Shown: piece by piece, positions 1-64,000 of the stretch
Numbering within the stretch: position 1 is the first letter of the stretch
How the letters are laid out: the number at the start of each line of letters is the position of its first letter
DNA from: a virus
DNA: 64,000 bases
IMG/VR virus record: IMGVR_UViG_3300029998_000013
Span: 1 to 64,000 of that record
Reading direction: 5' to 3' (one strand)
Notes under the pieces: model-generated
What the model saw: the letters and a program-made list of their open reading frames with translations, nothing else
Database searches by the model: none
Told to the model about the DNA's origin: nothing
Program-made: the position numbers and the translations under genes

Positions 1-8
1 GTGAAGTA

Positions 9-1148
9 GTGGTTGTTGATAACTGGAAAATTGGTCCATTGGATTATATTCAGGATGAAGAACCGTTTGCAGTTACAGGAACACCTGAAGCTCCGCATTT
101 TGACTTTGATCGTTTGTCTAAAGAGATTAATACTATGTTTCAGAGTAAGCTTGATAAAGCTAAGGCTGATCATACCACTCTGACTACGGGCTACAATACG
201 CAGCTTAAAGCAATACTTGAATCTTATAAAGGACAAGTTGCTTCGATTTTTCCAGAAATCAAAAATGCTTTAATAGCAGAGATCCAACGTGGGCATACAA
301 CGATTGTAATGCCGGATCAAAGGGAAGTTAGTATCCAAGAAATGGATCATCCCAAAATGGCTGATGTTGTTCAATCTTTACAATTGAATCATAAAGCTAT
401 GTTAGTAGGACCAGCTGGAACTGGTAAGACCTACATGGTTGCAGAAATTGCAGACCGTTTGAATTTACCTTTTTATAAATACTCTTGTTCAAGAGACTCT
501 TCTGTTCATGATTTGCTTGGTTATAAACAACCACAATCAGAAACTTATTTGGAAACTGTCTTTTTGAAAGCTTATGAAGGTGGTGGTATCTTCTTAGTGG
601 ATGAATATGATGCTATGTCTGGTGATATGGCCCTGTTCTTTAATGGTGTAGCAGATAACTCTAAGTTTATCTCTATTCCTCATAGGGATGATAAGCCCAT
701 TGCTAAAAAGCATAAAGATTTTTATTTGATTATGTGTGGTAACACTTGGGGTAAAGGATCTGTAGAGTATTCTGGTAGAGACTTTCAAGATATGGCCTTG
801 ATGGATAGATTTAGATTCTGCCGTCATTTTATTGGCTATCACACAATCTTTGAAAAGCATGTCATGGCTAATAACTATGAATTTGCCATGTCATTAAGAG
901 GAAGACTTGAGAAGTTTGGCAGTTACTTATCAACTAGAAATGTTGAGGATATTTCAAACTTAATCAGATGTCGTCAGACACGTGATCAGATTGTTGAAAT
1001 GATTGCTCAAGATTTATTAAAGTCTGATCAACAGAGTTTGATGGGTGAAATGAGAGATTATACGATTAAGTATGAAACTGTAGGTTCTACAACTAATTTT
1101 GATACTCATGGCAGAACAACATCAGGACAAAAAAGAGCCACTCTTTAA
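9..1148 (+). CDS. MoxR/dynein-type AAA+ ATPase
   Basis: An AAA+ ATPase of the AAA_5 (MoxR-like) type. Walker A is VGPAGTGKT near residue 135 and Walker B is GIFLVDEYDA near residue 195. A sensor-1-like MCGNTWG segment and an arginine-rich DRFRF region follow. MoxR ATPases act as chaperones together with vWA-domain partners, and the next gene overlaps this one and looks vWA-like. The GTG at 9 is the first usable start, but the frame stays open to the window edge, so the 5' end may be missing. The family call is firm; the substrate is unknown. Confidence 0.8.
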   Translation: MVVDNWKIGPLDYIQDEEPFAVTGTPEAPHFDFDRLSKEINTMFQSKLDKAKADHTTLTTGYNTQLKAILESYKGQVASIFPEIKNALIAEIQRGHTTIVMPDQREVSIQEMDHPKMADVVQSLQLNHKAMLVGPAGTGKTYMVAEIADRLNLPFYKYSCSRDSSVHDLLGYKQPQSETYLETVFLKAYEGGGIFLVDEYDAMSGDMALFFNGVADNSKFISIPHRDDKPIAKKHKDFYLIMCGNTWGKGSVEYSGRDFQDMALMDRFRFCRHFIGYHTIFEKHVMANNYEFAMSLRGRLEKFGSYLSTRNVEDISNLIRCRQTRDQIVEMIAQDLLKSDQQSLMGEMRDYTIKYETVGSTTNFDTHGRTTSGQKRATL

Positions 1149-1944
1149 GTACAAAACATTACCGAGTGGCTCAAGGTTCTTGAGGTTTTCTAGTCTAGAA
1201 GATATTTTCTATTATGATGATCGTGCAGTTAATCCACATGGATTGGGTATGGGATATGATGATTATCGAGAAGGAGCTATGCAGTATTTTCAAGAAAGAT
1301 TAATCTTAACGCCAACAAAAATGGCGATAATTGAAAGAGCACAAAAGGAAGTGTCCATGGATCCAGAGTTTCTAGAATTAGTTTATAAAGGAAAGTCTCT
1401 TAAAAGACAATTCGAATTAAATCGATTCGTAGGAAATCTATCGATCCCGCATTACGCAATGCAAAATGAAAAGATATTCAAGAAAAGTGAACCTGGTGCT
1501 AAGAAGCAAACGCTTAATATGGCATTTCAGGTAGGAACTTTTGTTGGAGGAAACTATACAGAGTCTTTTGTTCGAATACTTAAGACTATTATGATGTGTC
1601 AGGCTATGAACATTAGTGTTAATATTGATATGTTTGATTCAGATACAAGGGCCATTAATAATGGAGCTTGTTATGTTGTAGCAAATGTTGCTCAATCTTG
1701 TGAGAAATTAAACATGAAAGCGGTGTTAGCAGCATCGCATTCAGAATTCTTTAGGATCACTCTTTTTAATGGCTATTCAGCCTCTGGTTGCCAGAAATCT
1801 ATTGGAACATTTTTAGACCAAGATCGGATTATAAAGGATTTAGCTCCTATGTATGATGTCATTGGAGGTAATATGTTACCTAATTCTAGTGCTCAGGGTA
1901 ATGACATGGTTGCAAAAATATTAAAAATTGGATTAAGGAGATGA
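1108..1944 (+). CDS. vWA-like partner protein of the MoxR ATPase
   Basis: About 278 aa. It overlaps the ATPase by 41 bases and shares ATGA with the next gene, so the three are translationally coupled. The central part (VNIDMFDSDTRAI, then ACYVVANVAQSCEKLNMKA) resembles the degenerate vWA domains paired with MoxR ATPases in large phages. No clean DxSxS metal site is visible. ATG 1108 is chosen over TTG 1099. The function is inferred from context only. Confidence 0.55.
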   Translation: MAEQHQDKKEPLFKYKTLPSGSRFLRFSSLEDIFYYDDRAVNPHGLGMGYDDYREGAMQYFQERLILTPTKMAIIERAQKEVSMDPEFLELVYKGKSLKRQFELNRFVGNLSIPHYAMQNEKIFKKSEPGAKKQTLNMAFQVGTFVGGNYTESFVRILKTIMMCQAMNISVNIDMFDSDTRAINNGACYVVANVAQSCEKLNMKAVLAASHSEFFRITLFNGYSASGCQKSIGTFLDQDRIIKDLAPMYDVIGGNMLPNSSAQGNDMVAKILKIGLRR

Positions 1945-2432
1945 GTATGATGGAAGAAGCCTCAGGGTTAAATGAATATGAGTATGTTTCTTTTGAAGAA
2001 ATTGCTACAGTTCACTCTACGATAAATACGGAATGCACTCATGCTGAATTCATGGAAGAACATCCAGAAGCAGCTGAAAATCTTTTTCCAGTAATAGCTG
2101 AGGCGGAGAGCGTTGAAGTTGAAACTATTACTGATGATGAAGAAGACTGCGGCGAAGTGGATCCCACTGAAGCAGTATGGGATGTAATTATTGATAAAAC
2201 CTACTTCGAACCTCAAAAGGGTGGAGGCAATGGTCAAGGAAGTTCTGATGATAGTGGCGACGGAGATTCTGATGGCTCAGCAGACTCAGATAATGAGGAT
2301 ATTGATTTAGATCCTGATGGACTAGATCCTGCCGAAGGTGGGAAGAATAGTACAGCGGGGGATAGAGAAGTAAAAGCTGTTGATTCTGAAAGAATTAATG
2401 TTGAAACAAAGAATCGGAATTGGTTCCTGTAA
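1941..2432 (+). CDS. Acidic low-complexity protein
   Basis: 163 aa, very rich in Asp and Glu. The C-terminal third is a Gly/Ser/Asp tract (DDSGDGDSDGSADSDNED) that is likely disordered. It starts in the ATGA overlap with the vWA-like gene and is the last gene before a long non-coding RNA. Proteins of this composition may be DNA mimics or flexible scaffolds. I do not recognise a domain. Confidence 0.6.
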   Translation: MSMMEEASGLNEYEYVSFEEIATVHSTINTECTHAEFMEEHPEAAENLFPVIAEAESVEVETITDDEEDCGEVDPTEAVWDVIIDKTYFEPQKGGGNGQGSSDDSGDGDSDGSADSDNEDIDLDPDGLDPAEGGKNSTAGDREVKAVDSERINVETKNRNWFL

Positions 2433-2895
2433 CGAACTGCAGAAGTTATAAATTAAACTGCAGAGTTAAGAGTCTTTACTGGATTCGTCTAGTAAGTGGG
2501 TTAAACACCTGGATGTATGCTAACTCAGAGGTTCATACACGTCTAAATGCCAGAACAATTTCCTTATTGCTGGCTACGTTTGCATGGGTCAGGACACCGC
2601 ATCGGCTGTTGACGGTTGTTGCTAGAGCTCTTTTCGTGATTGTTGGTCTTGCATTGCGCGAGTTGCCCAGCCTTCGACGAATATCTCATTCCCGGCAGTG
2701 ATGTGTGTAGAAAAGCATCCGTTGGCTACGTTAGTAAATGTGGCAACCGAGAAATGGTGTAGATCTCTCGTTAAAACTTATCTCTTGTCTAGCTCTAACA
2801 TTGATGAGCTCGTGCACAATGTGAAGTGTCCTTGTTTTCCACGTATTGTACGTCGGAGGTTTCGGGGTGGACAAATGAAACCTATTTTTTTTTAA
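2433..2895 (+). ncRNA. Candidate large structured non-coding RNA ending in a terminator
   Basis: About 460 bases without a convincing gene. Serial hairpins are visible: AACTGCAG with CTGCAGAGTT (2434-2466), TTACT/AGTAA (2473-2495), TGTATG/CATACA (2514-2539), CTTGC/GCGAG near 2650, GAGA/TCTC near 2750, AGCTC/GAGCT near 2800, ACGT/ACGT near 2840. It ends in a perfect 7-bp hairpin plus U run (2857-2893). Base composition is more GC-rich than the flanking genes. The two ORFs that fit here encode Arg/Leu/Cys-rich sequence unlike phage proteins. It does not match an RNA family I know; GOLLD, ROOL or a Y-RNA-like role are untested options. Confidence 0.6.
2857..2893 (+). terminator. Intrinsic terminator of the 2.4-2.9 kb RNA
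   Basis: AGGTTTC (2857-2863) pairs with GAAACCT (2877-2883), followed by a nine-T run. Confidence 0.8.
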
Positions 2896-2911
2896 ATTAT
2901 AACCTTATAAT

Positions 2912-3268
2912 ATGGGAAAGACAGAAGTCAGCCATAAAATGGATCCTATGGTCCTTGTTGATGCTGTATTAGATAATCAAGATAAGTCTGACTTTGAGAT
3001 TATTCATGCAGTAGAAAGTTCTATTTCGCACCAATTTCCTTATAATCATGAAGCTGATAGTGTAGACGAAGCTTGCAATCGTATACCTGGTGGTGATGAG
3101 AGGGATAGTACATACATGGAAAAAGAGTATGATACACTGTCTGAAGAAATTGAAGCTTTAGAGTCAACGTTTACAAAGAGAGAGATGGCTATTATGTTAG
3201 GCCACTGTAAAAGAAAACTTGTTCGTATTAAACGAGCTGAGGAGAGCCTTGCCGAATTGATTGGATAA
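2912..3268 (+). CDS. Hypothetical acidic protein with C-terminal coiled coil
   Basis: 118 aa. The N-terminal half is acidic. Residues from about 70 onward (YDTLSEEIEALESTFTKREM) look like an amphipathic coiled coil. It lies 17 bases after the ncRNA terminator and begins a set with the next two genes. No family is recognised. Confidence 0.65.
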   Translation: MGKTEVSHKMDPMVLVDAVLDNQDKSDFEIIHAVESSISHQFPYNHEADSVDEACNRIPGGDERDSTYMEKEYDTLSEEIEALESTFTKREMAIMLGHCKRKLVRIKRAEESLAELIG

Positions 3269-3285
3269 CCTTAATAAAAACACAA

Positions 3286-3570
3286 ATGCCGAATATTGGA
3301 CCATTGATGATGCTCTTAGCAGCATCTCTTAGTAAAGAAGATATCTTAGACAAATTACGTGAAGACTTAGCAAAGTATGACGCATTGCCTACAGGAAAAG
3401 CAAAAGAAGAAGCATATGACTCCGTGGAAATGGATTGTGTGATTCTCATGACAAAGCGTGTAGCTCCTGATGCAGTAGCTGCAGCTAAAGTTGGGAAAGA
3501 AATGGATGAATTGGAAGCATTAAGAAGTGTTTCTCAATACAACAGCAATAACAACAACAACAAAAATTAA
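3286..3570 (+). CDS. Hypothetical helical protein with Asn-rich tail
   Basis: 94 aa, mostly helical, ending in a run of asparagines (SNNNNNKN) that is probably disordered. It sits between a small acidic protein and the TROVE/vWA gene with short gaps of about 17 bases, so it is likely in the same transcript. No function can be read. Confidence 0.6.
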   Translation: MPNIGPLMMLLAASLSKEDILDKLREDLAKYDALPTGKAKEEAYDSVEMDCVILMTKRVAPDAVAAAKVGKEMDELEALRSVSQYNSNNNNNKN

Positions 3571-3588
3571 TCATTAATTTTTATAAAG

Positions 3589-5331
3589 ATGTTTGACAGC
3601 AAAAAAACAACGTTGTATCCACAACGTTCTGCATCTGCGCAGACTACTGCGAAATCGACGATGAAAACCACAAATCCTTTCTTAAGAGGAGGTCTTCATC
3701 AATCTGCAAAAACAACTGCTCTGGGTAACGGAGCTGTTAAGTTAACAACTACTGGCTCTAATTTTGTTGATCAATTTGGCAAAGTTAGTAATTATAAACA
3801 GCCCAGATCTTATGCTGACATTTGTGTTGACATGAGTACTCTCTGGGCACAAGACAAAAATCTGGCTTTAAGATTCACTTATTACCTACGTATGATCACT
3901 CGGACAATTCAGTTGGAAGATGGATCGAAGACCTCAACCACTCAACGTGGCCAAGGCTTAAAGCACGAAGGAATATACAGAATGATTTGGTTAGCTATCA
4001 ACGCACCAGATACTTTCTGGAAGAATGTCAGCTTATTCATATCTGTCGGCTCATGGAAAGACATCATTCAAATGCTGTCTTTTGATTTGCAGCATCACGG
4101 CTGGAACGGCCGGGTGTTAGATTGGAACAAATTTGGTCAGTTAATTCTGGCTGGTTTAGAGAATCCAAGCACTTGTGAATTGGTAAAGAAGTTTCTTCCT
4201 CAAATTAAGGCAGGCTCAGCTTGTCATACTGTTGAAGCGGAAGCTGATTCAGCTATTGCAAAATGGGTATGTTCTTTACTTTATGGTGTAAAGGAAGATG
4301 AAACAGGTACTACGTACAAAAAGTACCGGAAACTTAAATCTTCAGGAACAGCACACAGTTGGCAGCAATTGATCTCGCAAGGAAACTTTCTTGCAATTGA
4401 TTTCAATTCGGTACATGGACGCGCTCTTTCTCAAATGGTTTCCGGGAAATTCCTCAAGAATCATGAACTTGAGGCAAAGTATGAAGAATTCATTGCGGCT
4501 AAACCAGTGTTGAAATTCACTGGTTATCCCTATGAACTGTTTGCTCCACTTGGTGATTTAGCACGTACCAACGTGCCTAGCGCCAGGTATCAAGTTGATA
4601 CAATCAACAAGCAATTCATGCAGCTTGTTGAAGTTGGAAAGAAAGGTCTGAAACCTGGTGAAAATGGCTTTATTGGCGTAATCGATACATCCGGTTCGAT
4701 GCAGTCAAAGGCAATTGGCGCAAAAGCTTCGGCTTATGTATGTGCCAAGTCTATGGCGTTGTACTTTTCTTATCTCTTAGAAGGTAAATTCAGTAAAGCT
4801 TATCTTGAGTTTTCTGGAGAAACCGTCTTAAAGGTGTGGGAAGGCAACACTCCATTGGAACAGTATGCTAACGCAAACCGTTCCTTTAATGGAAACACTA
4901 ACTTTCTTTCCGTAGCTAAACACTTCGGTGACATTCTCAAGGAAGGCGTAGCTGAATCAGAATTTCCTACTGGCATCCTTTGTATGACAGATGGTTGTTT
5001 TGATCCTACGTATGTGTACAATTGCGGGGTTCGTCAAGAAGGAAACTTTAAGGCTCTCTTGTTAGCATTGCGTCAGCAAGGCTTCAGTGATCAATTTGTG
5101 GACAATTTCCGTGTTGTTCTTTGGGATATTCCTAATGGACATTATGGAGCTTCACAGACTGCATTTGAAGAATTTGCTGACTGTCCCAATCTCTTCCACT
5201 TATCTGGATTTGATGGAGCAGTACTCGGCTTCCTAACGGGTGTGGAGCATCAAGCTTCTATCCCGAAAACATCAGATGAGCTCTTCCTAGCAGCAATGGA
5301 TCAGGAAGTACTCAATCTATTAGAGGTGTAA
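3589..5331 (+). CDS. TROVE/DUF2828-like protein with C-terminal vWA domain (Ro60-type architecture)
   Basis: 580 aa. Residues about 70-340 form a helical repeat region resembling TROVE/DUF2828, with RGQGLKHEGIYRMIW, WKDIIQML and KKYRKLKSSG. Residues about 355-560 are a vWA domain with an intact metal site: GVIDTSGSMQS (DxSxS), then NGNTNF and CMTDGCFD. Ro60-type proteins are rings that bind misfolded and Y RNAs. A strongly folded RNA of about 250 bases starts right after the stop codon, the usual position of a bacterial Ro-associated Y RNA. Architecture is seen; RNA binding is inferred. Confidence 0.75.
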   Translation: MFDSKKTTLYPQRSASAQTTAKSTMKTTNPFLRGGLHQSAKTTALGNGAVKLTTTGSNFVDQFGKVSNYKQPRSYADICVDMSTLWAQDKNLALRFTYYLRMITRTIQLEDGSKTSTTQRGQGLKHEGIYRMIWLAINAPDTFWKNVSLFISVGSWKDIIQMLSFDLQHHGWNGRVLDWNKFGQLILAGLENPSTCELVKKFLPQIKAGSACHTVEAEADSAIAKWVCSLLYGVKEDETGTTYKKYRKLKSSGTAHSWQQLISQGNFLAIDFNSVHGRALSQMVSGKFLKNHELEAKYEEFIAAKPVLKFTGYPYELFAPLGDLARTNVPSARYQVDTINKQFMQLVEVGKKGLKPGENGFIGVIDTSGSMQSKAIGAKASAYVCAKSMALYFSYLLEGKFSKAYLEFSGETVLKVWEGNTPLEQYANANRSFNGNTNFLSVAKHFGDILKEGVAESEFPTGILCMTDGCFDPTYVYNCGVRQEGNFKALLLALRQQGFSDQFVDNFRVVLWDIPNGHYGASQTAFEEFADCPNLFHLSGFDGAVLGFLTGVEHQASIPKTSDELFLAAMDQEVLNLLEV

Positions 5332-5334
5332 ATC

Positions 5335-5580
5335 TCTGATGTAGGTGAAAATCCTACTTAGTGGCGTCAGCAAATCCCAAAAAATTATGACAAGTCCGAT
5401 CTAAAGGATTATTCACTTGGGATCCAAGCACAAGCTTGGGCAAAAACTTCAATTTCACTCAGTCAATCTAAGACGGTTGGCTACCTCCCTCGCCACTAGT
5501 AAATAGACTAAAGGAGAATAACCTGGATGGACAGGTAAAAGGCTGAGTGAGATTGATTTTATAAGCACTGAGGACAATGG
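5335..5580 (+). ncRNA. Candidate pseudoknotted RNA next to the Ro-like gene
   Basis: This 250-base stretch lies between the Ro-like and SPFH genes. TAGTGGCG (5359-5366) pairs with CGCCACTA (5491-5498). AATTTCACTCAG (5451-5462) pairs with CTGAGTGAGATT (5543-5554). The two long helices interleave, which predicts a pseudoknot or two alternative folds. Local hairpins: GTAGG/CCTAC (5341-5357), CTTGG/CCAAG (5417-5429), ACCTG/CAGGT (5521-5536). The first helix also closes one copy of the repeated ACAGCAAAUCC element. A Y-RNA-like partner of the upstream protein is the attractive but unproved reading. Confidence 0.55.
5359..5498 (+). repeat. Stem-closed ACAGCAAAUCC RNA element, copy 1
   Basis: Left stem 5359-5366, one spacer base, then CAGCAAATCCCAAA at 5368-5381, a longer insert than in other copies, and right stem 5491-5498. 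It is embedded in the larger RNA candidate. Confidence 0.5.
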
Positions 5581-5628
5581 CGAACCTTAGGAAGAAACAG
5601 CCAATAAACCAAAACCAAATTAAGCTTT

Positions 5629-7956
5629 ATGGCAACATTAAGTGCGATACTCGCCTTCTGGTGGGTACTTCCAGCATTGCTGGGTCTTGTGATTTTATCT
5701 AAGTTTTTTGTGAACGTTGGTGCTACTGAAATGGCAACGATTGAAAAGCGATTCATTGGCAAGGAAATGGCTGATGGTCGTACTGTAGCCTTACCGGGGG
5801 AAGTTGGTGTACAAGCCAAAATCCTTGGATCAGGATTACATTTTCTGATTCCTTTTATTCAAATTGCGCGAAAGTACAAATATTTGGTCATTAATGATGA
5901 TCAAATAGGTCTGGTTGCCGCTATTACAGGGAAATCAATTCCACAAGGACAGTTTATGGCTGCTGATGTGGCGTGTAACACTTTTCAGGATGGCGAAGCT
6001 TTCCTACGTAATGGTGGAGAAAAAGGACCACAAGTTGCCATCATTCCTCCCGGACAGCACAGAATCAATCCGTATCTGTTTACAGTACAGGTAGTTTCAG
6101 CTGTTCATGTTGCTCAAAATCAAATCGCAACTGTTGAAGCTGTTGCCGGCGCATCTATTGCTCCAGGTCGTATCATGGCTAAATCTGTGGAATGTAACCT
6201 GTTCCAAGATGGTGTGAAGTTTCTAACCAATGGCGGCCAAAAAGGTCCTCAGGTGGAAACATTGACTCCTGGTATGTATCGTATCAACACTTACTTGTTC
6301 AAAGTAAATGTTTGTCCGGTCACAGTAGTTCCTGGTGGTAAGATCTGTATGGTTACTGCCGTAGATGGAGTGCAAATTCCTGACGGCAGACTATTGGCTG
6401 ACAAAGTTCAAAATCATTCAAACTTTGAAAAAGGTGAAGAATTTTTGAAGAACGGTGGTCAAAAAGGTCGCCAAATTCAAGCATTGATGCCGGGTGTGTA
6501 TCGTATCAATCCAAATCTGTTCCAAGTCAGTCAACCTGAAGATTGGACAATGATTGCTGCTGATGAAGTTGGTGTTGTTACTATTTTGGAAGGTAAGCCT
6601 ATTACTGAAGCCGGTAAAATTGCTGCCGATGAAGTTCCTCTGGAAGTTCATCAGAATTTCCAAGATACTGACGCATTTCTTCAGGCTGGTGGTCAGAAAG
6701 GTTTGCAGATTCCTGTACTCAGGGCTGGTAACTACGCCATCAATCCCTGGTTTGCCCGCGTCAAAAAGCAAAAGATGGTCGATGTCGAAATTGGTGAGTG
6801 TGCTGTAGTAACCAACTTTGTTGGTGATGAAGGCGAAGACACTTCCGATTCTGCTGTTAATGCCAAGATTGTTGAAAACGGTAAAAGAGGTATCTGGAAA
6901 GATCCTCTGGGCCCTGGCAAGCATGCCCTCAATTTGGACATTTGCAAAGTGGATATCGTTCCCACAACACAAATCCTGCTCAGTTGGGCAAACGATGAGT
7001 CTAGTGCTCATAAGTTTGACTCCAACTTGAAGACTATTACTTTGAGAACCGCTGATGCTTTCAATGTGAATATGGACGTTCGCGTTATCATTCATATCGC
7101 TATGGCTGATGCACCCAAAGTGATTGCCAATTTGGGATCTGTTACCAACATGATCTCTCAGGTTCTGGAACCGGCCATTAGCTCGCATTTCAGAAATGCT
7201 GCTCAATCCGTGGAAGCTTTGGAACTCTACACCAAGCGTGCAGAGTTGCAAGAAAAGGCCAAACTTCACATCTGTGACGTACTCAGAGTGCATCATATTG
7301 AATCGAAAGATACAATGATCGCTGATGTGGTTCTTCCAATCGAATTGACAAAGCCGGTAACTGACAGACAGATTGCTGCTCAGGAAAAGAAAACCTTTGA
7401 AACTCAGAAAGATGCTCAGAAAGAGCGTCAACAATTGGCAAATGCAACGGCTCAAGCCGATATGCAGCCGGAAGTTGTTAAATCTGAAAGAGGGGTTGAA
7501 ATCTCCAAGAACTTCGCCAACTCGAAGATTCAAGAAGCAACTGGTGCTGCTGAAGGAACCAAAATCAAAGCAAATGCTGATGCAACCAACGAAGTTACCA
7601 TTGCTACGGCAAAAGCAACTGCAATCAAATTGACTGCATCTGCCAGCGCTGAACAAGTCAGTAAAGTAGGTACTGCAGAAGCTGCTGTTATCCTTGCAAA
7701 AGGTCAATCAACAGCTGAAGCATACAAGCTTTCTGTACAAGCCATGGGTACCGACTACGCCAAACTGAAGATGATCGAATCGATCGTTGAAGGTAAAATC
7801 AAATTGATTCCGGAAAACATCATCATCAGTGGTGGTGGCAACGGAGACAATGGCGGTTCATTAGTCGAAAACTTTCTCGGTCTTTCAATGATCGAAAAAC
7901 TCACCGGCAAGAAGTTCAACTCAGTCATGGCAGAAGAAGCCAAAACCGAAGCTTAA
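5629..7956 (+). CDS. Large SPFH (flotillin/stomatin-like) protein with tandem N-terminal repeats
   Basis: 775 aa. An N-terminal membrane segment (about residues 5-27) anchors the protein. Residues about 90-390 hold four related repeats of about 75 aa: a FQDG.. / FLxNGGQKGxQ box, then PGxYRINPxLFxV. An SPFH-like domain follows at about 395-590, with LGPGKHALNLDICKVDIV and NVNMDVRVIIHIA. A long Ala/Lys/Glu-rich coiled coil (about 595-735) resembles the flotillin tail. Such proteins form membrane-bound cages that organise patches. It is unusually long for the family because of the repeats. A hairpin terminator follows. Confidence 0.8.
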   Translation: MATLSAILAFWWVLPALLGLVILSKFFVNVGATEMATIEKRFIGKEMADGRTVALPGEVGVQAKILGSGLHFLIPFIQIARKYKYLVINDDQIGLVAAITGKSIPQGQFMAADVACNTFQDGEAFLRNGGEKGPQVAIIPPGQHRINPYLFTVQVVSAVHVAQNQIATVEAVAGASIAPGRIMAKSVECNLFQDGVKFLTNGGQKGPQVETLTPGMYRINTYLFKVNVCPVTVVPGGKICMVTAVDGVQIPDGRLLADKVQNHSNFEKGEEFLKNGGQKGRQIQALMPGVYRINPNLFQVSQPEDWTMIAADEVGVVTILEGKPITEAGKIAADEVPLEVHQNFQDTDAFLQAGGQKGLQIPVLRAGNYAINPWFARVKKQKMVDVEIGECAVVTNFVGDEGEDTSDSAVNAKIVENGKRGIWKDPLGPGKHALNLDICKVDIVPTTQILLSWANDESSAHKFDSNLKTITLRTADAFNVNMDVRVIIHIAMADAPKVIANLGSVTNMISQVLEPAISSHFRNAAQSVEALELYTKRAELQEKAKLHICDVLRVHHIESKDTMIADVVLPIELTKPVTDRQIAAQEKKTFETQKDAQKERQQLANATAQADMQPEVVKSERGVEISKNFANSKIQEATGAAEGTKIKANADATNEVTIATAKATAIKLTASASAEQVSKVGTAEAAVILAKGQSTAEAYKLSVQAMGTDYAKLKMIESIVEGKIKLIPENIIISGGGNGDNGGSLVENFLGLSMIEKLTGKKFNSVMAEEAKTEA

Positions 7957-7975
7957 TAAGCTTCAAAATAAAAAA

Positions 7976-8010
7976 GGAGAAACTGTCGAAAGATAGTTTC
8001 TCCCTTTCAT
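7976..8010 (+). terminator. Intrinsic terminator after the SPFH gene
   Basis: GGAGAAACT (7976-7984) pairs with AGTTTCTCC (7995-8003), followed by a short pyrimidine-rich tail. Confidence 0.75.
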
Positions 8011-8011
8011 A

Positions 8012-8084
8012 AGCTCAGAGACAGCAAAACCAAATCAAAACTACAAAAAATCCAATTTAATTTTTAAGTAAAAAGATCTGAGCT
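8012..8084 (+). repeat. Stem-closed ACAGCAAAUCC RNA element, copy 2
   Basis: AGCTCAGA (8012-8019) pairs with TCTGAGCT (8077-8084). ACAGCAAAACCAAATC begins two bases after the left strand at 8021. It abuts the truncated ATP-grasp fragment. Confidence 0.6.
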
Positions 8085-8403
8085 GTTTCCAACCTCTCCC
8101 TATATTCTGAAAGCGTCCGAATCACCACTATTCGATAACTATTGCAAGAAGCCAATCTTTTCAAGAGAGGGCGCAAATGTTTCATTGATGAAGTACGGTG
8201 TATTACTGGAAGAAGCAGGAGGCGAGTATGGAGAAGAAGGCTTTATCTATCAAGAACTGGTAGAGATTGAGCCGTACGACGAAATGTATCCCGTACTAGG
8301 ATCATGGGTTATTGGAGGAGAATCATGTGGCATTGGTATTAGAGAGACATTCTCTCGAATTACTAATAACATGTCATATTTTGTTCCTCATGTTATTGAA
8401 TAA
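8068..8403 (+). pseudogene. C-terminal fragment of a glutathionylspermidine-synthase-type ATP-grasp enzyme
   Basis: The open frame reads KKPIFSREGANVSL, then GEEGFIYQELVEIEPYDEMY, then GSWVIGGESCGIGIRE and FVPH. These are hallmarks of the C-terminal ATP-grasp part of GspS/YgiC-type ligases. Those enzymes exceed 350 aa; only about 110 codons remain and no ATG opens the frame. TTG 8185 would give 72 aa and cut through the conserved part. The frame begins inside the right stem of an RNA element. It is most likely a decayed remnant, or a domain whose partner lies elsewhere. Confidence 0.55.
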
Positions 8404-8409
8404 AAGCGG

Positions 8410-8436
8410 GGGCCCTGAAAGCGGGCCCAAATTTTT
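8410..8436 (+). terminator. Intrinsic terminator
   Basis: GGGCCC (8410-8415) and GGGCCC (8423-8428) pair around a short loop, followed by AAATTTTT. Confidence 0.65.
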
Positions 8437-8465
8437 ACTAATAACTTTTTAAGACGGCGTGTGAA

Positions 8466-8891
8466 ATGCATATTTTTATACCGTATATTCCTAATGAGCA
8501 ACCAACTATGACAAGACAAGAACAACTTTTGATTAAAAGTGTGGCAGATCAGTTAGAGAAAAGTACTCGTACTGATTGGACACAAGGCGACTTAAGTGCT
8601 TGGTCTGCTTGGGCATATCGTATGCGTGATACTATTCGTAGTACTATGCCTACACTGCAGACCTTGATCTCTGATCAATATCAAGCAGCTCATCCTACCC
8701 CTTCTCCTGATTATCTATTAGCCGCAAGAGCACAAGCTCAAACTCAAGCAGACCTTGAAAGAGCTCGAGGTAATATTCAGATTCCTCGACAGATTCCTCC
8801 TAATTATGGAGTTATTCCTGACGCATACACCAAAGATCCTACACAGGTTGAAATGGTGCCAAGAAAGAGACCTACACTTGAAGATCTCTAA
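8466..8891 (+). CDS. Hypothetical protein
   Basis: 141 aa, mainly helical, Gln/Ala-rich around residues 80-100, with a Pro-rich C-terminal part (IPRQIPPNYG). It stands between a terminator and two RNA elements, so it has its own transcription context. An in-frame ATG at 8508 could be the true start. No family is recognised. Confidence 0.6.
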   Translation: MHIFIPYIPNEQPTMTRQEQLLIKSVADQLEKSTRTDWTQGDLSAWSAWAYRMRDTIRSTMPTLQTLISDQYQAAHPTPSPDYLLAARAQAQTQADLERARGNIQIPRQIPPNYGVIPDAYTKDPTQVEMVPRKRPTLEDL

Positions 8892-8899
8892 AAAAATTA

Positions 8900-8974
8900 A
8901 AGCTCCTAACAGCAAATCCAAAGTAAATCTTTAATCCGCCCAGTGGGCAGAATAACTACAAACAAATGGAGCTT
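8900..8974 (+). repeat. Stem-closed ACAGCAAAUCC RNA element, copy 3
   Basis: AAGCTCC (8900-8906) pairs with GGAGCTT (8968-8974). The box ACAGCAAATCCAAAG starts at 8909. An inner hairpin GCCCA/GGGC is present near 8938-8949. Confidence 0.65.
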
Positions 8975-8978
8975 GATA

Positions 8979-9093
8979 AGAACACATGCAGCAAATCCAA
9001 ACCCAAAATTTAAATTTGTAAATTAAAACGAGATCTTAGTAACGCAAGATCGCTCTATGGCCGAGGCACAAGTGTGGAATTTCGGAGTGTTCT
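8979..9093 (+). repeat. Stem-closed ACAGCAAAUCC RNA element, copy 4
   Basis: AGAACAC (8979-8985) pairs with GTGTTCT (9087-9093). The box GCAGCAAATCCAAACCC begins at 8988. An inner hairpin GATCTT/AAGATC lies near 9034-9053. The closing stem is more distant here, so this copy is less certain. Confidence 0.5.
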
Positions 9094-9124
9094 GTTTATT
9101 TTTTTTACCTTAAATCATTTTTAT

Positions 9125-9490
9125 ATGATGACAGCTATTTTCTTTGGCATTGCCTTTGGTTTCCTTGCCTATGAGTTTTATAAACTCTTTCATCTAAAGA
9201 CAATTATTTATTTAAATCAAGGAATTAAGAGTGTGGCTAATGAGTTGCCGGACAAAGATAATTATAAAGAAGATATGAAGAGTATAAGGAGCCTTGCTCT
9301 TATTAACTTTTACTATTGGATTTGGTTACTTCTTGGTCTTATTACAAGCCAGGCTATATTATTTGGCCCTTTAATCATTTTTGAACTCTTTCATAAGGGA
9401 AAGAAGGTTACTTTATTTCTTGATGGAGTCTTTTCTATTTTGGCAATTACTTTTATTTTACTGAATCACTTTTACTTACACTTATTTTGA
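9125..9490 (+). CDS. Small multi-spanning membrane protein
   Basis: 121 aa with about three hydrophobic segments (residues 2-20, 70-95 and 103-120) and a charged loop between the first two. ATG 9125 is preferred over GTG 9074 because the region before it folds into an RNA element. The TGA stop lies four bases before the next ATG. Function unknown. Confidence 0.6.
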   Translation: MMTAIFFGIAFGFLAYEFYKLFHLKTIIYLNQGIKSVANELPDKDNYKEDMKSIRSLALINFYYWIWLLLGLITSQAILFGPLIIFELFHKGKKVTLFLDGVFSILAITFILLNHFYLHLF

Positions 9491-9494
9491 AAAC

Positions 9495-9842
9495 ATGGCT
9501 ACTGTAACTGTTAATGGTCAATCCTATTCAGGTAAAAATATTACAGTTAACGGCAACACAGTTGTTGTTGATGGTGTTACTGCTTCTGTTACTACACGTG
9601 TTCTTAAGATTGAAATTGTTGGAGACATTGAGTCTCTATCATGTGAGTCTTGCGACTCTCTTCATATTAAAGGAAACGTGAAACAACTCTCAACTATGTC
9701 AGGGGATGTAGATATTGAGGGTGATGTTATATCTGTAACTACAGCATCAGGAGATGTTACCTGTAAAAACATAAATGGTCCTGTTAAGACTATATCTGGC
9801 GATATTACATGTCGCAATATGACAGGAGACATGCATTTGTAA
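9495..9842 (+). CDS. Bactofilin/DUF4097-like beta-repeat protein
   Basis: 115 aa made of short beta repeats: LHIKGNVKQLSTMSGDVDIEG, then ITTASGDV-type and TISGDITCRN turns. The recurring SGDV/I rungs suggest a small beta-helix or beta-solenoid as in DUF4097 and bactofilin-like proteins. Its neighbours are a membrane protein and a vWA protein. A structural or polymer-forming role is inferred only. Confidence 0.5.
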   Translation: MATVTVNGQSYSGKNITVNGNTVVVDGVTASVTTRVLKIEIVGDIESLSCESCDSLHIKGNVKQLSTMSGDVDIEGDVISVTTASGDVTCKNINGPVKTISGDITCRNMTGDMHL

Positions 9843-9884
9843 TTTCTTTTTCTAAACATAAGTTTTACTTAAAAGTTTTTCAAA

Positions 9885-10256
9885 ATGGCTGAACCCACAC
9901 TAGAACAACTGCAAAGCGGTTCGTTCTACACCTCTGTTATCAGAGGTAACAAACAAATCAAAGCTGACAGAGGTCAACAACTTCTGGAAGATGGTGAGAT
10001 GTCCTTCCGTCGTAAGATCGAAGACAAAGGTCGCGAGGTTACACGACTCAAACGCACTCTTGTCAACATGCTGGATTTATCTCCAGAAAACATGATGACT
10101 CTCAAAATGGCAGATGACTTCAATCCTGATGAATTTGCTAACCGGTATTGTTCTATTTCTGTAGACGTCAGAAATGAGGTTCTTAAGCTCAATGAGTACA
10201 AGAAAGCTTACAATCGTCTATATGGCGGCACTTACGAAATGGAGGCCGTTGACTAA
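9885..10256 (+). CDS. Hypothetical helical protein
   Basis: 123 aa, charged and helical, with a coiled-coil-like segment (RKIEDKGREVTRLKRTLVNM). The stop codon overlaps the ATG of the vWA gene at 10256, so the two are co-translated and may interact. No family is recognised. Confidence 0.65.
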   Translation: MAEPTLEQLQSGSFYTSVIRGNKQIKADRGQQLLEDGEMSFRRKIEDKGREVTRLKRTLVNMLDLSPENMMTLKMADDFNPDEFANRYCSISVDVRNEVLKLNEYKKAYNRLYGGTYEMEAVD

Positions 10257-11149
10257 TGGGCCACGGTTCGTATTCTACCGAATCCAGGTCTTTAAGATCT
10301 GAAGCATTGGGTTATCAAACCAAATCTGCAAACGAAATTTTCTCGAACAAATTTGATCCTTTGATGAATCCCAATGGTGTTGGCATTCGTGAGTCTCGCG
10401 ACTCCGAAGACCATCCAAATTCTGTTCCAATTATATTTGCTTTAGATGTTACCGGTTCTATGGGTATGATTCCTCATCACTTAGTGAAAGAGGGATTGCC
10501 TGTTATGATGTCCGGCATTATTGAAGCAGGTGTTTTGGATCCTCAAGTAATGTTTTTAGGAATAGGTGATCATGAATGTGATTATGCCCCACTGCAGATC
10601 TCACAATTTGAATCCAATGACGAGTTACTCGACAAATGGTTAACCAAAGTGTGGATCGAGAGAGGGGGCGGTACTAATGAAGGCGAAAGCTATTCGTTGG
10701 CTCACTACTTTGCAGCATTCCACACGTCTTTGGACTGTTTTGAAAAGCGTGGTAAAAAGGGATTTCTCTTCACAGTTGGTGATGAACCAACTCTGCGGAA
10801 TTATCCAGCTCGCAAACTGAGCGCTATCACTGGAAATGGTCAAGAACAAACGTATTCTGATGCCGAACTTTTAGCGGAAGCTCAAAAGAAGTACCATGTC
10901 TATCATTTACATATGAGACAAGGTGCTAATGGTCGTCATCAGCCTACTATGGATGGCTGGAAACAATTGTTGGGAAGTAATCTTATTCTTGTCGATGACA
11001 AAACTAAGATTCCCGCAATTATTGCACAAATCGTTTCATCGGTTGAGGCTCAATCTGTTAATCAGGGGATTGAAGCTTATAACAACCGCCCACAACCTGT
11101 ACTTGAGCCAGAGGGCCCAAGACCCACTTCATCAGACATGATGCTTTAA
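10256..11149 (+). CDS. vWA-domain protein
   Basis: 297 aa. A vWA domain spans about residues 55-265. The metal-binding motif is FALDVTGSMGM (DxTGS variant), followed by GIGDHECD and RGGGTNEGESY. The last 30 residues are Pro-rich. vWA proteins bind metal-dependent partners, often MoxR-type ATPases, and one is encoded about 9 kb upstream. Function in the phage is unknown. Confidence 0.75.
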   Translation: MGHGSYSTESRSLRSEALGYQTKSANEIFSNKFDPLMNPNGVGIRESRDSEDHPNSVPIIFALDVTGSMGMIPHHLVKEGLPVMMSGIIEAGVLDPQVMFLGIGDHECDYAPLQISQFESNDELLDKWLTKVWIERGGGTNEGESYSLAHYFAAFHTSLDCFEKRGKKGFLFTVGDEPTLRNYPARKLSAITGNGQEQTYSDAELLAEAQKKYHVYHLHMRQGANGRHQPTMDGWKQLLGSNLILVDDKTKIPAIIAQIVSSVEAQSVNQGIEAYNNRPQPVLEPEGPRPTSSDMML

Positions 11150-11190
11150 TTTTTCTAATCATATTGTTAACCCCCTAAAAGATTACAACT

Positions 11191-11343
11191 ATGGGAATGG
11201 ATCAAGGCACTTATAGTGCAAAGACATGGGAACAGGTTGCTGAAAACTTGGAAACCAAGCCATCAGCTGAAACCGATCTTCCTATCGCAACAGCTGAAGC
11301 TGCTGCACCTGCTGAAGAAGTTGAGCCGACAGTTACTGAATAG
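11191..11343 (+). CDS. Small acidic Ala/Glu/Pro-rich protein
   Basis: A 50-codon gene starting MGMDQGTYSAKTWEQVAE and ending in an acidic Ala/Pro/Glu tail. It fits exactly between the vWA gene and the PurA-like gene, 5 bases before the latter. Its codon use matches its neighbours, which supports a real gene. No function can be assigned. Confidence 0.5.
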   Translation: MGMDQGTYSAKTWEQVAENLETKPSAETDLPIATAEAAAPAEEVEPTVTE

Positions 11344-11348
11344 TCTTA

Positions 11349-12449
11349 ATGGCTAACAAAGCTGTCATAGGCTTAGGCTTTGGAGATGAGGGCAAAGGAT
11401 TAGTGACAAACTACCTTTGCCTTCAGAATCCAAAAGCTTTGGTTGTCAGATATTCTGGTGGCCAACAAGCCGGACATACCGTTATCAAGGATGATATACG
11501 GCATGTATTTTCAAATTTTGGGTCTGGCACTCTAAACGGAAATCCTACCTATTGGTCGGAATTCTGCACTGTCGATCCAATTGGAGTTTATCAAGAACTC
11601 CAAGTACTTCTATCGAAGGGCATTAAACCCCTTCTTTACATTGATGCAATGTGTCCAGTGACTACACCTATGGAGAAACGCTTGAATCAAACTTTAGATA
11701 TGGAGCACGGTACTTGCGGCTGTGGTGTGTGGAGAACACACCTCCGTGAACGAAATGGTGCTTCAATATTATTTGAAGATTTAGCTTTTCCAAGCGTTCT
11801 GGATATGAAACTCAAAGCGTTGAGCTCTACATACCCACCTGGAGTGTATGATGAACAAGAAATTTCTATATTTAAGTATTGCTGTAATATGCTACTTCAA
11901 TCTAGTCATGTTCAAGGCATCTTTGGGATTCCTGAAGCAGAGGAGTACATCTTTGAAAGTTCGCAAGGACTTCTCTTAGATCCTGCTTTTGGTTTTTACC
12001 CGCACGTGACAGCATCATCCGTTGGCTCAGCCAACATCCTGAAATTTCCAATTGAAGTTCCTGAGTTTTATTTAGTTACAAGAGCCTACCAAACACGACA
12101 TGGTAATGGCCCTATGACTAATGCTCAATTTCCGCTTAATATCACGCCTAACCCGGTAGAGACAAATGTATTTAACCAGTATCAGTTAGATTTTCGCACA
12201 TCAGTGCTTGATCTCGAACTTTTGATGTATGGTGCCTCCAAGGATTTTGCCATTAGTACAAGCCCTGAAAATACTTTAGTAATTACGTGTCTGGACCAAA
12301 TGAATTCTTTCTCTCTTAGTGATGATAACAAGGTTATCCACTTTGACAATGAAGAAAGCTTTGTTAATCACATCGCTAATCAAATGGTTACTCCTCACGT
12401 CTTACTGAGTCACAGCCCCCGGTCAGAGTGTATTACTCACTTCAAATAA
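11349..12449 (+). CDS. Adenylosuccinate synthetase family enzyme (PurA/PurZ-like)
   Basis: 366 aa, shorter than cellular PurA (about 430). The P-loop GLGFGDEGKG keeps the catalytic Asp, and QQAGHTV matches the next conserved block. FESSQGLLLDPAFGFYPHVT and RAYQTRHGNGP match the later blocks but look closer to viral PurZ (GF.PH.T and TRHG) than to PurA (GTYPFVTSS and TRVG). PurA joins aspartate to IMP. PurZ uses dGMP and leads to 2-aminoadenine DNA. Retention of Asp in GDEGKG fits PurA or the Asp-retaining PurZ0 type. A family A polymerase lies in the same window. Confidence 0.75.
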   Translation: MANKAVIGLGFGDEGKGLVTNYLCLQNPKALVVRYSGGQQAGHTVIKDDIRHVFSNFGSGTLNGNPTYWSEFCTVDPIGVYQELQVLLSKGIKPLLYIDAMCPVTTPMEKRLNQTLDMEHGTCGCGVWRTHLRERNGASILFEDLAFPSVLDMKLKALSSTYPPGVYDEQEISIFKYCCNMLLQSSHVQGIFGIPEAEEYIFESSQGLLLDPAFGFYPHVTASSVGSANILKFPIEVPEFYLVTRAYQTRHGNGPMTNAQFPLNITPNPVETNVFNQYQLDFRTSVLDLELLMYGASKDFAISTSPENTLVITCLDQMNSFSLSDDNKVIHFDNEESFVNHIANQMVTPHVLLSHSPRSECITHFK

Positions 12450-12459
12450 AATTTCTTTA

Positions 12460-12512
12460 AGAATACATACAGCAACTCAAACTCTATATGGTTTAGAAAA
12501 CAAACGTATTCT
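12460..12512 (+). repeat. Stem-closed ACAGCAAAUCC RNA element, copy 5
   Basis: AGAATAC (12460-12466) pairs with GTATTCT (12506-12512). The box ACAGCAACTCAAACTC starts at 12469. Confidence 0.6.
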
Positions 12513-12516
12513 GATA

Positions 12517-12577
12517 AGGTCAATTACAGCAAATCAAACTGAAAAACAATGAAAAGGTTTCAACCAAACATTGACCT
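12517..12577 (+). repeat. Stem-closed ACAGCAAAUCC RNA element, copy 6
   Basis: AGGTCAAT (12517-12524) pairs with ATTGACCT (12570-12577). The box ACAGCAAATCAAACTG starts at 12526, two bases after the left strand. A small inner hairpin GGTT/AACC is present. Confidence 0.65.
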
Positions 12578-12599
12578 GCAATTCTTTATAATTATTAAC

Positions 12600-12881
12600 A
12601 TGAACATGGCACGAACTCATAATCATGAGGTAGATCGAGGCAACTATTATTGGTCTACACAAAATGGGAAGTCTTATTTGGTAAAGGATTTATCTGACAC
12701 ACATTTGATAAATATTATTAAATATGTTAAACAGAAAAATGATCCTAAAATGAAAGAATTAGTTGAATTCTTACAGACTGAACAAGTCTATAGAGGAAAC
12801 AATGAGATCTCGATTCTAGATTATCCTATGACGGGTACGCCACAAGCCTATACTTTTCAAACATGCAAAAAACGGCGTTAA
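12600..12881 (+). CDS. Hypothetical protein
   Basis: 93 aa starting MNMARTHNHEVDRGNYYW. An upstream in-frame ATG at 12549 lies inside an RNA element and would add a poorly matching N-terminus, so 12600 is preferred. Its 3' end overlaps the start of the IMPDH-family gene by 19 bases. No family is recognised. Confidence 0.55.
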   Translation: MNMARTHNHEVDRGNYYWSTQNGKSYLVKDLSDTHLINIIKYVKQKNDPKMKELVEFLQTEQVYRGNNEISILDYPMTGTPQAYTFQTCKKRR

Positions 12882-13915
12882 CCTATGATGATATTCAATT
12901 AGTCCCTGAATACTCATCCGTAAAACACAGAAAAGATATTCGACTCTGGACAAAAGTATCTCGGAACTTTACTATAGGAATTCCTTTAGTAGCTTCTCCT
13001 ATGAGTACTGTTTGTGGAAAAGAAATGGCCTATGCATTTGCTCATGCAGGTGGTGTAGGCTGTATTCATAGATTTTCTTCAATTGAAGAAGAGGCTAAAT
13101 CTGTTAAAGACTTGATCTATAGCCTTAAAGTAAGTTCTTGGGCCCCTTTCACTGAGAAGACTCCAATTATGGCCGCTATTGGAGCCAATGGTGATTATCT
13201 TGAGTGTGCTCAAGAATTAATTAAAGCTGGAGCTAATATCCTTCTTATGGATGTGGCTCATGGTCATCATGAAAATGTGAAGCTTGCTATAGAAGAATTA
13301 CGGAAACTTTCTGGTAAATTTGACATTATTGCTGGAAATATTGCAACAAGACGTGCTGCCCAAGACTTATGTGAATGGGGAGTTGATGGTCTGCGAGTTG
13401 GTATTGGTGGTGGTTCTTTATGTACTACTCGAATTAAAACTGGCTTTGGTATTCCCAACGTAACTTCTCTTGAAGATGTCTTGTCATTTGCTCGTGATTC
13501 TTGTAGTCCTCAAATACCTGTTATGGCTGATGGCGGAATTCGTTCATCAGGTGATATTGCTAAAGCACTTGCTTTAGGAGCTTCTACAGTAATGTTAGGC
13601 TCTTTAATTGCAGGATGTGAAGAAGCGCCTGGAAATTTGTACACCAATGAAAAGGGTGTATTGTGTAAACGATATAGTGGCTCTGCCTCTATGGAAACAA
13701 AAGGTGCTAGTGGATTACCTCTTCGTAATATTGAAGGTGTATCTAAAGGCATTCCTTACAAAGGTTTTGTTCACCACATTCTTGAGGATTTAGTTGATGG
13801 TATTAAATCAGCATTGTCATATGGTGGAGCTGAGAATCTGGAACAATTTCATCCAGATTATGTGGTTATTACAAACGCAGGTATGGCAGAAGCCCAACCT
13901 CATTTACTTGGCTAA
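12863..13915 (+). CDS. IMP dehydrogenase / GMP reductase family enzyme without CBS domain
   Basis: 350 aa TIM barrel. The N-terminal [14 protein letters not shown] and [12 protein letters not shown] are family signatures. The catalytic loop is [15 protein letters not shown] with the active-site Cys. [19 protein letters not shown] binds phosphate, and [11 protein letters not shown] follows. The length matches GMP reductase or a CBS-less IMPDH. IMPDH makes XMP from IMP; GMPR returns GMP to IMP. I cannot separate the two from sequence alone. Beside a PurA/PurZ-like enzyme it suggests rerouting of the purine pool. Confidence 0.8.
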
Positions 13916-13916
13916 C

Positions 13917-14108
13917 ATGAAAACAAATTCAGGTAATCCAATATGTCCACATGACTTGCAAGACTGTAACCATTTTGATATAGATGGTCATCTGGATTGT
14001 AAAGCATGTCCACGATACGCAGATGGCGTACGAGCTACTGGCGCAATGCCAGGAGCAGAACTTACTTATAACTTTTTTAAAGGCCTTTGGTACAAGATTT
14101 TCAAATGA
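13917..14108 (+). CDS. Small Cys-rich protein
   Basis: 63 aa with six Cys/His candidates (CPHDLQDCNHF and CKACPRYADG), suggesting a small zinc-binding fold. ATG 13917 follows the IMPDH stop by one base, and the TGA stop overlaps the next ATG. Function unknown. Confidence 0.6.
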   Translation: MKTNSGNPICPHDLQDCNHFDIDGHLDCKACPRYADGVRATGAMPGAELTYNFFKGLWYKIFK

Positions 14109-14485
14109 ATGCAACAATTACAGAACATCAACTCATTGCAAGCTTAATTAAACACCCTAGGAATGATTTTGAAACAGGATTTAATAGTGCTTTGATTTCT
14201 TTACTTCAACAACTTAACGGAATTGCTCCCGAAGTTAATGAAACTAATAATCAAAGTCCTCAGTTAAATCGTTTAGATCAGATACTAAGGGACTCTCTTA
14301 CAGAGAGTGAATTCAATTCTCTTTATGCACAGAAAAGGGAAGAAATTTATTCTCTAGTTCAAAGCGGTGCAAAACTTGCCGCAGTTAAAACTTTAAAAGG
14401 GTATACTGGTATAGGATTAAAAGAAGCAAAAGATATTTGCGATTTAGTACAAGAGGAATTAAGTCGCAATGGAGATATCTTCTAA
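14105..14485 (+). CDS. Protein with ribosomal L7/L12 C-terminal-like domain
   Basis: 126 aa. Residues about 90-120 read AKLAAVKTLKGYTGIGLKEA followed by KDICD. This closely follows the bL12 C-terminal motif (K..VIK.VR..TGLGLKEAK.LV) that contacts translation GTPases. The N-terminal region is different and may be a dimerisation or anchoring part. L12-like proteins are known in environmental phage genomes. Next to tmRNA and the tRNA island it fits a role in capturing translation factors or ribosomes. It starts in an ATGA overlap; the upstream TTG is rejected. Confidence 0.7.
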   Translation: MNATITEHQLIASLIKHPRNDFETGFNSALISLLQQLNGIAPEVNETNNQSPQLNRLDQILRDSLTESEFNSLYAQKREEIYSLVQSGAKLAAVKTLKGYTGIGLKEAKDICDLVQEELSRNGDIF

Positions 14486-14518
14486 GATAAGAAATTATCA
14501 ACTTACAACAATTTTACA

Positions 14519-14773
14519 ATGAGTGATAAGCAATTGGCTATACTCAAAAAATATTTATCAGATGAAGATATTAAGGATATTGAGGGGAAAGGGCCACAAG
14601 CTGTTTCCAACTTTGTAAACTTAATCATTCAGCTGAAGCAGCCTAACCGTTGGAATAACTGGATAGGTGAGAGATTAGAAGATGATGATAGACCCGAAGT
14701 AATTGATTATGGAACACTAATCGCTTTGGATATCTATGATATCTTCACCTTTATTCAGTTTATAGCTGAGTAA
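14519..14773 (+). CDS. Hypothetical small acidic protein
   Basis: 84 aa, helical and acidic (LSDEDIKDIEGKG). It ends 9 bases before the tmRNA. No family is recognised. Confidence 0.55.
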   Translation: MSDKQLAILKKYLSDEDIKDIEGKGPQAVSNFVNLIIQLKQPNRWNNWIGERLEDDDRPEVIDYGTLIALDIYDIFTFIQFIAE

Positions 14774-15321
14774 AGGATCTACGGGGGTGTTTGGTTTTGA
14801 CAGCATTGAGTAGGGTAGCAGAACACACTAGGAGGAGTCCAAAATACTCAAAACAACAAACGACAACAGAAATGTTATCAACTTCGTACCACGTGCATCT
14901 GTACGTGCATACAACCAAATGGCTGCGTAACAAAACGAACGGAGTCGGTCTTAGACTTTGTTAAAGAAATTAAGACAGTAGTTCTCGGACTTAAACCGAG
15001 TGGTGGAAGATGGCGGAGAAATTCGTTCCCATGTTTTGTTAGTTTTCTCAAAACTAAACAGAGAAAGTACTGCAAAGACTAAGTGTGTATATTTTGTTAT
15101 TTTTCCTTTGTATGGACGGCGGTTTAAGATTTGGACCCCTTATGCAGTAATGTATATTGAAAATTGGATGAATTCAGGGAACACTAAACGAAGCAATTCG
15201 CATGTCAATCCTGAGCTAAGCAGAGAATACATTCTCTGAAAGTGCAACGACTACCTGAGAGATATAGTTCTCTTAATAACAGGAATAAGCGTCCGACATC
15301 CCTAAGGGATGATGATATAGT

Positions 15322-15888
15322 CTAATCTTCTAGGAAACTAGAAGTGAAAGTTGAGATTTGATTTAGAAACTCTTTAGTTTCTATATCTGACATCTCTTGT
15401 TTCATTAAGTTAATTGGAGTAGATACAAATTGTATGTTATCAATAATATAACCTTTGCTAGAGTCAATTCTATCTAAGGAAGCTCTTTGAGTTATATGAA
15501 TAATATTTAAATTGTTATCTTCCGGCAAAATTAAAGTAATTCCAGAATATGGACAAATGCCATTTTGTTTCTCCCAAACTTCTTTTAAAACATCTAAAGT
15601 AATATTAATTTCTTTGTCCCTCCTTTTAACACATCTTAAAGTATATCTAAAAGAACTGAATTCATCTCTTCTATTTGGACGTATTTTATCTAAGTGTTCT
15701 TTTTGAGAATCTGACAATGTTTTTGATGCTCTATGTGAATTATTATAAGAAGTTGCACAACTTCGTGAACAAAAACACTTTCTATCTAACTCTTTATTTC
15801 TTTTCAATTCAGACGCAGGTTTTTCTGCTTCTTTTCCACAGCAATCACAAATAAATGTTGCTGATTTTCTTCCATCATTTTGTTTCAT
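15322..15888 (-). CDS. HNH homing endonuclease, antisense inside the tmRNA intron
   Basis: 188 aa. A zinc-ribbon-like start (CDCCGKEAEKPAS, CFCSRSCATSY) precedes an HNH region with ICPYSGITL and RASLDRIDSSKGYIIDNIQFVS. Free-standing and intron HNH enzymes cut intron-less alleles to spread the intron. It is read opposite to the tmRNA and has its own -7 box (15914-15921) about 26 bases upstream of its ATG. Trp is written TGG here. Confidence 0.85.
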   Translation of the reverse strand: MKQNDGRKSATFICDCCGKEAEKPASELKRNKELDRKCFCSRSCATSYNNSHRASKTLSDSQKEHLDKIRPNRRDEFSSFRYTLRCVKRRDKEINITLDVLKEVWEKQNGICPYSGITLILPEDNNLNIIHITQRASLDRIDSSKGYIIDNIQFVSTPINLMKQEMSDIETKEFLNQISTFTSSFLED

Positions 15889-15913
15889 AGTAATATTTAT
15901 TAATTAATAATTA

Positions 15914-15921
15914 CAAAGATA
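15914..15921 (-). promoter_or_regulatory. Bacteroidota-type -7 box for the antisense HNH gene
   Basis: On the minus strand this reads TATCTTTG, matching TAnnTTTG, 26 bases before the HNH start codon. Confidence 0.55.
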
Positions 15922-16013
15922 CAATAATATTTTGGAATAAATTGGATATGAAAAGTTAAAAGAAGTTAAAATGCGAATCCGCCCACCTCCACAATTAACT
16001 AATTCTATTATTT

Positions 16014-16484
16014 ATGGCAGCAAGATCCTACAAAATTCCGGAACCACCGGCAGGTTATGAAGTTGATGAAGAGAACTCTACATTCTTTGAAATTAAGTAT
16101 AAATTAAGCAATACAATGCCTAAAAATTACGCTTCATTATTTGACCTTACTGGCTATTATCTTAATTCTGACAGTGAAGTTAAAGGCCCAGTTACTTATA
16201 CAGTTAGCTCAGCTCGTAGAAATATCTTTCCTGAACGAGAGGATTGTGATGCTGTATTAGCTTTAGCTCAATTAATGCAATTACGAGATGTTTATAATCA
16301 AGGTTGGGTTCCTGATTGGAATGACAATATTGAGAAGTTTGCAATTTGTAATGAATGTAATGAGATTAAGCCTATTACTACTGTTTGTCATAACAAGATT
16401 TTGACTTTTCAAACTCCTGAAATTAGAGCCGTATTTATGGACAATTTCATGGGTTATTTATGTATTGCTAAACGATTACTTTAA
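16014..16484 (+). CDS. Hypothetical protein
   Basis: 156 aa. It contains CNECNEIKP, which may be half of a zinc site, and a central YTVSSARRNIFPERED segment. It is the first gene after tmRNA and lies 11 bases before the Nudix gene. Family unknown. Confidence 0.6.
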   Translation: MAARSYKIPEPPAGYEVDEENSTFFEIKYKLSNTMPKNYASLFDLTGYYLNSDSEVKGPVTYTVSSARRNIFPEREDCDAVLALAQLMQLRDVYNQGWVPDWNDNIEKFAICNECNEIKPITTVCHNKILTFQTPEIRAVFMDNFMGYLCIAKRLL

Positions 16485-16494
16485 AAAATTAAAC

Positions 16495-16989
16495 ATGAAG
16501 AATTATCAAATTGAAGGCAAGGATGGGAAACTTTATTGGATCCATCGTGCTACCTCAGTTTCAGTCTTTCTGTTTGCAATAATTGAGGACAAAATGCATG
16601 TCTTAGTTGCAAAGAGAGGTTCTGGGGCTTCCGATCATCAAGGTCTGTGGAATTGTCCTTGTGGCTACTTAGATTTCGATGAAACTCTCGATCAGTGTGC
16701 AGCAAGAGAACTACGTGAAGAAACAACATTTGTTTTGGAACCTGAAGATCTTATGCCATTTGATGTTACTGATGATCCTGCCAATTTCAAACAAAATATT
16801 AGTCACAAGTTTTGTGCATTTTTGGATGAAGGTGTAGATCTAACTGTAGCCCCAGGTACTGAAGGAGAGCCTAATGAGGTTGAAGAAGTAAAGTGGATTC
16901 CAATTGAAGATGTCAACCAATATGAGTGGGCATTTAACCACGATGAATTTATTGGAAGATTATACGCAATTATGCAAAGATTATTTTAA
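16495..16989 (+). CDS. Nudix hydrolase
   Basis: 164 aa. The Nudix box GYLDFDETLDQCAARELREE ending in ET follows the pattern Gx5Ex7REUxEE. It cleaves nucleoside diphosphates linked to another moiety; phage members act on (d)NTPs, NAD, caps or ADP-ribose. ATG 16495 follows the previous gene by ten bases and matches the usual N-terminus. The exact substrate cannot be read. The next gene starts inside its TAA stop. Confidence 0.85.
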   Translation: MKNYQIEGKDGKLYWIHRATSVSVFLFAIIEDKMHVLVAKRGSGASDHQGLWNCPCGYLDFDETLDQCAARELREETTFVLEPEDLMPFDVTDDPANFKQNISHKFCAFLDEGVDLTVAPGTEGEPNEVEEVKWIPIEDVNQYEWAFNHDEFIGRLYAIMQRLF

Positions 16990-17429
16990 TGCATTGGAAA
17001 TCATTCTGGCATCGGCCTATACAGTATTCGCAGGTGTATATCCGTAAGTCCTCGGAGAAACAATTAAGGACAGAAGTAAGCTCTTATGAAAAGAAGGCGC
17101 TTGTATTGTGTCGTCGATATATTCGTGATGAAAACACAAGACTTTCAATTTGTCCTAAGACGTGGAAACGTTTTGGAGTAAGTGAGAGTCCCAAGTTTAG
17201 ATTCATTATTAAAATGGACGAACGCGGGTTTTCTATTGACTTATTTGGTAAAGAGGTAAGAAATATACCAATTTCTGAACATAGTTATATGAAACTTTTA
17301 AAAGTTTTTGATGCTCACGCATCTCAGCAGAGAGAAGAATTGGAGGCCATGATACGTGGTTCCGCTATTGATTCATTTGATTCTATGTACAATGAATACT
17401 TTAAAGAATATGAGAGTTTTGATATTTGA
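16989..17429 (+). CDS. Hypothetical basic protein
   Basis: 146 aa with a basic N-terminal half (YIRKSSEKQLRTEV, CRRYIRDENTRL) and an acidic tail. The start ATG overlaps the Nudix stop. Its TGA stop lies within the HAD gene; reading through TGA would run on for more than 120 codons out of frame with the HAD gene, so TGA must terminate here. No family is recognised. Confidence 0.6.
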   Translation: MHWKSFWHRPIQYSQVYIRKSSEKQLRTEVSSYEKKALVLCRRYIRDENTRLSICPKTWKRFGVSESPKFRFIIKMDERGFSIDLFGKEVRNIPISEHSYMKLLKVFDAHASQQREELEAMIRGSAIDSFDSMYNEYFKEYESFDI

Positions 17430-17859
17430 TTTGGATTGCACAATCCTATATCACACCAATCGAAGTCCCTTTGACTGGAGTGACTTATCTGGAGACAAAC
17501 CGATTCCGGCTGTCAAAGATTTATTGGCCACACTTGAATGTGATTATGAACTCATAATCATTACAGGAAGGCCAGAGTCAGTTCGTCCTCAAACCATTGA
17601 ATGGTTAGAGACCAATGGCATTTTTTATGATCAATTGATTATGAAGGATGAAAACCCTTATGAAAAAGGCTCGGCTTTCAAAGAGCGTGCCTTAAAGAGT
17701 ATTCCAGATTGGGAAACTCGAGTACTCATTGCATTTGATGATGATTTAGCTTGTGCAGAAATGTACAGGAATAACGGAATTATATCAATGCTTCCGATTA
17801 ATTACAAATATCGGGATTTAGTAGAAATTAAAGACACGCAAACAACTTGGTTTAAATAG
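17410..17859 (+). CDS. HAD-superfamily phosphatase (polynucleotide 3'-phosphatase-like)
   Basis: 149 aa. Motif I is LIFDLDCTI, motif II is IIITGRPES, and motif IV is LIAFDDDLACAEMY. This arrangement matches the 3'-phosphatase half of T4 Pnkp-type enzymes and related phage phosphatases. Such enzymes heal RNA or DNA ends, and here the gene precedes a large tRNA array and a cyclic-phosphate receiver-domain protein. HAD assignment is firm; RNA repair is inference. Confidence 0.75.
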   Translation: MRVLIFDLDCTILYHTNRSPFDWSDLSGDKPIPAVKDLLATLECDYELIIITGRPESVRPQTIEWLETNGIFYDQLIMKDENPYEKGSAFKERALKSIPDWETRVLIAFDDDLACAEMYRNNGIISMLPINYKYRDLVEIKDTQTTWFK

Positions 17860-17865
17860 TAAGTT

Positions 17866-18279
17866 ATGGAACACAGCATTGGAGAAACATTTGATTATTT
17901 AAACACTCTTTTAACTGTTGAGGCCCAGAATGGTTGTAATGGATGTTATTTTTTTATTGATCACACCTCTCTTAGATATTGCGTAAGTATGAGACACTTA
18001 ATTGGAAATTGCTCGTATTTTGATCGAGCAGATCAAACTGGAGTAGTTTTTAAATCTAAATGGCTTTCCAGACCTATAGGAGAAGTATTTCAATTTGAAA
18101 ATAAATTCTTAAAGGTTGTTCCAGATAGTACTCTTAGGTGTTTAAATTGCTACCTCCATCCGCTCCGAGACCCTCGAAGTGGTTGTAACAAGTACCGCGA
18201 CGAAGTTGGAGCTTGTAGTCCAACATTCAGACCTGATAAGACATCTGTTTCTTTCGTAAACATTGCTAATCATGCGTGA
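17866..18279 (+). CDS. Cys-rich protein with two copies of a small repeat unit
   Basis: 137 aa built of two related halves: IGETFDYLNTLLTVEAQNGC followed by NGCYFF, and IGEVFQFENKFLKVVPD followed by CLNCY. Each half ends with clustered Cys. The unit recurs in the next two genes. The Cys spacing suggests zinc knuckles. Function unknown. Confidence 0.6.
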   Translation: MEHSIGETFDYLNTLLTVEAQNGCNGCYFFIDHTSLRYCVSMRHLIGNCSYFDRADQTGVVFKSKWLSRPIGEVFQFENKFLKVVPDSTLRCLNCYLHPLRDPRSGCNKYRDEVGACSPTFRPDKTSVSFVNIANHA

Positions 18280-18487
18280 CTTTACTCGACCTCCTGGGGA
18301 AATGTTTAAATACGACTCCGTATTTCTTGTGGTTAAACATAAGAGGAGTTGTGTAGGATGTTGGTTTAATAACGGGAGTTTATGTTTACGCAATAAATTT
18401 ATCACTGGAGGTTGCGGAAGTGACACTAGGGATGATGGAATAGCCGTTATTTTTATTATTGTACCCGATTCTCAAATACTTTTATAA
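18272..18487 (+). CDS. Cys-rich small protein, same repeat family
   Basis: 71 aa: PGEMFKYDSVFLVVKHKRSC, then VGCWF, CLRN and GGCGSDTRDDGIAVIF. It is a single-unit paralogue of the neighbours and overlaps the preceding gene by 8 bases. Confidence 0.6.
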   Translation: MRDFTRPPGEMFKYDSVFLVVKHKRSCVGCWFNNGSLCLRNKFITGGCGSDTRDDGIAVIFIIVPDSQILL

Positions 18488-18488
18488 C

Positions 18489-18704
18489 ATGGAAAGATTA
18501 GTTGGAGAAGTATATACACGTTATGATGAGGTTATATTAGTAGTTAAATCCGCATCTGCTGGGTGTGGAGGATGCTGTTTCGATGAAGCTGATTTTTGTC
18601 ATAAGAACAGCGTGGTGGATGGATTCTGTTCTGCAGAACATCGACCAACCAATAATGATGAGGTAATATTTCTCAAAGTTGAAGATTCCACAATACAAAT
18701 TTAA
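18489..18704 (+). CDS. Cys-rich small protein, same repeat family
   Basis: 71 aa: VGEVYTRYDEVILVVKSASA, then CGGCCF, FCHKNSVVDGFC and NNDEVIFLKV. It is the fourth unit of the tandem Cys-rich family. Confidence 0.6.
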   Translation: MERLVGEVYTRYDEVILVVKSASAGCGGCCFDEADFCHKNSVVDGFCSAEHRPTNNDEVIFLKVEDSTIQI

Positions 18705-18706
18705 TC

Positions 18707-19042
18707 ATGGACACAGGATTATTGCTTACTATCAATCTAAAAGGACGTATTGGAGGTCCTTTGAAACACACAGACAAACAACTTGTCACCGTTGATGTTG
18801 CTCCATTGGGTAAACGCCATCCAGAATGGATAACCAGAAAAATTAAGCATACTGACCGAGTAGTTACTTCTTGCTCACGTAAGCTTCATATTTCTGAAGA
18901 AGTTGTCAATAGCTGGATACATTCCGATTGCCCGCATTGGGAAAGAGTTGGAGCATGGAAAAACATGAATGAAGAGCAAAGAATGCTCTCCTTTATCAAA
19001 AACTTTGATGAAGGTCATGGTGTGACTTTTGAATTGGTTTAA
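18707..19042 (+). CDS. Hypothetical protein
   Basis: 111 aa, basic in the middle (KRHPEWITRKIKHTDR) with an acidic C-terminal part. It follows the Cys-rich family with a two-base gap, so it is likely co-transcribed. Family unknown. Confidence 0.6.
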   Translation: MDTGLLLTINLKGRIGGPLKHTDKQLVTVDVAPLGKRHPEWITRKIKHTDRVVTSCSRKLHISEEVVNSWIHSDCPHWERVGAWKNMNEEQRMLSFIKNFDEGHGVTFELV

Positions 19043-19061
19043 TCACTTTTATTCTAATCAT

Positions 19062-19319
19062 ATGAAATTCATCATCCGCTTTTTCAGGTCATTGCGATTC
19101 GAACCTAACTATTCAAAGAAGTTGGGCGGAATCAAAAAAGCCTTTACAGAAGCCCTTACTGCAGCCGATACGTTGGATGCAAAAATGGCCGATACTATTA
19201 AAGGCAAAACCGAAGCCATGTCTAGGCTTCAAACTCAAATTGACATAGTAGCTACTGTGAAGGGACAGAACGAAAAGTTCCGCCTTAACTTAAGTAAGCT
19301 TCTAGGTGAGTCTGAGTAA
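19062..19319 (+). CDS. Hypothetical coiled-coil protein
   Basis: 85 aa. A basic N-terminus (MKFIIRFFRSLRFEPNY) is followed by one long amphipathic helix with Ala/Glu/Lys heptads. ATG 19062 is preferred over TTG 19029. Function unknown. Confidence 0.55.
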   Translation: MKFIIRFFRSLRFEPNYSKKLGGIKKAFTEALTAADTLDAKMADTIKGKTEAMSRLQTQIDIVATVKGQNEKFRLNLSKLLGESE

Positions 19320-19399
19320 GTTCACATACTTTAAAACTGGATTAAATATTAAATATTTTGAAAAATAGATATTTAGTATTTTTTCCAGTTTTATTGTTG

Positions 19400-19407
19400 T
19401 ACTTTTG
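19400..19407 (+). promoter_or_regulatory. Bacteroidota-type -7 box
   Basis: TACTTTTG matches TAnnTTTG. It lies 34 bases before the next start codon in an AT-rich gap. No clear -33 TTG was found at the expected spacing. Confidence 0.45.
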
Positions 19408-19441
19408 TAACCCTTTTGATTAGAAAATTTATAACATATCT

Positions 19442-19744
19442 ATGAATCCATTTATAGAAAATACAGGAGTTATTCCATGTGGTTGTAGTGACATTGCTCA
19501 CCATATCCTATATGTGAAGGATCCAGATGACCCCACTATCTATGTTTATATGCAACTTACAGATCAACCTTGGTATCGAAGACTCTGGAGGGGTATTAAA
19601 TATATCTTTGGTTATAAATGTCGTTTTGGCATGTATGACGAAATAATTGTAAATGAAGATAATATCCACTATTTTCTAGAGTGGAATGAACATATTGTTC
19701 TTAAAACAACTGAACAAAAACCAGATGCTCCTATAGAGGAGTAA
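19442..19744 (+). CDS. Hypothetical protein
   Basis: 100 aa. It contains HHILYVKDPDDPTIYVYMQL and a YKCRFGMYDEI segment, likely a small beta-rich fold. It has its own probable promoter box and is the last gene before the tRNA array. Family unknown. Confidence 0.6.
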   Translation: MNPFIENTGVIPCGCSDIAHHILYVKDPDDPTIYVYMQLTDQPWYRRLWRGIKYIFGYKCRFGMYDEIIVNEDNIHYFLEWNEHIVLKTTEQKPDAPIEE

Positions 19745-19792
19745 TCTGAACAAAAAGTTTTAGCTAATTACTAGATTAGTTAATTGAAGATG

Positions 19793-19863
19793 GTGGGTTC
19801 ATCTAGAGGCCTAGGATTTAAGATTTTCAATCTTACCACACGGATTCGAATTCCGTACCCACT
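19793..19863 (+). tRNA. tRNA-Glu(UUC)
   Basis: Anticodon arm TAAGA-TTTTCAA-TCTTA and T arm ACGGA-TTCGAAT-TCCGT. Acceptor GTGGGTT pairs with TACCCAC except at one position. First tRNA of the array. Confidence 0.85.
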
Positions 19864-19921
19864 ACTAGTAGTTTAATCTATATTTTTCTTAATTTGAACT
19901 GTTTTATAATTTTATTTTTCG

Positions 19922-19929
19922 TACTTTTG
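19922..19929 (+). promoter_or_regulatory. Bacteroidota-type -7 box for an HNH gene
   Basis: TACTTTTG, 20 bases before the HNH start codon. Confidence 0.5.
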
Positions 19930-19949
19930 TATATCAAAAAAAATATATT

Positions 19950-20576
19950 ATGAGTAAGTACAAAAAAGAAGAATTAGAAAAGTTAATTTTTGAAGATAAA
20001 TTACCATACGACACCATTGGAGAATTATATGGTGTTACTGGAGCCTCAATTCGTAAGGCAGCAAATAGATTAGGCATAGAATTACCTAAACGAAGAGAAA
20101 TTAATCCAACTGAAACCTTTAATAAGGGTGTACGTAAAGTTGGAGAAATATGTTGTGAAAATTGTGGACAACCACTAAAGTCACATCAATTAAGATTTTG
20201 TAGTAGGCAGTGTAAAGCAGATTTTGAATATACATCGTTTATTCTACGTTGGCAAAATGGACAGGAAGAAGGTCTTTCTGGAAAAGATGGAATATCTGGT
20301 TATATTGAAAAATATGTAAGAATAAAACATAATAATAAATGTCAAAAATGTGGCTGGAATGCTGTAAATGAAAGTTCAGGTAAAGTTCCATTACATATTC
20401 ATCATGTTGATGGAGATTCACATAATAATCAAGAAGACAATTTAGAACTATTATGTCCTAATTGTCATAGTTTAACCGATAATTATGGTAGTTTAAACAA
20501 AGAAAGTACAAGAACTTCTTTAAAAGAATTAAGAGAGGTGATTAAATCTCGTAACTTAGAAGAAGTAATTAAATAA
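19950..20576 (+). CDS. Free-standing HNH homing endonuclease
   Basis: 208 aa. An N-terminal helix-turn-helix (KLPYDTIGELYGVTGASIRK) precedes a zinc-finger-like CENCGQPLK...FCSRQC unit and an HNH domain (CQKCGWNAV, HIHHVDGDSHNNQEDNLELL, CPNCHSLTDNYG). It sits between tRNA-Glu and tRNA-Met with its own promoter box, a typical site for a mobile endonuclease. Trp is encoded by TGG, unlike three other endonucleases in this window. Confidence 0.9.
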   Translation: MSKYKKEELEKLIFEDKLPYDTIGELYGVTGASIRKAANRLGIELPKRREINPTETFNKGVRKVGEICCENCGQPLKSHQLRFCSRQCKADFEYTSFILRWQNGQEEGLSGKDGISGYIEKYVRIKHNNKCQKCGWNAVNESSGKVPLHIHHVDGDSHNNQEDNLELLCPNCHSLTDNYGSLNKESTRTSLKELREVIKSRNLEEVIK

Positions 20577-20579
20577 ATC

Positions 20580-20651
20580 GTGGGGTAGTAGTAGTTGGTA
20601 ACTCGCTGTGCTCATAACTCAGAGATCGCCGGTTCGAGTCCGGCCCCCGCA
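20580..20651 (+). tRNA. tRNA-Met(CAU)
   Basis: Loop CTCATAA gives CAU. The T arm GCCGG-TTCGAGT-CCGGC is perfect. Three CAU tRNAs exist in the array; which one is the initiator or the lysidine-modified Ile tRNA cannot be fixed by eye. Confidence 0.85.
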
Positions 20652-20661
20652 ACTAATAAAA

Positions 20662-20735
20662 CGAATAGTAGGAAAGTTGATTAATCCGCTACATTTGGGA
20701 TGTAGAAATCGAAGGTTTGAGTCCTTCCTATTCGA
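20662..20735 (+). tRNA. tRNA-Pro(UGG)
   Basis: Acceptor CGAATAG/CTATTCG and anticodon arm CTACA-TTTGGGA-TGTAG. Confidence 0.9.
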
Positions 20736-20774
20736 CAATTGTTTTTTAATTAGATCCATTTTTTAAACCAGATT

Positions 20775-21800
20775 ATGAAAAAACTTATTCAGAACAACAC
20801 AACCTTCACTCTTGGAGAATTTACAGACATGCATGAAACACTTCCCGTTGGGAATTATGTTTTAAAGTTTGATGAACAAAAAGGAATCTTTTATCTTCAA
20901 GAACAAGAGCCTTTTGTGCTGCCTCCAAAGCTTTACGGAGACTTCTCTTTTATCGAAAGATGGAAGAAGTCTTATGTTGCTAATACGGGTAAAAACCTTG
21001 GTATTTTATTATCCGGTGTAAAAGGAACAGGTAAAACTATCTCTGCGCAGAAATTCTGCATAGAAATGGAAAAACCTGTAATCTTTATTACTGAGAATTA
21101 CTCAGGTCCAGGATTTGAATCCTTTATCACAAGTTCTCTGTTCAATGATTGTATCATCTTTATTGATGAATATGAAAAGTTGTATCAAGAGGATCGCGAT
21201 GAAGCTGAAAAGCTTTTGACTTTGATGGATGGTGTGTACAATACTCGCTTCATTTTCCTTTTGACAGTTAATGACCCTGATGCTATTTCTGACAAATTGA
21301 AGAATCGTTTGAATCGTGTGAAATACCACAAAGTCTTTGAAACATTGGAAAAATCTATTATTGACGGTATCGTTAATGATATGTTGGAAGATGAGCAGTT
21401 CAAAGATTCTATCTATGAATTCATTCTTCGCTTTGGATTCATTACTCCGGATATCTTGGTCACTTTGATTAAGGAAGTCAATTTCTTTAAAGAATCTGCT
21501 TTGGTCTGTGCTTCATACCTCAATTTGAGCTATGAAAGGGCTTATTACCAAATTAAGGTTGTTTACAAAGGCGAGCAACATTCTTGTGAATCTATGGAGT
21601 TAAATCCAATGGTTGATACATTCAGAATTAGCTTCTATGACGAAGTTCCGAAAGAGTTGACCAATACCTTGCCATATAAAATCAGGTTTAAAATGAGGGA
21701 TTATCCATTTACTCGCACTGAATCTGGTTATACTTTTGAGTACAATTCAGATATTCAAATCCAGCTTTCTACACATCAAAGACGTGCATTAGTATTCTAA
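20775..21800 (+). CDS. AAA+ ATPase
   Basis: 341 aa. Walker A is SGVKGTGKT near residue 85, Walker B is CIIFIDEYEK near residue 128, and sensor-1-like FLLTVND follows. The C-terminal third is beta-rich and unknown. It resembles CDC48/BCS1-type phage ATPases; three others with related cores occur at 9, 35220 and 58370. It sits inside the tRNA array, so a function in RNA or protein remodelling is possible but unproven. Confidence 0.8.
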   Translation: MKKLIQNNTTFTLGEFTDMHETLPVGNYVLKFDEQKGIFYLQEQEPFVLPPKLYGDFSFIERWKKSYVANTGKNLGILLSGVKGTGKTISAQKFCIEMEKPVIFITENYSGPGFESFITSSLFNDCIIFIDEYEKLYQEDRDEAEKLLTLMDGVYNTRFIFLLTVNDPDAISDKLKNRLNRVKYHKVFETLEKSIIDGIVNDMLEDEQFKDSIYEFILRFGFITPDILVTLIKEVNFFKESALVCASYLNLSYERAYYQIKVVYKGEQHSCESMELNPMVDTFRISFYDEVPKELTNTLPYKIRFKMRDYPFTRTESGYTFEYNSDIQIQLSTHQRRALVF

Positions 21801-21803
21801 GTT

Positions 21804-22141
21804 ATGGAAATCGCTGAAGAAGAAGTAAAGAAGTCTCTTGGTAATATAGCTAATATCAAGCTTGGCTTAACTGAGCCGATGAATATGAATTTTTCCTTGG
21901 AAACACTTCGTAATCTTACGCCCATGTGTGGAAAAAATGGTTCAGGAAAAACAATGGTCAATAAACTTATCTTCTTCTCATCTATGGTAACGCTGCTAAT
22001 AATCATAGAGATAATTATCGAGCAATCTGTTCTAATTGTGATTCACAGTTAGATACATATAAATCTAAAAATAAAAATGGTGCACGAAGTTATTATAGAT
22101 ATAATAAAGAAAATGGTGGAATAATTGGAAATGCGCAGGAA
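21804..22141 (+). pseudogene. Chimeric remnant: P-loop ATPase start joined to an HNH endonuclease tail
   Basis: The first 60 codons read like the beginning of an ABC/SMC-type ATPase (LTPMCGKNGSGKTM, Walker A). The homology then stops. In another frame, from about 21993, the sequence reads YGNAANNHRDNYRAICSNCD then SQLDTYKSKNK, the C-terminal half of an HNH endonuclease. The HNH frame ends at TAG 22142-22144, inside the next tRNA. This looks like an insertion followed by deletion that destroyed both genes. Confidence 0.6.
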
Positions 22142-22219
22142 TAGCACGTAATTGGAAGCGTATCACTCTTCTAAAGTGATGACTTTATGTCCTTGGGGGT
22201 TCGATCCCCTCTTCCTGTA
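22135..22219 (+). tRNA. tRNA-Arg(UCU) with enlarged variable region
   Basis: Anticodon arm TCACT-CTTCTAA-AGTGA and T arm GGGGG-TTCGATC-CCCTC. Acceptor GCAGGAA/TTCCTGT. The variable region is about 15 bases with a possible GAC/GTC mini-stem, unusual for Arg. Confidence 0.75.
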
Positions 22220-22229
22220 CACTATAAAT

Positions 22230-22301
22230 GGGCATATGGCCAAGTGGTAAGGCGTTTCTCTGCAAAAGAAATATGCGTCAGTCCGATTCTGACTATGCCC
22301 T
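22230..22301 (+). tRNA. tRNA-Cys(GCA)
   Basis: Acceptor GGGCATA/TATGCCC and anticodon arm TTTCT-CTGCAAA-AGAAA. Confidence 0.9.
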
Positions 22302-22306
22302 CATAT

Positions 22307-22380
22307 GCCGAAATAGCTCAGGTGGTTAGAGCGTTGGATTCATAACCCAGAGGTCACAAGTTCAAATCTTGTTTTCGGTA
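22307..22380 (+). tRNA. tRNA with CAU anticodon (Met or Ile2)
   Basis: Loop TTCATAA. Acceptor GCCGAAA/TTTCGGT. D arm AGCTCAGGTGGTTAGAGC. Confidence 0.85.
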
Positions 22381-22394
22381 CTAAATTTTTAACT

Positions 22395-22805
22395 ATGAAA
22401 TTTTCATTTGATTTTGATAGCACACTCTCAAGGAGATCTGTGCAACATATTGCTAAGTTACTTATTAAAGCTGGACACGAAGTTCACATTGTAACTAGTA
22501 GATATGAAGATACTGCTAAGTATGTTATGGCTGATTGTATTGGACAATGTCATGTTGACTTATTCAGAGTATCTGATCGTTTAGGTATTAAACGAGAAAA
22601 TATTCATTTTATGAATATGAAAGATAAATATCATTTCTTTTTAGAGAATCCTGATTTTGTATTTCATTTAGATGATGATGTCAAAGAAATATTACTTATA
22701 CAAGCTCAAACGGTTGTAATGGGAATATTATGTGATTATTCAGCTGAATGGAAAGATACAGTTGAGGAAGTATTTAAAAGACTTGAATTAGACCTGGCCC
22801 TTTAG
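22395..22805 (+). CDS. HAD-like hydrolase
   Basis: 136 aa. Motif I is FSFDFDSTL, motif II region HIVTSRYEDT, and the acidic motif is FHLDDDVKE. A small HAD phosphatase without cap, like phage nucleotidase-type enzymes. Its last three codons overlap the 5' end of tRNA-Arg(ACG), so processing of that tRNA would cut the mRNA. Substrate unknown. Confidence 0.7.
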   Translation: MKFSFDFDSTLSRRSVQHIAKLLIKAGHEVHIVTSRYEDTAKYVMADCIGQCHVDLFRVSDRLGIKRENIHFMNMKDKYHFFLENPDFVFHLDDDVKEILLIQAQTVVMGILCDYSAEWKDTVEEVFKRLELDLAL

Positions 22806-22868
22806 TTCAATCGAATAGAACAGTAGACTACGGATCTGTAGATACGGGTTTGACTCCTGTAGGGGTCA
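22796..22868 (+). tRNA. tRNA-Arg(ACG)
   Basis: Loop CTACGGA. Acceptor GGCCCTT/AGGGGTC with wobbles, T loop TTTGACT. It overlaps the end of the upstream CDS. Confidence 0.8.
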
Positions 22869-22877
22869 CAAAGAAAA

Positions 22878-23092
22878 AAGAATTTAGATTGAAGCAAACA
22901 GAACTTCAAGCCAATAACCCCTGATTCTTATTGGGATCAAGTTATAGCGAAGATGAAACCATATTTGCAGTATGGTTGGGTTTGTGTAAATATATGTTAT
23001 ATCCATACGGCTCTCAATTAGAGCATTGAACTCACTTGAAATTAATTCATATGAGGGATAGTATAATGTATTCACTGCAAGACTAAATTCTT
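22878..23092 (+). other. Structured spacer closed by a long-range stem
   Basis: No gene. AAGAATTTAG (22878-22887) pairs with CTAAATTCTT (23083-23092). Inside are hairpins CCAATAA/TTATTGG, ACCATA/TATGGT and GCTCT/AGAGC. It may help processing of the tRNA precursor or be a separate RNA. Confidence 0.4.
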
Positions 23093-23095
23093 CAC

Positions 23096-23169
23096 GGGGT
23101 ATTAGCTCAGTCGGCTAGAGCAATTGCTTTGCAAGCAATAGGTCAAGGGTTCAAGTCCCTTATGCTCCA
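23096..23169 (+). tRNA. tRNA-Ala(UGC)
   Basis: Anticodon arm ATTGC-TTTGCAA-GCAAT. Acceptor GGGGTAT/ATGCTCC with wobbles. Confidence 0.9.
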
Positions 23170-23170
23170 C

Positions 23171-23263
23171 AATACACGAATCAAAGAGATCATCACTGGC
23201 AATAAGTTTCCATGGTAGGTGCAACTTTTACAAACTAAATGCATTTAGTCCGATTCGTGTATT
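23171..23263 (+). other. Structured spacer with 12-bp closing stem
   Basis: AATACACGAATC pairs perfectly with GATTCGTGTATT. Inner hairpins AAGTT/AACTT and the self-complementary CTAAATGCATTTAG give a cloverleaf-like outline without an anticodon arm of standard form. Confidence 0.45.
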
Positions 23264-23338
23264 TCCAAGCATCTCCAAGATTTTCTGAGAATAATTGCAA
23301 ATCGTATGTTGCATTGGGTTCAAATCCCTTCTTGGGGA
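23263..23338 (+). tRNA. tRNA-like sequence, possible tRNA-Thr(CGU) with 8-base anticodon loop
   Basis: Acceptor TTCCAAG/CTTGGGG, D arm CTC/GAG, and T loop TTCAAAT are present. The anticodon stem TGCAA/TTGCA encloses eight bases, ATCGTATG, instead of seven. It could be a decayed tRNA or an expanded-loop tRNA. Confidence 0.45.
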
Positions 23339-23464
23339 CATTACAGCACGTTGCTGTATTAAAAATCGTAAAATTATGAAGAAAACGTAGATTTTCTTTG
23401 CTCGAGGTTCTCCTTGTTGTTTTAAATTAGAAAACTTAGTAATAACAATTTAAATTAAAACACA

Positions 23465-23770
23465 ATGAAAACTTTAAAAGGAGAAATAAAACAAATGTCA
23501 AAAGAACAAACGTTCTTAAAAGATCAAAGGAAGTCAGTGTATAATAAAAGTGAACGAGTAATGGAACCTTGGAAAGCTTCTTACAAACATAACTCAAATC
23601 GTGAAGATTTGCGTTTGATGTATGCAGCTTACGGTATCATGAGAGGAAGAACTTTTAGTCAAATTGAAAATACGCATCCAGAGGAGTCACATCCTTTGAG
23701 AGCATTTCAGAGAGATATTGACAAGTTAATTGAACAGTATGAACAAGAGGTTGTACATATTAGTGAGTAA
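23465..23770 (+). CDS. Hypothetical basic helical protein
   Basis: 101 aa, rich in Lys, Arg and Glu (KDQRKSVYNKSERVMEPWKA). About 120 bases of AT-rich leader precede it. Its 3' end overlaps the PTH2-like gene by 32 bases. No family is recognised. Confidence 0.6.
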   Translation: MKTLKGEIKQMSKEQTFLKDQRKSVYNKSERVMEPWKASYKHNSNREDLRLMYAAYGIMRGRTFSQIENTHPEESHPLRAFQRDIDKLIEQYEQEVVHISE

Positions 23771-24032
23771 TTCTTTAGAGCCAATCTATGCCTGTGTACA
23801 GGGCGGACACGCAGTAGCACAGTGGTTGTTGGACAATAAGGATACTCAAACATGGGATAACAATTACTTGATATATTTGTCCGCAGATATCGAGAAATGG
23901 TTATTTAAACTAAACTGTAAACAATTACGCTATTCTGTATTTAGGGAACCCGATCTCGGGAATGTGCCTACAGCAATAGCCATTGAATCAGACGGAACAT
24001 TGTTTCGTAATTTGAGATTAATGGGTGAATAA
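23739..24032 (+). CDS. PTH2-like peptidyl-tRNA hydrolase
   Basis: 97 aa. RLYILVSNSLEPIYACVQGG followed by HAVAQWLLD matches the PTH2 core, in which the early Gly-His segment and surrounding residues shape the active site. FREPDLGNVPTAIAIE matches the later conserved block. PTH2 frees tRNA from prematurely released peptides, and its place inside the tRNA array fits that role. ATG 23739 is preferred over TTG 23730. Confidence 0.7.
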   Translation: MNKRLYILVSNSLEPIYACVQGGHAVAQWLLDNKDTQTWDNNYLIYLSADIEKWLFKLNCKQLRYSVFREPDLGNVPTAIAIESDGTLFRNLRLMGE

Positions 24033-24196
24033 CCCAAAAAGTAGTAACTCTGAATTGACAGGGTAAATAATAACGAGGTCGTGGGATATGTTACGTACAG
24101 TATGGCATATTAGGAAAAGGTAGATGAAACAAGAGCTGTAAGACACGTGGAATCTGGTAATTATTGTTTGGGGAAACCCTATTATTTTTTTTAAAT
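24033..24196 (+). other. Non-coding spacer between PTH2-like gene and amber tRNA
   Basis: About 160 bases without a gene. A hairpin ATATG/CATAT near 24089-24113 and a GGG-GAAA-CCC hairpin followed by ATTATTTTTTTT (24170-24193) that may be a weak terminator. Confidence 0.35.
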
Positions 24197-24270
24197 GGTC
24201 TTTTAGCTCAGTGGCCCAGAGCGACGGCTTCTAGTCCCGTGCGTCGTGGGTTCGAATCCCATAGAGACCA
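24197..24270 (+). tRNA. Suppressor-type tRNA(CUA) reading UAG
   Basis: A canonical cloverleaf: acceptor GGTCTTT/AGAGACC, D stem GCTC/GAGC, anticodon stem ACGGC/CCCGT with a C-C mismatch at 31-39, loop TTCTAGT giving anticodon CUA, variable GCGTC, T arm GTGGG-TTCGAAT-CCCAT, discriminator A. It would decode amber codons. Phages using UAG as Gln carry such tRNAs. The amino acid cannot be read here, and a normal tRNA-Gln(UUG) is also present. Confidence 0.85.
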
Positions 24271-24314
24271 CAAGGTTTTCGTCCCTCCTCCTTTCCACAA
24301 GTGAGGGACACTAT

Positions 24315-24389
24315 GCACTTTTAGCTCAGCTGGTTCAGAGCATATCCCTTACAAGGATGGGGTCGGGGGTTCGAATCCCTCAAGGTGTA
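24315..24389 (+). tRNA. tRNA-Val(UAC)
   Basis: Loop CTTACAA, stem TATCC/GGATG. Acceptor GCACTTT/AAGGTGT with wobbles. Confidence 0.88.
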
Positions 24390-24408
24390 CAAATTTTATA
24401 CTAAAGTT

Positions 24409-24522
24409 ATGAAAAAGAAAGATTCTTTAGTCAAGTTTATATTTATGCATATTGCAATATATTTACTTGTAATTGGCTTGGTGTTATTCGCAGTTATTTA
24501 TTTATTAAGTTTAAAGACATGA
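24409..24522 (+). CDS. Tiny membrane protein
   Basis: 37 aa: a basic start MKKKDSLVKF then one hydrophobic span of about 25 residues. TGA stop overlaps the next ATG (ATGA), which supports translation. Function unknown. Confidence 0.5.
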   Translation: MKKKDSLVKFIFMHIAIYLLVIGLVLFAVIYLLSLKT

Positions 24523-24725
24523 AGATTAACATGCTTTTATATTTAATTCCTATCTTTGGAATTGGATATTTAATTTACATGGCCAATAAATATGGGTGGA
24601 CAACAAAGATACAGAATTCCTGGTGGATGATGTGGCCGTCTACTCTTTGGCATAGCGCAACGACTTGGTATCTAATGGTATCTATAGTCCTACAACAATT
24701 TAATCCACTATTGTGGATTCACTAA
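24519..24725 (+). CDS. Small Trp-rich membrane protein
   Basis: 68 aa, with a hydrophobic helix at residues 4-22 and a second at about 48-66 rich in Trp (NSWWMMWPSTLWH). Coupled to the tiny membrane protein before it. Trp codons are TGG. Function unknown. Confidence 0.6.
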   Translation: MKINMLLYLIPIFGIGYLIYMANKYGWTTKIQNSWWMMWPSTLWHSATTWYLMVSIVLQQFNPLLWIH

Positions 24726-24741
24726 CATAGTTAGTAACAAT

Positions 24742-24816
24742 GCTCCTCTAGCTCAGTTGGTTTAGAGCAACAGACCTTTAATCTGTGGGTCCTGGGTTCA
24801 ACTCCCAGGGGGAACA
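24742..24816 (+). tRNA. tRNA-Lys(UUU)
   Basis: Anticodon arm ACAGA-CCTTTAA-TCTGT and T arm CTGGG-TTCAACT-CCCAG. The acceptor has one C-A mismatch. Confidence 0.88.
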
Positions 24817-24835
24817 CAAACTTAATTTAAAAACG

Positions 24836-25069
24836 ATGGCAACATTAAAAGAACTTGTAAAAGATGGAAAGGCAACATTCAGTCATGCAATTGCTGGAGT
24901 ATTGTATTACAGATTGGAAAGTCCAGTAGGTAATTATCAATTTCCAATTGACATGAATGATCGTGCGGATGTAGGTACGACTACATTTGTTGCTGAGTAC
25001 AAGGCTATTACGCTTATGCGATATATTCGCAAAGCAATGGATAGTGAAAATTTAATTAAAATTTTGTAA
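24836..25069 (+). CDS. Hypothetical protein
   Basis: 77 aa: MATLKELVKDGKATFSHAIA, then YYRLESPVGNYQFPID. The first 50 codons of the longer open frame lie in tRNA-Lys, so ATG 24836 is the start. Family unknown, though this type of small protein is common in phages. Confidence 0.6.
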   Translation: MATLKELVKDGKATFSHAIAGVLYYRLESPVGNYQFPIDMNDRADVGTTTFVAEYKAITLMRYIRKAMDSENLIKIL

Positions 25070-25070
25070 T

Positions 25071-25319
25071 ATGACAGAATTAGAAAAATTTCAGTTAGTC
25101 AACACATGTAATACATGTAAAGAACTCGAAGATGCTATTATCTTGATTGGACAAGAGAATGATGGTATGCTTCAAGGACGTACTCATTCCTTTAATGCAG
25201 AGAGTATGGCAAAATGTGTGGAACCTATTGTTAATAATGCAATGTGGCCTAATTACTTAACTAGGTCTTATGGTATTAGACAACAAGCTTTGTATCTTAA
25301 GTATTACTTAAACTTGTAA
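25071..25319 (+). CDS. Hypothetical protein
   Basis: 82 aa, helical, with CNTCKELEDAIILIGQ near the start. One-base gap after the preceding gene indicates coupling. Family unknown. Confidence 0.6.
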   Translation: MTELEKFQLVNTCNTCKELEDAIILIGQENDGMLQGRTHSFNAESMAKCVEPIVNNAMWPNYLTRSYGIRQQALYLKYYLNL

Positions 25320-25325
25320 CAAAAC

Positions 25326-25408
25326 GCGTACTTAGTCAAGTGGCCGACGACGGTGGTCTCCAAAACCATTAGGGCAACCTCACGTGGGTTCGAATCCTAC
25401 AGTGCGTG
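25326..25408 (+). tRNA. tRNA-Trp(CCA) with a class II-type variable arm
   Basis: Acceptor GCGTACT/AGTGCGT, anticodon arm GTGGT-CTCCAAA-ACCAT giving CCA, T arm GTGGG-TTCGAAT-CCTAC, discriminator G. The variable region is about 14 bases with AGG/CCT pairing, as in Ser/Leu/Tyr tRNAs and not in normal tRNA-Trp. Confidence 0.75.
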
Positions 25409-25424
25409 CTTAAAGAATGAAAAG

Positions 25425-25724
25425 ATGAATAGAGAAACTCACGGTTTTACCGATGAAATGTTAGAGCTATACAGAAAAGTATTTCCAGAGCAGAATGCTT
25501 CTGCAGAACAACTAGAATATTTTGCTTGGCCAGAACTATTTTGCAGTACATCAGGTCCTTATGGAGGAATCGGTGGTGCAGTAATGACAACATTTACTGT
25601 TGAAGCTTTTTATAATGGTGTATATGGAACTACACTATATGTATGTTTAAGTACTTATCAAAAAGGTACAACGAAATTTGAACCCTTTAAAGTCCTTTCT
25701 TCTGTATGGACACGCTTTACTTAA
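25425..25724 (+). CDS. Hypothetical protein
   Basis: 99 aa: GFTDEMLELYRKVFPEQNAS and a Gly-rich TSGPYGGIGGAVMTTFTVEA core. The longer frame upstream lies in tRNA-Trp, so ATG 25425 is chosen. Family unknown. Confidence 0.6.
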   Translation: MNRETHGFTDEMLELYRKVFPEQNASAEQLEYFAWPELFCSTSGPYGGIGGAVMTTFTVEAFYNGVYGTTLYVCLSTYQKGTTKFEPFKVLSSVWTRFT

Positions 25725-25726
25725 CT

Positions 25727-25921
25727 ATGAGAGAAATAATCCTACAACGAATTGAAGAGATGAAAGAACATGAAAGAGATTTTGCACCAAGTTCAATGAG
25801 GTGGCAAATGACTCTTATCAATGGAGTTCATATCTCTGTATGTGATTTTAGTAAGTTAACTGATGTAGAATTAGTAACTGCTTTTGAAAGAATTTGTCAA
25901 CGTTATTATAGACAGTATTAA
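25727..25921 (+). CDS. Hypothetical protein
   Basis: 64 aa, acidic and helical. Start ATG 25727 follows the previous stop by two bases; ATG 25706 inside the previous gene is possible. Confidence 0.55.
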   Translation: MREIILQRIEEMKEHERDFAPSSMRWQMTLINGVHISVCDFSKLTDVELVTAFERICQRYYRQY

Positions 25922-25922
25922 G

Positions 25923-26195
25923 ATGAAATCAAAACACATTGAAGCAGGGCCTTGCCCTACTTGCGGTAAAAAATTGGATGGCTTGACCAATCCAGTAGAT
26001 GATGACTTGGACCAACAACCAGGTGATGTTTCCATTTGTTTCCATTGTGGTACAATTTTAGTCTTTAATGAAAACTTAGAGCTTGTGCCTTGTTCAGATG
26101 AAAATTTAGAAGAGTTAGATGAAGATTCAAGAGTACTAATCTTTGCGATTAGGGAAGCAATTTTAGCCCAGAGAAATAATAGAACAGGTAATTAA
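25923..26195 (+). CDS. Zinc-ribbon protein
   Basis: 90 aa. CPTCGKKLDG and ICFHCGTILV form a four-Cys zinc ribbon at residues about 10-45. The tail is acidic and helical. Start chosen one base after the previous stop. Confidence 0.65.
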   Translation: MKSKHIEAGPCPTCGKKLDGLTNPVDDDLDQQPGDVSICFHCGTILVFNENLELVPCSDENLEELDEDSRVLIFAIREAILAQRNNRTGN

Positions 26196-26244
26196 AGAAT
26201 CAGCAATTAATTTAATTGCAGAAGAAAGAAAACGTCAAATTGAG

Positions 26245-26472
26245 GTGGAAGGATGGACAGCTGAGCATGATGATGAATACATTCATGGAGAGTTGGTTAC
26301 AGCAGCAGTTTGTTATGTTTTAGAAGATCATACTTTTGCTCAAGCCTTATGGCCTTGGGATCTTACATGGTGGAAACCCTCTCCAGATGACCGTATTAAA
26401 GAACTCAAAAAAGCAGCTGCTTTGATAGCTGCAGAAATTGATCGTTTAATTAGATTAGAAGATAAAAAATAA
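26245..26472 (+). CDS. Small phage protein of the EGW...GEL..AA type
   Basis: 75 aa from GTG 26245. VEGWTAEHDDEYIHGELVTA and WPWDLTWWKP are typical of a widespread family of small phage proteins of unknown function. In-frame family-like sequence (INLIAEERKRQI) lies upstream of the GTG without ATG, GTG or TTG, so the real start may be a rare ATT/ATA codon near 26190. Confidence 0.6.
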   Translation: MEGWTAEHDDEYIHGELVTAAVCYVLEDHTFAQALWPWDLTWWKPSPDDRIKELKKAAALIAAEIDRLIRLEDKK

Positions 26473-26831
26473 TGAAAAAGACATTGCTCTGGCTAGATGA
26501 TGCAAGGAATCCTCTTGAAGATGATTGGCTTGTATTTAGTCCTATTGGTAAAGATGTCCATGTAGAGTGGGTAATGACCCAAATGGAGTTCCAAGATTGG
26601 ATTATGATTAACGGATTACCAGATGCTATATGTTTTGATCATGATTTAGGTACTGGAAATGGAGATGGTTATGAATGTGCAAAATTTTTATGTGAATACT
26701 GTTTTGTACACAAATTACCATTACCTTTGTATTCTTCACAATCAGCGAATGCTGTAGGACGTGAAAATATTGTTTCTTATCTTGAAAACTATAAGAAACA
26801 TTGTGAACTACCTAAGCCGTCTGATGGTTAA
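26472..26831 (+). CDS. Cyclic-phosphate-processing receiver-domain protein (cpRD)
   Basis: 119 aa. LLWLDDARNP, ICFDHDLGTGNGDGYECAKF and YSSQSANAVGRENI follow the pattern of receiver-like domains linked to RNA 2',3'-cyclic phosphate processing. It starts in the stop codon of the previous gene. In a tRNA island this suggests repair of cleaved tRNAs, together with the HAD phosphatase at 17410. The role is inferred. Confidence 0.7.
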   Translation: MKKTLLWLDDARNPLEDDWLVFSPIGKDVHVEWVMTQMEFQDWIMINGLPDAICFDHDLGTGNGDGYECAKFLCEYCFVHKLPLPLYSSQSANAVGRENIVSYLENYKKHCELPKPSDG

Positions 26832-26922
26832 CTGACGGATGCCTGAGAGCACTGCTCTCGTACATTTTGATGCTTTTGAACTCTTAAAATAAAAGCACAT
26901 GGCACGTTTACTTGTGTAACAA

Positions 26923-26950
26923 CCGTAACCTTTAGAAAGTTACGGTTTAC
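26923..26950 (+). terminator. Hairpin before tRNA-Phe
   Basis: CCGTAAC (26923-26929) pairs with GTTACGG (26939-26945), followed by TTTAC. The weak U run leaves terminator or processing hairpin open. Confidence 0.45.
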
Positions 26951-26952
26951 TT

Positions 26953-27025
26953 GGACTCTAAGCTAATCTGGTGAAAGCGTGTGCCTGAAGAGCACGAGAG
27001 TTCGGATCGAAACCGGAAGAGTCCA
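26953..27025 (+). tRNA. tRNA-Phe(GAA)
   Basis: Acceptor GGACTCT/AGAGTCC and anticodon arm TGTGC-CTGAAGA-GCACG. Confidence 0.9.
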
Positions 27026-27026
27026 C

Positions 27027-27497
27027 ATGCCAAGTTTAATAGACAAATTTAACGATGATGAATTTAGATTATTAGTAGCAGAAAGTATTTCTATTACTGA
27101 TATTGCTAAATCACTTGGGTACAAGTCTAAGGGAGGTGCTGTAACAGGTGTTATTAAAAAGAGAATAGATAAATTAAGCGTAAATACATCCCATTTCTCA
27201 AAATACTCTATAAAAAATACAGAGAATAGAAATAAACCTTTAGATGAAATATTAGTTGAAAATTCAACATATACTAACAATACATCACTAAAGAAAAGAT
27301 TGTTATCAGAAGGACTAAAAACATATGCATGTGAAGTTTGCAATATATCTACTTGGTTAAGTAAACCATTATCTTTACAATTAGACCCTATGAATGGAAT
27401 AAATACTGATAATAGGTTAGAAAATTTACGATTAATATGTCCTAATTGTCATTCACAAACAGAAACTTTTTCTGGTAGGAATGCATCACATAATTAA
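27027..27497 (+). CDS. HNH homing endonuclease
   Basis: 156 aa. An N-terminal recognition helix (SITDIAKSLGYKSKGGAVTG) precedes the HNH fold: CEVCNISTWL, LQLDPMNGINTDNRLENLRL, ICPNCHSQTETF. It starts one base after tRNA-Phe and is followed by a fragment of a tRNA 3' end, so it probably arrived with a flanking tRNA piece. Trp is TGG here. Confidence 0.85.
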   Translation: MPSLIDKFNDDEFRLLVAESISITDIAKSLGYKSKGGAVTGVIKKRIDKLSVNTSHFSKYSIKNTENRNKPLDEILVENSTYTNNTSLKKRLLSEGLKTYACEVCNISTWLSKPLSLQLDPMNGINTDNRLENLRLICPNCHSQTETFSGRNASHN

Positions 27498-27502
27498 TAT
27501 AA

Positions 27503-27533
27503 AGTAGGTGGGTTCGATCCCGCATTTCCCACA
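27503..27533 (+). pseudogene. 3' fragment of a tRNA after the HNH gene
   Basis: GTAGGTGGGTTCGATCCCG resembles a T arm, and TTTCCCACA a 3' acceptor end. No matching 5' half is found upstream, since the HNH gene occupies that place. A remnant of homing is the likely cause. Confidence 0.5.
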
Positions 27534-27548
27534 AACACCTTTAATTGA

Positions 27549-27841
27549 ATGAAAATGAAAAAAACTATTGTTAGTATTGTGTCTTGGTTTGTTCTTGTTC
27601 AGCTCTTGCGCTGAAAAGAAAACACTTAAAGACAGAAATGGAAAAGAATTTCTGGCTCGTCCTTATGGATTATTGAATCCTAGTGCTGAAGCCGATAGCG
27701 TAGTCTATGAAGCAAGTATGGGCACCATTCTTTGTAGTGTTGTGTTTGTAGAAACAATCTTTGCTCCGGTTTGGGGTTTGGGGTTTAGGTTGAGGGCTAT
27801 ACGAACCTGTGGGTTATAAAATACCTGATAAGGAAAAATAA
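27549..27841 (+). pseudogene. Frame-disrupted lipoprotein gene
   Basis: The middle frame reads MLVLCLGLFLFSSCAEKK, a signal peptide with lipobox FSSC, then DRNGKEFLARPYGLLNPS. The ATG-led start (27549) is in a different frame, across an A7 run. A third frame continues after about 27795 with YEPVGYKIPDKEK then TAA. Two indels therefore split one about 95-codon lipoprotein. Either the gene is decayed or homopolymer errors exist in the assembly. Confidence 0.55.
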
Positions 27842-27876
27842 TGCTTAGTGGGGGAGCTTTGTATAGCCCCACATCT

Positions 27877-27960
27877 GGAAATGTGGCAGAGTGATCTATC
27901 GCGCTGCTCTTGAAAAGCAGAGGACCTACGGGTTCCGGGGGTTTGAATCCCTCCGTTTCC
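27877..27960 (+). tRNA. tRNA-Ser(UGA)
   Basis: Acceptor GGAAATG/CGTTTCC, anticodon arm CTGCT-CTTGAAA-AGCAG, long variable arm, discriminator G. Confidence 0.9.
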
Positions 27961-27985
27961 GCAAAATTAACTTAATCTATATTTT

Positions 27986-28465
27986 ATGGCTTATAGCTAT
28001 CATGAAAGAACAATATCTAACTTAGGATATACTATAGATAAAGAAGGTAATTGTTATAATTCTAAGGGTAAGTTACTTAAAGGAACTATAGCTAATACTG
28101 GTTATCGTGTTGTTAGCACAACAATTGATGGCAAAACTATAAAGATAGGATTACATAGATTTCAAGCATATCAGAAATATAATGATGAAATCTATAAAGA
28201 AGAAAATGAGGTAAGACATTTAAACGGTATTAGAAATGATAATTCATGAGATAATATTGAAATAGGTACTCATTCAGATAACATATTAGATATTCCTCAA
28301 GATATCAGAATTAGGGTTGCAAAAAATGCGTCTACGAAGTATGATCAAAAATTAGTTGATGAAATAAAACATGATAAAGAATTAGGCCCTTCTTATAATC
28401 AAATTATGGTTAAATATAATATTAGTAGTAAAGGGACAATTAGTTATATTATTAATCAACGATAA
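27986..28465 (+). CDS. NUMOD/HNH homing endonuclease with an in-frame TGA
   Basis: 159 aa if TGA 28247-28249 is read as Trp. Upstream: LHRFQAYQKYNDEIYK and VRHLNGIRNDNS. Downstream in the same frame: DNIEIGTHSDNILDIP, then a C-terminal helix-turn-helix and TAA. In this family the motif is H.NG...DNR.W.NLE.GT, with Trp exactly where TGA stands. Without readthrough the HNH domain is cut and inactive. No TGG occurs in the gene. Confidence 0.75.
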
Positions 28466-28468
28466 ACT

Positions 28469-28554
28469 GGAGAAGACAACCTGTGGGGAATAGGGCTTGC
28501 CTGCTAAGCAATGCGCTCATTTACATGAGTTCGTGTCGGACACGAGTTTCTCCG
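28469..28554 (+). tRNA. tRNA-Ser(GCU)
   Basis: Acceptor GGAGAAG/TTTCTCC, loop CTGCTAA, and a long variable arm GCTCAT/ATGAG. The T arm (TCGTG/CACGA) has a short atypical loop. Confidence 0.75.
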
Positions 28555-28670
28555 CATATAGAAAGAAGGGAGTAACAACGCAAGTTGACTTTGAAAATCC
28601 AACCCGATAATATTGCTCTCTCTGTGAATTCTTTTAATCCACGTTTCTTTGTCAAGTAAATGGGAGTCAT

Positions 28671-28744
28671 GCGCATTTAGCTCAGTTGGTTAGAGCACCA
28701 CACTGATAATGTGGGGGTCCCAAGTTCAAGTCTTGGATTGCGCA
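28671..28744 (+). tRNA. tRNA-Ile(GAU)
   Basis: Anticodon arm CCACA-CTGATAA-TGTGG. Acceptor GCGCATT/ATTGCGC with one mismatch. Confidence 0.9.
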
Positions 28745-28761
28745 CAATTAAAACCTTAGAT

Positions 28762-28911
28762 ATGGGAACATTTATAGTTATTGGAATGTTTATGTTGTTT
28801 TTTATACTATTTTTTCGAGGTATGGAGAACATAGGTCGGTATAATCATGCCGAAGATAAAGCAATCGAAAAAGAATTAGAGGAGTTAAATAAATTAAAAA
28901 TTAAAGAATAA
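28762..28911 (+). CDS. Small membrane-anchored protein
   Basis: 49 aa: one N-terminal membrane helix (about residues 3-20) and a charged helical tail (KAIEKELEELNKLK). Its stop overlaps the next ATG. Confidence 0.55.
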   Translation: MGTFIVIGMFMLFFILFFRGMENIGRYNHAEDKAIEKELEELNKLKIKE

Positions 28912-29177
28912 TGACGCTAGGAGAAATTCACCAGATAATGAGAGAAGCCGGCTTCACTTATTTTGATGGTTATAGTGGTACAGACGATAAGGTTTATATC
29001 ACTTTTTCAAAAGGTTACAATGGACGAGGAGACGCGATTGAATTTCACTTTAATCCTGGTTCTATAACCATTAAAACCTACTATCAAGATGAAGATAGTA
29101 AAGACTACTTAGAGTACACTCATTATAATGCTTCAATCGCATTGAAGAATATATTGAATGCGCATAAGAGTAGTTAA
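28911..29177 (+). CDS. Hypothetical protein
   Basis: 88 aa, with FTYFDGYSGTDDKVYITFSK and alternating beta-type segments. Coupled by a one-base overlap to the membrane protein before it. Family unknown. Confidence 0.6.
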   Translation: MTLGEIHQIMREAGFTYFDGYSGTDDKVYITFSKGYNGRGDAIEFHFNPGSITIKTYYQDEDSKDYLEYTHYNASIALKNILNAHKSS

Positions 29178-29184
29178 ATTCATC

Positions 29185-29258
29185 GGGCCTGTAGCTCAGT
29201 GGTAAGTAGCAACTGACTCATAATCAGGAGGTCGGGGGATCATTACCCTTCGGGCCCA
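29185..29258 (+). tRNA. tRNA with CAU anticodon (Met or Ile2)
   Basis: Acceptor GGGCCTG/CGGGCCC and anticodon arm ACTGA-CTCATAA-TCAGG. The third CAU tRNA of the array. Confidence 0.85.
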
Positions 29259-29272
29259 CAAATTTTAAAAAT

Positions 29273-29689
29273 ATGAAAGAAAAATTTACACCTTACGAAT
29301 TAGCAATAAAGTTAAAAGAAGCTGGCTTTGATGAAGGAGTTTTTGCTTACTTCAATACAACATCTGACACGCCTTCTGAATTACAATTTCCAGAATATGG
29401 TGGCGAAGTTGATAATTGGAATCAAACGACACATATTGTTTCAGCTCCATTATGGCAGCAAGCAATAGATTGGATTAGAGAAAAACATAAATTAATGATA
29501 GATTCACCAAAACCAGACCAATGGAATCAGGATAGCTGGTCTGTTAGAATTGAGAGTATGGACAAAACGATTGTCCTTGAAGCATATGTTGATCAAGAAT
29601 ATTGGAGAATATATAGATGTCACAAATCATATCAAGAAGCAAGAGAACAATCTATTCTAAAAGCATTAGAACTAATTAATAAAGAATAA
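29273..29689 (+). CDS. Conserved phage-type hypothetical protein
   Basis: 138 aa: YELAIKLKEAGFDEGVFAYF, then APLWQQAIDWIREKHKL. This arrangement recurs in many Bacteroidota phage and prophage proteins without known function. Trp is TGG throughout. Confidence 0.65.
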   Translation: MKEKFTPYELAIKLKEAGFDEGVFAYFNTTSDTPSELQFPEYGGEVDNWNQTTHIVSAPLWQQAIDWIREKHKLMIDSPKPDQWNQDSWSVRIESMDKTIVLEAYVDQEYWRIYRCHKSYQEAREQSILKALELINKE

Positions 29690-29690
29690 T

Positions 29691-29801
29691 ATGAGATACT
29701 TTTTAGGAACATCAATGTTTTTAATGATTTACTTCGGACAACCTCGATATCCTCAAAATCTCGTGGTTCATGTTGAAAATCATATTCTTATTTCCGAATA
29801 A
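29691..29801 (+). CDS. Tiny hypothetical protein
   Basis: 36 codons beginning MRYFLGTSMFLMIYFGQ, weakly hydrophobic at the N-terminus. It fits exactly between two features. Existence is plausible, function unknown. Confidence 0.35.
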   Translation: MRYFLGTSMFLMIYFGQPRYPQNLVVHVENHILISE

Positions 29802-29806
29802 GATAT

Positions 29807-29889
29807 GCCTGTATAGCAAAGTGGCCAAACGCGTCTGACTGTAACTCAGATTCCTTACGGATTCAGAGGTTCAAATCCTTTTGCAGGCA
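29807..29889 (+). tRNA. tRNA-Tyr(GUA)
   Basis: Anticodon arm TCTGA-CTGTAAC-TCAGA, long variable arm as in bacterial tRNA-Tyr, acceptor GCCTGTA/TGCAGGC. Confidence 0.9.
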
Positions 29890-29974
29890 CAAACACTCAG
29901 AGGGTTAACTGAGTTATCAAAGAGTATCATAAAGTGAGTTATCTCTTTTACGATCAAAAAATAGCTATATTAGG

Positions 29975-30048
29975 ACACATTTGAGAATTAAGTCGGGTTG
30001 TTCCCGCAGGTCGAATTACCTGGGTCAATTATTCAAATTAAAATGTGT
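29975..30048 (+). other. Structured spacer closed by ACACATTT/AAATGTGT
   Basis: Hairpins CGGG-TTGTT-CCCG and a T-arm-like CAGGT-CGAAT-TACCTG lie inside the closing stem. The right strand also starts an alternative hairpin GTGTAGCAAG/CTTGCTACAC (30045-30073), so two folds exclude each other. Confidence 0.4.
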
Positions 30049-30079
30049 AGCAAGAGTAATTAACTTGCTACACACACTT

Positions 30080-30152
30080 GCCCCTGTAGCTCAGTGGCCA
30101 GAGCGGCACTTTTGTAAAGTGCGGGCCGGCGGTTCGATCCCGTCCAGGGGCT
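30080..30152 (+). tRNA. tRNA-Thr(UGU)
   Basis: Acceptor GCCCCTG/CAGGGGC and anticodon arm GCACT-TTTGTAA-AGTGC. Confidence 0.92.
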
Positions 30153-30169
30153 CAATTAAATTTATAGAT

Positions 30170-30406
30170 ATGGAAAAGACAATTGAAGAAGTAAAGAAAG
30201 AATTACTTGATAATGTTATTATAACGACGCCAAGTAGAGCTTTCGCAGGAGGGCAGAGTTGTGGAATGGTGGATTGGTCAGTTAAACTTTATCAAGGGGA
30301 TTTAGACATTACAATTTCTATTGGAAATTTCCATAGCATTCGTGAGAATAAAAGTTTGGCTATGACTTTAATGGAATTAGCTATTGATGAAGTAATTAAA
30401 GATTAA
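30170..30406 (+). CDS. Hypothetical protein
   Basis: 78 aa: MEKTIEEVKKELLDNVIIT, then GGQSCGMVDWSVKLYQGDLD. The longer frame upstream is tRNA-Thr and spacer, so ATG 30170 is used. Family unknown. Confidence 0.6.
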   Translation: MEKTIEEVKKELLDNVIITTPSRAFAGGQSCGMVDWSVKLYQGDLDITISIGNFHSIRENKSLAMTLMELAIDEVIKD

Positions 30407-30407
30407 T

Positions 30408-30836
30408 ATGGATAATGATTTAAAAACCTCAGTTGAATGGCAAAGATTGTGTCCTTCTCCTAAAGTTATTGGCTTTGAGGGATGGAATGGTGAAGACCAA
30501 TGGCAAAATGTTGAGATGTCTTATCTAGAATATCAACAAAGAGTGTTTCTAAGTACTTGTGCATTTATTAGTTTATCGCCATCAATAAGAGTTATTCCAG
30601 AGTATGGAACTCCAGGAGGTCTGGTATCAGGAACTGAATTATTAACACAAATTCTGGAAAGAGATGCTAGGACATCCCAAATAATGGCTAATACTGCTGT
30701 TATGAGCCCTCCAGATTTTCTAGGATTATTACACGATGTTCCAGCACCATCAAGAACAGATCCTCAAATTATTTCTAGTGCTGAGAGAAAAAGGATTAGA
30801 GAACAAATAGAAAGATTATGTGGGGACAGGGAATAA
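30408..30836 (+). CDS. Hypothetical protein
   Basis: 142 aa, with a Pro-rich middle (SPSIRVIPEYGTPGG) and a charged helical end (SSAERKRIREQIERLC). One-base gap to the gene before and overlap with the gene after. Family unknown. Confidence 0.6.
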   Translation: MDNDLKTSVEWQRLCPSPKVIGFEGWNGEDQWQNVEMSYLEYQQRVFLSTCAFISLSPSIRVIPEYGTPGGLVSGTELLTQILERDARTSQIMANTAVMSPPDFLGLLHDVPAPSRTDPQIISSAERKRIREQIERLCGDRE

Positions 30837-30964
30837 AAGGAGATTTTGATGTTCTTCAATTTTTGAAGGACGAGGGTTATTTAGTTGATGAAGAAGTCGA
30901 TGAAATTGTAGATGACGATGAAAATGACGATTATTGGGAAAAATTATGGGACGTGAGTTCATAG
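30818..30964 (+). CDS. Small acidic protein
   Basis: 48 aa: MWGQGIKGDFDVLQFLKDEG followed by an Asp/Glu-rich tail. Overlaps both neighbours by about 20 bases, a pattern common in this region. Function unknown. Confidence 0.45.
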   Translation: MWGQGIKGDFDVLQFLKDEGYLVDEEVDEIVDDDENDDYWEKLWDVSS

Positions 30965-31110
30965 AAAAACAATTTAGAAGTGAAGTTGAGATGCTTAAAT
31001 TTATTCAAGATCCCAAAAGAGTTGCTAAAGTGAGAGAAAAGTATCCATCTGATAAATATGTATCAAGAATGGATTTTGATAAGAGACAGTTAATTATTAC
31101 AGAGAAATAA
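30946..31110 (+). CDS. Small basic protein
   Basis: 54 aa: MGREFIEKQFRSEVEMLKFI, then KRVAKVREKYPSDKYVSRMD. Oppositely charged to the overlapping acidic gene, so the two may form a pair. Function unknown. Confidence 0.45.
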   Translation: MGREFIEKQFRSEVEMLKFIQDPKRVAKVREKYPSDKYVSRMDFDKRQLIITEK

Positions 31111-31116
31111 GTAGAT

Positions 31117-31200
31117 GCCTAAGTGGCGAAATTTGGTTATACGCGTATGCCTTAGGAGCATATGTCTTGCGACGTGTCGGTTCGAGTCCGACCTTGGGTA
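31117..31200 (+). tRNA. tRNA-Leu(UAG)
   Basis: Anticodon arm TATGC-CTTAGGA-GCATA, long variable arm, T arm GTCGG-TTCGAGT-CCGAC. Confidence 0.9.
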
Positions 31201-31211
31201 CTTAAAACCTT

Positions 31212-31601
31212 ATGATTATGAAAACAGTTATTGTAGAAAACACATTTTTAAAAAGACAGTATGATATTCCAGATGAAAAGCCTATTATAATGGACTTTGG
31301 TTGGGGTAATGGTTATGCTCTTATTCCAATTGATCATCCATTATTTGGACGACACTATGATGATATCAATGAACATATTGATATTCATGGTGGTCTTACT
31401 TTTAGTGCTTTTGTAAATGAAGGTTTGATTCAAAGCTTCGGGATTGATCCAGAATATGATGGTTACTGGTGTGTTGGTTTTGACACGTGTCATTATCAAG
31501 ATACATTAGCAAGATGGCCAAAAGAAGCTGTTCAAATAGAAGCAGATGAGTTAGCTCGTCAATTAGAATTATTTGAGGTTGCTTGGAATAACAACTTATA
31601 A
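31212..31601 (+). CDS. Conserved phage-type hypothetical protein
   Basis: 129 aa: DFGWGNGYALIPIDHPLFG, then FDTCHYQDTLARWPKEAVQI. The same layout is common in phages and mobile elements, function unknown. An ATG at 31218 is an alternative start. Confidence 0.65.
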   Translation: MIMKTVIVENTFLKRQYDIPDEKPIIMDFGWGNGYALIPIDHPLFGRHYDDINEHIDIHGGLTFSAFVNEGLIQSFGIDPEYDGYWCVGFDTCHYQDTLARWPKEAVQIEADELARQLELFEVAWNNNL

Positions 31602-31650
31602 AAATTGCTCGAGGAGAAGCATATAGGATGAAAATCTCATCTCCCAACTC

Positions 31651-31723
31651 GCGGGAATAGCTCAATTGCTAGAGTGCCTCTCTTCCAAAGAGGAAGTTGT
31701 CGGTTGGAACCCGGTTTCCCGCA
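31651..31723 (+). tRNA. tRNA-Gly(UCC)
   Basis: Acceptor GCGGGAA/TTCCCGC and anticodon arm CCTCT-CTTCCAA-AGAGG. Confidence 0.92.
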
Positions 31724-31725
31724 CA

Positions 31726-31814
31726 ATAAGGTTCAGAATTCAACACTGGAAAACTAATTAAATTTATTCCAGGTCTTAGCGTTTACGCAAGTAAGAATAA
31801 AAACAAAGCCTTAT
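31726..31814 (+). other. Structured spacer closed by ATAAGGTT/AAGCCTTAT
   Basis: Inner hairpins CTGGAA/TTCCAG and CTTAGCG/CGC..TAAG give a three-way-junction outline about the size of a tRNA, without a usable anticodon loop. Confidence 0.4.
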
Positions 31815-31820
31815 CTCCAT

Positions 31821-31895
31821 GGTGTTTATAGTGTTAGCGGATAGCACGGAAGTTTGTGGAGCTTTTAGGTACAGTTCGAATCTGTATAGACACCC
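31821..31895 (+). tRNA. tRNA-His(GUG)
   Basis: Acceptor GGTGTTT/AGACACC, loop TTGTGGA, and C at the discriminator position as expected for His. Confidence 0.88.
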
Positions 31896-31911
31896 AATTA
31901 ATTAAAAAAAT

Positions 31912-32526
31912 ATGGCATATATTTATTGTATTACAAATCAAATTAATCAAAAGAAATATGTAGGTAAATCTACTAGTTGTATTGAACAAAGATGAGCTGA
32001 GCATTGTAGAGATGCAAGAAAAGAAAGATGTGAGAAAAGACCTCTATATAATGCTATACAAAAATATGGAGTTGAAAGTTTTCAAATTGAACTATTAGGG
32101 AAATATTCTGAAATAGATTTAGATTTCTATGAAAATTATTGAATTTGTGAACTAGATACATATAAAAATGGTTATAATGCCACTTTAGGAGGAGACGGAG
32201 CTATATTATTTGATTATAAATTAATTGTAGATACTTATAATCAAACAAAATGTACTCGAAGGACTTCAGAAATAATTGGCTGCTGTCTTGATACTATAAG
32301 AAAAGTATTAACTTTATATAATATAAATTTTAATACTAAAGAAGTAGTTCAATTAAATGGAGAAATTATTATTAATTCATTTAAATCTATTACAGAAGCT
32401 TCTGAATGAATTTTTAATGAGGGCATATCTAAAGCTGCTTTAAGAAGCATATCTTCAAAAATTAGTGCAAATTGTAAAGGAAAAACAAAGTCAGCATTTA
32501 AAGATGAGTGAAGATATTTGGATTAA
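31912..32526 (+). CDS. GIY-YIG homing endonuclease with four in-frame TGA codons
   Basis: 204 aa if TGA is Trp. The nuclease domain begins MAYIYCITNQINQKKYVGKS, continues with IEQR-[TGA]-AEH and YENY-[TGA]-ICEL, then YKNGYNATLGGDGA. The C-terminal NUMOD-type part has TEASE-[TGA]-IF and KDE-[TGA]-RYLD before TAA. TGA lies at 31993, 32140, 32407 and 32509. All four positions are Trp in GIY-YIG/NUMOD relatives, and no TGG occurs in the gene. Under the standard code it is broken into pieces. Confidence 0.8.
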
Positions 32527-32688
32527 TCCCATTAATCACCCAGTGTGCCAAGTAAAGCCTCTTATTGAGAAATACAATAACGTAACTTGTCTAGATAGTC
32601 TTAGTATGGTGCACCAACTAAGTAACAACGCTCTAGAAAACAAACAGGCTCAAGGGAGGTCTTTAGTGGTGAAAGCCATTCCCTACTA

Positions 32689-32762
32689 CGGGGATATAGT
32701 TCATCGGCTAGAACGTTTGACTGTTAATCAAAGAAGAGTGGTTCGATTCCATTTATCCCCGC
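32689..32762 (+). tRNA. tRNA-Asn(GUU)
   Basis: Acceptor CGGGGAT/ATCCCCG and anticodon arm TTTGA-CTGTTAA-TCAAA. Confidence 0.9.
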
Positions 32763-32770
32763 AAATAAAT

Positions 32771-32842
32771 TGTCCTATAGTGTAGTGGTAACTACGTCAG
32801 TTTTTGGAGCTGAAATCCTAGGTTCGAATCCTGGTGGGACAA
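32771..32842 (+). tRNA. tRNA-Gln(UUG)
   Basis: Acceptor TGTCCTA/TGGGACA (U1-A72 as in Gln) and anticodon arm TCAGT-TTTTGGA-GCTGA. Confidence 0.9.
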
Positions 32843-32859
32843 CATTTAAAACAAATAAT

Positions 32860-33126
32860 ATGAAAGCAAAGTTTAAAGTTGGTGATAAAGTCATTATTAA
32901 AACTCTAGATTCTCAATATGGTAAGCAGAAAATGGCTGGAGAAATTGGACACATTGGAATAGTAAATTCGGTCTTTTTAGATACTTCGGATTCATCAATA
33001 CATTGGTATCGTATGACTCCGACTGCTCCAGGACTCTGTTGGCCAGAGGATTGTTTGGAACTTGTTGAACCAGAACTTTCTACTTTTGAAGAATTAAGAA
33101 AAACTTCAGATATTACGTTTGTGTAA
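32860..33126 (+). CDS. Small SH3-like/KOW-type hypothetical protein
   Basis: 88 aa. KFKVGDKVIIKTLDSQYGKQ and GEIGHIGIVNSVFL resemble small SH3-like barrels found in many phage and plasmid proteins. WPEDCLELVEPE near the end is also typical. Function unknown. Confidence 0.6.
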   Translation: MKAKFKVGDKVIIKTLDSQYGKQKMAGEIGHIGIVNSVFLDTSDSSIHWYRMTPTAPGLCWPEDCLELVEPELSTFEELRKTSDITFV

Positions 33127-33340
33127 TTTCTATCTATGCCATTCTAGAGGGGTGTAGGTCATTTACTCTTTGAGGATTATAAGGGCGGTTGTTCCGATAA
33201 TGCATCAGTTTTTGTTAGCTTTTGTGATTAAAACAAGCTAAATATTGGGAGAACCTAGTTCTTCTGAACAAATGATAACTGCACTATGTCAGTTTATCTA
33301 AAGAATAGGAGACAGGTGTTTTCGGACACCTGTTCTTTAA
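33127..33340 (+). other. Non-coding spacer with terminator
   Basis: About 210 bases without a gene. The 3' end is a strong terminator (ACAGGTGT/ACACCTGT, 33312-33338). The upstream part may be a leader or small RNA; no clear family was seen. Confidence 0.4.
33312..33338 (+). terminator. Intrinsic terminator before tRNA-Leu(UAA)
   Basis: ACAGGTGT pairs with ACACCTGT around TTTCGG, followed by TCTTT. Confidence 0.7.
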
Positions 33341-33344
33341 AAAT

Positions 33345-33430
33345 GCCCATGTGGTGAAATCGGTAAACACAGCAGACTTAAAATCTGCCGATCAGTAATG
33401 GTCTTAGGGGTTCAAGTCCCCTTTTGGGTA
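33345..33430 (+). tRNA. tRNA-Leu(UAA)
   Basis: Anticodon arm GCAGA-CTTAAAA-TCTGC, long variable arm, T arm AGGGG-TTCAAGT-CCCCT. Confidence 0.88.
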
Positions 33431-33434
33431 CAGT

Positions 33435-33510
33435 AGGGATAAGCAAATATAAAGTAAATTTATTAAGATGCTTACGGGGGTTAGTGTTTAGTCGCTTATC
33501 CCTATTTTTT
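33435..33510 (+). terminator. Long stem with U run between tRNA-Leu and tRNA-Asp
   Basis: AGGGATAAGC (33435-33444) pairs with GCTTATCCCT (33494-33503), followed by ATTTTTT. The 49-base loop is longer than in ordinary terminators. Confidence 0.5.
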
Positions 33511-33584
33511 GGTGCGTTAGTTCAGTTGGTTAGAATGCTTGCCTGTCACGCAAGTGGTCACGGGTTCGAGCCCCGTACGCACCG
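33511..33584 (+). tRNA. tRNA-Asp(GUC)
   Basis: Acceptor GGTGCGT/ACGCACC, anticodon arm CTTGC-CTGTCAC-GCAAG, discriminator G. Last tRNA of the array. Confidence 0.93.
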
Positions 33585-33587
33585 CGA

Positions 33588-33614
33588 GGGAGTCCATATT
33601 GGGCTCCCTTTTTT
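33588..33614 (+). terminator. Intrinsic terminator at the end of the tRNA array
   Basis: GGGAGTCC (33588-33595) pairs with GGGCTCCC (33601-33608), followed by six T. Confidence 0.8.
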
Positions 33615-33644
33615 ATTAATTATTTTTTTTTAAATCACAGAGTT

Positions 33645-34040
33645 ATGATTACATCTAAGCATTTGTTGTCGCTGAAAGATTTCCAAACAGTACTCGTAGA
33701 GTACCTTCGTAAAAAGGACAAATTTGTTCCTTACATCAAAGAAACTGAAATGGGACTCGTTCCTGAAATTGCCTACATGAAAGGCCAAATTTACGGTATT
33801 GTTGTTTCAATTGGCCCAGGTCTTATTGGCTGGGCACTATGTGACCGAAAGGACACATTTAGTAAAGAATATGGTATTCACCTGGCTTTACAACGCGCTC
33901 GCATTGCTACAAGTCTTTCCCTTCGTGAAAGACGCCGTTTCTACAGCAAAATTCCCACTTCCTTAGGCGAATTGTTCGATAAAATGGACGATCGCTCTGA
34001 AAAGTATTTCAAAATTGACGACGATTCTTCAGACGAATAA
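33645..34040 (+). CDS. Hypothetical protein
   Basis: 131 aa. A central hydrophobic GIVVSIGPGLIGWALC segment and a basic RARIATSLSLRERRRFY stretch are visible, followed by an acidic tail (KIDDDSSDE). First gene after the tRNA array terminator. Family unknown. Confidence 0.6.
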   Translation: MITSKHLLSLKDFQTVLVEYLRKKDKFVPYIKETEMGLVPEIAYMKGQIYGIVVSIGPGLIGWALCDRKDTFSKEYGIHLALQRARIATSLSLRERRRFYSKIPTSLGELFDKMDDRSEKYFKIDDDSSDE

Positions 34041-34043
34041 ATT

Positions 34044-34376
34044 ATGCTGACTATCAAAGACAAAGAGTTTGAGATGGTACAAGTAAAGGGCACTCCATTT
34101 TTTAATCTAAGCATTTTAACTCCTATCAATCTTGGTAAAGAGAATGAAAGGATGGAAATGAAATTACTAGGTTATGGATTGCCCTTTGAAACCTGTCTAC
34201 AAACTATGGTAAGTATCAAACTTAGTCATAAGGAAGATACATGTACCGTGCTAGAATACATAAGTTTGTATAAAGCCACTGTAGAAGAGATATCAAAGCT
34301 AATTTCAGAAGAGGAAACACAACCTATCGAACCTGGCCTTACCGACACAGAACATGAAAACACTCACGATTGTTAG
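34044..34376 (+). CDS. Hypothetical protein
   Basis: 110 aa, mixed alpha/beta, acidic C-terminus. Three-base gap after the previous gene, and its end overlaps the next gene by 23 bases. No family is recognised. Confidence 0.6.
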   Translation: MLTIKDKEFEMVQVKGTPFFNLSILTPINLGKENERMEMKLLGYGLPFETCLQTMVSIKLSHKEDTCTVLEYISLYKATVEEISKLISEEETQPIEPGLTDTEHENTHDC

Positions 34377-34605
34377 ATCTATTGAACATGCCACATTAGT
34401 TGATTGTGGCTCAGTCCTTCTTAGAAAAGGGACAATTCTTGTAAAAAACAATGATAGTATTATTGGATTCATTATGTATAATGAAAGAGATGATACTTGG
34501 GAAATGTTTCTTAATGGAGAATTTGTAACTTCAACTGATGAATTTATCGAATTTTTTGAGCCGGAATATGCTCAATACACTTACCAATTATCTATTCAAA
34601 ATTAA
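34354..34605 (+). CDS. Hypothetical protein
   Basis: 83 aa, beta-rich (GSVLLRKGTILVKNNDSIIG), with an acidic end. Overlaps the previous gene. Its pattern of IIGFIMYNERDDTWEMFLNG resembles VVGFVYHDVDDDYWIMETRD at 41647, so the two may be paralogues. Confidence 0.6.
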   Translation: MKTLTIVRSIEHATLVDCGSVLLRKGTILVKNNDSIIGFIMYNERDDTWEMFLNGEFVTSTDEFIEFFEPEYAQYTYQLSIQN

Positions 34606-34610
34606 AAATT

Positions 34611-34967
34611 ATGGCTATTAAATTATCCACACAACAAGTAGAAGCTCTTAGAAATAAGATCTATCAGGAACTTCATGCAGCAGTTGCTGCGCACAATGAA
34701 GCTGTTAAAGAATCAGCAGCGTATAAAGAATTTGAATTCCAAGATCCAGATTGTATTGCGTTAGTCAAAATGTCGCAAAGACGTCCGGAAGTTAAGGTAC
34801 GTGATTTTGAATCTTTAATTCAAGATATCAAAATCGCAACTTTTGCATCACAGTTTAAAACATATCCTCAGAACTATGACATTCAAAATGCCATTATTTT
34901 AGCTACTATTGATGCAGCTGACCTAACGACATTAATTGAGGCTGTAACTGCTCAATTTAAGAAATAA
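34611..34967 (+). CDS. Hypothetical helical protein
   Basis: 118 aa, strongly helical and Ala-rich (QELHAAVAAHNEAVKESAAY). Its stop codon overlaps the next start. No family is recognised. Confidence 0.6.
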   Translation: MAIKLSTQQVEALRNKIYQELHAAVAAHNEAVKESAAYKEFEFQDPDCIALVKMSQRRPEVKVRDFESLIQDIKIATFASQFKTYPQNYDIQNAIILATIDAADLTTLIEAVTAQFKK

Positions 34968-35251
34968 TGTCTATAGTAGTCGGCAAAATTGAGGAGTATG
35001 ATGTACTCTATATTCCTGAGAAGGATGTCTTGTTTTGCAAGAATACTACTGTTTCTTATGATTTGCTTAAAGCTGCATTAATTGACAGAAAATTTGATCG
35101 AACTCAACTAAAAGCAGACCTTGTGTTGTCTGTTGATTCCGAAATAGTAACCTTAGGTTGCTTAAACACAAACTTAGAAAACTGCGAAAGTATTTACCAA
35201 ACCATAAAAAAGATTAAGAATGGCACAAGATTTAGTAAAAAGTCGGATTAA
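34967..35251 (+). CDS. Hypothetical protein
   Basis: 94 aa: VLYIPEKDVLFCKNTTVSYD and an alpha/beta layout. Overlaps the downstream AAA+ ATPase gene by 32 bases, so it is probably co-translated with it. Confidence 0.55.
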   Translation: MSIVVGKIEEYDVLYIPEKDVLFCKNTTVSYDLLKAALIDRKFDRTQLKADLVLSVDSEIVTLGCLNTNLENCESIYQTIKKIKNGTRFSKKSD

Positions 35252-36623
35252 CAAGTACGACCAACAAATGAAACAAAAGCTGGTTGAGCTGGGTAATAGT
35301 AAGAAGTCTTACAACAATATCCTGCAGTACCTGAACGATGAGATCCAGAAATCAACCAAAATGAGTACCTTTAACTATAGCATCCTTTGTTTTAAGAACG
35401 ATGGTGTTTATCAGTTAAACAAAGCCATTGAAGAGGTCTATGGAGTTTCTCAAGGTAAAGGTGCTGAACAACCATCTGGTGGTGAAGGAAAGCTGGAAAC
35501 AGTTGATGTCATCTTAGCTGATGGTACACGTTTGAAAGTTCCTTATGGAACAATTGCTCTTCCGGAAGCTGGTGATGGCGCTTGCATCAAGATTCAGTAT
35601 CATAATGAAAAGCATTTATTGCTTATCTCTGGACAATGTCAATTTCGTTTTGCCTCTATGATTGATGAAATCGTGGAAAAGACAAAAGAATTACTTTCCA
35701 GCAACTCTGTGTACAAGAATCAAGCAATTGAATTGACTGCTGATTGTCAACCAAAGATCATGGATGTAACAGCAATTGACAAAGAATTCATGGTTCTCTC
35801 CGATAGAACTGAATATGAACTTCAACCTCTTCGTGCTCGTCTATTGAATTCAGCAATGTGTATTTCCAAAGGCATCTCATTGAAATATGGTTGTTTGATG
35901 GAAGGCCCTTATGGCACTGGTAAAACTCTTCTGGCTTTTAAGCTAGCGAAGGATGCCGTTGATCATAACTGGATCTTTATGTATTTGAAGAATCCGGAAT
36001 TATTGGCTGAAACATTGCGTCTTGCCAAGGTAATTGACAAGAATGGCAATGGTGTTGTTATCTTCGTTGAAGATATTGACCAAGTAACCAGAGGTAACAG
36101 AAATACTGCTATGCAGGATATTCTTAATACTCTGGATGGTGGGGATTCCAAGCAGATGAATGTAATTTCTCTGTTCACCACAAATCATATTGAACTGATT
36201 GAGCCTACTTTCCTGAGAGGGAAACGTATTGGTTCAATTATCTCTCTTGGTTTCTTGGATAAGAAGACTGCTCAAAAGTTCATTGAATTTGCTTTCCAAA
36301 AGGATGGCTATACAATTAACCCACAGGGTATGGAAAAGGTTTATGACCTCATTGAACAGAGCGATATCGCTCCAGCCTTTATGGCTGAAATTACGGAATC
36401 TGTGAAATCTCACATGATCCTAAGTGAAAGCAATGAAGTACAATCTGACTATATCATGAACAGTGTTCAAGCATATTTGCGTCAGGTAGATCTTTCTCGT
36501 AAGAAAGATATGTCTGAAACAAATGATATGAAGCTAGTTGCTTCATTAAAAGCTGCTGTCATCGAAGAATTTCGTGACGAGATGAGAGGTTTGTTGAAAG
36601 ACATTAAGACTCTTGTTGAATAG
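35220..36623 (+). CDS. AAA+ ATPase of CDC48/FtsH type
   Basis: 467 aa. An N-terminal region of about 200 residues (unknown) precedes an AAA module: Walker A MEGPYGTGKTLL near residue 225, Walker B GVVIFVEDIDQV near 280, SRH-like segment FTTNHIELIEPTFLRGKR with an arginine-finger candidate. CDC48/FtsH-type ATPases unfold or remodel proteins. No protease domain is attached, but ClpP is encoded 2.3 kb downstream. A clear terminator follows. Confidence 0.8.
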   Translation: MAQDLVKSRINKYDQQMKQKLVELGNSKKSYNNILQYLNDEIQKSTKMSTFNYSILCFKNDGVYQLNKAIEEVYGVSQGKGAEQPSGGEGKLETVDVILADGTRLKVPYGTIALPEAGDGACIKIQYHNEKHLLLISGQCQFRFASMIDEIVEKTKELLSSNSVYKNQAIELTADCQPKIMDVTAIDKEFMVLSDRTEYELQPLRARLLNSAMCISKGISLKYGCLMEGPYGTGKTLLAFKLAKDAVDHNWIFMYLKNPELLAETLRLAKVIDKNGNGVVIFVEDIDQVTRGNRNTAMQDILNTLDGGDSKQMNVISLFTTNHIELIEPTFLRGKRIGSIISLGFLDKKTAQKFIEFAFQKDGYTINPQGMEKVYDLIEQSDIAPAFMAEITESVKSHMILSESNEVQSDYIMNSVQAYLRQVDLSRKKDMSETNDMKLVASLKAAVIEEFRDEMRGLLKDIKTLVE

Positions 36624-36627
36624 TAGC

Positions 36628-36662
36628 ATAGGGAGAGCCTTTATGGTTCTCCCTATTTTTTT
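36628..36662 (+). terminator. Intrinsic terminator after the AAA+ ATPase
   Basis: ATAGGGAGAGCC (36628-36639) pairs with GGTTCTCCCTAT (36645-36656), then a T run. Confidence 0.85.
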
Positions 36663-36680
36663 AACATTTAAATTTAATCT

Positions 36681-36995
36681 ATGATTATTGAGGAAGCAGA
36701 TTTCAAGATTGTACAAGATGGCAATAGCTATACTCTATATTGTCTTAAATCTAAAAAAGAATTAGAAACTAACTCAACAGATAAATTTAAAATTGGTGGA
36801 TATTATACAACATTTGATGGAGCATTAAAAGGTGCTGCAACATTTAGAAAGAGTAAGAAGTATCCTGGAAAAGAATTATCTACAACGCTTACAGCTTCTT
36901 TAAAAGAATATAAGCAAAGTAAAGAAACTTTCAAAACCTTAGTGAGTAAGGTTTATCAACCTATTTTTGAACTAAAAGATAAATTGAAATTATGA
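36681..36995 (+). CDS. Hypothetical protein
   Basis: 104 aa: EADFKIVQDGNSYTLYCLKS and KIGGYYTTFDGALKGAATFR. A small alpha/beta fold seen often in phages (the G.Y.TF..AL pattern), function unknown. ATGA overlap with the next gene. Confidence 0.6.
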   Translation: MIIEEADFKIVQDGNSYTLYCLKSKKELETNSTDKFKIGGYYTTFDGALKGAATFRKSKKYPGKELSTTLTASLKEYKQSKETFKTLVSKVYQPIFELKDKLKL

Positions 36996-37201
36996 CTATT
37001 ACTACTGAATTTTCAGTTCCTGACTCTGTTTTTGTTCTAAATGGACAAGTTCGCCAAGGCGAAGTTGCAGAAGTTAAAGTTTCTTCATCAGCTAATAAAC
37101 AAATCGTTACTTATATGGTAAAGATTGGAGAAAATGATTATGCTCTTGTTGATGAGAATCGTATTGGTAAAACAAAAGAAGAATTATTGAAAAAATTATG
37201 A
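36992..37201 (+). CDS. Hypothetical small protein
   Basis: 69 aa, beta-rich: FSVPDSVFVLNGQVRQGEVA and ENDYALVDENRIGKTKEELL. Coupled by ATGA on both sides. Function unknown. Confidence 0.6.
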   Translation: MTITTEFSVPDSVFVLNGQVRQGEVAEVKVSSSANKQIVTYMVKIGENDYALVDENRIGKTKEELLKKL

Positions 37202-37914
37202 GTAAAGTAAGAATCTGCGCAATCAGTGATATGCATGGAATTTTACCTGAAAATATTGAACCTTGTGATATTTTATTTATTGGTGGGGATATTAGTCCAT
37301 TTGACATACAGTTAAATATGTTAGCTATGCGAGAATGGATCACTACGACCTTCGCATACTGGATTAATAGTCTACCAGTAGATAAAGTATACCTAGTACC
37401 TGGAAATCATGATTTCTATTTTCAAGGACTAGCGAGATATAAGTTACTCGAGTTTTTACAAAGTACTCACTTTAAAGTGTGTGTTTTAGAAAATGAATCG
37501 GCTTTATATAGATGTGAGGATGGGTCCAGGATAAGTATCTTTGGAACACCTTATTGTCATATATTTGGTAGATGGGCTTATATGAGGGCGCCTGATTATT
37601 TAAAAGAGGCTTTTTCTGAAATTCCTGAAGAAGTGGATATTATTCTAGCACATGATGCACCTTTTAATGTAGGTGGACAAGATGTTATGACTGAATTACC
37701 ACGACATAGAGAACAACCTGGGCATATTGGCAACCCGGAACTAGCTGAGAGGCTGGGCCAAATAAAATATAAATGGTTAATACATGGCCATATTCATAGC
37801 TCTGAACATATTCCAGAAGAATTCAATGGGGGTTTAGTAGTAAACGTAAGTTTAATGAATGAAGAATGTAGCGATCTTATTTACGAACCTTTTTATTTCG
37901 AATTTGAGACATGA
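37198..37914 (+). CDS. Calcineurin-like metallophosphoesterase
   Basis: 238 aa. Metal-site motifs in order: ISDMHG, LFIGGDIS, LVPGNHDFY, LAHDAP, and LIHGHIHSS. These are the five blocks of the family (D.H, GD, GNHD, H, GH.H). Phosphoesterases of this kind act on nucleic acids, cyclic nucleotides or proteins; the substrate is not evident. A second member follows directly. Confidence 0.85.
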   Translation: MSKVRICAISDMHGILPENIEPCDILFIGGDISPFDIQLNMLAMREWITTTFAYWINSLPVDKVYLVPGNHDFYFQGLARYKLLEFLQSTHFKVCVLENESALYRCEDGSRISIFGTPYCHIFGRWAYMRAPDYLKEAFSEIPEEVDIILAHDAPFNVGGQDVMTELPRHREQPGHIGNPELAERLGQIKYKWLIHGHIHSSEHIPEEFNGGLVVNVSLMNEECSDLIYEPFYFEFET

Positions 37915-37932
37915 AACACATTAATTTTATAA

Positions 37933-38529
37933 ATGATGAATAGGACTTGGATAATGAGCGATACTCATTATGGACATATAAACATCTGTTATGGTACCTC
38001 TCGTTGGAAAGATAAAGAAGTATCATGTCATCGCTTTAACACTGTTGAAGAGATGAATGATGCCATTGTAAAATCTATCAATGATGTAGTAGATCAAACA
38101 GATATAATCTATTTCTTAGGAGATTGGTCTATGTCTGGTGTTGAGAACATCTATAAATTTTTCTCACGCTTAATTTGCAAGAATATTTTCTTTGTTCCTG
38201 GAAATCATGATGAGCATATAATTAAAAATCATCTAAGTTTGGGCATAGCTCCAGAAGATATGTTTCATATTCTTCCAGAGTTATATACTTTGTATTATCG
38301 TGGTTATAAATTTATTTTATCTCATTATCCTATTGAACAGTGGAAAGATATGGGTAAGGGAGCTATTCATTTACATGGGCATACGCATCATGTTCTTGAT
38401 AAGTCAGTAGATAATACTAAATACAAACGAATGGATGTTGGGTGGAAACCTACTGGTCCATGGCTTCTTGATGATATCATTGAAATAATGGATAAACGGG
38501 AAGTTAAACAACATTGTGAGAATGATTGA
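37933..38529 (+). CDS. Calcineurin-like metallophosphoesterase
   Basis: 198 aa. MSDTHYGHINI, YFLGDWSM, FVPGNHDEH, LSHYPIEQW and LHGHTHHV cover the metal sites. Closest in shape to phage and bacterial phosphoesterases of the YfcE/DNA-repair kind. Its TGA stop lies inside the RNase HI gene; reading through would add 28 out-of-frame codons, so TGA stops here. Confidence 0.85.
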   Translation: MMNRTWIMSDTHYGHINICYGTSRWKDKEVSCHRFNTVEEMNDAIVKSINDVVDQTDIIYFLGDWSMSGVENIYKFFSRLICKNIFFVPGNHDEHIIKNHLSLGIAPEDMFHILPELYTLYYRGYKFILSHYPIEQWKDMGKGAIHLHGHTHHVLDKSVDNTKYKRMDVGWKPTGPWLLDDIIEIMDKREVKQHCEND

Positions 38530-38917
38530 AATTTATGCTGATGGTGCTTATTCTTCTTCGAGAGATCGAGGAGGATGGGCATTTGTTGTAGTAAAGGATG
38601 GAGTTAAAATACATTCAACTTTTTATCCGATAGATAGTACCACAAATAATAGGATGGAAATACAAGCAGCAATTGAAGCCTGTGCTTGGGCTAAGTTAAA
38701 TGGATATAGTGATATAACTGTTTATACTGACTCTATGTATGTCATTGGGACAATGACATTAAATTGGAAACGCAAGAAAAACCATGATCTTTGGGCTCTA
38801 TTAGACCCTTTGGCAAATGAGCTTAATATTACATGGACACATGTAAGAGGCCATAGTGGAGATAAATATAACGAATTATGTGATGCACTAGCTGTATCCG
38901 CAACTCACGCAAATTAA
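38522..38917 (+). CDS. rnhA: Ribonuclease HI
   Basis: 131 aa. The catalytic set is visible: Asp in EIYADGAYS, Glu in NNRMEIQAA, Asp in VYTDSMYVIG, and Asp near the end in ELCDALA, with the HVRGHSGDKYNE loop. It removes RNA from RNA-DNA hybrids such as replication primers. It overlaps the phosphoesterase gene; ATG 38522 is preferred over GTG 38516. Confidence 0.9.
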   Translation: MIEIYADGAYSSSRDRGGWAFVVVKDGVKIHSTFYPIDSTTNNRMEIQAAIEACAWAKLNGYSDITVYTDSMYVIGTMTLNWKRKKNHDLWALLDPLANELNITWTHVRGHSGDKYNELCDALAVSATHAN

Positions 38918-38922
38918 ACCTT

Positions 38923-39483
38923 ATGATAAGAACCATTGTAGAAGAAAGAACTAAGAATGTAGCCGTAATGGATGTCTTCTCTAAATTAATTCAGGAACGA
39001 ATTATATTTATTGATGAGGAGATAGACTCAGAATTAGCTAACGGTGTTATTGCCCAAATGATTTATTTAGATTCCGTAGATAGTAAGAAACCAATTAATG
39101 TTTATATTAATACTCCAGGTGGTAGTGTATACGATGGATTAGCAATATATGATATTAGTAGACTAATTAAAGCACCAATTCGTACTGTTAGTATGGGATT
39201 AGTTGCATCTATGGGAATTATTTTAATGCTTATGGGGACAGAAAGATGTGCAACAAAAAATTGTGCATTTATGATTCATCAGCCATCGACTATGGCATAT
39301 GGTCCAGCAGCAGATATTGAAATTACTGCTAAGATGATTATTTCATTGAAGGAAAAAATGTTTCAGATAATCTCTGAACATACTGGACAACCGGCTGATA
39401 AAATTAAAACTGATGCGGAGCGTGATTATTGGCTAAGTGTTGATGAGGCTAAAGAGTATGGACTTATAACAAAGATTCTATAA
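38923..39483 (+). CDS. clpP: ClpP-type serine protease
   Basis: 186 aa, full length for ClpP. The catalytic Ser lies in GLVASMGII, His in FMIHQPS, and Asp in AERDYWLS. NTPGGSVYDGLAIYD is the conserved handle region. ClpP forms a barrel peptidase that works with an unfolding ATPase. Tailed-phage ClpP is often a prohead protease, but no structural gene is nearby. Here it could act with a host Clp ATPase on tmRNA-tagged products. Confidence 0.88.
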   Translation: MIRTIVEERTKNVAVMDVFSKLIQERIIFIDEEIDSELANGVIAQMIYLDSVDSKKPINVYINTPGGSVYDGLAIYDISRLIKAPIRTVSMGLVASMGIILMLMGTERCATKNCAFMIHQPSTMAYGPAADIEITAKMIISLKEKMFQIISEHTGQPADKIKTDAERDYWLSVDEAKEYGLITKIL

Positions 39484-39484
39484 A

Positions 39485-39808
39485 ATGGCCACAGCATTAC
39501 CAGAATACACTACATATATAAAGAATGGACAAACTGTATTGGTTGATTCATCTCATCTATTTGTGTATCAAACCTGCGTTTATGCTTTTTACAAAGGATA
39601 CTTTTCTCTTTGTAATTCACAGTTTTATTCTTGTCATAAAGAAATCCAAGGAGTTGTGGGCTCCTTTTTTAAAACACCACATATCCAGATTTGCTCAGAG
39701 CTGTTCGCAGCTCCAGAAAAATGGTTAATAGATAATGAGTATGTGATATACTCACGACCTGAAAAGATAAGCAAAGTTAAACACAACATTGAAGGTAATG
39801 ACGGATAG
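39485..39808 (+). CDS. Hypothetical protein
   Basis: 107 aa, with FYKGYFSLCNSQFYSCHKEI and a Pro/Lys tail. It follows clpP by one base and overlaps the ferritin gene. Family unknown. Confidence 0.6.
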   Translation: MATALPEYTTYIKNGQTVLVDSSHLFVYQTCVYAFYKGYFSLCNSQFYSCHKEIQGVVGSFFKTPHIQICSELFAAPEKWLIDNEYVIYSRPEKISKVKHNIEGNDG

Positions 39809-40307
39809 AAAATTATCACTCATAAGTCCTCAAATCGGTGAACTGCTTGTAAAACAAATTGCACATGAGTTAAAGAATTTTAGTCTTTATATGAGTTATG
39901 CAAATTATTTTTCTGTAGATGGAATAACTGATCTTGAAGAATATTACAGAAAACGCGCACATGAAGAATTAAATCACCATCAATGGATTATGGACTATTT
40001 GTCTGATGGTGATTATGCATTTATATATCCTGCTGTCGAGCAAAACTCAGAAAAAATTACCAGTCAAATGGTACCTTTTGGTCAAACAGTTGTAAGAGAA
40101 ATTCAAACAACTCAATTGCTATATGCTATATATGAAGCCTCTCTTGCAGAAAAAGATTATATGACAGCATCTTGGTTATATGAAAAATTAATCAAGGAGC
40201 AAATTGAAGAGGAAAATACGAGTAGGATGGCTGTAACAATTATGGAAGAGGAAACTCGTAACATTTTTGATAAAGCTGAGAGTGTACTTGAACTATTAGA
40301 ATCTTAA
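39798..40307 (+). CDS. Ferritin-like protein
   Basis: 169 aa four-helix bundle. QIAHELKNFSLYMSYANYFS carries the first metal-binding Glu, KRAHEELNHHQWIMDYL the E-x-x-H pair, and KEQIEEENTSR a later Glu block. This order fits bacterial FtnA-type ferritins of about 170 aa. It could store iron or detoxify peroxide during infection. ATG 39798 is preferred over TTG 39789. Confidence 0.8.
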   Translation: MTDRKLSLISPQIGELLVKQIAHELKNFSLYMSYANYFSVDGITDLEEYYRKRAHEELNHHQWIMDYLSDGDYAFIYPAVEQNSEKITSQMVPFGQTVVREIQTTQLLYAIYEASLAEKDYMTASWLYEKLIKEQIEEENTSRMAVTIMEEETRNIFDKAESVLELLES

Positions 40308-40490
40308 ATGGAATATTTGATTTTTGATTTTGATGGAGAACTTATTGATGTTCTTCATTTTGAATCTGATAAATCAGTAGCCGAATACAAAGCTGCCAAT
40401 TTAAATTATGTTGTTCTTAGTGCTGAAGATACTATTCTTAATGAAGATGGTATATTTGTTTCTGAGGATGATGAAGATTTGGAAGAATGA
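40308..40490 (+). CDS. Small acidic protein
   Basis: 60 aa: MEYLIFDFDGELIDVLHFES. The FDFDG looks like HAD motif I, but the protein is far too short for a HAD enzyme. Acidic C-terminus. ATGA overlap with the next gene. Confidence 0.55.
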   Translation: MEYLIFDFDGELIDVLHFESDKSVAEYKAANLNYVVLSAEDTILNEDGIFVSEDDEDLEE

Positions 40491-40786
40491 CAGAATTTGT
40501 AAGAGAGGTTGAATTAGTTGCCCATAGGGATGACACTTATACGATTTATGTATTTAAAATTGTTAATACAAATGAATACATTTTTTGTACAAGGTTACCT
40601 AATTGGCAAGTACCAAGTATAGATGTTGGGGATACAGGATTTCTACAATATCAAATAGTAACTGCTGGAGAAGAATATTATGATCCAGACACTAAGTCTA
40701 GAGGAGTATATGGTTACTCTAACATTTACTTTATGAATTTTGTAAGAAAAACAGATCTCGTTAAAAGTAAAGAAATAACATTGTAA
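40487..40786 (+). CDS. Hypothetical protein
   Basis: 99 aa, beta-rich: DDTYTIYVFKIVNTNEYIFC and VGDTGFLQYQIVTAGEEYYD. This pattern is seen in small phage proteins of unknown role. Coupled to its neighbours. Confidence 0.6.
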   Translation: MTEFVREVELVAHRDDTYTIYVFKIVNTNEYIFCTRLPNWQVPSIDVGDTGFLQYQIVTAGEEYYDPDTKSRGVYGYSNIYFMNFVRKTDLVKSKEITL

Positions 40787-40789
40787 GAT

Positions 40790-41656
40790 ATGAGCGGAAC
40801 GTTGATGGAAGAAAAACTAAAAGCAGCGATTGAAAATAAGAAAGTTGACTTAAATAGTTTTATTTGGAAAGGAAATAAAGTATTAGATTCCACCGGAAAA
40901 TATAAGCAGTCAGAGAAGAAACTAACTTCTATGGCCGAATACGAATTAAATAGTTGTTATGAACACTGTAAAACTATGCTATTTAACAAGGATTTACAAA
41001 ATCCTGGTAGATATGTAGTTTTAGAAGAAATAGCAGATCAAAAAGATAGATGTGGGGCAGAATTATTTTTACGTCACGTTGACCAACGTAACGGTTTAAG
41101 TAGATTCACACTTCTTGGATCAATAAATGAGTTCTTAAAGAATAACAAAGAGGCGCTTAAGAACGTAAAGCCTGTAGTAGGCACTGTCTTTTCAAACACT
41201 CCAGCTGAGTTTGAAAAGATTCCATTAAATTTAATTATTGATGGATGTTTAGATCGGCTGGGCACATTTAACAAAAAACATATAACCAGAACTTTTATTT
41301 TAAAACAAGGGATTTGGTTAACCCCAACTGAATCAAAAGAATTAATTGAGTCTGATATCCAAGGAAATATTAGAGATAGAATTGAAGTTATTAGAGAGCG
41401 TTTAAATATAAAAGAGATTGAACATCTCTATATTAATTCGAAAGGATTAAATTATACTCAAATGCGAGCTATGCTTAATATTCGTCCTAATAAGAAATAT
41501 ATGGATTTAACAACTATGCAGTTAGAAACTTTAAGATATAGAATGTTATTCAATCTTGAAGAAACTGTTAAAGAACATATAGCTGCTTGGGAAAGACGTA
41601 TGGAAGAGATTGATTTAGTTGCCGATTATAAAGGATTTAAAGTACAATGTCAGTAA
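40790..41656 (+). CDS. Hypothetical protein
   Basis: 288 aa, mostly helical, basic. Segments FIWKGNKVLDSTGKYKQSEK and LEEIADQKDRCGAELFLRHV are visible but match nothing I know. It is encoded just before the DNA polymerase region, so a replication accessory role is possible. Confidence 0.6.
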   Translation: MSGTLMEEKLKAAIENKKVDLNSFIWKGNKVLDSTGKYKQSEKKLTSMAEYELNSCYEHCKTMLFNKDLQNPGRYVVLEEIADQKDRCGAELFLRHVDQRNGLSRFTLLGSINEFLKNNKEALKNVKPVVGTVFSNTPAEFEKIPLNLIIDGCLDRLGTFNKKHITRTFILKQGIWLTPTESKELIESDIQGNIRDRIEVIRERLNIKEIEHLYINSKGLNYTQMRAMLNIRPNKKYMDLTTMQLETLRYRMLFNLEETVKEHIAAWERRMEEIDLVADYKGFKVQCQ

Positions 41657-41910
41657 GAGTAATATCACAAGAAATGCAAGGGGATGGATTTATCTCCCCA
41701 CAAGAAGTAGATAATGGAAAATATATTGGTTCAATCTTTGTCGTTGAAATGGATGAGCCTGATGAAGTAGTCGGATTTGTTTATCATGATGTAGACGATG
41801 ATTATTGGATTATGGAAACGAGAGATTTCATATCTGATAAATTTGAATCATTTACTGATTTGTTTGAGAATTATCTCGACGAAGAAGTTGAGCTATTTGT
41901 TAAAGAATAA
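41647..41910 (+). CDS. Hypothetical protein
   Basis: 87 aa acidic protein with VVGFVYHDVDDDYWIMETRD, similar in outline to the protein at 34354. It lies directly before the DNA polymerase gene. Function unknown. Confidence 0.6.
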   Translation: MSVRVISQEMQGDGFISPQEVDNGKYIGSIFVVEMDEPDEVVGFVYHDVDDDYWIMETRDFISDKFESFTDLFENYLDEEVELFVKE

Positions 41911-41912
41911 TT

Positions 41913-43886
41913 ATGATTTACTTAGTAAGTAATCAGACTAATGCTTTTGGAGGAGAATTCACACAGATACCTCTTTTAGAAGCAATAGAAATGTTATCAC
42001 ATATTCAGTTTATTGGTGCAGATACCGAAACTGAAGGTCTAGATTGTTTTACTAAGAAGCTTTTAACTGTTCAATTAGGAAATGCTGAATTTCAAGTTGT
42101 TTTCGATATAGCATCGTATGAGGGTAAGATCCCTCAAGAATTAAAGTTTTTTCTAAATAACTTCGATGGGACGTTTATCCTGCAAAACGCAAAGTTTGAT
42201 TTAAAATTCTTATATCGGCAAGGAGTTGTCTTGAAACATGTTTATGACACCATGTTAGTAGAGACTATTCTAACCATTGGATTACAGATGGCCGGTAGAG
42301 ACTTAAAGACACTTTGTGAAAAGTATTGTCAAGTAGAACTTGACAAATCTATTCGAGGAGAAATAATTACAAAAGGGCTAAATGCCGCAGTTATTAGATA
42401 TGCAGCATATGATGTTGTGTATTTAGAAGATATAATGACTAAACAAATGAGACAAGTCAACCACTTGCGTTTAAATAACGCAGTCATACTTGATAATGAG
42501 TTTGTCAAAGTGTTAGCATATATCGAATATTGCGGAATTAAGCTTGATTGGAAAACATGGAAAGAAAAATCTTTAAGAGACTTAGAAGTAGTCGCAGCAA
42601 AGAAGGAGGCTTTAGATGGATGGTTGTATGATCATAAACTAATGAAATATTTTAGTGGAATGCAAGATCTCTTTACAGGAAGAATGGATTGTATTCTGAA
42701 CTGGAACTCTCCTTTACAAGTTGTAGAATTATTTGAATCTTTAGGGATTAACTGTACAACAGTTGATAAGGGAGTGTCTAAGAAAACAGCAGAAGAAAAA
42801 GCAATTGGGAAATATAAAGACCAATATCCTATTCTAAAATTATACTTTGAGTATAAAGCTGCTGTAAAATTAACATCAACTTATGGATTAACTTGGGAAA
42901 GTATGATCAATCCGGTTACTCATAGAATTCATACAACCTTTCAGCAGATAATGAATACTGGAAGGTTATCGAGTGGTAACATGAGAGAAAATAAACCTAA
43001 TCTTCAAAATCTTCCTTCAGACCATTTAACCAGAGGTTGCTTTATTTCTGAAAAGGGATATAAGTATATTGCCGCTGATTATTGTGCGCAGGAATCTATA
43101 ATTCTGGCAGATTTCTCACAAGATGAGAGTCTGCTAGCATTTTATAGAAAGGGCTTTGAGGATATGCACAGCTATGTGACTTTTCTTCTATTTCCAGAAG
43201 TACGAAGGTGCGCCCTCGACGATCTAACCAATGAGGAATTAATTTGGATTAAGAAGAATTTTAAGGAAAAGCGAAATATTGCTAAAACTGCAGAGTTTGC
43301 AATTAACTATGGAGGTAATGGTAGTACTATCGCAAAAAACACAGGACAGAGTAAACAACAAGGAGAATTCGTCTATAAAAGTTATTTTGATGCCTTTTAT
43401 AATTTAAAGACATATTATGACGTAGGTATGCAACAAGTAGAAAGGGATCACTATATCCTCTTTAATAATGTAACTGGTAGAAAATTGTTCTTTGGAGCAG
43501 AAGAGCCTTTTATAAAATATAAAGAAGATGTAGCAGATCCTTTCTTTTGGCAACGTCCAGATGCGAGAAGCATTCATGGTGAGTATACTAAAAGTAGATC
43601 TGAGGTACAGAGAAAGTCTCAGAATTATCGAATTCAAGGATCAGCAGCGGATTGTTCGAAATTAGCTGGCGTGATGTTTTTTAATCAACTAATTCAGCGT
43701 GGACTATTATTTACTGTGAAAATAGTAAATATGGTTCACGATGAATTTAATGTTGAAGCTCCTGACGAAATAGCAGAAGAAATGTCAGATTTACTAATTA
43801 AATGTATGTCAAAAGCTGGAGATCAATTTTGTAAAACAGTGCCTTTAACTGCAGAAGCAGAGATTGGTGATCATTGGATACATTAA
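41913..43886 (+). CDS. polA: Family A DNA polymerase with 3'-5' exonuclease domain
   Basis: 657 aa. Exonuclease motifs: GADTETEGLD near residue 35, LQNAKFDLKFLY near 90, and YAAYDVVYLEDIM near 165. Polymerase motif A is AADYCAQESIILADFS near 390, motif B RNIAKTAEFAINYGG near 455, motif C VNMVHDEFNVEAP near 610. No 5'-nuclease domain. It is the likely replicative enzyme. Motif A (DYCAQES) differs slightly from DYSQIELR. The PurZ-like gene at 11349 makes comparison with DpoZ worthwhile. Confidence 0.92.
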   Translation: MIYLVSNQTNAFGGEFTQIPLLEAIEMLSHIQFIGADTETEGLDCFTKKLLTVQLGNAEFQVVFDIASYEGKIPQELKFFLNNFDGTFILQNAKFDLKFLYRQGVVLKHVYDTMLVETILTIGLQMAGRDLKTLCEKYCQVELDKSIRGEIITKGLNAAVIRYAAYDVVYLEDIMTKQMRQVNHLRLNNAVILDNEFVKVLAYIEYCGIKLDWKTWKEKSLRDLEVVAAKKEALDGWLYDHKLMKYFSGMQDLFTGRMDCILNWNSPLQVVELFESLGINCTTVDKGVSKKTAEEKAIGKYKDQYPILKLYFEYKAAVKLTSTYGLTWESMINPVTHRIHTTFQQIMNTGRLSSGNMRENKPNLQNLPSDHLTRGCFISEKGYKYIAADYCAQESIILADFSQDESLLAFYRKGFEDMHSYVTFLLFPEVRRCALDDLTNEELIWIKKNFKEKRNIAKTAEFAINYGGNGSTIAKNTGQSKQQGEFVYKSYFDAFYNLKTYYDVGMQQVERDHYILFNNVTGRKLFFGAEEPFIKYKEDVADPFFWQRPDARSIHGEYTKSRSEVQRKSQNYRIQGSAADCSKLAGVMFFNQLIQRGLLFTVKIVNMVHDEFNVEAPDEIAEEMSDLLIKCMSKAGDQFCKTVPLTAEAEIGDHWIH

Positions 43887-44122
43887 TGAAAACAAAAAAG
43901 AAAGTGAAAAAATTATACGAAATTGGAGCTGAAGTTTGGATTACACCAATTGACGGCGATCCAAGAGCAGCAAAAGTCGTAGGATATATTGATTATCCAC
44001 GCGTTATCCCTATTGTTGAATTTATGGGCAAAACTGGTACTCTAGTAAAGAATTCTTTTGATTATGCAAGAATTTGTCATTACAATGATAGACCAGAACA
44101 TGAACTTTTTGAAAATGGATAA
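43886..44122 (+). CDS. Small paralogous protein A
   Basis: 78 aa: GAEVWITPIDGDPRAAKVVG and YNDRPEHELFENG. It shares VWI.P....PR.A...GY, then P.I...G..G, then YNDRP with the next gene. A small SH3-like barrel is plausible. Function unknown. Confidence 0.6.
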   Translation: MKTKKKVKKLYEIGAEVWITPIDGDPRAAKVVGYIDYPRVIPIVEFMGKTGTLVKNSFDYARICHYNDRPEHELFENG

Positions 44123-44330
44123 TCAATATTTAATAGGTGAAGTTGTGTGGATCCGCCCCTCCAATGCAACACCGAGAGAAGCAACAATTAAAGGTTATGA
44201 TCCAACTGACGGAGTCCCTCTGATAAGATATCAAGGGGATAATGGAGAGTGGCATGAGAGTAGATTCTCTACTTTACTCATGAGTACTTATAATGACCGA
44301 CCAGATATTGATGAAAATATTAACGGTTAG
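44115..44330 (+). CDS. Small paralogous protein B
   Basis: 71 aa: GEVVWIRPSNATPREATIKG and YNDRPDIDENING. Tandem duplicate of the preceding gene, overlapping it by 8 bases. Confidence 0.6.
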   Translation: MDNQYLIGEVVWIRPSNATPREATIKGYDPTDGVPLIRYQGDNGEWHESRFSTLLMSTYNDRPDIDENING

Positions 44331-44332
44331 TT

Positions 44333-44812
44333 ATGAAAACTATAAGAAACGGTGTTTTTGAGACCAATAGCTCATCTTCACATTCAATTTCTATTGGACC
44401 TTACGAAGAAGTACAATCCCTAAGGTGGGAATCAGTTTTTGAAATAGAGGAAGGAAAGGCTATTTTATACCCAGGAAAATTAAGCACACATGTTAAGTAT
44501 CTAGGAGAAGCTTCACAGACAAGATGTGAAACTTTATTTGATAAGTTAGCAATGGTTGTTAATTGGCTCCAGGGCCTTAGAGATGACTCTTGGTTAACTT
44601 TAGATGAATTTGATATCGCTATTCTTAGAATTAAGGAAGATTTTGAGCTTGATGATATTGTGTTTAGTACTTATTCTGATTATTATCCATATTCTGAATA
44701 TGGTGATAATCCATTTTCTAGGGAAGAGAATTTTCAGGAAGACTTCGAAGGCCTACTAAAAGTCGTACGAGATAATACTCAAGTAATCATTGATGAAGAC
44801 ATTCCAAACTAA
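44333..44812 (+). CDS. FETNSSSSHS-motif protein 1
   Basis: 159 aa beginning MKTIRNGVFETNSSSSHSIS. The rest is acidic. The first of three tandem paralogues that share this N-terminus and otherwise differ. The motif occurs widely in phage proteins of unknown function. A radical SAM enzyme lies just after the trio. Confidence 0.7.
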   Translation: MKTIRNGVFETNSSSSHSISIGPYEEVQSLRWESVFEIEEGKAILYPGKLSTHVKYLGEASQTRCETLFDKLAMVVNWLQGLRDDSWLTLDEFDIAILRIKEDFELDDIVFSTYSDYYPYSEYGDNPFSREENFQEDFEGLLKVVRDNTQVIIDEDIPN

Positions 44813-45198
44813 TGAAGATAATATGTAGAAGCATATTTGAAACTAATAGTTCGTCAACTCATAGTACAACCATTATGACTGTTGAGGATTATCAAGAATG
44901 GAAAAAAGACATCTTGTGTTATGATGAAGATAGTCACAAACTTATTACTAAAGAAGAACGTCTAGCAATGGCTAGAGAGAGTTATGAGAAATATCAAGTT
45001 CATTCTAGTCCAAATACTATTCCAGACGTAATTACTGATGAGCAAATTGAAGCTCATATTGAAGAAGAGTTAGATGAATTTCCACAAACTTATTCAGACT
45101 ATAAAGCTATTGCAGGAGATTATGAAACTGATACAAATCAATTTACTACTCCTGGCGGTGAAGAAATTATAGTCCTTTGTTATTACGGTTATAATTAA
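44812..45198 (+). CDS. FETNSSSSHS-motif protein 2
   Basis: 128 aa beginning MKIICRSIFETNSSSTHSTT, acidic elsewhere. The start codon overlaps the stop of the first paralogue. Confidence 0.7.
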   Translation: MKIICRSIFETNSSSTHSTTIMTVEDYQEWKKDILCYDEDSHKLITKEERLAMARESYEKYQVHSSPNTIPDVITDEQIEAHIEEELDEFPQTYSDYKAIAGDYETDTNQFTTPGGEEIIVLCYYGYN

Positions 45199-45208
45199 AC
45201 CAAATTAC

Positions 45209-45634
45209 ATGAAAACAATTAGATACAACATTTTTGAAACAAATAGTTCTTCTTCTCACTCTATTACTGTGAGTCGAAGTGGTAATTATGTAAATGATTC
45301 TCTTTTTCCAGAGCCTAATTCAGCTGAACCAGTAATTCTCTTAGATGGTGGTAATTTTGGTTGGGGTGTGGATGTGTTTACAGATTCAAATACAAAAGCA
45401 AATTATTGTGCTATTGATTTTGCTGCAAATGATGAGCCGATTAAACTTATACTTTTACAGAAAGTTATTGAGGATATGACTGGCTGTAATGTAGTAATTG
45501 ATTTAGACGATTTTTCTCATATTGATCACCAAAGTATTGGAACAGCTGATGATGAACTTATGGATTATCAGGATATAAAGGACTTCGTCTTTAATCCTGA
45601 ATCAGAGTTGCTCATTGATAATGATAATCATTAA
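45209..45634 (+). CDS. FETNSSSSHS-motif protein 3
   Basis: 141 aa beginning MKTIRYNIFETNSSSSHSIT, then acidic with GGNFGWGVDVFTDS. Third copy, 12 bases before the radical SAM gene. Confidence 0.7.
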   Translation: MKTIRYNIFETNSSSSHSITVSRSGNYVNDSLFPEPNSAEPVILLDGGNFGWGVDVFTDSNTKANYCAIDFAANDEPIKLILLQKVIEDMTGCNVVIDLDDFSHIDHQSIGTADDELMDYQDIKDFVFNPESELLIDNDNH

Positions 45635-45646
45635 AAGATAAAACAA

Positions 45647-46537
45647 ATGGAATTACTTTATAAATATCAAAATGGAAATGTTCTCGTTTCTATTTTTGAT
45701 GATGGAACAAAAATACAAGAGTGGCCTGATGACGAAGCTCCAGCTCCCATTTATCCGAATTCAATGGATGTTAAGATTACAAATAAATGTAACTTAGGTT
45801 GTAAATTTTGTCATGAAATGTCTGTTCCTGATGGAAAACATGCAGATCTTAGTGATTTGCTTGAGATTCTTGAGGATCTTCCAGCTGGTACAGAATTAGC
45901 TTTGGGTGGTGGTAATCCACTTGAACATCCTTGGCTTAAGTCATTTCTTATGGTTTGTCAAGATTGGGAATTTATTCCAAATCTTACAGTTAATGGTAAG
46001 CATGTTGAAAAATATGCTGACTTACTCAATACTTTGATTGACGAAAGGTTAATCTATGGCTTGGGTGTGTCTATTGAAGATGACTTTGATTTTGCTATTA
46101 TGGATAAAATCCATAATGTATCTAATGTTGTTTATCATGTTATAGCTGGTGTAAATGATTATACCATTCTAGACAAAATAAAGGACAGGATGGGCAAGGT
46201 ATTGGTCTTAGGATACAAAGATGTTGGCAGAGGCATAACTAATCATTCTGAACTTACTGATGTACTTCAGAGTGAGTGGTTTGGTCATATCAAACTTTAT
46301 ATTCATAGACTCCACATGTCTTTTGATAACCTAGCGGTTAAGCAATTAGACATTAAATCTTATTTATCTCCGGAAGAATGGGATGAATTCTATATGGGAA
46401 CTGACGGACAGTTTACTATGTATATAGATGCTGTTAGTCAAGAGTTTGCAGTTTCTTCTACTTCAGTAACTCGTTATCCACTAAAAGGAACTATTGAGGA
46501 AATTTTCTCGAAAGTTCAAAGTGAACCAAAAAATTAA
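45647..46537 (+). CDS. Radical SAM enzyme
   Basis: 296 aa. The cluster motif CNLGCKFC (CxxxCxxC) is near residue 50, followed by a GGGNP SAM-binding element (LALGGGNPLEHP). No extra Cys-rich SPASM region is evident. Radical SAM enzymes modify peptides, nucleotides or tRNA. Its position directly behind three FETNSSSSHS proteins suggests those as candidate substrates, but that is a guess from context. Confidence 0.85.
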   Translation: MELLYKYQNGNVLVSIFDDGTKIQEWPDDEAPAPIYPNSMDVKITNKCNLGCKFCHEMSVPDGKHADLSDLLEILEDLPAGTELALGGGNPLEHPWLKSFLMVCQDWEFIPNLTVNGKHVEKYADLLNTLIDERLIYGLGVSIEDDFDFAIMDKIHNVSNVVYHVIAGVNDYTILDKIKDRMGKVLVLGYKDVGRGITNHSELTDVLQSEWFGHIKLYIHRLHMSFDNLAVKQLDIKSYLSPEEWDEFYMGTDGQFTMYIDAVSQEFAVSSTSVTRYPLKGTIEEIFSKVQSEPKN

Positions 46538-46547
46538 CACAAAAAAT

Positions 46548-46577
46548 TTGGTAAAGTCAGAAAAAATGCTTATCTTG
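46548..46577 (+). promoter_or_regulatory. Candidate promoter of the second GIY-YIG gene
   Basis: TTG (46548-46550) and TATCTTG (46571-46577) are 20 bases apart, near the Bacteroidota -33/-7 arrangement with one base missing from TAnnTTTG. Confidence 0.4.
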
Positions 46578-46606
46578 TAGTATAATTCTAAAGTAAAAAA
46601 TAAGAA

Positions 46607-47257
46607 ATGAAACAAGGTTTAATCTATAAATACACTTCACCAAGTGGTAAAAGTTACATCGGGCAAACATCTGATGAAAATTGACGAATGAAGTGTCATA
46701 AAAGTTCAAATTGTAAGACTAAGTTTAATTCTGCCATTAAAAAGTATGGTTTTGAAAATTTTACATATGAAATTTTATTTAAAACTTCTTTTACCAAAGA
46801 TTTGGAAAAATTAAAAGATGTGCTTAATCAAATGGAAATTGCCTTTATTGAATATTATAATTCATTTAATAATGGTTATAATCTAACTAAAGGTAGGGAG
46901 GGTGCATTAGGAGTTAAGTTATCGCAAGACGCTTTGGAAAAGTGTAAGAATACTAGACGACTTAAAAATCCAACATGAGGTGATAAATTACTAGTCATTG
47001 ATGCTACTATAAAAAGAGAGGCAGCTAACATTAGACGCCAAGAGAAATTACGGCAGTTAGAAAAACGAAGACGACCTCGTATTTTACAATATGATTTAAA
47101 TTTTAACTTAATTACGAAATGACAAACTCTTTCTGATATTAACAAATGCTTAGGTCTTTGTGAAAATGGAATTAGAACTTGTTGTCGAGAAAAGAGACTT
47201 AATTATAAGAGTTATATTTGGAGATACGAAGAAAAAGAAAAGAATGAGAAACTATAA
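46607..47257 (+). CDS. GIY-YIG homing endonuclease with three in-frame TGA codons
   Basis: 216 aa if TGA is Trp. Start: GLIYKYTSPSGKSYIGQTSD, then EN-[TGA]-RMKCH, NNGYNLTKGREGALG, KNPT-[TGA]-GDK, and ITK-[TGA]-QTLSDINKC in a NUMOD-type region, ending YIWRYEEK with one ordinary TGG before TAA. TGA at 46682, 46976 and 47120. Each TGA replaces a Trp expected in this family. It overlaps the next gene by 14 bases. Confidence 0.78.
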
Positions 47258-47534
47258 AGTAGAACGACTTCTAAATGGAGAATCTTTCATTACTTCTGAA
47301 AAAGGAAACTCAATGCTTCCTATAATCAAATCAGGTCAGGAACACAAATTATCACCGGCTCAATGGGAAACTGTTGAAGTCGGTGATGTTGTCTACTGCA
47401 AAGTCAGAGGTAATTACTACACGCATTTAGTAAAAGCAAAAAATAATGATCGTGGTTGTCTAATTGGCAATAATCATGGTCATCTAAACGGTTGGACAAA
47501 AGCTGTTTATGGTAAAGTAACAGAAATATTATGA
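47244..47534 (+). CDS. S24/S26-type peptidase-fold protein
   Basis: 96 aa. KGNSMLPIIKSGQEHKLSP and VEVGDVVYCKVRGNYYTHLV match the catalytic-Ser and beta-core part of LexA/signal-peptidase folds. The catalytic Lys is not clearly placed, so it may be a non-catalytic relative. ATG 47244 is preferred; the longer frame upstream is the GIY-YIG gene. Confidence 0.6.
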   Translation: MRNYKVERLLNGESFITSEKGNSMLPIIKSGQEHKLSPAQWETVEVGDVVYCKVRGNYYTHLVKAKNNDRGCLIGNNHGHLNGWTKAVYGKVTEIL

Positions 47535-47698
47535 GAAGACAATCAGGATATTATTGGGTAAAAAATCCAGATCCTATAGCATGGACCATTGCTTATTGGA
47601 ATGAATCATTAGGTTGGTGGGTTGGTGATTTTGAATCAAAAAAATTAGATGATTATTGGTTAATCATTGACGAAAGACAAATTGTCCATCGTGAATAG
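47531..47698 (+). CDS. Small Trp-rich protein
   Basis: 55 aa: MRRQSGYYWVKNPDPIAWTI, then NESLGWWVGDFESK. ATGA overlap with the gene before. Eight or so Trp, all TGG. Function unknown. Confidence 0.55.
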   Translation: MRRQSGYYWVKNPDPIAWTIAYWNESLGWWVGDFESKKLDDYWLIIDERQIVHRE

Positions 47699-47709
47699 AA
47701 TCTTTATAA

Positions 47710-50095
47710 ATGACACTTGACAGAACTGAGCGACAAAACTTAGGAGTTAAGCGTTGGATACAAGCTGGTTGTAGAGGAACTCTACAATGGTGTACAGGCG
47801 TTGGTATCATTAAAAATGATATAAATTAAATTAAGATAGTATCAGGATAAAAATCAATGTATGTCGTATATTTTAGATTTTATGTGCAATAAAAATATTA
47901 CCTTTGTGTAATATAATAAAAATATAAAATATGGGAAAAAGACACGAACAAAGAATTTATGATGAATTAGCTACTAAATATTTAGTAGAAGGATTTAGTT
48001 TGATAGAATTATCAAAACAATCAGGAATAGATAGAAGAACATTATCTACTAATTTTAAAAGTATGGGAATTAAAATAGTTAATAAACAAAATTTAACTAA
48101 ATTTGATGAACATATATTTGATGAAATAGATAATGAAGAAAAAGCATATTGGTTAGGATTTATTTTTGCAGATGGTTATATATCAAGTTCAAGTAATAAT
48201 TTTGAATTATCTCTTGGAATAAAAGATATAAATCATTTAGAAAAATTTTCACAATTTATGAAATATGTTGGACAAATAAAACAAGATTCTTATAGATGTA
48301 GATTTTCATTGAGAAATAAACATTTATGGAATATATTAAATAATTATGGTTGTACTCCTAAAAAATCATTAACTTTAAAATTTCCAAATATAAATATCTT
48401 TAAATCTGAGGATTTAATAAGACATTTTATAAGAGGATATTTTGACGGAGATGGTTGTATTACATATCAAAAAGATACTTATTTTGTAAGTGCTGTTTGT
48501 TCTGTAATTGGTACTCCTGAATTTTTAAGTAAATTTGAACAATTATTAAATTTTGAAAAAGAAATTACTAAGTGTAAAGATAAAAGACGAACTAATAATA
48601 CAATTAGTTTATCTTTTAAAAGATCCGAGTCATTAACATTAATGATGTACTTATATGAAAATTCTTCTATTTATCTAGAAAGAAAATTTAAATTATATTC
48701 ATTTTTTAAAAATGGATGCCGTTCATTAGAGGAATTTAGTGAATTATTATTGACCAATATCGGGGAAAGCTGTGATGCCAATCCCGAGATAAATGATTAG
48801 ATTACGAAAGGCTAATCATCATCGTAACGCGTAGGAGATGAATAAATATAATTCTCCCAAGAGTGGTTAACATCCAGAACGGATGAAAAGGTACGCTGGT
48901 CTTATACAAAATAGAAGTATAAGAAGTTAAGATAAAAAGCTTAACGATAACAAAAACGAAAACGCGTGCTGCATTAACAGCAATTAAAGGTTTTTTAGCA
49001 AAAAACCAAAACAAGATTATTAAGGTTGTTGTACCTACTGAGCATTTAAAAATTCAGTGGATGCAAGAGCTTTCCAAGTATGGATTACTTCAAGATGTTA
49101 GTGTCGAGATTATTAATTCAGCCATTAAAAATACAAATTCAATAGACTTTTTAGTCTTGGATGAGTGTCATAGAATTCCTTCTGATACTTTTTATGCTGT
49201 CTTTAATCAAAGACAACCTAAGATTGTATTAGGACTTTCAGCAACATTTAGTAGATTAGATGGTCGCCATGAATTACTTAACAGATTTTGCCCAGTATGT
49301 GATGTTATCCATATAGGTGAAGCAATTGAGAATGAATGGTTAGCCCCTTATAGAGAGTATAAAGTTATTATAGAGCCGGATGATATTGAAACTTATCGAG
49401 AGATAAACCGTCAATTTCATGAGGCTTTTGCTATCTTTAATTTTGACTTTAAGTTGGCTATGGATTGTGTAACTAATATCATATCACGAAGAGTGTATGG
49501 TAAAAAGTTAGGAATGGCTGTCTCTGATATGGATGGAGTAGTTTTTACTTGGAGTCGTTGTTTAAAAGCTCGAAAAGCTTATGTAATGAACCATCAGAAA
49601 AAAATTGATATTGCGAGAAGAATCATTGAGGCTAGACCCAATGAAAAGATTATTACTTTCTCTGCAACAATTGCCCAGTCTGAGAAGATAGGGAGTGGTT
49701 ATGTTGTGAATTCTGGAAAAACTAAAAAGAAAAACAGAATCACAATGCAAGAATTTGCAAAGTTAAATCGCGGTGTAATTCATACTGCAAAAAGTCTTGA
49801 TGAAGGGTCAGATGTACCTGGATTGAATACTGCAATAGTACTTTGTAATACATCTTCTCAAACTCAAAAGACACAACGAATTGGTCGTGTTATTAGATTT
49901 GAAAAGAATAAAAAAGCAGAAATTTTTACTCTTGTAATAAAGGGAACAATGGAGGAAGGATGGTTTAACACATCTACAGCAGGAAACAACTACATAGAGA
50001 TTACCGAGTCAGAATTAGATGAAGTACTATCTGGACATGTGTCAACTAACTTAGAACAAGAAGCTAAGGAGGTTGGAATAATGTTTAGATTCTAA
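47710..50095 (+). CDS. SF2 DNA helicase split by an intron in Walker A (exons 47710-47805 and 48959-50095)
   Basis: 410 aa after splicing. Exon 1 ends ...TLQWCTGVG and exon 2 starts KTRAALTAIKG, together making the Walker A motif TGVGKT. Later motifs: Ia VVVPTEHLKIQW, II VLDECHRI (DExH), III LGLSATFSR, V DEGSDVPGLNTAIV, VI QKTQRIGRVIRF. It is a DEAD/DEAH-box helicase of the UvsW/RecG-like SF2 group, likely in recombination or fork repair. Without splicing no functional ATPase can be made. Confidence 0.88.
47899..47906 (+). promoter_or_regulatory. Bacteroidota-type -7 box inside the intron
   Basis: TACCTTTG, 24 bases before the LAGLIDADG start codon. Confidence 0.5.
47931..48800 (+). CDS. LAGLIDADG homing endonuclease in the helicase intron
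   Basis: 289 aa. An N-terminal helix-turn-helix (LIELSKQSGIDRRTLSTNFK) precedes two LAGLIDADG-type helices: YWLGFIFADGYIS near residue 75 and FIRGYFDGDGCIT near 165. Two motifs indicate a single-chain enzyme. It spreads the intron by cutting intron-less alleles, here within the helicase P-loop codons. Trp is TGG. Confidence 0.9.
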   Translation: MGKRHEQRIYDELATKYLVEGFSLIELSKQSGIDRRTLSTNFKSMGIKIVNKQNLTKFDEHIFDEIDNEEKAYWLGFIFADGYISSSSNNFELSLGIKDINHLEKFSQFMKYVGQIKQDSYRCRFSLRNKHLWNILNNYGCTPKKSLTLKFPNINIFKSEDLIRHFIRGYFDGDGCITYQKDTYFVSAVCSVIGTPEFLSKFEQLLNFEKEITKCKDKRRTNNTISLSFKRSESLTLMMYLYENSSIYLERKFKLYSFFKNGCRSLEEFSELLLTNIGESCDANPEIND

Positions 50096-50105
50096 ATTTT
50101 ATTTT

Positions 50106-50300
50106 ATGATATCAGAAAAAATGTTAGAACTGTTAACGCTTGTGCACATCTTGGATTGCTGTGCAAGTATTACGTCAGCTGAATATAACAGTTTGAAAGA
50201 ACGTTATAAGATGCTAAGAGATGAATTTATTAAAGAACAATTACAGTACCCCATTATTAAAAATCCCGTAACGGATATTAAAAGCGATGAATGTAGCTAA
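50106..50300 (+). CDS. Small hypothetical protein
   Basis: 64 aa helical protein with LLTLVHILDCCASITSAEYN. It lies between the helicase and the next replication gene. Function unknown. Confidence 0.5.
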   Translation: MISEKMLELLTLVHILDCCASITSAEYNSLKERYKMLRDEFIKEQLQYPIIKNPVTDIKSDECS

Positions 50301-50312
50301 AACCTACAATGC

Positions 50313-50927
50313 ATGCAGCATTTTGAATTATCTTTGCAAGAAGAAATTAATATATACATTAATAGTGGATTAACTCCCACAGAATTATTTGTATTAAGAT
50401 TACTTCTCTTAGCTGTAGATGATGAACCTAAATATTTAGTTAATTATATCTCGAATGTTCGAGAAGGAAAGGCTATTTTTAGACAGGTTCTTGAATCTCT
50501 AAAAGAGAAGAAAGTTATACTCTCGAGTTTTAAAGTTCCCTGTGAAGGTGAGACTTTAAATTATAAAAATATACCCTTTAATAAGAATTTTATGAAGTCG
50601 TACATTCGAGAATCCAATGAGATTGGTAAAGAGTTATTTGATGCATATCCTCCGTTTATTAATATAAATGGTAAGTTATGTAGCATTAAAAATTTTACAA
50701 AAGCCAATTTATATTCCTTTGAAGAATTTTGTTTATATTATGGAAAAGCTATTAAAAATGCTAGTGCTACTCACGAAAGAGTGATAGAAGCATTAGAATT
50801 TGGCAAAGAAAATAATTTAATTAATTATTCAATAATTGAATTTATTGCTTCCCGAAAGTGGGAAGAAATTGAATATATTCAAGGTAGTGGAAATATTAAT
50901 GGGTATAACAATTCTGAACTACTATAA
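50313..50927 (+). CDS. Hypothetical protein of the replication block
   Basis: 204 aa, helical with basic patches. Its last base overlaps the DnaB-like gene start. A helicase loader or replication adaptor role would fit the position but no motif proves it. Confidence 0.6.
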   Translation: MQHFELSLQEEINIYINSGLTPTELFVLRLLLLAVDDEPKYLVNYISNVREGKAIFRQVLESLKEKKVILSSFKVPCEGETLNYKNIPFNKNFMKSYIRESNEIGKELFDAYPPFININGKLCSIKNFTKANLYSFEEFCLYYGKAIKNASATHERVIEALEFGKENNLINYSIIEFIASRKWEEIEYIQGSGNINGYNNSELL

Positions 50928-51988
50928 TGCAGGGAGTAGATCAGTTATTTAACAATATAGAAGAGGGAAGACAGGGTCGCAATATTGGAATAAGCACTGG
51001 CTTACCAATAATTGACTCTTTAATTTATGGTATTCAAAAGAAGTATTTATATACTATTGGTGCTGACACATCTGGTGGTAAAACATCATTTGCTGTAGAT
51101 ACCTTCGTTTACAATTTAATAAAGAATGCAAATGGAAATCCTGTTTCTATTCTTTATTATTCTTTTGAGATGTCTAGCGATATTTTATTTGCTAAGTTAT
51201 TATCCTTACATATCTTTGATACGTATGGTGAAATAATAACTTATGAAGATATTCTCTCTTTAACAAAACCAATCACTCCAGAACAACTTCACTTTGTGAA
51301 TATATCGAGAGATTGGCTATACGACCTTCAAACACATGTGACTATCTATGATAAAGCGCTTTCTCCAAATGGAATTTATGCAACTTGTAAAGAGTGGCTT
51401 AAACAATTTGGTCGTTTTGTCGAAATTGGAGAACACAGAGAAGAGTATATAGATGATGATCCCCATCGATACAAAGTAGCTCTAATTGACCACGTAGGCT
51501 TGATAACTGGGCCAGGGTCAAAGAAAGAGAAAATTGATCTTACCGTTGACTATTTTATTTACTTTAGAAATAAATGTTCCATGACTGGAGTATTTATTCA
51601 ACAATTAAATAGAAATGCAAAAGCAATGGATAGAAAAACTAATGGATATGAACTTATTCAATTAGATGATTTTAAAGACACTTCAGGAACCACAGATGGT
51701 TCGGATGTTGTTTTAGCACTTTATTATCCATACAGGGAAAAAATTGCGAGGTGTGAGGGCTATCCTATACAAAATGTACTCAAGAAAAGATTTAGGTTAC
51801 TCCAAGTCTTAAAGAACAGATATGGTATTGCTGATTCAAATAAAGGCTGTGCCTTTTATGGAGAAATTGGACTCTTTAAAGAGATTCCAAGACCTGATGA
51901 AATTGGTGATTATGAGCCATACTTATCACTAGATTATTTAAAACCAAATGAAGATAACAATGAAGACATGAACGTATTTAAATTTTAG
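50927..51988 (+). CDS. DnaB-like replicative helicase
   Basis: 353 aa RecA-fold (SF4) helicase: TGLPIIDSLIYG near residue 25, Walker A GADTSGGKTSF near 45, YYSFEMSSDI, Walker B VALIDHVGLI near 185, QLNRNA near 225, and the C-terminal RFRLLQVLKNRYG arginine region. It lacks the N-terminal DnaB domain, as in many phages. It unwinds DNA at the fork with the primase at 54030. Confidence 0.85.
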   Translation: MQGVDQLFNNIEEGRQGRNIGISTGLPIIDSLIYGIQKKYLYTIGADTSGGKTSFAVDTFVYNLIKNANGNPVSILYYSFEMSSDILFAKLLSLHIFDTYGEIITYEDILSLTKPITPEQLHFVNISRDWLYDLQTHVTIYDKALSPNGIYATCKEWLKQFGRFVEIGEHREEYIDDDPHRYKVALIDHVGLITGPGSKKEKIDLTVDYFIYFRNKCSMTGVFIQQLNRNAKAMDRKTNGYELIQLDDFKDTSGTTDGSDVVLALYYPYREKIARCEGYPIQNVLKKRFRLLQVLKNRYGIADSNKGCAFYGEIGLFKEIPRPDEIGDYEPYLSLDYLKPNEDNNEDMNVFKF

Positions 51989-51990
51989 CT

Positions 51991-52692
51991 ATGGCAGAAT
52001 TAGGAGCAATTGTCGGCGAGAGTGGATCAGGAAAGTCAACCTCATTGAGGAACTTAGATCCAAAAGAAACATTTATTATAAATGTAGCCAGAAAAGCTCT
52101 GCCCTTTAAAGGGCGTAAGAAAAATTATAAGGAACTGACTGTTGACCCAGAAACTCACAAATATGTGGGAAATCTGTACAACACGAGCAGTGTAGAACAG
52201 ATTGCAAAGGTTTTAAAATTGATTGATAAAACTATGCCAAACGTAAAACAAGTTATTATTGATGATAGTCAATATTTAATGAGTTTTGAGGCAATGGATA
52301 GAGCTAGTGAAAAGGGTTATGAAAAATTTACTCAAATTGCTCAGCACTTTTTCTCAGTCTTAAAAGAAGCTATGGATATGAGAGAGGACTTGAAAGTATT
52401 TATTCTGACACATGCAGAAAATACTGGGGATAACTTAAATCCTAACTTTAAGATTAAAACAATTGGTAAAATGATCGACAACATGATTACTGTTGAAGGT
52501 TTGTTCACTTATGTATTATTTACAACAAGAATCAAAGATGATGATGGAGTTCTTCACTATAAGTTTATGACTCAAAGTGATGGTACAACCACTGCAAAAA
52601 CGCCGATGGGATGCTTTGAAAGCAATCTAATAGATAACGATCTGCAATATGTATTTGCGCAGATGGATAAATATAACAACGACGAAGAATAA
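51991..52692 (+). CDS. Sak4-like RecA-fold ATPase
   Basis: 233 aa. Walker A is VGESGSGKSTSLRN at the start, Walker B VIIDDSQYL near residue 85, and LKVFILTHAEN later. This layout matches the AAA_24/Sak4 phage proteins that support single-strand annealing recombination. The gene is followed by two SSB-like genes, as in many phages with Sak4. Confidence 0.75.
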   Translation: MAELGAIVGESGSGKSTSLRNLDPKETFIINVARKALPFKGRKKNYKELTVDPETHKYVGNLYNTSSVEQIAKVLKLIDKTMPNVKQVIIDDSQYLMSFEAMDRASEKGYEKFTQIAQHFFSVLKEAMDMREDLKVFILTHAENTGDNLNPNFKIKTIGKMIDNMITVEGLFTYVLFTTRIKDDDGVLHYKFMTQSDGTTTAKTPMGCFESNLIDNDLQYVFAQMDKYNNDEE

Positions 52693-53252
52693 TGAAACAA
52701 GTAATTGTATCTTTTAATTTTGATCCGGAAACTGAAGTAGTTTCTGAGGTTAAATGTGTGGTCGACGGTGTCGAGAAGAAAAAGAAGACTACGAAAAAAG
52801 TAAAAGACATAGAAGAGGAAATGGCAAGTGAGGCTATTCTTGTTCTTGAACCTAATAAAATCACTTTTAATAATAAAGCAGTTGCAGAAATGGAACTAGA
52901 ATATGAAGATAGAGTGGTTATTAAATGGGAAAGACAAGGTAAGCAGATGATTCCAATTATTGGAAAAGATATTGCATTTGAAGAAGAGGGTACTGGAAAC
53001 AAGATCACTAAAGCAAATACAATAACTTACAAAGGTAAAGCTAATGCAGTTCTTGCAGAAGCAGGATCAGAATTCACAATAGAATTAGTTAAAGAAGGAA
53101 TTTGGAAACTAATTTCAACATCAGCACCTATTACTGCAGATGAGACTTTCACATTAGAGGAAGTTATCAAAGAGGCAGAAGATACTGAGCCAGACCTTTT
53201 AGTTGAAACAGATGAGGAAACAGAAATAGATGAATTACAATTTCAACTTTAA
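52692..53252 (+). CDS. Hypothetical acidic-tailed protein of the SSB neighbourhood
   Basis: 186 aa. A beta-rich middle and a Lys-rich stretch (VEKKKKTTKKVKD) are followed by an acidic tail ending IDELQFQL, similar to the tail of the next protein. Acidic tails of SSB-like proteins recruit partners. DNA binding is likely but not shown. Confidence 0.55.
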   Translation: MKQVIVSFNFDPETEVVSEVKCVVDGVEKKKKTTKKVKDIEEEMASEAILVLEPNKITFNNKAVAEMELEYEDRVVIKWERQGKQMIPIIGKDIAFEEEGTGNKITKANTITYKGKANAVLAEAGSEFTIELVKEGIWKLISTSAPITADETFTLEEVIKEAEDTEPDLLVETDEETEIDELQFQL

Positions 53253-53262
53253 TTAAACAATT

Positions 53263-53979
53263 ATGAGTTTTTCATTCGCAACAACAGCAGGAGCGTCACA
53301 AAGTAGCGCAAAACCAAGATTAAGCGGAAACAATATTTATACAGTCAAATTTGATGGCTGTGAAATTCAAGATATAAAGGGTGTGAAAGACCCCAGTAAA
53401 GAATATAAAGTTCTTAAACTGAAATTTTCGAATGACGAAGGTACATACGAGCATACCATTTTTGAACCAAGACCCGAAGACTTCGAAAGAGGTGAAAGTA
53501 AATATAATGATAAAACTACGGGAGAGGAAAAGAAAATTCCACAAGCATCTGGAGTGGAAAACGTGATGTTATTATTTAAACATGCTATTGACGCAATCAG
53601 TCCTGCTATTGGAAAGCAGATTGATGAGGGGACCAAAAATCTTGGCGCCAAAGATTGGACGGACTTAAGAACCCTAGTATCTAAAATTCTAGATCTAGGA
53701 AAAGGGGCCGAAGTTCAAATTAAACTATTAACTAACAGCAAGGGTGAAGCTACATTCCCCGGTTATTTCTCAGGTATCAGTAAAGAAGGAAAAGCGTATG
53801 TACGTAACAACTTTATCGGTCACAAATTAGCATTCAGCGCTTATGAAATCTCCAAAGTTAATAACGCAGCAACAGCTAAACCTACAAAAGTGGATTCATT
53901 TATTCCAAATATCCCTATCAACACTGAGTCGACCAGTGGTTTAGATCTGGACTTTGAAATTGATGCACTATTATTGTAA
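53263..53979 (+). CDS. Probable single-stranded DNA-binding protein
   Basis: 238 aa, beta-rich: NIYTVKFDGCEIQDIKG, then YKVLKLKFSNDEGTYEHTIF, and an acidic hydrophobic tail LDLDFEIDALLL. Layout and position (after Sak4, before primase) fit phage SSBs. No exact OB-fold signature can be read by eye. Confidence 0.55.
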   Translation: MSFSFATTAGASQSSAKPRLSGNNIYTVKFDGCEIQDIKGVKDPSKEYKVLKLKFSNDEGTYEHTIFEPRPEDFERGESKYNDKTTGEEKKIPQASGVENVMLLFKHAIDAISPAIGKQIDEGTKNLGAKDWTDLRTLVSKILDLGKGAEVQIKLLTNSKGEATFPGYFSGISKEGKAYVRNNFIGHKLAFSAYEISKVNNAATAKPTKVDSFIPNIPINTESTSGLDLDFEIDALLL

Positions 53980-54029
53980 TTGATAAATCTTTGGGTCTCT
54001 AACACATTATAATAGAAAAGAAATAAGTG

Positions 54030-55043
54030 ATGTATGAATTAGACTTGGGACCAAAGATAACAAAGGAACTTTTACTTTCAAAATATTCTCAAGAAACGTT
54101 CTTTGAACATTACTTGGGAGTTCCTGTTAAAAAAGGACTATTTGTTAGCCCTTCGGTCCTTAGACCAGACCACAAACCAACTTGTTCTTTCTACAAGAAT
54201 AAATCCGGAGTTCTTAAATTTAACGACTTTGCTGGACCTACTTTTGATTTTGTTGGCTGCGTAATGCAGCTCTATCAATGTAGTTATTATAAAGCATTGC
54301 GAATTATTGCTAATGACTTTGGAATTATTCAAGTAGAAAAAATGGAGATTCATCCTCCTAAGATAACTTATACAGGTTATGAATTGGAGGAAACTTCTCG
54401 ATCTGTTATACAGGTTGAGACGCAAGAATTCTCTAAAAAAGAGTTGGAATGGTGGTCAAGTTTTGGAGTTGGCGTCACAACACTAAAACGGTTTAAGGTT
54501 TATTCTATTAAATCTGTTTTCCTAAATGGAGTTTATTTCACCTCTTCTTCTGACTCCTCCCCGATATATGGTTATTTTGGAGGAGAAAATTCGGATGGAG
54601 ATGAACTTTGGAGATTGTATATGCCGACTAAGCGAAACTATAGGTTTCTTAGTAATTGGAGCGCTACAATGATTCAAGGTGCAAAGCAAATGCCTAGGTC
54701 TGGAGAGTTTATAGTTGTCACAAAGTCCTTAAAGGATGTGATGGCATTATACGAATTCGGGATTCCAGCAATTGCTCCAAACAGTGAAAACTTATTCTTA
54801 ACAGAGGCTCAATATGAAAAGCTCCAACAAAGGTTTAGTTCTATATATTTATTATATGATAAAGACTTGCCTGGAGTACGAGCTGCTCAAAAAATCAGAA
54901 AGAAGTTCCCTCTAACAAAAGTGCTTTTAACGCCCAAAGTTAAGGACTTTTCTGATTATGTTAAAAAATATGGAATGATGAAAACATTTAATTTAGTAGA
55001 AGAATGGCTAAAAGAAAGAGAGAAGAATCTGCCGAATGAGTAG
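54030..55043 (+). CDS. DNA primase with TOPRIM domain
   Basis: 337 aa. The N-terminal part (CSFYKNKSG, LKFNDFAG) resembles a DnaG-type zinc-binding/N-domain lacking the Cys set. TOPRIM signals: FIVVTKSLKDVMALYEFG and YLLYDKDLPGVRAAQKI with the DxD pair. It makes RNA primers for the polymerase and works with the DnaB-like helicase. ATG 54030 is preferred over GTG 54027. It ends in TAG. Confidence 0.8.
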   Translation: MYELDLGPKITKELLLSKYSQETFFEHYLGVPVKKGLFVSPSVLRPDHKPTCSFYKNKSGVLKFNDFAGPTFDFVGCVMQLYQCSYYKALRIIANDFGIIQVEKMEIHPPKITYTGYELEETSRSVIQVETQEFSKKELEWWSSFGVGVTTLKRFKVYSIKSVFLNGVYFTSSSDSSPIYGYFGGENSDGDELWRLYMPTKRNYRFLSNWSATMIQGAKQMPRSGEFIVVTKSLKDVMALYEFGIPAIAPNSENLFLTEAQYEKLQQRFSSIYLLYDKDLPGVRAAQKIRKKFPLTKVLLTPKVKDFSDYVKKYGMMKTFNLVEEWLKEREKNLPNE

Positions 55044-55462
55044 AGGATAAGGTTGAGGAAGCCACGCCTATAAAGAAGAAGAGGAGTGGCAGTTACTCCA
55101 AGGCTAAAGGGTCCGCTTATGAAAGACAGATTGTAAATGAGTTGAAGGAATTAACCGGATCGAATGAGATATCGACAAGTCGGGCATCGAGCAAGAAGCT
55201 TGATGACATGAAGATCGATATAAATGACGAGAGTGGAAAGTTACCATGTTATTTTCAGTTAAAGAAAACACAGACAACTCCATCTGTTAAAAAGATAAAT
55301 GATGATGTTGGAAAAATCGACAAACCATTGTGTATATTATGGAATATACAGGAAAAGAAAGAGGGTAATGTCAATATTACCTCCAATGGAGAATATGCAA
55401 TAATACCAAAATCATTCTTTTATACTCTACTCGAGAGTTACTTAAAAGAAAACGAAGAATAA
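55004..55462 (+). CDS. Hjc/PDDEXK-type resolvase with one in-frame TGA
   Basis: 152 aa if TGA 55037-55039 is read through. ATG 55004 gives MAKRKREESAE, then TGA, then VEDKVEEATPIKKKRSGSYS and KAKGSAYERQIVNELKEL, STSRASSKKLDDMKIDI, FQLKKTQ. The KGS.ER, tSR.aS..D and Q.K pattern is that of Holliday-junction resolvase-like PDDEXK enzymes. No ATG exists after the TGA before the conserved region; TTG 55142 would cut it. The gene overlaps the primase end. Confidence 0.6.
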
Positions 55463-55545
55463 GAAAGGCGAACAAGGGTTTATAGTAGCTAATTTCCAAA
55501 CCAGAAACCCTGAGGTTATAATATAGTCGACAGTCCACGAGGTAA

Positions 55546-55577
55546 TTCTCTAGGAGCGTTGTTAGGGAAATTTTTTT
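55546..55577 (+). terminator. Probable terminator
   Basis: TTCTCTA (55546-55552) pairs with TAGGGAA (55563-55569) with one wobble, followed by a seven-T run. A further hairpin AGGGTTT/AAACCCT lies upstream (55472-55510). Confidence 0.55.
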
Positions 55578-55588
55578 AAAATACAGAT

Positions 55589-56119
55589 ATGAAAAAAACA
55601 AAATTAAAAATTGTACTGGACATTGATAATGTCGTAGCAAATTGGGTTCCAACCTTTTGTGCTCGATATAATTGTCCTATTCCGACTACATGGAATAATC
55701 CCCATGTTACGCCAGAACGTCTTGAAGAATTAAGAAAGGATAAAAACTTTTGGACATCTTTACCAGTTCTGCATTTTCCGGGCTTTCAACCAATTGGTTT
55801 TTTAAGTGCCAGGAGTATTCCAAAAGCTTGGACTCATGAATTTATGGTAATTAATGGTATTCCTGGCAGAGGAAATATCCATCAAGTTCCTTGGGGACAA
55901 TCAAAAATTGATAAATTGAAAGAGATGGGAGCAGAGATCTTCATCGATGATAAGCTTGAAACATTCTTAGAATGTTCAAATAATGGTATCTTCTGCCTGT
56001 TAATGGATGCTCCACATAATCAAGGTATTTCTACTCCATATCGCATTTATGACTTAAATATTGATACTATTACCAAATTATGGCAAAAGTCACAATCCGT
56101 CCAGACTCCATCCAGATAA
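55589..56119 (+). CDS. HAD-type 5'-nucleotidase-like protein
   Basis: 176 aa. Motif I is VLDIDNVVANWV, the middle motif GFLSARSIP, and the acidic motif EIFIDDKLETFLE. It resembles the NT5C deoxyribonucleotidase type. It may balance dNTP pools. Its end overlaps the exonuclease start by 40 bases. Confidence 0.7.
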   Translation: MKKTKLKIVLDIDNVVANWVPTFCARYNCPIPTTWNNPHVTPERLEELRKDKNFWTSLPVLHFPGFQPIGFLSARSIPKAWTHEFMVINGIPGRGNIHQVPWGQSKIDKLKEMGAEIFIDDKLETFLECSNNGIFCLLMDAPHNQGISTPYRIYDLNIDTITKLWQKSQSVQTPSR

Positions 56120-58009
56120 TTAAGTTAACTGATGAAGAATATTTTCGGGATTATCCTGATTATGTTTCTAATTCAAAGTTAAGCTTAATTGATCCATCAG
56201 AAGGAGGTTCTGTAGAAAAGTATAATAGTGGATTTCAGAGTTCTTATTCAGAGTCTTTTGAATTAGGATCTGCTGTTCACTCTATGATTCTACAACCTGA
56301 ATTCTATGAGATCTCAGAGATTAAGAAACCTTCTGGAAAGTTGGGATTGTTTGCCGACGAGATGTATAAGTATCAAGAAGAGATTATTCTTACTTTAAGA
56401 GAAGAAATGTTGTTAGCTTCAAAAGCAGTTGATTATTATGCTAATAGTTTTACTGAAAATCGTCAAGCTGCAGCACTTGAAGCTTGTATTCCTTATTGGA
56501 AAGCAAGAAAAGAATTTGAGGAAAGACTTGTGTCTGATAAAGAACAAATTCGTTTATCAGAAGCTATGGCCTCTAAGTTAGATATGTGTATGGGGGGAAT
56601 TAATGGAAATAAGAAAATTCTAAATACATTAAGACCTACTGGAATATTATCAAATGCTGAGGTTTATAATGAGTATGCAATATTTGCTATTGTTGATATT
56701 GAACTTGATGATGGACGAACTGTTGATCTAGGAATTAAAGCAAAGCTTGATAATTTTACGATTAACCATGAAACTGAAGAACTAACTCTTAATGATTTGA
56801 AAACAACTGGAAAACCAGTTAATTTCTTCATGGGAAATAATGTGCGAGTAGGTAATGACTTTGTTTGGTATGATGGATCTTTTCAAAAGTTTCATTATTA
56901 CAGACAAATGGGTGAATTACACGCCCCAACAATAGAAATATTGTAAGCAAACCCTTTTAATTGCTGGGAATTCCATTATTATCAGAATAATGGTGGACAA
57001 TCAGCAGCTAAGGATTAAACAAAATAAATTTTAAAATCTTCTGATATTTATAATTTTTATATGACATTTATTTAATAACTTTGTAGTTATTAATTAAAAA
57101 GAAGATCTATGAAAAATTGTAAAATTATTGGAGAAAAATTCGGACCTTTTGAGGTTTTAGACACAGTTAGACATCAAAATCCAGGTGGAGGGATAGTTAC
57201 TAAATATAAATGTAAATGTTTAAAATGTGGTGAAATTCATATTAAACAATTACATCATTTAAAAGGATTTAAAGGAGATGGATGTTTACTTTGTACTCCT
57301 AAATTAACTGCTTTACCTAGAGCATCAATACACATTAGAAATTACACTAATTACAAACAAAAAATTATTAGTCAAACAAAGCATGAGTTTAATTTAACTT
57401 TTGAAGAATTTGATTCATTAGTTATTAAAAACTGTTATTATTGTAATTCTGAACCTGTGTTTCCGGAAAGATTTAAAACTGAATTTAAAAATAGAGAACT
57501 TGTTTCTTTTAACGGAATTGATAGAATAGATTCTTCTAAAGGATATATTTTTGAAAATTGTATTCCTTGTTGTTCTGTTTGTAATAGAATGAAATCGGAT
57601 ATGATGCAATCTGAATTTTTAAATCATATAAATAAAATTTATAACTTTAATCAAAGTTCAACGACTAGTCCAATGGACGTAGCCCCAAGTGGTGGCGAAA
57701 TGGAGGGAATCCTAACAGATAATGCTGAGGATTAAGATATAGTCTAATCTATATGGTAACATATAGCAGTTCAAAAGAGAACGCATACAAATTAACGAAT
57801 TGTGTGGAATATAAATGATGTATCTTTGGCTCTTGAATTGTGCTATGCACTATACAAGAGGTATTGATTATAAACTCAAAGCTAATATGCTAGTAGTAGA
57901 AACAATTCCTACATTTCAAAGTAGAATTTACGCTGTGAAAAAGAAACATATTCTTCAAGGAATTGAAGAGTTCAAAAATTTATTAATACTTGTAGCAGAA
58001 AATGGATAG
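56080..58009 (+). CDS. PDDEXK phage exonuclease split by a group I intron (exons 56080-56913 and 57818-58009)
   Basis: 341 aa after splicing. Exon 1 carries FRDYPDYVSNSKLSLIDPS, ELGSAVHSMILQPEFY and the nuclease core DLGIKAKLDNF...LNDLKTTGKP (D...DxK). It ends YYRQMG, and exon 2 continues MYLWLLNCAMHY, IYAVKKKHILQGIEEF. The RQ.amYlwl continuity is as in intact relatives (PD-D/ExK, lambda/RecE-type exonucleases). Unspliced mRNA would end after 33 more bases. It works with Sak4 and SSB in recombination. Confidence 0.82.
57076..57083 (+). promoter_or_regulatory. Bacteroidota-type -7 box inside the intron
   Basis: TAACTTTG, 25 bases before the HNH start codon. Confidence 0.5.
57109..57735 (+). 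CDS. HNH homing endonuclease in the exonuclease intron
   Basis: 208 aa. Zinc-finger-like KCKCLKCGEIH and CLLCT at the front, then HNH elements CYYCNSEPVF, NGIDRIDSSKGYIFENCIPC and CSVCNRMKSDM. The last 27 codons run through the intron R element, and its stop touches S, so coding and ribozyme sequence overlap. Confidence 0.88.
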   Translation: MKNCKIIGEKFGPFEVLDTVRHQNPGGGIVTKYKCKCLKCGEIHIKQLHHLKGFKGDGCLLCTPKLTALPRASIHIRNYTNYKQKIISQTKHEFNLTFEEFDSLVIKNCYYCNSEPVFPERFKTEFKNRELVSFNGIDRIDSSKGYIFENCIPCCSVCNRMKSDMMQSEFLNHINKIYNFNQSSTTSPMDVAPSGGEMEGILTDNAED

Positions 58010-58385
58010 AATTGCAGTTGATTCAACGGTCACCAGCTTAGAGAAGTTAGAATATGTGGATAAACTTGATGCTTATAACAAAGTGTTTTCAACAGGAAAC
58101 CTTGGAGTAGATATGGGTGATAAACTTGTTCTTATTTCTCTTGTTGCATTGACTTGGTCTAAGATGAAAGAAAAAAATCCACAGATATTACCATTAGACA
58201 TTTTGATGACTTTAACAGGAGAGACAAAAAGTAATAAAGCTTTTTATCAATTCTTAGAAGCTTTATCAATAATTGTTACTGATATGTCTTATGGATGCAC
58301 CAAATTTGATGCTTGCGGACTAAAGTCTTCGCAGGAAATTTTAAACAAAATTAAAGAAATATTAAGTACATGGCTCCCATTCTAG
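58002..58385 (+). CDS. Hypothetical protein
   Basis: 127 aa, helical, with MGDKLVLISLVALTWSKMKE. Overlaps exon 2 of the exonuclease by 8 bases and the AAA+ gene by 16 bases. Function unknown. Confidence 0.6.
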   Translation: MDRIAVDSTVTSLEKLEYVDKLDAYNKVFSTGNLGVDMGDKLVLISLVALTWSKMKEKNPQILPLDILMTLTGETKSNKAFYQFLEALSIIVTDMSYGCTKFDACGLKSSQEILNKIKEILSTWLPF

Positions 58386-59302
58386 AAGAATCATCTCCCT
58401 TATTATTCTCTCTTGGTAGTCTATTTGATACTGAGGAAGAAACAGATAGACAAGAAAATGTTTCAATGTGGGTTCAGGACAAGGATATTATCCGAGCCTC
58501 AACCGATTTGACAATTCTTAAAAAACTCGAATCCGGAGTTTATTGTGTTAATTTTGATAGAGAGAACGGTCTTTATTGTATTGCCATGAAGCCTGTTTCA
58601 GATGAATTATTTATATTTTCGGACTCAATTACCTCAAAGCTTATGCAAGAGATTAATTTATTCTGGACAAAAGCTCCTGTTTATAAGGAGAATAACTTAA
58701 TTCATAAGCGTGGGATCCTTTTAGAAGGATGCCCTGGTACTGGTAAAAGTTCTATTATTACTCTTTTATCTAATGAAATCATTAGTAAAGGAGGAGTTGT
58801 ATTTAAAGTTACGGGATTTAGAAATCTAAATTACTACGTAGACTTTATGCGATATCAATTTAGAAAACTGCAACCAGATACCCCAGTAATTACAATTCTT
58901 GAGGATTTAGACCAATATGGCGATGTAGCTGAAGAGCTACTTGATTTTCTAGATGGGAAAACTCATTTAGATCATCATGTTATTATTGCGACATCAAATA
59001 ATACTGAAGAAATACCTGACACTTTTCTACGACCTAGTAGAATTGACTTAAAGATTGAAATTCCTTTACCGAGTGAAGAAACTCGAAGAGAGTATTTTGT
59101 ATTTAAGAAAGTGCCTGAGGCCGATATCGAAAAGTTGGTAGAGTTAACTGATAATTTATCATTAGCTGATCTAAAAGAAGTTTATATTTGTATTTACTTA
59201 TTAGACTATAGTATCGAAGACGCTATAGAAAAAACCACTAAGCCCCGTGAAAAGAAGAATTACTTGCAATTTAATGCAAACGGAGGTAGTATGGCGATTT
59301 AA
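58370..59302 (+). CDS. AAA+ ATPase of BCS1/CDC48 type
   Basis: 310 aa. Walker A is LEGCPGTGKSSII near residue 120, Walker B VITILEDLDQY near 175, sensor 1 IIATSNNTEEI, and arginine-finger region TFLRPSRIDLKI. Possibly a clamp-loader-like or protein-remodelling ATPase; the class is firm, the target unknown. Confidence 0.8.
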   Translation: MAPILEESSPLLFSLGSLFDTEEETDRQENVSMWVQDKDIIRASTDLTILKKLESGVYCVNFDRENGLYCIAMKPVSDELFIFSDSITSKLMQEINLFWTKAPVYKENNLIHKRGILLEGCPGTGKSSIITLLSNEIISKGGVVFKVTGFRNLNYYVDFMRYQFRKLQPDTPVITILEDLDQYGDVAEELLDFLDGKTHLDHHVIIATSNNTEEIPDTFLRPSRIDLKIEIPLPSEETRREYFVFKKVPEADIEKLVELTDNLSLADLKEVYICIYLLDYSIEDAIEKTTKPREKKNYLQFNANGGSMAI

Positions 59303-59347
59303 CAAAAAATTAACATACTTTATAGCATTTTATTCAAACTAAAGTGC

Positions 59348-59355
59348 TATCTTTG
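59348..59355 (+). promoter_or_regulatory. Bacteroidota-type -7 box
   Basis: TATCTTTG, 67 bases before the next start codon, in a 120-base AT-rich gap. Confidence 0.5.
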
Positions 59356-59422
59356 TATTGATAATCAGATGAAATAACACTAATAGATAAAGAATAAATT
59401 TAAATTTAAATGTGAATGAATT

Positions 59423-60001
59423 ATGAAAACAGTAGAAGCTCAAGGTTATAACAAAGAAAAAGCACTTGAATCAACAGGTTTAGACGTCCAATTGGACATG
59501 TTAAAGAACGCAACACAGGCTTGGAAGAAAGCTGGTTCGCCGATGAATACCAAAGATCTTAATAGATTTATGGCAGAATACATCAAACGTAATAAACTTG
59601 TAGGTGCATACTTAGTTGTTGAAGCCTCCTCTGACGACACTCGTCTTCGTCCTTACAGCGTTATCAACGAAACAACAAAAGGAAAACGCAAAACGACTAC
59701 AACTTATCAAATTAAAGAAGCTGAATTGAAAGTTAAGTTTACAACTATGATTACTGACGAAAACGAAGAAATCGCAGTACCAGTTGTTGATGTAGTAGCT
59801 GTCGGAGCTGTTGAAGCTCGCGCAGACAAGAAAGACACTGCTCTGAAAATTATGAAAGAGCTTATCGAAGTAAACAAAAAAGATTATGTAGTTGAAATTG
59901 TTAAGGAAGTTACCGAAGGACAAAAATATGCCGGTTATGGCCAATATACACCTTCGAAATCTGCTAAACTTGGCAAATTCTTATTCTTTGTACAAGAATA
60001 A
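59423..60001 (+). CDS. Hypothetical protein with its own promoter and terminator
   Basis: 192 aa. An N-terminal helical part (NKEKALESTGLDVQLDMLKN) and a beta-rich C-terminal half. Codon use is more GC-rich at third positions than its neighbours, and the gene stands alone between a promoter box and a strong terminator, which suggests high expression. Function unknown. Confidence 0.65.
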   Translation: MKTVEAQGYNKEKALESTGLDVQLDMLKNATQAWKKAGSPMNTKDLNRFMAEYIKRNKLVGAYLVVEASSDDTRLRPYSVINETTKGKRKTTTTYQIKEAELKVKFTTMITDENEEIAVPVVDVVAVGAVEARADKKDTALKIMKELIEVNKKDYVVEIVKEVTEGQKYAGYGQYTPSKSAKLGKFLFFVQE

Positions 60002-60026
60002 TCATTGATTAACTAACTAATCACAC

Positions 60027-60060
60027 AGGTCAGCAGTCGCAAGATTGCTGACCTTTTTCT
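60027..60060 (+). terminator. Intrinsic terminator
   Basis: AGGTCAGCA (60027-60035) pairs with TGCTGACCT (60046-60054), then TTTTCTTT. Confidence 0.85.
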
Positions 60061-60097
60061 TTAATATTAACGGCGTAACAGCTTATAAAACTAATAC

Positions 60098-61435
60098 ATG
60101 AACACAGACGTAACACACGATGCCACTATTGATGAGGCTATGCAGGAAAGATCCAGCATAGAAACCTTAAGAGATAGTGCAAACAGAATTACTGGATATA
60201 GATTTAGCATTTTAGTACATGATAAACCTACATTGTCTGGAGAGATGACACGTGAGGAAGTTGAGAAAATGTATAGATTGTATTCCCAAGAAGGAGCAAG
60301 TCTAACTCAACGTACAATCGTAAGAGAATTTCCGAATTATACATTTCCGCAATTCAAAAAGATCCTTCGAGCTTTTAACATCACCAAATCGTCTGCTCCG
60401 TTAGCTCCTCATACTCTAGAGGAACTTACAACGGAAGAGGCTGTAGAGATTGCTTTACAGAACAAAGAAAATGATTTCTTTAAGAAATTAGAGCAAGAAA
60501 GGGGTAAACGCACCGAACAGCGTTTAAAAGAAATTACAAAAGAGTATCAAACATTTAAAGAAAAGGCCAATGACTTTGAAGCCTTCTTCGCATCTTTAGA
60601 CATTACTGCTCATATTGAAGCCATTAGGCCTCAAGAAAATGCAGATAAAGTTATTGTGGTATATCTAAGTGATATGCACATTGGTGCTGATGTTAGTAGA
60701 TATTCAATCTTTGCAAATGAGTATAATGCAAAGGAAGTTAAGAAAAGATTAAACAAAGTACTTCAATCTGTTCTACAATTGGCTCAAATGACCGGAGCTA
60801 CAGATATCATCGTATGTAATATTGGTGATTCTCTGGATGGATATGATGCCCAAACTACTAGAGGTGGGCATAATTTACCTCAAAATATGGATAATAAAGA
60901 TCAACTAAAGAACTTTGTTCAACTAATGGTAGATTTCTTCGGAAGTCTTGCTAATAGTGGATACTTTATGTCGATTAAGTATTACTGTGTAGAAGGTGGT
61001 AATCATGACGGAGATTTTGGATATGCTGCAAATTTTGCATTGCAATCCTATCTTCGTTCAGCTGGTATCGAAGCTGTGATATTTGACCAGTATATTGACC
61101 ATTTCAAATATGGTAAACATACTTTTGTCCTATGTCATGGTAAAGATGCTAAGGATGTCTTTAAAAATATGCCTTTAGTTTTAAGTAAAGGTGTAGAAAA
61201 TCAAATTGATGAATACTTAGACTATCACAGTCTAAAAGGCAATATTCACTTTGTAAAAGGTGATTTGCACCAATCAGCAACCACTTATGGAAAGCGTTTC
61301 AGATACAAGTCTGTAGCTTCTTTATTTGGCTCAAGTGCTTGGATTCATAAAAACTTTGGTAATACCAAAGCAGCTGTTGATATTGACATTATTGATGGAG
61401 ATAAGATTTTGGAAACAAGAGTAATTCTCAATTGA
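60098..61435 (+). CDS. Large metallophosphoesterase with helical N-terminal region
   Basis: 445 aa. The first about 175 residues are helical with a winged-helix-like part (EEVEKMYRLYSQEGASLTQR) and a coiled coil. The phosphoesterase core follows: VYLSDMHIGADV, CNIGDSLDGYD, VEGGNHDGDFG, LCHGKDAKD and VKGDLHQSA. The order matches the SbcD/Mre11-like superfamily, although no SbcC is nearby. A DNA-processing role is plausible. Confidence 0.78.
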   Translation: MNTDVTHDATIDEAMQERSSIETLRDSANRITGYRFSILVHDKPTLSGEMTREEVEKMYRLYSQEGASLTQRTIVREFPNYTFPQFKKILRAFNITKSSAPLAPHTLEELTTEEAVEIALQNKENDFFKKLEQERGKRTEQRLKEITKEYQTFKEKANDFEAFFASLDITAHIEAIRPQENADKVIVVYLSDMHIGADVSRYSIFANEYNAKEVKKRLNKVLQSVLQLAQMTGATDIIVCNIGDSLDGYDAQTTRGGHNLPQNMDNKDQLKNFVQLMVDFFGSLANSGYFMSIKYYCVEGGNHDGDFGYAANFALQSYLRSAGIEAVIFDQYIDHFKYGKHTFVLCHGKDAKDVFKNMPLVLSKGVENQIDEYLDYHSLKGNIHFVKGDLHQSATTYGKRFRYKSVASLFGSSAWIHKNFGNTKAAVDIDIIDGDKILETRVILN

Positions 61436-61436
61436 T

Positions 61437-62039
61437 ATGACAAGACAACGCATTCACATAGACTTTGATCGAAATGTAGTAACTGGAAAAGAGTTGAAGG
61501 AAGCGTTCTTTAGAACAACTCTGGCTCCTCTAGAAAAAACTATCGAACAAGTCTATGTGTCTAAAGCTCCTAAAGCAACTGATTTCCATGTGGAAATTGC
61601 TGCCGAAGGCCATAATGATGGAACAGTTTTGTTTTATTATAAAGGAAAGATTGCGTTTATGGGTGAGCAGGAAGTTAAAAGAAATGTTTCAGCAACTCGA
61701 ACAGAGTTAAGTAAACAGCTTTTGCAACTTCTTCATTATCATTACCAAAAAGTAGTAGTGCCCCCCAATCCTCCTAAATATAATTATAAAGTCTTTATAT
61801 TAAACAGTAGTAAATTCTTTGCTTATGTTTATTTAGAAGATTTAACAGAAGTTCTTAACCAGCTTGTTCCGTTATTTAAAGAGATTGAGTGTTCTGCTTC
61901 TCAGACTTGGAATCAACCAAGATTACAAATGGCCATGAAATCTATTATGGATAGCATTCCTATTGTTGTTCATGAGATTACAGATGGCTTTAAGTTGAAT
62001 GATTGTTATCGAGAAATGTATTTACATTGTTTAGATTAA
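61437..62039 (+). CDS. Hypothetical protein
   Basis: 200 aa, basic, alpha/beta: FDRNVVTGKELKEAFFRTTL and GTVLFYYKGKIAFMGEQEVK. It starts one base after the phosphoesterase stop. Family unknown. Confidence 0.6.
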   Translation: MTRQRIHIDFDRNVVTGKELKEAFFRTTLAPLEKTIEQVYVSKAPKATDFHVEIAAEGHNDGTVLFYYKGKIAFMGEQEVKRNVSATRTELSKQLLQLLHYHYQKVVVPPNPPKYNYKVFILNSSKFFAYVYLEDLTEVLNQLVPLFKEIECSASQTWNQPRLQMAMKSIMDSIPIVVHEITDGFKLNDCYREMYLHCLD

Positions 62040-62040
62040 T

Positions 62041-62244
62041 ATGAAAGAAGTAATTGTTGCCTTAAATGAAGACATCAAAATCAATTTGCAAAAAATAAAA
62101 TTATTGCAGAAAGAAATTGATGATAATAAAGTTGCTATTGCAGCTTTACAAAGAGTATGTAAACATGCTTACGGATGTACAGGTCATGATAGTCATAAAG
62201 ACCATTTTACTTGTTTAATCTGTGGCGATACTTATAGTGCCTAG
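62041..62244 (+). CDS. Small coiled-coil/zinc protein
   Basis: 67 aa. A helix at residues 5-38 and a Cys/His cluster CKHAYGCTGHDSHKDH followed by CLICG that could bind zinc. Function unknown. Confidence 0.6.
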   Translation: MKEVIVALNEDIKINLQKIKLLQKEIDDNKVAIAALQRVCKHAYGCTGHDSHKDHFTCLICGDTYSA

Positions 62245-62291
62245 ATATCATACTTATAGATACAGTTGTTAAACGAATTTAATATACCTTA

Positions 62292-63050
62292 ATGGATATT
62301 ACTGTATCAGAATTGTTGAAAGGAAAACCGACAATTATCAAAAATAAAGAGTTTTTCCAAACTAAATCATATGTAGAACCATTCTTAAATAAGATGGCAG
62401 CTCTTACAAGTGATTTTAGGATTCAAGTTAAAATGCCAGATCAAATAACTTTTGGTCCAGATGCACAAGACTTGACTTATAATAGAGTGTTGATTCAGGC
62501 AGTGATGCCTCAACAACAGATGGTAGATGGTCATGAAGAAGTAATTGGCTTTCTATATGGAATTGATGTCAAACGTCCTGTTGTAAAAATTTACAGAGGA
62601 TATTTAAATCAAGCCTGCACTAATCTAACTGTATTTAATCCTCAATGGATTCAGATACAAGAGTTAGTTCCAGGTGATCCTATTAATTATTCTGCTATTA
62701 AGAATCTTATGGAGCAGACTAGTGACTTTCAAACTAGACTTCAGAAAATGAAAGAAACCACAATTGAGCGCGATAAACGTAAACAATATCTAGGGGAATG
62801 GGTTGATTACTCTTTGAGAGAGGCCCAAGATTATGGATTTGGTAAAGTCAAGATCGCTGTAAGTACTCCTATTGATGCCTATAAACAGTTGTTTATTGAT
62901 CAAGATAGTGAATACTATATTCCTGAAGGAATTGATCCAACTTTGTTCGATGTTTATAATAGCTTTACTCAAATTGTTACTGACGATAAGAAAGATATTA
63001 TGAATAAATTTGAGAAAACTATGATTATTAATCGTTTACTTAACGTCTAA
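62292..63050 (+). CDS. Hypothetical protein
   Basis: 252 aa, alpha/beta: FGPDAQDLTYNRVLIQAVM and PVVKIYRGYLNQACTNLTVF. The latter resembles host-protein-like or head-adjacent phage proteins, but no family is sure. Stop overlaps the next start. Confidence 0.6.
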   Translation: MDITVSELLKGKPTIIKNKEFFQTKSYVEPFLNKMAALTSDFRIQVKMPDQITFGPDAQDLTYNRVLIQAVMPQQQMVDGHEEVIGFLYGIDVKRPVVKIYRGYLNQACTNLTVFNPQWIQIQELVPGDPINYSAIKNLMEQTSDFQTRLQKMKETTIERDKRKQYLGEWVDYSLREAQDYGFGKVKIAVSTPIDAYKQLFIDQDSEYYIPEGIDPTLFDVYNSFTQIVTDDKKDIMNKFEKTMIINRLLNV

Positions 63051-63265
63051 TGAAATTTGCGGTAGGATATATTAATTTCTTTGATAATGATCTTATTATT
63101 GAAGTCATTGAAGCTAATAACTGGAAATTAGCATTGTCTAAGCACAGTCATTTAATTAACTCTGGAATTGATTTATTTTTCGGAGATACATTAGAAAATG
63201 TAAAAGTGCAGGCTTTTAATTGTGATATGATGATTGATGTTGTTTTATTAGATGAAGATTGTTAA
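63050..63265 (+). CDS. Hypothetical small protein
   Basis: 71 aa: VGYINFFDNDLIIEVIEANN and a LFFGDTLENVKVQAFNCDMM segment. Overlaps both neighbours. Function unknown. Confidence 0.6.
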   Translation: MKFAVGYINFFDNDLIIEVIEANNWKLALSKHSHLINSGIDLFFGDTLENVKVQAFNCDMMIDVVLLDEDC

Positions 63266-63521
63266 AGTTATCTATGATGATAAAACGAGCTTTATTCTAG
63301 ACATTGTTAATAATCTAGACGTAAAAGTATTGATTGATAGTTTTAACATTGATGATTATCGACAAAAGAAAAAAGCTCTCCCAATTATGACAAGAAATGG
63401 AACTACTCAAGTTCCTCTTGTCGTATTTGCGGATGAAAACTTAGATGAATATGCTGCTATTTGGAGCGAAACAAAGCCAGATTGGGAATTAGAAATAAAG
63501 AAAATTTTAGAAAATGAATAA
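63252..63521 (+). CDS. Thioredoxin-fold-like small protein
   Basis: 89 aa. IMTRNGTTQVPLVVFADENL with a cis-Pro-like TQVP step, then DEYAAIWSETKPDWELEI, resembles small phage glutaredoxin-like folds. The active-site Cys pair is absent, so it is unlikely to be a redox enzyme. Confidence 0.5.
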   Translation: MKIVKVIYDDKTSFILDIVNNLDVKVLIDSFNIDDYRQKKKALPIMTRNGTTQVPLVVFADENLDEYAAIWSETKPDWELEIKKILENE

Positions 63522-63684
63522 ATATCGAATTTATTTAAACAATAATGATCTCACAGATAGTGTTGATATATCAGCAGATTATCCTCAGGTTATGGGAAAC
63601 ATAATCATCTTTTATATAGGAGATGAAGTTGTAGCAAGTATACCACCAGCCTTAGTTTTTATTAGATTACCTAAAGAAGACTAA
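63514..63684 (+). CDS. Small hypothetical protein
   Basis: 56 aa: MNKYRIYLNNNDLTDSVDIS, then NIIIFYIGDEVVASIPPALV. ATGAATAA overlap with the previous gene. A small beta fold, function unknown. Confidence 0.5.
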   Translation: MNKYRIYLNNNDLTDSVDISADYPQVMGNIIIFYIGDEVVASIPPALVFIRLPKED

Positions 63685-63685
63685 T

Positions 63686-63907
63686 ATGATGATGTTTTTT
63701 ACAGAAGATGATATTGTTTCCTTTGGAAATTATATGATGTCTTCATTAAGAGAAAGAAAAATCAGAGAGGCTGTAGAGCTTTCTGAAGACGAAGATCAAA
63801 TCCAAGCTAGATTGAGATCAGTGAGTGATGCCGATCTAGGTAATTGGGCTTATCTAATGAATCAAGCTGTTGCCCAAGGTACAGCAAATAATCGTTCTGA
63901 AGAATAA
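63686..63907 (+). CDS. Small acidic helical protein
   Basis: 73 aa: FTEDDIVSFGNYMMSSLRER, then an acidic tail. Stop overlaps the dUTPase start. The F..DD...FG.YLLS.ER pattern recurs in phage small proteins. Function unknown. Confidence 0.55.
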   Translation: MMMFFTEDDIVSFGNYMMSSLRERKIREAVELSEDEDQIQARLRSVSDADLGNWAYLMNQAVAQGTANNRSEE

Positions 63908-64000
63908 TGAAAGTAGATGTTGTAAATCAAGGAATTAATGAACTTCCAAAATATGCTAAAGCTGGTGATTCTGGAATGGATTTAAGAGCTAATTTTTCAA
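63907..64000 (+). CDS. dut: dUTPase, 3' end outside the window
   Basis: The first 31 codons read VVNQGINELPKYAKAGDSGM then DLRANF. The A..GDSGMDLRA segment is dUTPase motif I, with the Asp that binds catalytic metal. It converts dUTP to dUMP and keeps uracil out of DNA. The rest of the gene is beyond position 64000. Confidence 0.85.
   Translation, partial: MKVDVVNQGINELPKYAKAGDSGMDLRANFS

What the first reader, a model, noticed from the sequence alone, without database searches (positions are those of the whole stretch)
5359..12577. Repeated RNA element: closing stem plus ACAGCAAAUCCAAA
Six copies (5359-5498, 8012-8084, 8900-8974, 8979-9093, 12460-12512, 12517-12577) share the box directly after the left strand of a 7-8 bp stem. 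The stems differ in sequence in every copy (TAGTGGCG, AGCTCAGA, AAGCTCC, AGAACAC, AGAATAC, AGGTCAAT) but each finds its complement downstream. That is covariation, so the RNA fold is selected. All copies lie between genes. I do not recognise the motif as a known riboswitch or ribozyme.
Basis: partly seen in the sequence, partly recalled or inferred. Interest (0 to 1): 0.85.

Follow-up and report, generated by a model that had tools for sequence, protein, structure and literature searches.

The report
Phage Y-RNA-like partners of Ro60-like protein
Large phages that carry a relative of the Ro60 RNA-binding protein also carry a set of small RNAs with one shared grip (a closing stem plus ACAGCAA) and different contents, some of them tRNA look-alikes, and the same grip is otherwise described only from social-amoeba Class I RNAs, which hints at a shared RNA-protein system that has not been connected before.

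Summary
The six copies are real, at the stated coordinates, and far beyond chance. They belong to a widespread family of phage small RNAs: a variable 6-9 bp stem joins the ends (AAG...CU-G), an unpaired ACAGCAA lies beside the 5' strand, and the interior varies. In 44 IMG/VR loci (plus one isolate) carrying relatives of the protein encoded at 3589-5331, 148 of 263 sense-strand boxes have such a stem, against 0 of 50 antisense. That protein has a confident model whose best solved matches are all Ro60. Copies form tandem arrays near its gene. Many interiors are circularly permuted tRNA mimics, like bacterial Y RNAs (YrlA). A further copy covers the gene's own start codon in many relatives, suggesting feedback control. 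The stem-plus-box also occurs in Klebsiella, Bacillus, Campylobacter, Vibrio (KVP40), Serratia and Salmonella phages with a DUF2828-type protein, but not (one weak T4 match aside) in five phages lacking it or two with TROVE-like relatives. Rfam's Dictyostelium Class I RNA model matches many copies at up to 39.7 bits, just under its cut-off. Best reading: Y-RNA-like partners of a divergent phage Ro60; binding is inferred, not shown. New variant of a known kind, high interest.

The parts
3589..5331 (+). Ro60-like RNA-binding protein gene (580 aa; phrog_850; weak DUF2828/DUF7788; MIDAS motif DTSGSM)
   Evidence: AlphaFold pLDDT 87.5; Foldseek top 8 PDB matches all Ro60, E 3.8e-7 to 1.4e-4
3587..3636 (+). 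Seventh copy, overlapping the start codon of the Ro60-like gene (AGATGT ... GCATCT, box ACAGCAA); putative autoregulatory site
   Evidence: conserved in relatives, Fisher p 1.6e-7
5359..5498 (+). Copy 1, stem TAGTGGCG/CGCCACTA, box TCAGCAA, structured interior (z -5.4), directly downstream of the Ro60-like gene
8012..8084 (+). Copy 2, stem AGCTCAGA/TCTGAGCT, A-rich interior
8900..8974 (+). Copy 3, stem AAGCTCC/GGAGCTT
8975..8978 (+). GATA linker between copies 3 and 4
   Evidence: same linker in 27 of 96 adjacent pairs of the family
8979..9093 (+). Copy 4, stem AGAACAC/GTGTTCT, box GCAGCAA, interior with two hairpins
12460..12512 (+). Copy 5, stem AGAATAC/GTATTCT; matches Dicty Class I RNA model at 28.5 bits
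12513..12516 (+). GATA linker between copies 5 and 6
12517..12577 (+). Copy 6, stem AGGTCAAT/ATTGACCT; matches Dicty Class I RNA model at 21.4 bits

Best explanation
The elements are small noncoding RNAs that serve as Y-RNA-like partners of the phage's own divergent Ro60 protein. SHOWN: each is a sense-strand RNA unit whose ends pair, with the ACAGCAA box beside the stem; the units sit in arrays near the gene of a protein with a predicted Ro60 fold; their presence tracks the DUF2828-type protein across phages; many interiors are circularly permuted tRNA mimics as in bacterial Y RNAs; and a copy covers the start codon of the Ro60-like gene in many relatives. INFERRED: the stem plus ACAGCAA is the handle that the Ro60-like ring binds; the units are cut out of a common transcript at the GATA linkers; the interior is a payload that gates the ring or tethers it to a tRNA-handling or RNA-degrading partner; and when free protein exceeds small RNA it binds the copy on its own mRNA and blocks the start codon, setting its own level.
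For: Sense-strand specificity 148/263 versus 0/50, permuted control boxes 0-7. Unbiased covariation 137/174 versus 10.2 swapped; helix covariation score 0.728 versus 0.179 shuffled and at most 0.111 slid. Location: 112 of 179 unique elements within 2.5 kb downstream of the Ro60-like gene and 12 on its start codon; whole-record search of 22 records up to 314 kb, hits in 20, strong ones near the gene in nearly all. Ro60 fold: pLDDT 87.5 and Foldseek top 8 all Ro60. tRNA mimicry: YrlA model hits at E 4e-6 to 8e-3 in several phages; T-arm in 48 of 248 elements, 13 strict permuted tRNAs with 0 of 1300 in shuffles. Start-codon copy: 17/19 versus 2/22, p 1.6e-7. Co-occurrence: found in seven of seven named phages with high-scoring DUF2828-type phrog_850, including KVP40, and in Lbo-JY46; none at E <= 0.01 in five phages lacking it. 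Contrast: CcrColossus has a TROVE-type Ro60, YrlA-like permuted tRNAs and a different handle without ACAGCAA.
Against: No binding, expression or processing data are available here. Most elements have no tRNA-like interior. The canonical Y RNA Ro60-binding sequence (YrlA consensus) is not present. In Serratia BF, Salmonella Munch, Vibrio CZ01 and KVP40 the copies lie in or near tRNA clusters, about 7-200 kb from the gene (this fits a trans role but weakens the linkage argument). One virus with a Ro60-like gene (G014) had no hit, and in G015 the hits lie about 119 kb from the gene. The start-codon complement is in frame and could partly reflect a conserved T/A-S peptide; the genes compared are related, so the p value is optimistic.
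Confidence: 0.8

Rival explanations
1. They are permuted tRNA genes: the RNA is circularised or end-joined and matured into functional tRNA, as for permuted tRNA genes of some algae and archaea.
For: T-arm, acceptor stem and D-arm in permuted order in many elements; a few elements hold a complete tRNA in normal order (L042:12989, L049:12244, L024:2935, L054:4528).
Against: About 200 of 248 elements have no T-arm. The acceptor stem is often closed by a short cap such as GAAA (L015:11929-12042), with no CCA or free end. The anticodon stem position is taken by the handle. The phages already carry ordinary tRNA sets (25 in the window).
Confidence: 0.05
2. They are cis-acting mRNA elements (processing, stability or translation control) rather than separate RNAs acting in trans.
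For: Most lie between co-directional genes; the copy on the start codon is clearly cis in form; GATA linkers suggest processing sites.
Against: Tandem arrays of up to seven to nine copies with diverse structured payloads, copies inside tRNA clusters far from the protein gene, and tRNA mimicry are not expected of plain mRNA processing sites.
Confidence: 0.12
3. They are a mobile element (MITE-like repeat with inverted ends) spreading in phage genomes.
For: Repeated units with paired ends, several per genome.
Against: End stems differ in every copy instead of being conserved inverted repeats; strict orientation with the Ro60-like gene (148 versus 0); confinement to a few kb of large genomes.
Confidence: 0.02

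Closest known systems
Bacterial Y RNAs (YrlA, Rfam RF02553)
   Same: Ends of the RNA pair; a circularly permuted tRNA-like domain (T, acceptor, D arms) lies inside in many copies; encoded near a Ro60-family gene (architecture in PMC8394870 and PMC11472068).
   Different: Best score 39.5 bits against a cut-off of 69; the Ro60-binding stem sequence of YrlA is absent and replaced by a single stem plus ACAGCAA; most copies are short and lack the tRNA-like domain; the protein is a DUF2828/DUF7788-type relative without a TROVE match.
Dictyostelium Class I RNA (Rfam RF01414)
   Same: Short copies of about 42-65 nt; start AAG; variable closing stem with compensatory changes; UUACAGCAA-type motif directly after the 5' strand; variable interior; end CUG (PMC7919456, best 39.7 bits against 41.5).
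   Different: Phage rather than amoeba; no DUSE promoter expected; first motif positions are C-W-W instead of CCUU; longer tRNA-like interiors occur; no known link of Class I RNA to a Ro60-like protein (reported binder is Rnp1A). [quoted passage not shown]
Animal Y RNAs and Ro60
   Same: Ro60 fold of the protein (Foldseek); small RNA with a closing stem and a variable loop.
   Different: 12% identity to solved Ro60; no animal Y RNA family match.

Membership tests
Bacterial Y RNA (YrlA) | 5' and 3' ends form a basal stem | tested here: met
Bacterial Y RNA (YrlA) | tRNA-like domain in permuted order in at least one copy per genome | tested here: inconclusive
   Found in many genomes (T-arm elements in 23 of 37 loci; YrlA hits in several phages), but not by model in the window; copies 1 and 4 are structured without a clear T-arm
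Bacterial Y RNA (YrlA) | encoded next to a Ro60-family gene | tested here: met
Bacterial Y RNA (YrlA) | YrlA Ro60-binding stem sequence; Rfam gathering score | tested here: not met
   best 39.5 of 69 bits; basal stem sequence differs
Bacterial Y RNA (YrlA) | bound by Ro60 | not testable with these tools
   needs a binding assay
Dictyostelium Class I RNA | AAG start, variable stem, CUGU end | tested here: met
   consensus of 179 elements: A before AG in 166, G directly after CU in 129; the last U only in part, A more common
Dictyostelium Class I RNA | 11-nt motif CCUUACAGCAA | tested here: inconclusive
   ACAGCAA shared, with C and A/U positions before it; the box was a search criterion
Dictyostelium Class I RNA | Rfam gathering score 41.5 | tested here: not met
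   best 39.7, 39.3, 37.3 bits
Dictyostelium Class I RNA | DUSE promoter upstream | not tested
   a eukaryotic promoter element, not expected in a phage
Ro60 protein family | Ro60 fold (helical-repeat ring plus vWA/MIDAS domain) | tested here: met
Ro60 protein family | TROVE domain sequence match | tested here: not met
   no PF05731 match in the window's virus or the DUF2828-type phages; matches only in CcrColossus and Bacillus phage G

The most novel reading that the evidence does not exclude
Phage handle RNAs and Dictyostelium Class I RNAs are one RNA class: a stem plus ACAGCAA is the recognition site of a DUF2828/Ro60-like protein group, used by phages to hold tRNA-mimicking and other payload RNAs and by social amoebae for their developmentally important Class I RNAs. 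Class I RNAs would then be Y-RNA-type partners of an unrecognised Ro60-like protein, and their claimed restriction to Dictyostelia would be wrong.
Probability: 0.35. Interest if true: 0.95.

Novelty: new variant of a known kind. Interest (0 to 1): 0.86.

Why it matters
It gives a large, divergent branch of phage Ro60-like proteins a specific, testable RNA partner set in culturable phages (KVP40, Klebsiella KP2025, Bacillus PJN02, Campylobacter F336, Leptolyngbya Lbo-JY46). It suggests that handle and payload of Y-type RNAs evolve separately: the tRNA-mimic payload is shared with a TROVE-type phage while the handle changes with the protein. It suggests self-control of the protein through a copy on its own start codon. 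It also gives a first lead on what Dictyostelium Class I RNAs, reported as unique to social amoebae and of unknown mechanism, may bind.

Tried and rejected
Known riboswitch, ribozyme or other Rfam family: no element reaches a gathering score. Permuted functional tRNA genes: rejected for capped acceptor stems and the many copies without tRNA. Mobile element: rejected for variable ends, strict orientation and confinement. Sequence search of the PDB with the protein found nothing; only the fold comparison revealed Ro60. A scan of bacterial and archaeal genomes found one relative, on a short contig of a Richelia MAG that is probably phage, so no host-genome version was found at that sensitivity. 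Weak R1 matches in T4 (E 0.037) and MT835469 (E 0.27) were treated as chance: the T4 match covers only part of the model. Chen et al. 2014 (PMID 25232022; from memory it reports likely Y RNAs near Ro60 in more than 250 bacterial and phage species) is not held in the library, so whether any of these phages was in that set could not be checked. Whether Dictyostelium encodes a DUF2828/DUF7788 protein could not be tested here; no eukaryotic genomes were available.

Full report
OBSERVATION. Box plus stem of at least 7 bp occurs 8 times on the + strand (the six and two unrelated matches), never on the - strand, and 0.8 times on average in 200 first-order shuffles, maximum 4. The window is the first 64 kb of a 178,320-base virus record; the other 114 kb hold no sense copy. 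Five of the six copies start AAG, all end CU followed by G, UG or AG, and copies 3-4 and 5-6 are separated by exactly GATA.

NEIGHBOUR. Copy 1 begins 28 nt after the stop of a 580-aa gene (3589-5331). It matches PHROG 850 'RNA-binding protein' (1.9e-21), and Pfam DUF2828 and DUF7788 only weakly, with a MIDAS motif DTSGSM. An alignment of 36 relatives gave an AlphaFold model with mean pLDDT 87.5 and pTM 0.88. The best eight solved structures are all Ro60 (9nfa E 3.8e-7, 1yvr 1.0e-6, 2i91 3.0e-6; 12% identity, nearly full length). A sequence search of the PDB found nothing, so this is a Ro60-fold protein far from the known ones.

FAMILY. Using six such proteins as query, 44 viral loci were found. 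With the closing stem required to start AG, 148 of 263 sense-strand ACAGCAA boxes have a perfect stem of at least 6 bp, against 0 of 50 on the other strand; permuted boxes gave 0-7. There are 142 unique elements under that rule and 179 under a slightly relaxed one, which also admits a few coding-region chance matches. Without selecting on the stem, the 6-mer at AG finds its own complement downstream in 137 of 174 cases; swapping partners between elements gives 10.2 on average, at most 21 in 500 trials. In an alignment of 46 short copies, six of eight pairs change on both sides, and the covariation score is 0.728 against 0.179 shuffled and at most 0.111 slid; these copies were chosen for good stems, so one search is the fair test. 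Of the 179, 82 lie within 1 kb and 30 more within 1-2.5 kb downstream of the gene. Neighbouring copies are mostly 4-5 nt apart, with GATA the commonest linker. The isolate Leptolyngbya phage Lbo-JY46 has five in a row starting 8 nt after the gene.

WHOLE RECORDS. A covariance model of the short copies (R1) found matches in 20 of 22 records. Strong matches lie within a few kb of the gene in nearly all. Exceptions: G014 has the gene and no match; G015 has matches about 119 kb from its gene. MT835469, which shares neighbouring genes, has neither the gene nor a convincing copy.

DISTANT PHAGES. R1 also matches in Klebsiella KP2025 and Bacillus PJN02 next to the DUF2828 gene, in Campylobacter F336 directly upstream of it, and in Vibrio CZ01, Serratia BF, Salmonella Munch and Vibrio KVP40; in KVP40 and BF the copies lie inside the tRNA cluster. 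The proteins of the six checked match DUF2828 and DUF7788 strongly. By PHROG 850 search, all seven phages with a high-scoring DUF2828-type protein have a copy (best E per phage 3e-5 to 0.011); T4, T5, P-SSM2, phiKZ and MT835469 lack the protein and have none at E up to 0.01, with one weak T4 match at 0.037. CcrColossus and Bacillus phage G have TROVE-like proteins and no R1 match. CcrColossus instead has three YrlA-like permuted tRNA RNAs near the gene, with a different basal stem and no ACAGCAA. The handle therefore seems to follow the kind of Ro60 while the tRNA-mimic payload is shared. This comparison rests on few phages.

PAYLOADS. About 200 of 248 elements have no T-arm; most of these are 50-70 nt with an A/U-rich loop. 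48 have a T-arm and 13 a strict permuted tRNA (T-arm, acceptor 3' strand, cap, acceptor 5' strand, then U8 and D-arm), 0 of 1300 in shuffled controls. Example: L015:11929-12042 with acceptor CATTAGA-GAAA-TCTAATG and D-arm TAGCTCAGCTGGTAGAGCA. YrlA matches several of these at E 4e-6 to 8e-3 in an 8.6 kb search. Bacterial Y RNA is known to be a circularly permuted tRNA mimic (PMC11472068) with a basal stem that binds the Ro60 orthologue and a tRNA-like domain that binds PNPase (PMC8394870). A few elements wrap a complete tRNA in normal order. Copy 1 of the window is strongly structured (z -5.4) without a T-arm.

START CODON. In 12 loci a copy begins two bases before the AUG of the Ro60-like gene. 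Taking 41 genes, 17 of 19 with AG before AUG have [AG]CAUCU about 30-63 nt downstream, against 2 of 22 others (p 1.6e-7; background 4% of windows). The stem would bury the start codon. The downstream match is in frame, so peptide conservation may contribute, and the genes are related.

DICTYOSTELIUM. The Class I RNA model matches window copies 5 and 6 (28.5 and 21.4 bits) and many others, best 39.7, 39.3 and 37.3 bits (E 6e-5 to 3e-4) against a cut-off of 41.5. Class I RNAs start AAG, have a variable 6-bp stem with compensatory changes, an 11-nt motif after the 5' strand, a variable loop and a CUGU end, and were reported as unique to dictyostelids, bound by Rnp1A (PMC7919456). The anatomy is the same. 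A box of about nine fixed bases plus a stem could arise twice, so common descent is not shown; shared recognition by a related protein would explain it.

CONCLUSION. Best reading: Y-RNA-like partners of a divergent phage Ro60, with a distinct handle. What is shown is the RNA family, its structure, its link to the protein and the tRNA mimicry. Binding, processing, payload function and autoregulation are inferred.

Noticed in passing
window 14785-15344: A probable phage tmRNA gene (GGGGGTGTTTGGTTTTGACAGC...) interrupted by a group I intron (Rfam hit 15115-15344), with a reverse-strand HNH-like ORF at 15322-15888; L015:12191-12755 has the same arrangement next to its element array.
   Followed up: partly
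window 11349-12449: Adenylosuccinate synthetase closest to the PHROG named 2-aminooxy adenylosuccinate synthetase (PurZ-like?); possible sign of modified adenine in the genome, not tested.
   Followed up: no
window 19792-33585: 25 tRNA genes covering most isotypes, including one with anticodon CTA called tRNA-Pyl by ARAGORN, possibly a TAG suppressor.
   Followed up: no
L042:12989-13102; L049:12244-12367; L024:2935-3050; L054:4528-4642: The handle encloses a complete tRNA in normal order rather than a permuted one.
   Followed up: partly
L040:12202-12351: Payload contains GGCCCTAAGGTAG, reminiscent of a 23S rRNA segment; not checked.
   Followed up: no
L117:402-1013: Caulobacter phage CcrColossus has three YrlA-like permuted tRNA RNAs near its TROVE-type Ro60 gene, with a different conserved basal stem (GTGGCGTAG...TTCTTCG).
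   Followed up: partly
window 5629-7956: 775-aa SPFH/Band-7 protein with several internal repeats N-terminal to the SPFH domain.
   Followed up: no

Follow-up and report, generated by a model that had tools for sequence, protein, structure and literature searches.

A tRNA with a stop-codon anticodon and a gene for a Pth2-fold protein form a conserved cassette in phages that may control suppression of genuine stop codons

The window, the whole stretch of DNA that we analyzed, comprises bases 1-64000 of a virus record of 178,320 bases (about 178 kb). Over the whole genome, genes run rightward to ~70 kb and leftward from ~71 to 161 kb. The phage is crAss-like (Crassvirales) by the relatedness of its TerL and portal: both match crAss-like phage families in PHROG (TerL at 3e-63), and tblastn with TerL retrieves crAss-like phages, crAss001 among them. 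A search of the phage collection for DNA similar to the structural region found nothing. A near-identical strain (L008) carries the same CUA tRNA. The features that the following discussion needs are these:

19792..33585, plus strand: array in which 25 tRNAs cover all 20 amino acids and CUA; the cassette lies inside it (ARAGORN)
23465..23770, plus strand: ORF of 101 aa that overlaps the start of the Pth2-like gene; a possible third cassette gene
23739..24032, plus strand: gene for a protein of about 97 aa with the Pth2 (peptidyl-tRNA-hydrolase-like) fold, ending in TAA and with no in-frame stop (homolog profile, AlphaFold model)
24197..24271, plus strand: tRNA with the amber-reading anticodon CUA, the tRNA half of the cassette (ARAGORN; Rfam RF00005)
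25326..25409, plus strand: tRNA-Trp (CCA) with a long variable arm (ARAGORN, feature comparison)
genome 161242-161337 (= L006:17242-17337), minus strand: tRNA with anticodon UCA, a putative UGA reader (neighborhood and loop shared with relatives)

The cloverleaf tRNA with anticodon CUA that a preliminary description of this DNA had pointed out is found by both ARAGORN and Rfam (RF00005, 55 bits, E 4e-9). It is a normal cloverleaf with A73 and no encoded CCA, and its body is closest in sequence to phage tRNA-Phe and tRNA-Lys. It has two oddities, a C31.C39 mismatch in the anticodon stem and a G37 beside A36, and these could make this particular tRNA weak. Features of tRNA-Pyl are a 6-bp anticodon stem, a small D-loop and a 3-nt variable loop. 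This architecture is absent here, the CUA tRNA having an ordinary D-loop with GG, a 5-nt variable loop and a 5-position anticodon stem; the "Pyl" label given by ARAGORN derives from the anticodon alone. We also considered that the tRNA is an Arg-UCU tRNA read in a shifted frame, which was ruled out on spacing. Elsewhere in the array, tRNA-Arg(UCU) at 22135-22220 and tRNA-Trp(CCA) have long variable arms, which are unusual for these isotypes; a long-armed tRNA-Trp is likewise present in the related genome G002.

The Pth2-like gene lies 164 nt upstream of the CUA tRNA. An alignment profile of its homologs matches PF01981 PTH2 and PDB Pth2 chains; PF01981 is matched by 12/16 homologs individually (best 1e-8) and not by the window protein alone. 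The AlphaFold model of the window protein, with a mean pLDDT of 94.7, aligns to Pth2 structures (bit1, AF2095, Sulfolobus Pth2 and others) with Z of about 11, far over unrelated rows. By its model, the window protein has the Pth2 fold. The catalytic residue of Pth2 is the Lys of the GKxAAQ motif. In the alignment to 2zv3, this Lys is present in 0/114 lineages scored, its place being taken mostly by Tyr or Gln; hydrolase activity is therefore not assured. Since a search of 84,980 species genomes gave only 2 matches, no host source was found for the partner. In two contigs (L174 and L223), an extra N-terminal domain is fused to the Pth2-like domain, and by eye it resembles the ORF at 23465-23770.

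The preliminary description had taken the window for the early, standard-code part of a phage whose structural genes, outside it, would be rich in in-frame TAG. Its division of the genome holds: the window is the early, standard-code part of this 178-kb crAss-like phage, and late genes outside it are recoded. The codon was misidentified, since the recoded one is UGA (=Trp). When coding density was compared across codes, as had been suggested, ORF coverage over 70-155 kb rose from about 0.55-0.8 to 0.9-1.0 with TGA as sense and changed little with TAG as sense. The phage's own TerL contains 8 in-frame TGA and 0 TAG, and its TGA sites fall in columns where relatives without TGA mostly have Trp. 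Among about 45 related TerL genes, nearly all have 4-13 TGA and 0 TAG. Trp is encoded by 220 TGA vs 60 TGG in late genes, and by 0 TGA vs 16 TGG in the eight genes heading the leftward block (Fisher p 1e-10); recoding therefore begins at about TerL. The head of the leftward block (genome 154620-161557, minus strand) carries PhoH-like (by eye), exonuclease and endolysin-like genes; its use of TGG only for Trp makes a sharp recoding boundary against nearly all genes from TerL on.

UAG, in turn, is a true stop in this phage. It terminates 11/45 late genes and, in the early set of plus-strand ORFs of 80 aa or more, 12/103, two of the twelve overlapping tRNA genes. These roughly dozen early ORFs bear out the earlier remark that genes in the window end in TAG, and they include those at 17859, 36623, 51988 and 55043; the one cited at 11343 lies outside this ORF set. 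One TAG stop is itself conserved among relatives, tandem backup stops after TAG are not enriched, and alignment with relatives revealed no in-frame TAG in conserved genes. Raw blast matches with in-frame TAG were antisense or shadow frames, and 0 remained inside a gene once the search was limited to real genes. Because UAG keeps its stop function, recoding is not done by the CUA tRNA; with TAG stops in use and conserved genes free of in-frame TAG, it is without a visible target gene here. The reading in which the phage recodes UAG and its CUA tRNA translates in-frame UAG of late structural genes draws on the presence of this tRNA and on the many crAss-like phages that do so (PMC7886860), but the coverage, the stops of late genes and the TerL relatives all speak against it, and we give it almost no credence. 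No matches to RF1/RF2-like or TrpRS/TyrRS-like genes were found in the genome.

The UGA codons of the late genes are probably decoded as Trp by the UCA tRNA at 161242-161337. In relatives, a UCA tRNA with the loop CTTCAAA or similar lies upstream of TerL. The tRNA of this phage has a perfect anticodon stem, G73, an encoded CCA and a long variable arm, and it has G1-U72, C2-G71, G3-C70 and G73 in common with the tRNA-Trp at 25326..25409. That odd CCA tRNA-Trp was itself considered as the UGA reader and was dropped because the UCA tRNA occupies the same neighborhood as in relatives. The UCA tRNA of this phage and of relatives, L047, L051 and L069 among them, varies in form, being short and ordinary in most relatives and long-armed and Ser/Sec-like in some. 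In L047 and L069 the long-armed UCA tRNAs are Sec- or Ser-like, yet most TGA sites fall here too at Trp or at another aromatic residue. A tmRNA gene is called in G008, a related crAss-like contig (L104:3292-3659, minus strand).

Several further features were seen in the window. Neighboring adenylosuccinate-synthetase-like and IMP dehydrogenase/GMP reductase genes (11349-12449 and 12863-13915) recall phage purine-modification (PurZ-type) pathways, and a 775-aa protein encoded at 5629-7956 in the early region has an SPFH/Band-7 domain. A group I intron is matched at 15115-15344 (98.5 bits), and a second match at 57567-57766 (48.2 bits) falls just below the cut-off.

The association of the CUA tRNA with the Pth2-like gene extends far beyond this phage. 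Viral contigs were searched for CUA tRNAs and 80 loci were examined. In the initial scan, the window protein had a same-strand homolog upstream of the tRNA at 18/80. A Pth2-like gene lies within 2 kb at 36/80 CUA loci vs 0/80 matched Arg-UCU loci searched with the same profile (Fisher p=1.7e-13), and gene and tRNA share the strand in 36/36 linked loci. Scans from the protein side, which were blind to tRNAs, found 343 and 175 relatives, of which the best 80 each were kept. For the first seed, grouping at 80% identity reduces the best 80 relatives to 61 viral lineages. In 52/61 (46 CUA, 4 UCA, 2 UUA), the tRNA nearest to the gene carries a stop anticodon, and in 43/61 a tRNA of this kind lies within 500 nt downstream on the same strand. 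For a second, more distant seed, 36/54 lineages among the best 80 relatives have a stop-anticodon tRNA within 3 kb and 18/54 do not. Because the protein seeds were first chosen beside CUA tRNAs, and so came from some of the tested loci, part of this linkage evidence is not independent. Within the phage's own clade, both cassette genes are present in this genome (G000) and G003, and neither is present in G001 or G002. The cultured mycobacteriophages IkeLoa and ScoobyDoobyDoo carry a "peptidyl tRNA hydrolase" followed directly by tRNA(cta). The IkeLoa protein matches 198 phage records; tRNA neighbors were examined in IkeLoa and ScoobyDoobyDoo only. Linkage and anticodon bias show that the CUA tRNA belongs to a widespread, conserved two-gene phage cassette with a Pth2-fold partner. 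It is possible that the ORF at 23465..23770 is a third gene of this cassette.

PTH2 genes are known from jumbo phages and from the tRNA arrays of mycobacteriophage cluster C (PMC7824862, PMC5966550); they have the fold in common with the window protein, and the cluster C members are its relatives. These papers propose general ribosome rescue, and their available text mentions no association with stop-anticodon tRNAs and no in-frame stop. Following that proposal, the partner might be a general ribosome-rescue or tRNA-maintenance gene that lives in tRNA arrays, its link to stop anticodons being incidental. We consider this quite improbable: it does not account for the empty Arg-UCU control, for the stop anticodons closest to the gene in most lineages among the best 80 relatives, or for loci in which the stop-anticodon tRNA is the sole tRNA of the stretch.

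We also compared the anticodon of the cassette tRNA with the code of the phage. In the recoded phages tested, it reads a stop other than the reassigned one: CUA in the UGA-recoders (this phage and G019), UCA in the UAG-recoders G033, G034 and G035 and in G023, probably a UAG-recoder but less clear, and UUA in the UAG-recoder G036. The Lak phages, in which we take UAG to be the recoded codon, have a UUA tRNA near a Pth2-like gene; that they are alternatively coded is stated in PMC8346664. Unrecoded phages have CUA, or UCA/UUA in G030, G037, G024 and G038. Since the cassette tRNA avoids the reassigned stop, action on true stops is favored, and the anticodons argue that the tRNA would act on genuine stop codons.

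The partner gene itself may respond to this activity in some lineages. Among the best 80 relatives per scan, 15/116 lineages (about 13%) carry one in-frame stop in the partner gene (13 UAG, 1 UGA, 1 UAA), which is the stop cognate to the cassette tRNA in 14/116. The exception is the UAA case (L274), whose contig has only a CUA tRNA and which does not fit the cognate pattern. G019 was left out of this count, its TGA at a conserved Trp being ordinary recoding. Ten of the UAG share one site, in the loop that joins helix 1 to W40. Of the contigs concerned, seven were surveyed across tens to hundreds of kilobases and show no UAG recoding, and TAG-ended ORFs with long extensions show no enrichment over other stops in the in-frame-UAG contigs. 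In-frame stops were likewise absent from TerL of cassette phages (13 matches), TerL being the only recoding test for some CUA-linked contigs. In L515, the contig with the in-frame UGA, two UCA tRNAs are present and UGA is not recoded, and in a 203-kb contig (L558) the one tRNA detected is CUA, on the same strand. In the L230/L232/L234 group of closely related copies, dN is well below dS downstream of the UAG, which indicates translation beyond the stop. In a weakly supported tree of this short protein, about ten switches between the gated and the ungated form are required. The window's own partner gene has no in-frame stop, so that this member, in its present form, is not gated.

Suppressor tRNAs without targets are a recognized puzzle in phages (PMC5852040 for XacN1; PMC12386605 for zeta crAss-like phages), and an incipient code change was proposed for them in PMC7886860 and was discussed and doubted in PMC12386605. 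The CUA tRNA could accordingly be an idle passenger, either a leftover of some former code change or a recent mutant, and functionless now. This would suit a genome without a target gene and a tRNA with G37 and a damaged anticodon stem. It is hard to reconcile with the tight same-strand link to a single protein family in many unrelated phages, cultured mycobacteriophages included, with the avoidance of the recoded codon and with the cognate stops in partner genes, and we hold it to be unlikely.

Based on these observations, we propose a mechanism for the cassette, that is, a Pth2-fold gene followed by a tRNA that reads a codon still serving as a genuine stop in the phage. During infection, the CUA tRNA would suppress termination at UAG. 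The hydrolase-like partner would then act on the resulting peptidyl- or aminoacyl-suppressor tRNA, and so limit suppression or clean up after it. In the many relatives whose partner gene contains the cognate stop, this stop may serve as a suppression sensor, full-length partner being made only when the suppressor tRNA works; gated partner and tRNA would thereby form a feedback loop. Aminoacylation, readthrough in vivo, hydrolysis and feedback are steps that we infer. That the stop-anticodon tRNA suppresses genuine stops and the Pth2-fold partner limits this suppression is the reading toward which we lean. We see about even chances for the wider proposal, that the cassette is a new phage translation-control module, a self-limiting nonsense-suppression switch in which synthesis of the partner is gated by the same stop, found in many large phages, whichever genetic code they use.

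As for the purpose of suppression, the main rival is compatible with the same parts. RelE, an A-site nuclease, has a preference for UAG codons. The cassette could be an anti-host weapon or a counter-defense, in which the tRNA causes readthrough of host stops or occupies stop codons against such UAG-preferring nucleases, the partner protects or recycles phage tRNAs and the in-frame stop restricts the partner to suppressing cells. A tRNA directed at genuine stops under any phage code would agree with this, and suppressor tRNAs were proposed earlier as anti-defense factors (PMC7886860, PMC12386605); Pth is known to cleave acetylated aminoacyl-tRNA (PMC9241777). The host target is, however, hypothetical, and the in-frame stop is not predicted by counter-defense alone. 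We regard this purpose as a serious but tentative alternative, and continue with self-limiting suppression as the preferred reading.

The proposed logic would be the mirror image of release factor 2 autoregulation. Release factor 2, whose gene is termination-related, is autoregulated by a programmed frameshift at an in-frame stop that senses its own function. The cassette would be like it in sensing through an in-frame stop, but by way of suppression from the adjacent tRNA and not of frameshifting, and its protein has a predicted Pth2 fold. In the pyrrolysine and selenocysteine systems, a stop-anticodon tRNA is genetically linked to dedicated proteins. The cassette resembles them in this linkage but lacks tRNA-Pyl architecture, and its linked protein has a putative Pth2 fold and is not a synthetase. 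The closest described phages are zeta crAss-like phages with an "unused" suppressor tRNA-CTA, for example Lera (PMC12386605): they are alike in their size of about 180 kb, opal (UGA=Trp) late recoding, tRNA array and amber tRNA without in-frame UAG. Our phage resembles the zeta group, or proposed Echekviridae, in size, recoding and tRNA array only. PMC12386605 lists an aminoacyl-tRNA hydrolase gene too. The role of the amber tRNA in Lera-type phages was left open there, whereas our scans link the amber tRNA of many phages with a Pth2-like partner. Phage PTH2 and target-less suppressor tRNAs are thus each known (PMC7824862, PMC5966550, PMC5852040, PMC6102473, PMC12386605, PMC7886860). In the open-access literature, we found no report of the pairing of phage PTH2 with a suppressor tRNA or of the in-frame stops, and the cassette is apparently undescribed.

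For annotation, these results would carry a warning: finding a stop-anticodon tRNA in a phage does not alone show that the phage is recoded. The link to one partner family, together with real stops, sets these suppressor tRNAs apart from changes of the genetic code and opens their role to testing, and since cultured mycobacteriophages carry the cassette, it can be tested in them. If gating works as the sequences imply, the cassette would be a compact, self-limiting nonsense-suppression circuit.

Follow-up and report, generated by a model that had tools for sequence, protein, structure and literature searches.

The gene at 31912-32526 of the DNA analysed here (the window, 64,000 nucleotides of phage sequence) is an intact, full-length GIY-YIG homing endonuclease in which TGA stands for Trp. 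What is odd about it is not so much the TGA codons themselves as their setting, since this is a gene written in the late code of its phage within an early-code neighbourhood; two more endonucleases of the window (46607-47257 and 27986-28465) are alike in this respect, and late coding is common in endonucleases that have inserted between early genes. Our preferred reading, to which we give a probability of roughly 0.62, is that the gene encodes a working free-standing GIY-YIG enzyme of the sort found in tRNA arrays (SegB-like), and that the switch of UGA from stop to Trp would defer its translation to late infection.

The endonuclease gene in the tRNA array

The frame starts with ATG, runs for 204 codons and ends with TAA. 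It contains four TGA codons and, over its whole length, no TGG, TAG, internal TAA or frameshift, exactly as the sequence-only reading had described it. The gene sits inside an array of 25 tRNA genes, between tRNA-His and tRNA-Asn, with the following features:

31822-31895, + strand: tRNA-His(gtg), 16 nt upstream of the endonuclease start at 31912
31912-32526, + strand: GIY-YIG homing endonuclease, 204 aa with TGA read as Trp; conserved Y5, Y16, R27, E74 and N89
31993-31995, + strand: in-frame TGA, codon 28, corresponding to the Trp of EKRW in I-TevI and adjoining catalytic Arg27
32140-32142, + strand: in-frame TGA, codon 77, corresponding to the Trp of ENFW in I-TevI, near catalytic Glu75
32407-32409, + strand: in-frame TGA, codon 166, Trp in 4 of 5 aligned relatives
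32509-32511, + strand: in-frame TGA, codon 200, Trp in both relatives aligned there
32690-32762, + strand: tRNA-Asn(gtt), the next tRNA gene downstream

The product matches the Pfam GIY-YIG family (8.4e-9, above the cut-off), the PHROG homing endonuclease family phrog_314 (1e-24, residues 1-203) and I-TevI, the latter both by sequence (9e-8) and by fold (Foldseek, 9e-6, with a predicted model that is good for residues 1-94 only). Beyond residue 95, where a separate C-terminal DNA-binding part would be expected, the model is poor, though the phrog_314 match covers this region. Residues Y5, Y16, R27, E74 and N89 are invariant across the alignment, and the two Trp of I-TevI are matched by TGA28 and TGA77, the latter lying three residues from the catalytic Glu. 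The product would presumably have nuclease activity and a target. The gene thus resembles I-TevI in its catalytic domain with the two Trp, and SegB in its location among tRNA genes.

Closest in sequence are the GIY-YIG genes of three phage records from the human gut (42-51% identity, full length), and in the nearest of these, MT837398, one of the copies has TGG at all four TGA columns. Together with the two Trp of I-TevI, this bears out the earlier proposal that the TGA codons stand at Trp sites. The expectation of Trp in each TGA column of the relatives held in part: Trp is the commonest residue of the wider relatives at column 28 (17 of 44 aligned residues) and at column 77 (13 of 42), but both columns also hold Phe, Tyr, Arg and others. 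Relatives spanning the tRNA array were sought by means of two flanking proteins and a DNA pattern; none was found, so that no empty site was seen.

The late code of the phage and its early block

The virus record of which the window covers the first 64 kb is 178,320 bp long and may be incomplete. By its crAss-type major capsid protein (Crass_capsid PF23898, 7.8e-12) and its terminase (phrog_6681, 3e-63, in addition to matches to crAss-like terminases), the record is assigned to a crAss-like phage (Crassvirales); a portal gene was found too. Most late genes are encoded on the reverse strand, between about 71 and 155 kb of the record, and the late block beyond 64 kb contains frames of 1559, 3053, 1466 and 4301 aa that exist only if TGA is a sense codon and are shattered under the standard code. 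Summed over the late-gene table, there are about 196 TGA to 58 TGG. In-frame TGA occurs in all 53 aligned relatives of the terminase; columns 68, 423 and 657 hold TGA or Trp in almost every one of them, the residues found otherwise at TGA columns being Trp and sometimes Phe or others. The terminase and portal columns of these 53 relatives support the placement of TGA at Trp sites of conserved late genes. Two tRNA genes are relevant here:

25326-25409, + strand: tRNA with CCA (Trp) anticodon, 84 nt, with a long class-II-like variable arm
161242-161337 of the record (outside the window), - strand: tRNA with UCA anticodon, 96 nt, upstream of the terminase at the head of the reverse late cluster

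A UCA tRNA lies upstream of the terminase in 9 of the 20 relatives scanned. Its anticodon loop, CTTCAAA, is invariant in the aligned copies and one base off the Trp loop CTCCAAA; the UCA and CCA tRNAs of this phage share the first three acceptor pairs, G73 and the anticodon-loop context, so that the acceptor end of the former resembles that of the latter. In several relatives the UCA tRNAs have an ordinary length of 73-75 nt, as against 96 nt here. Neither a Theta ribozyme nor any other known RNA was detected with Rfam beside the UCA tRNA. On the grounds of the late frames, the terminase columns and the UCA tRNA, the late genes of this phage are written with TGA for Trp; the UCA tRNA would be charged with Trp and insert it at UGA. 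The sequence-only reading had left the choice between TGA read as Trp and import from a code-4 genome. The former is well supported, whereas a recent import is not needed, because the phage's own late genes use TGA for Trp and it has a UCA-anticodon tRNA; we rejected a foreign code-4 origin as a necessary explanation, the record itself being TGA-recoded. There is also a tRNA with a CUA anticodon, an amber reader, at 24197-24271 of the window; the use of TAG as a sense codon that it suggests was looked for in this phage, and no convincing case was found.

Late-gene recoding of stop codons in such phages has already been published. The zeta crAss-like phages Lera (PV725988) and ct1yV3 are described as opal-recoded, and Lera has a genome of 179.6 kb with 26 tRNAs that include UCA and CUA suppressors (PMC12386605). 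According to the published layout and tRNA set, on which the likeness rests, Lera and ct1yV3 share with this phage a size of about 180 kb, a forward block with most of the tRNAs and the homing endonucleases, a reverse structural block, late genes with TGA for Trp, and both suppressor tRNAs; Lera, too, is reported to have a CUA tRNA with no convincing use of TAG (PMC12386605). An earlier survey mentions intron ORFs and a PolB gene with several TGA in one zeta genome (PMC7886860). The main texts of these two papers do not state that endonucleases are exceptions among standard-code early genes, nor do they compare TGA and TAG phages in this regard.

The window is the standard-code part of the record: its large genes lack TGA, and 12 of its 98 ORFs end in TGA. 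The recognisable genes of the window that need TGA to be Trp are all homing endonucleases, namely the one described above and the first two listed below; across these three the ratio of TGA to TGG is 8:1. The last three are counter-examples.

46607-47257, + strand: second GIY-YIG homing endonuclease, 216 aa, 3 TGA and 1 TGG
27986-28465, + strand: HNH_3/NUMOD4-type endonuclease, 159 aa, one TGA (28247-28249), inside the HNH motif (NDNS-W-DNIEIG)
19950-20576, + strand: HNH endonuclease, no TGA, 2 TGG
26979-27497, + strand: HNH endonuclease, no TGA, 1 TGG
47931-48800, + strand: LAGLIDADG endonuclease, no TGA, 2 TGG

The HNH frame at 26979-27497 has a GTG start inside tRNA-Phe (26953-27026), and ATG or later starts are possible. 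A Group I intron (Rfam, 98.5 bits) occupies 15115-15344, and its 3' end is overlapped by an endonuclease VII-like frame (15322-15888) that runs on the other strand. Further frames with TGA in the window (at 11226, 16288, 16989, 30820 and elsewhere) were dismissed as artefacts of ORF calling, their PHROG domains starting downstream of the TGA codons or being absent altogether. At the far end of the forward early block, a tail-lysozyme gene (record 70740-71426; L064:6740-7426) has three TGA and no TGG; a counterpart in the relative G010 (L165:18709-19416) is likewise a late-type gene on the early strand, written with TGA.

Endonucleases in the early blocks of TGA- and TAG-recoded phages

The comparison was extended to early blocks in four phages, this one and three relatives (together G000, G004, G005 and G010), "early" and "late" being assigned from gene order, strand and code. 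TGA splits 12 of the 17 recognised endonucleases as against 6 of the 273 other genes (odds ratio 107, p = 1.8e-13), figures to be read with the proviso that in the relatives the TGA-split genes were picked first and identified afterwards, several being recognised only after such picking, and that endonucleases were counted by the families searched, so that some may be missed among the 273. The six split genes of other kinds were left uncurated in the test and look like mis-starts or noise frames, or are small frames without a family match. The split genes of the relatives comprise two GIY-YIG genes, a phrog_559 gene of homing/HNH type, a GIY-like gene of homing type, three HNH genes and a PD-(D/E)XK endonuclease. 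Since five of the 17 early-block endonucleases, three of them in the window, have no splitting TGA, the late coding of such genes is a tendency and not a rule. The late blocks of the relatives also contain TGA-coded GIY-YIG genes. Two further loci are TGA-rich: a run of about eight small genes in G010 (L164:4812-9175, mirrored in L168 of G006), which includes HNH endonucleases and lies on the strand opposite to the late genes around it, and a glycosyl hydrolase family 16 gene of G004 (L178:74-889) with nine in-frame TGA.

The three gut phages that hold the closest sequences, MT837398, MT836666 and MT835492, read another stop codon, TAG, as sense (Gln); they were chosen for their likeness to the query and not for their TAG codons. 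Their GIY-YIG genes, like the window gene, immediately follow a tRNA gene on its 3' side, within an early block in the standard code, and they carry in-frame TAG, which their neighbours do not. They use TAG for Gln and TGG for Trp, in contrast to the window gene with its TGA for Trp. A LAGLIDADG gene in the TAG-coded gut records likewise carries in-frame TAG, and MT835492 has the same overall layout, with a forward block nearly free of TAG and a reverse late block full of it. In the tree, the window gene groups with four TAG-coded tRNA-block genes (83/86); the other early endonucleases with TGA fall elsewhere and do not cluster together. In comparable locations, members of one nuclease family are hence written in the late code of their own phage. 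A TAG-split early frame of MT835492 (L180:3047-3970), predicted to be a further endonuclease, was unrecognisable as one and looks like two adjacent genes, so that this prediction failed. In the tRNA block of MT837398, a 208-aa frame with five TAG (L061:763-1389) stands beside two GIY-YIG genes and has no family match.

A proposed translational delay and its alternatives

In the mechanism that we propose, the early standard-code transcript would carry the mobile element, which would be translated only late in infection. As long as the UCA tRNA is missing, ribosomes would stop after 27 residues, upstream of the catalytic Glu74 and Asn89; once this Trp-like tRNA, encoded at the head of the reverse late cluster, has accumulated and supplies the code switch, the full-length endonuclease would be made, at a time when replicated and co-infecting genomes would be present for cutting and conversion. 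The mechanism presupposes that suppression is absent early in infection and that the delay brings some benefit instead of being simply put up with. There is a precedent in T4, where endonucleases in early and middle transcripts remain untranslated until late, owing to hairpins at their ribosome-binding sites and to late promoters (PMC2988022), and where SegB, a GIY-YIG enzyme encoded by the tRNA genes, drives the inheritance and amplification of these genes (PMC13096335). By analogy with the T4 hairpins, translation of the endonuclease would wait for the suppressor tRNA; the T4 delay operates with RNA hairpins and promoters under the standard code, whereas here the delaying device would be the recoded stops.

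The four TGA codons could be explained in other ways. Under the standard code they are premature stops, as in a pseudogene, which is very improbable: there is no frameshift, TAA or TAG, every stop is a TGA at a Trp column, and the catalytic residues are kept. A frame with the base composition of this gene would avoid TAA and TAG over 204 codons with a probability of about 5e-8, and four nonsense changes would be exactly the four from TGG to TGA with a probability of about 1e-7 at equal rates or about 5e-5 with a tenfold transition bias, in agreement with the earlier argument that random decay would hardly hit Trp sites only. Moreover, third codon positions diverge from the nearest relatives more (0.50-0.58) than first and second positions (0.29-0.45), as expected of a gene under selection for its protein. 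The alignment and the probability calculations led us to reject both a pseudogene and a chance frame; the observations named beforehand as fatal to the Trp assignment, TGA columns that are not Trp in relatives or frameshifts elsewhere in the gene, were not made, in that the TGA columns hold Trp in I-TevI and in the closest relative and the frame is unbroken. Least probable of all is that TGA is a sense codon for some other residue, for instance selenocysteine or glycine. ARAGORN and Rfam do score the 96-nt UCA tRNA nearest to tRNA-Sec, below the Rfam cut-off, but the TGA columns of the terminase, the portal and the endonucleases hold TGA or Trp, or else aromatic residues, in relatives, and the anticodon loop and acceptor features of this tRNA match those of the phage's CCA tRNA. 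Selenocysteine was rejected on the strength of the endonuclease and terminase columns together with the Rfam check. Quite improbable, albeit less so, is a recent arrival, in which the gene would have been copied from a late block or from another phage with TGA for Trp and not yet rewritten. Homing endonucleases move, TGA-coded GIY-YIG genes are at hand in the late blocks of relatives, and the GC3 of the gene (0.083) is late-like (late genes 0.131+-0.040, early genes 0.252+-0.066). These GC3 values also count in favour of our preferred reading, with the caveat that low GC3 may be a trait of mobile genes, since a TGA-free endonuclease shares it (0.124). Against a recent arrival, the nearest known relatives are TAG-coded genes that also lie just 3' of tRNAs, and the family is therefore at home in tRNA blocks and recoded in place; furthermore, TGA recurs in unrelated early-block endonucleases.

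The main rival to a selected delay, which we consider unlikely, is that the TGA codons are tolerated and not timed. With a UGA-reading tRNA available, AT-biased mutation would turn TGG into TGA wherever the full-length protein is not needed early, without any regulatory benefit; dispensable homing endonucleases would drift in this way and essential early genes could not. Indeed, the phage is AT-rich, the 8:1 ratio of the three window endonucleases resembles that of the late genes, as mutation pressure alone would give, and the five early-block endonucleases without TGA also fit such drift. Tolerance alone does not account for the lack of TGA across the whole class of non-essential early hypothetical genes, although many of these may be needed early. 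It would equally imply late translation from the same sequences, and differs from the deferred translation that we favour only in whether the delay is selected.

According to the leading idea on why phages recode stop codons, recoding times the expression of late genes. Late genes are, however, also transcribed late, which confounds the timing of transcription with that of translation. Late-code genes in an early block separate the two, as they would be transcribed early and translated only after the suppressor tRNA has appeared; genes stranded in this manner would therefore be natural reporters for when the code switches. There is a practical consequence as well: under standard annotation, such endonucleases will be fragmented in early regions as they are elsewhere. 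Related phages, including some that recode another stop codon, share the habit, so that production of the endonuclease probably has to await the phage's own suppressor tRNA. Here a selfish element seems to take advantage of the code switch. We suggest, tentatively and at somewhat below even odds, that recoded stops may act to time the translation of selfish homing endonucleases in early transcripts, a device that would have evolved repeatedly, in two codes (UGA as Trp and UAG as Gln), and would play the role that hairpins at ribosome-binding sites play in T4.
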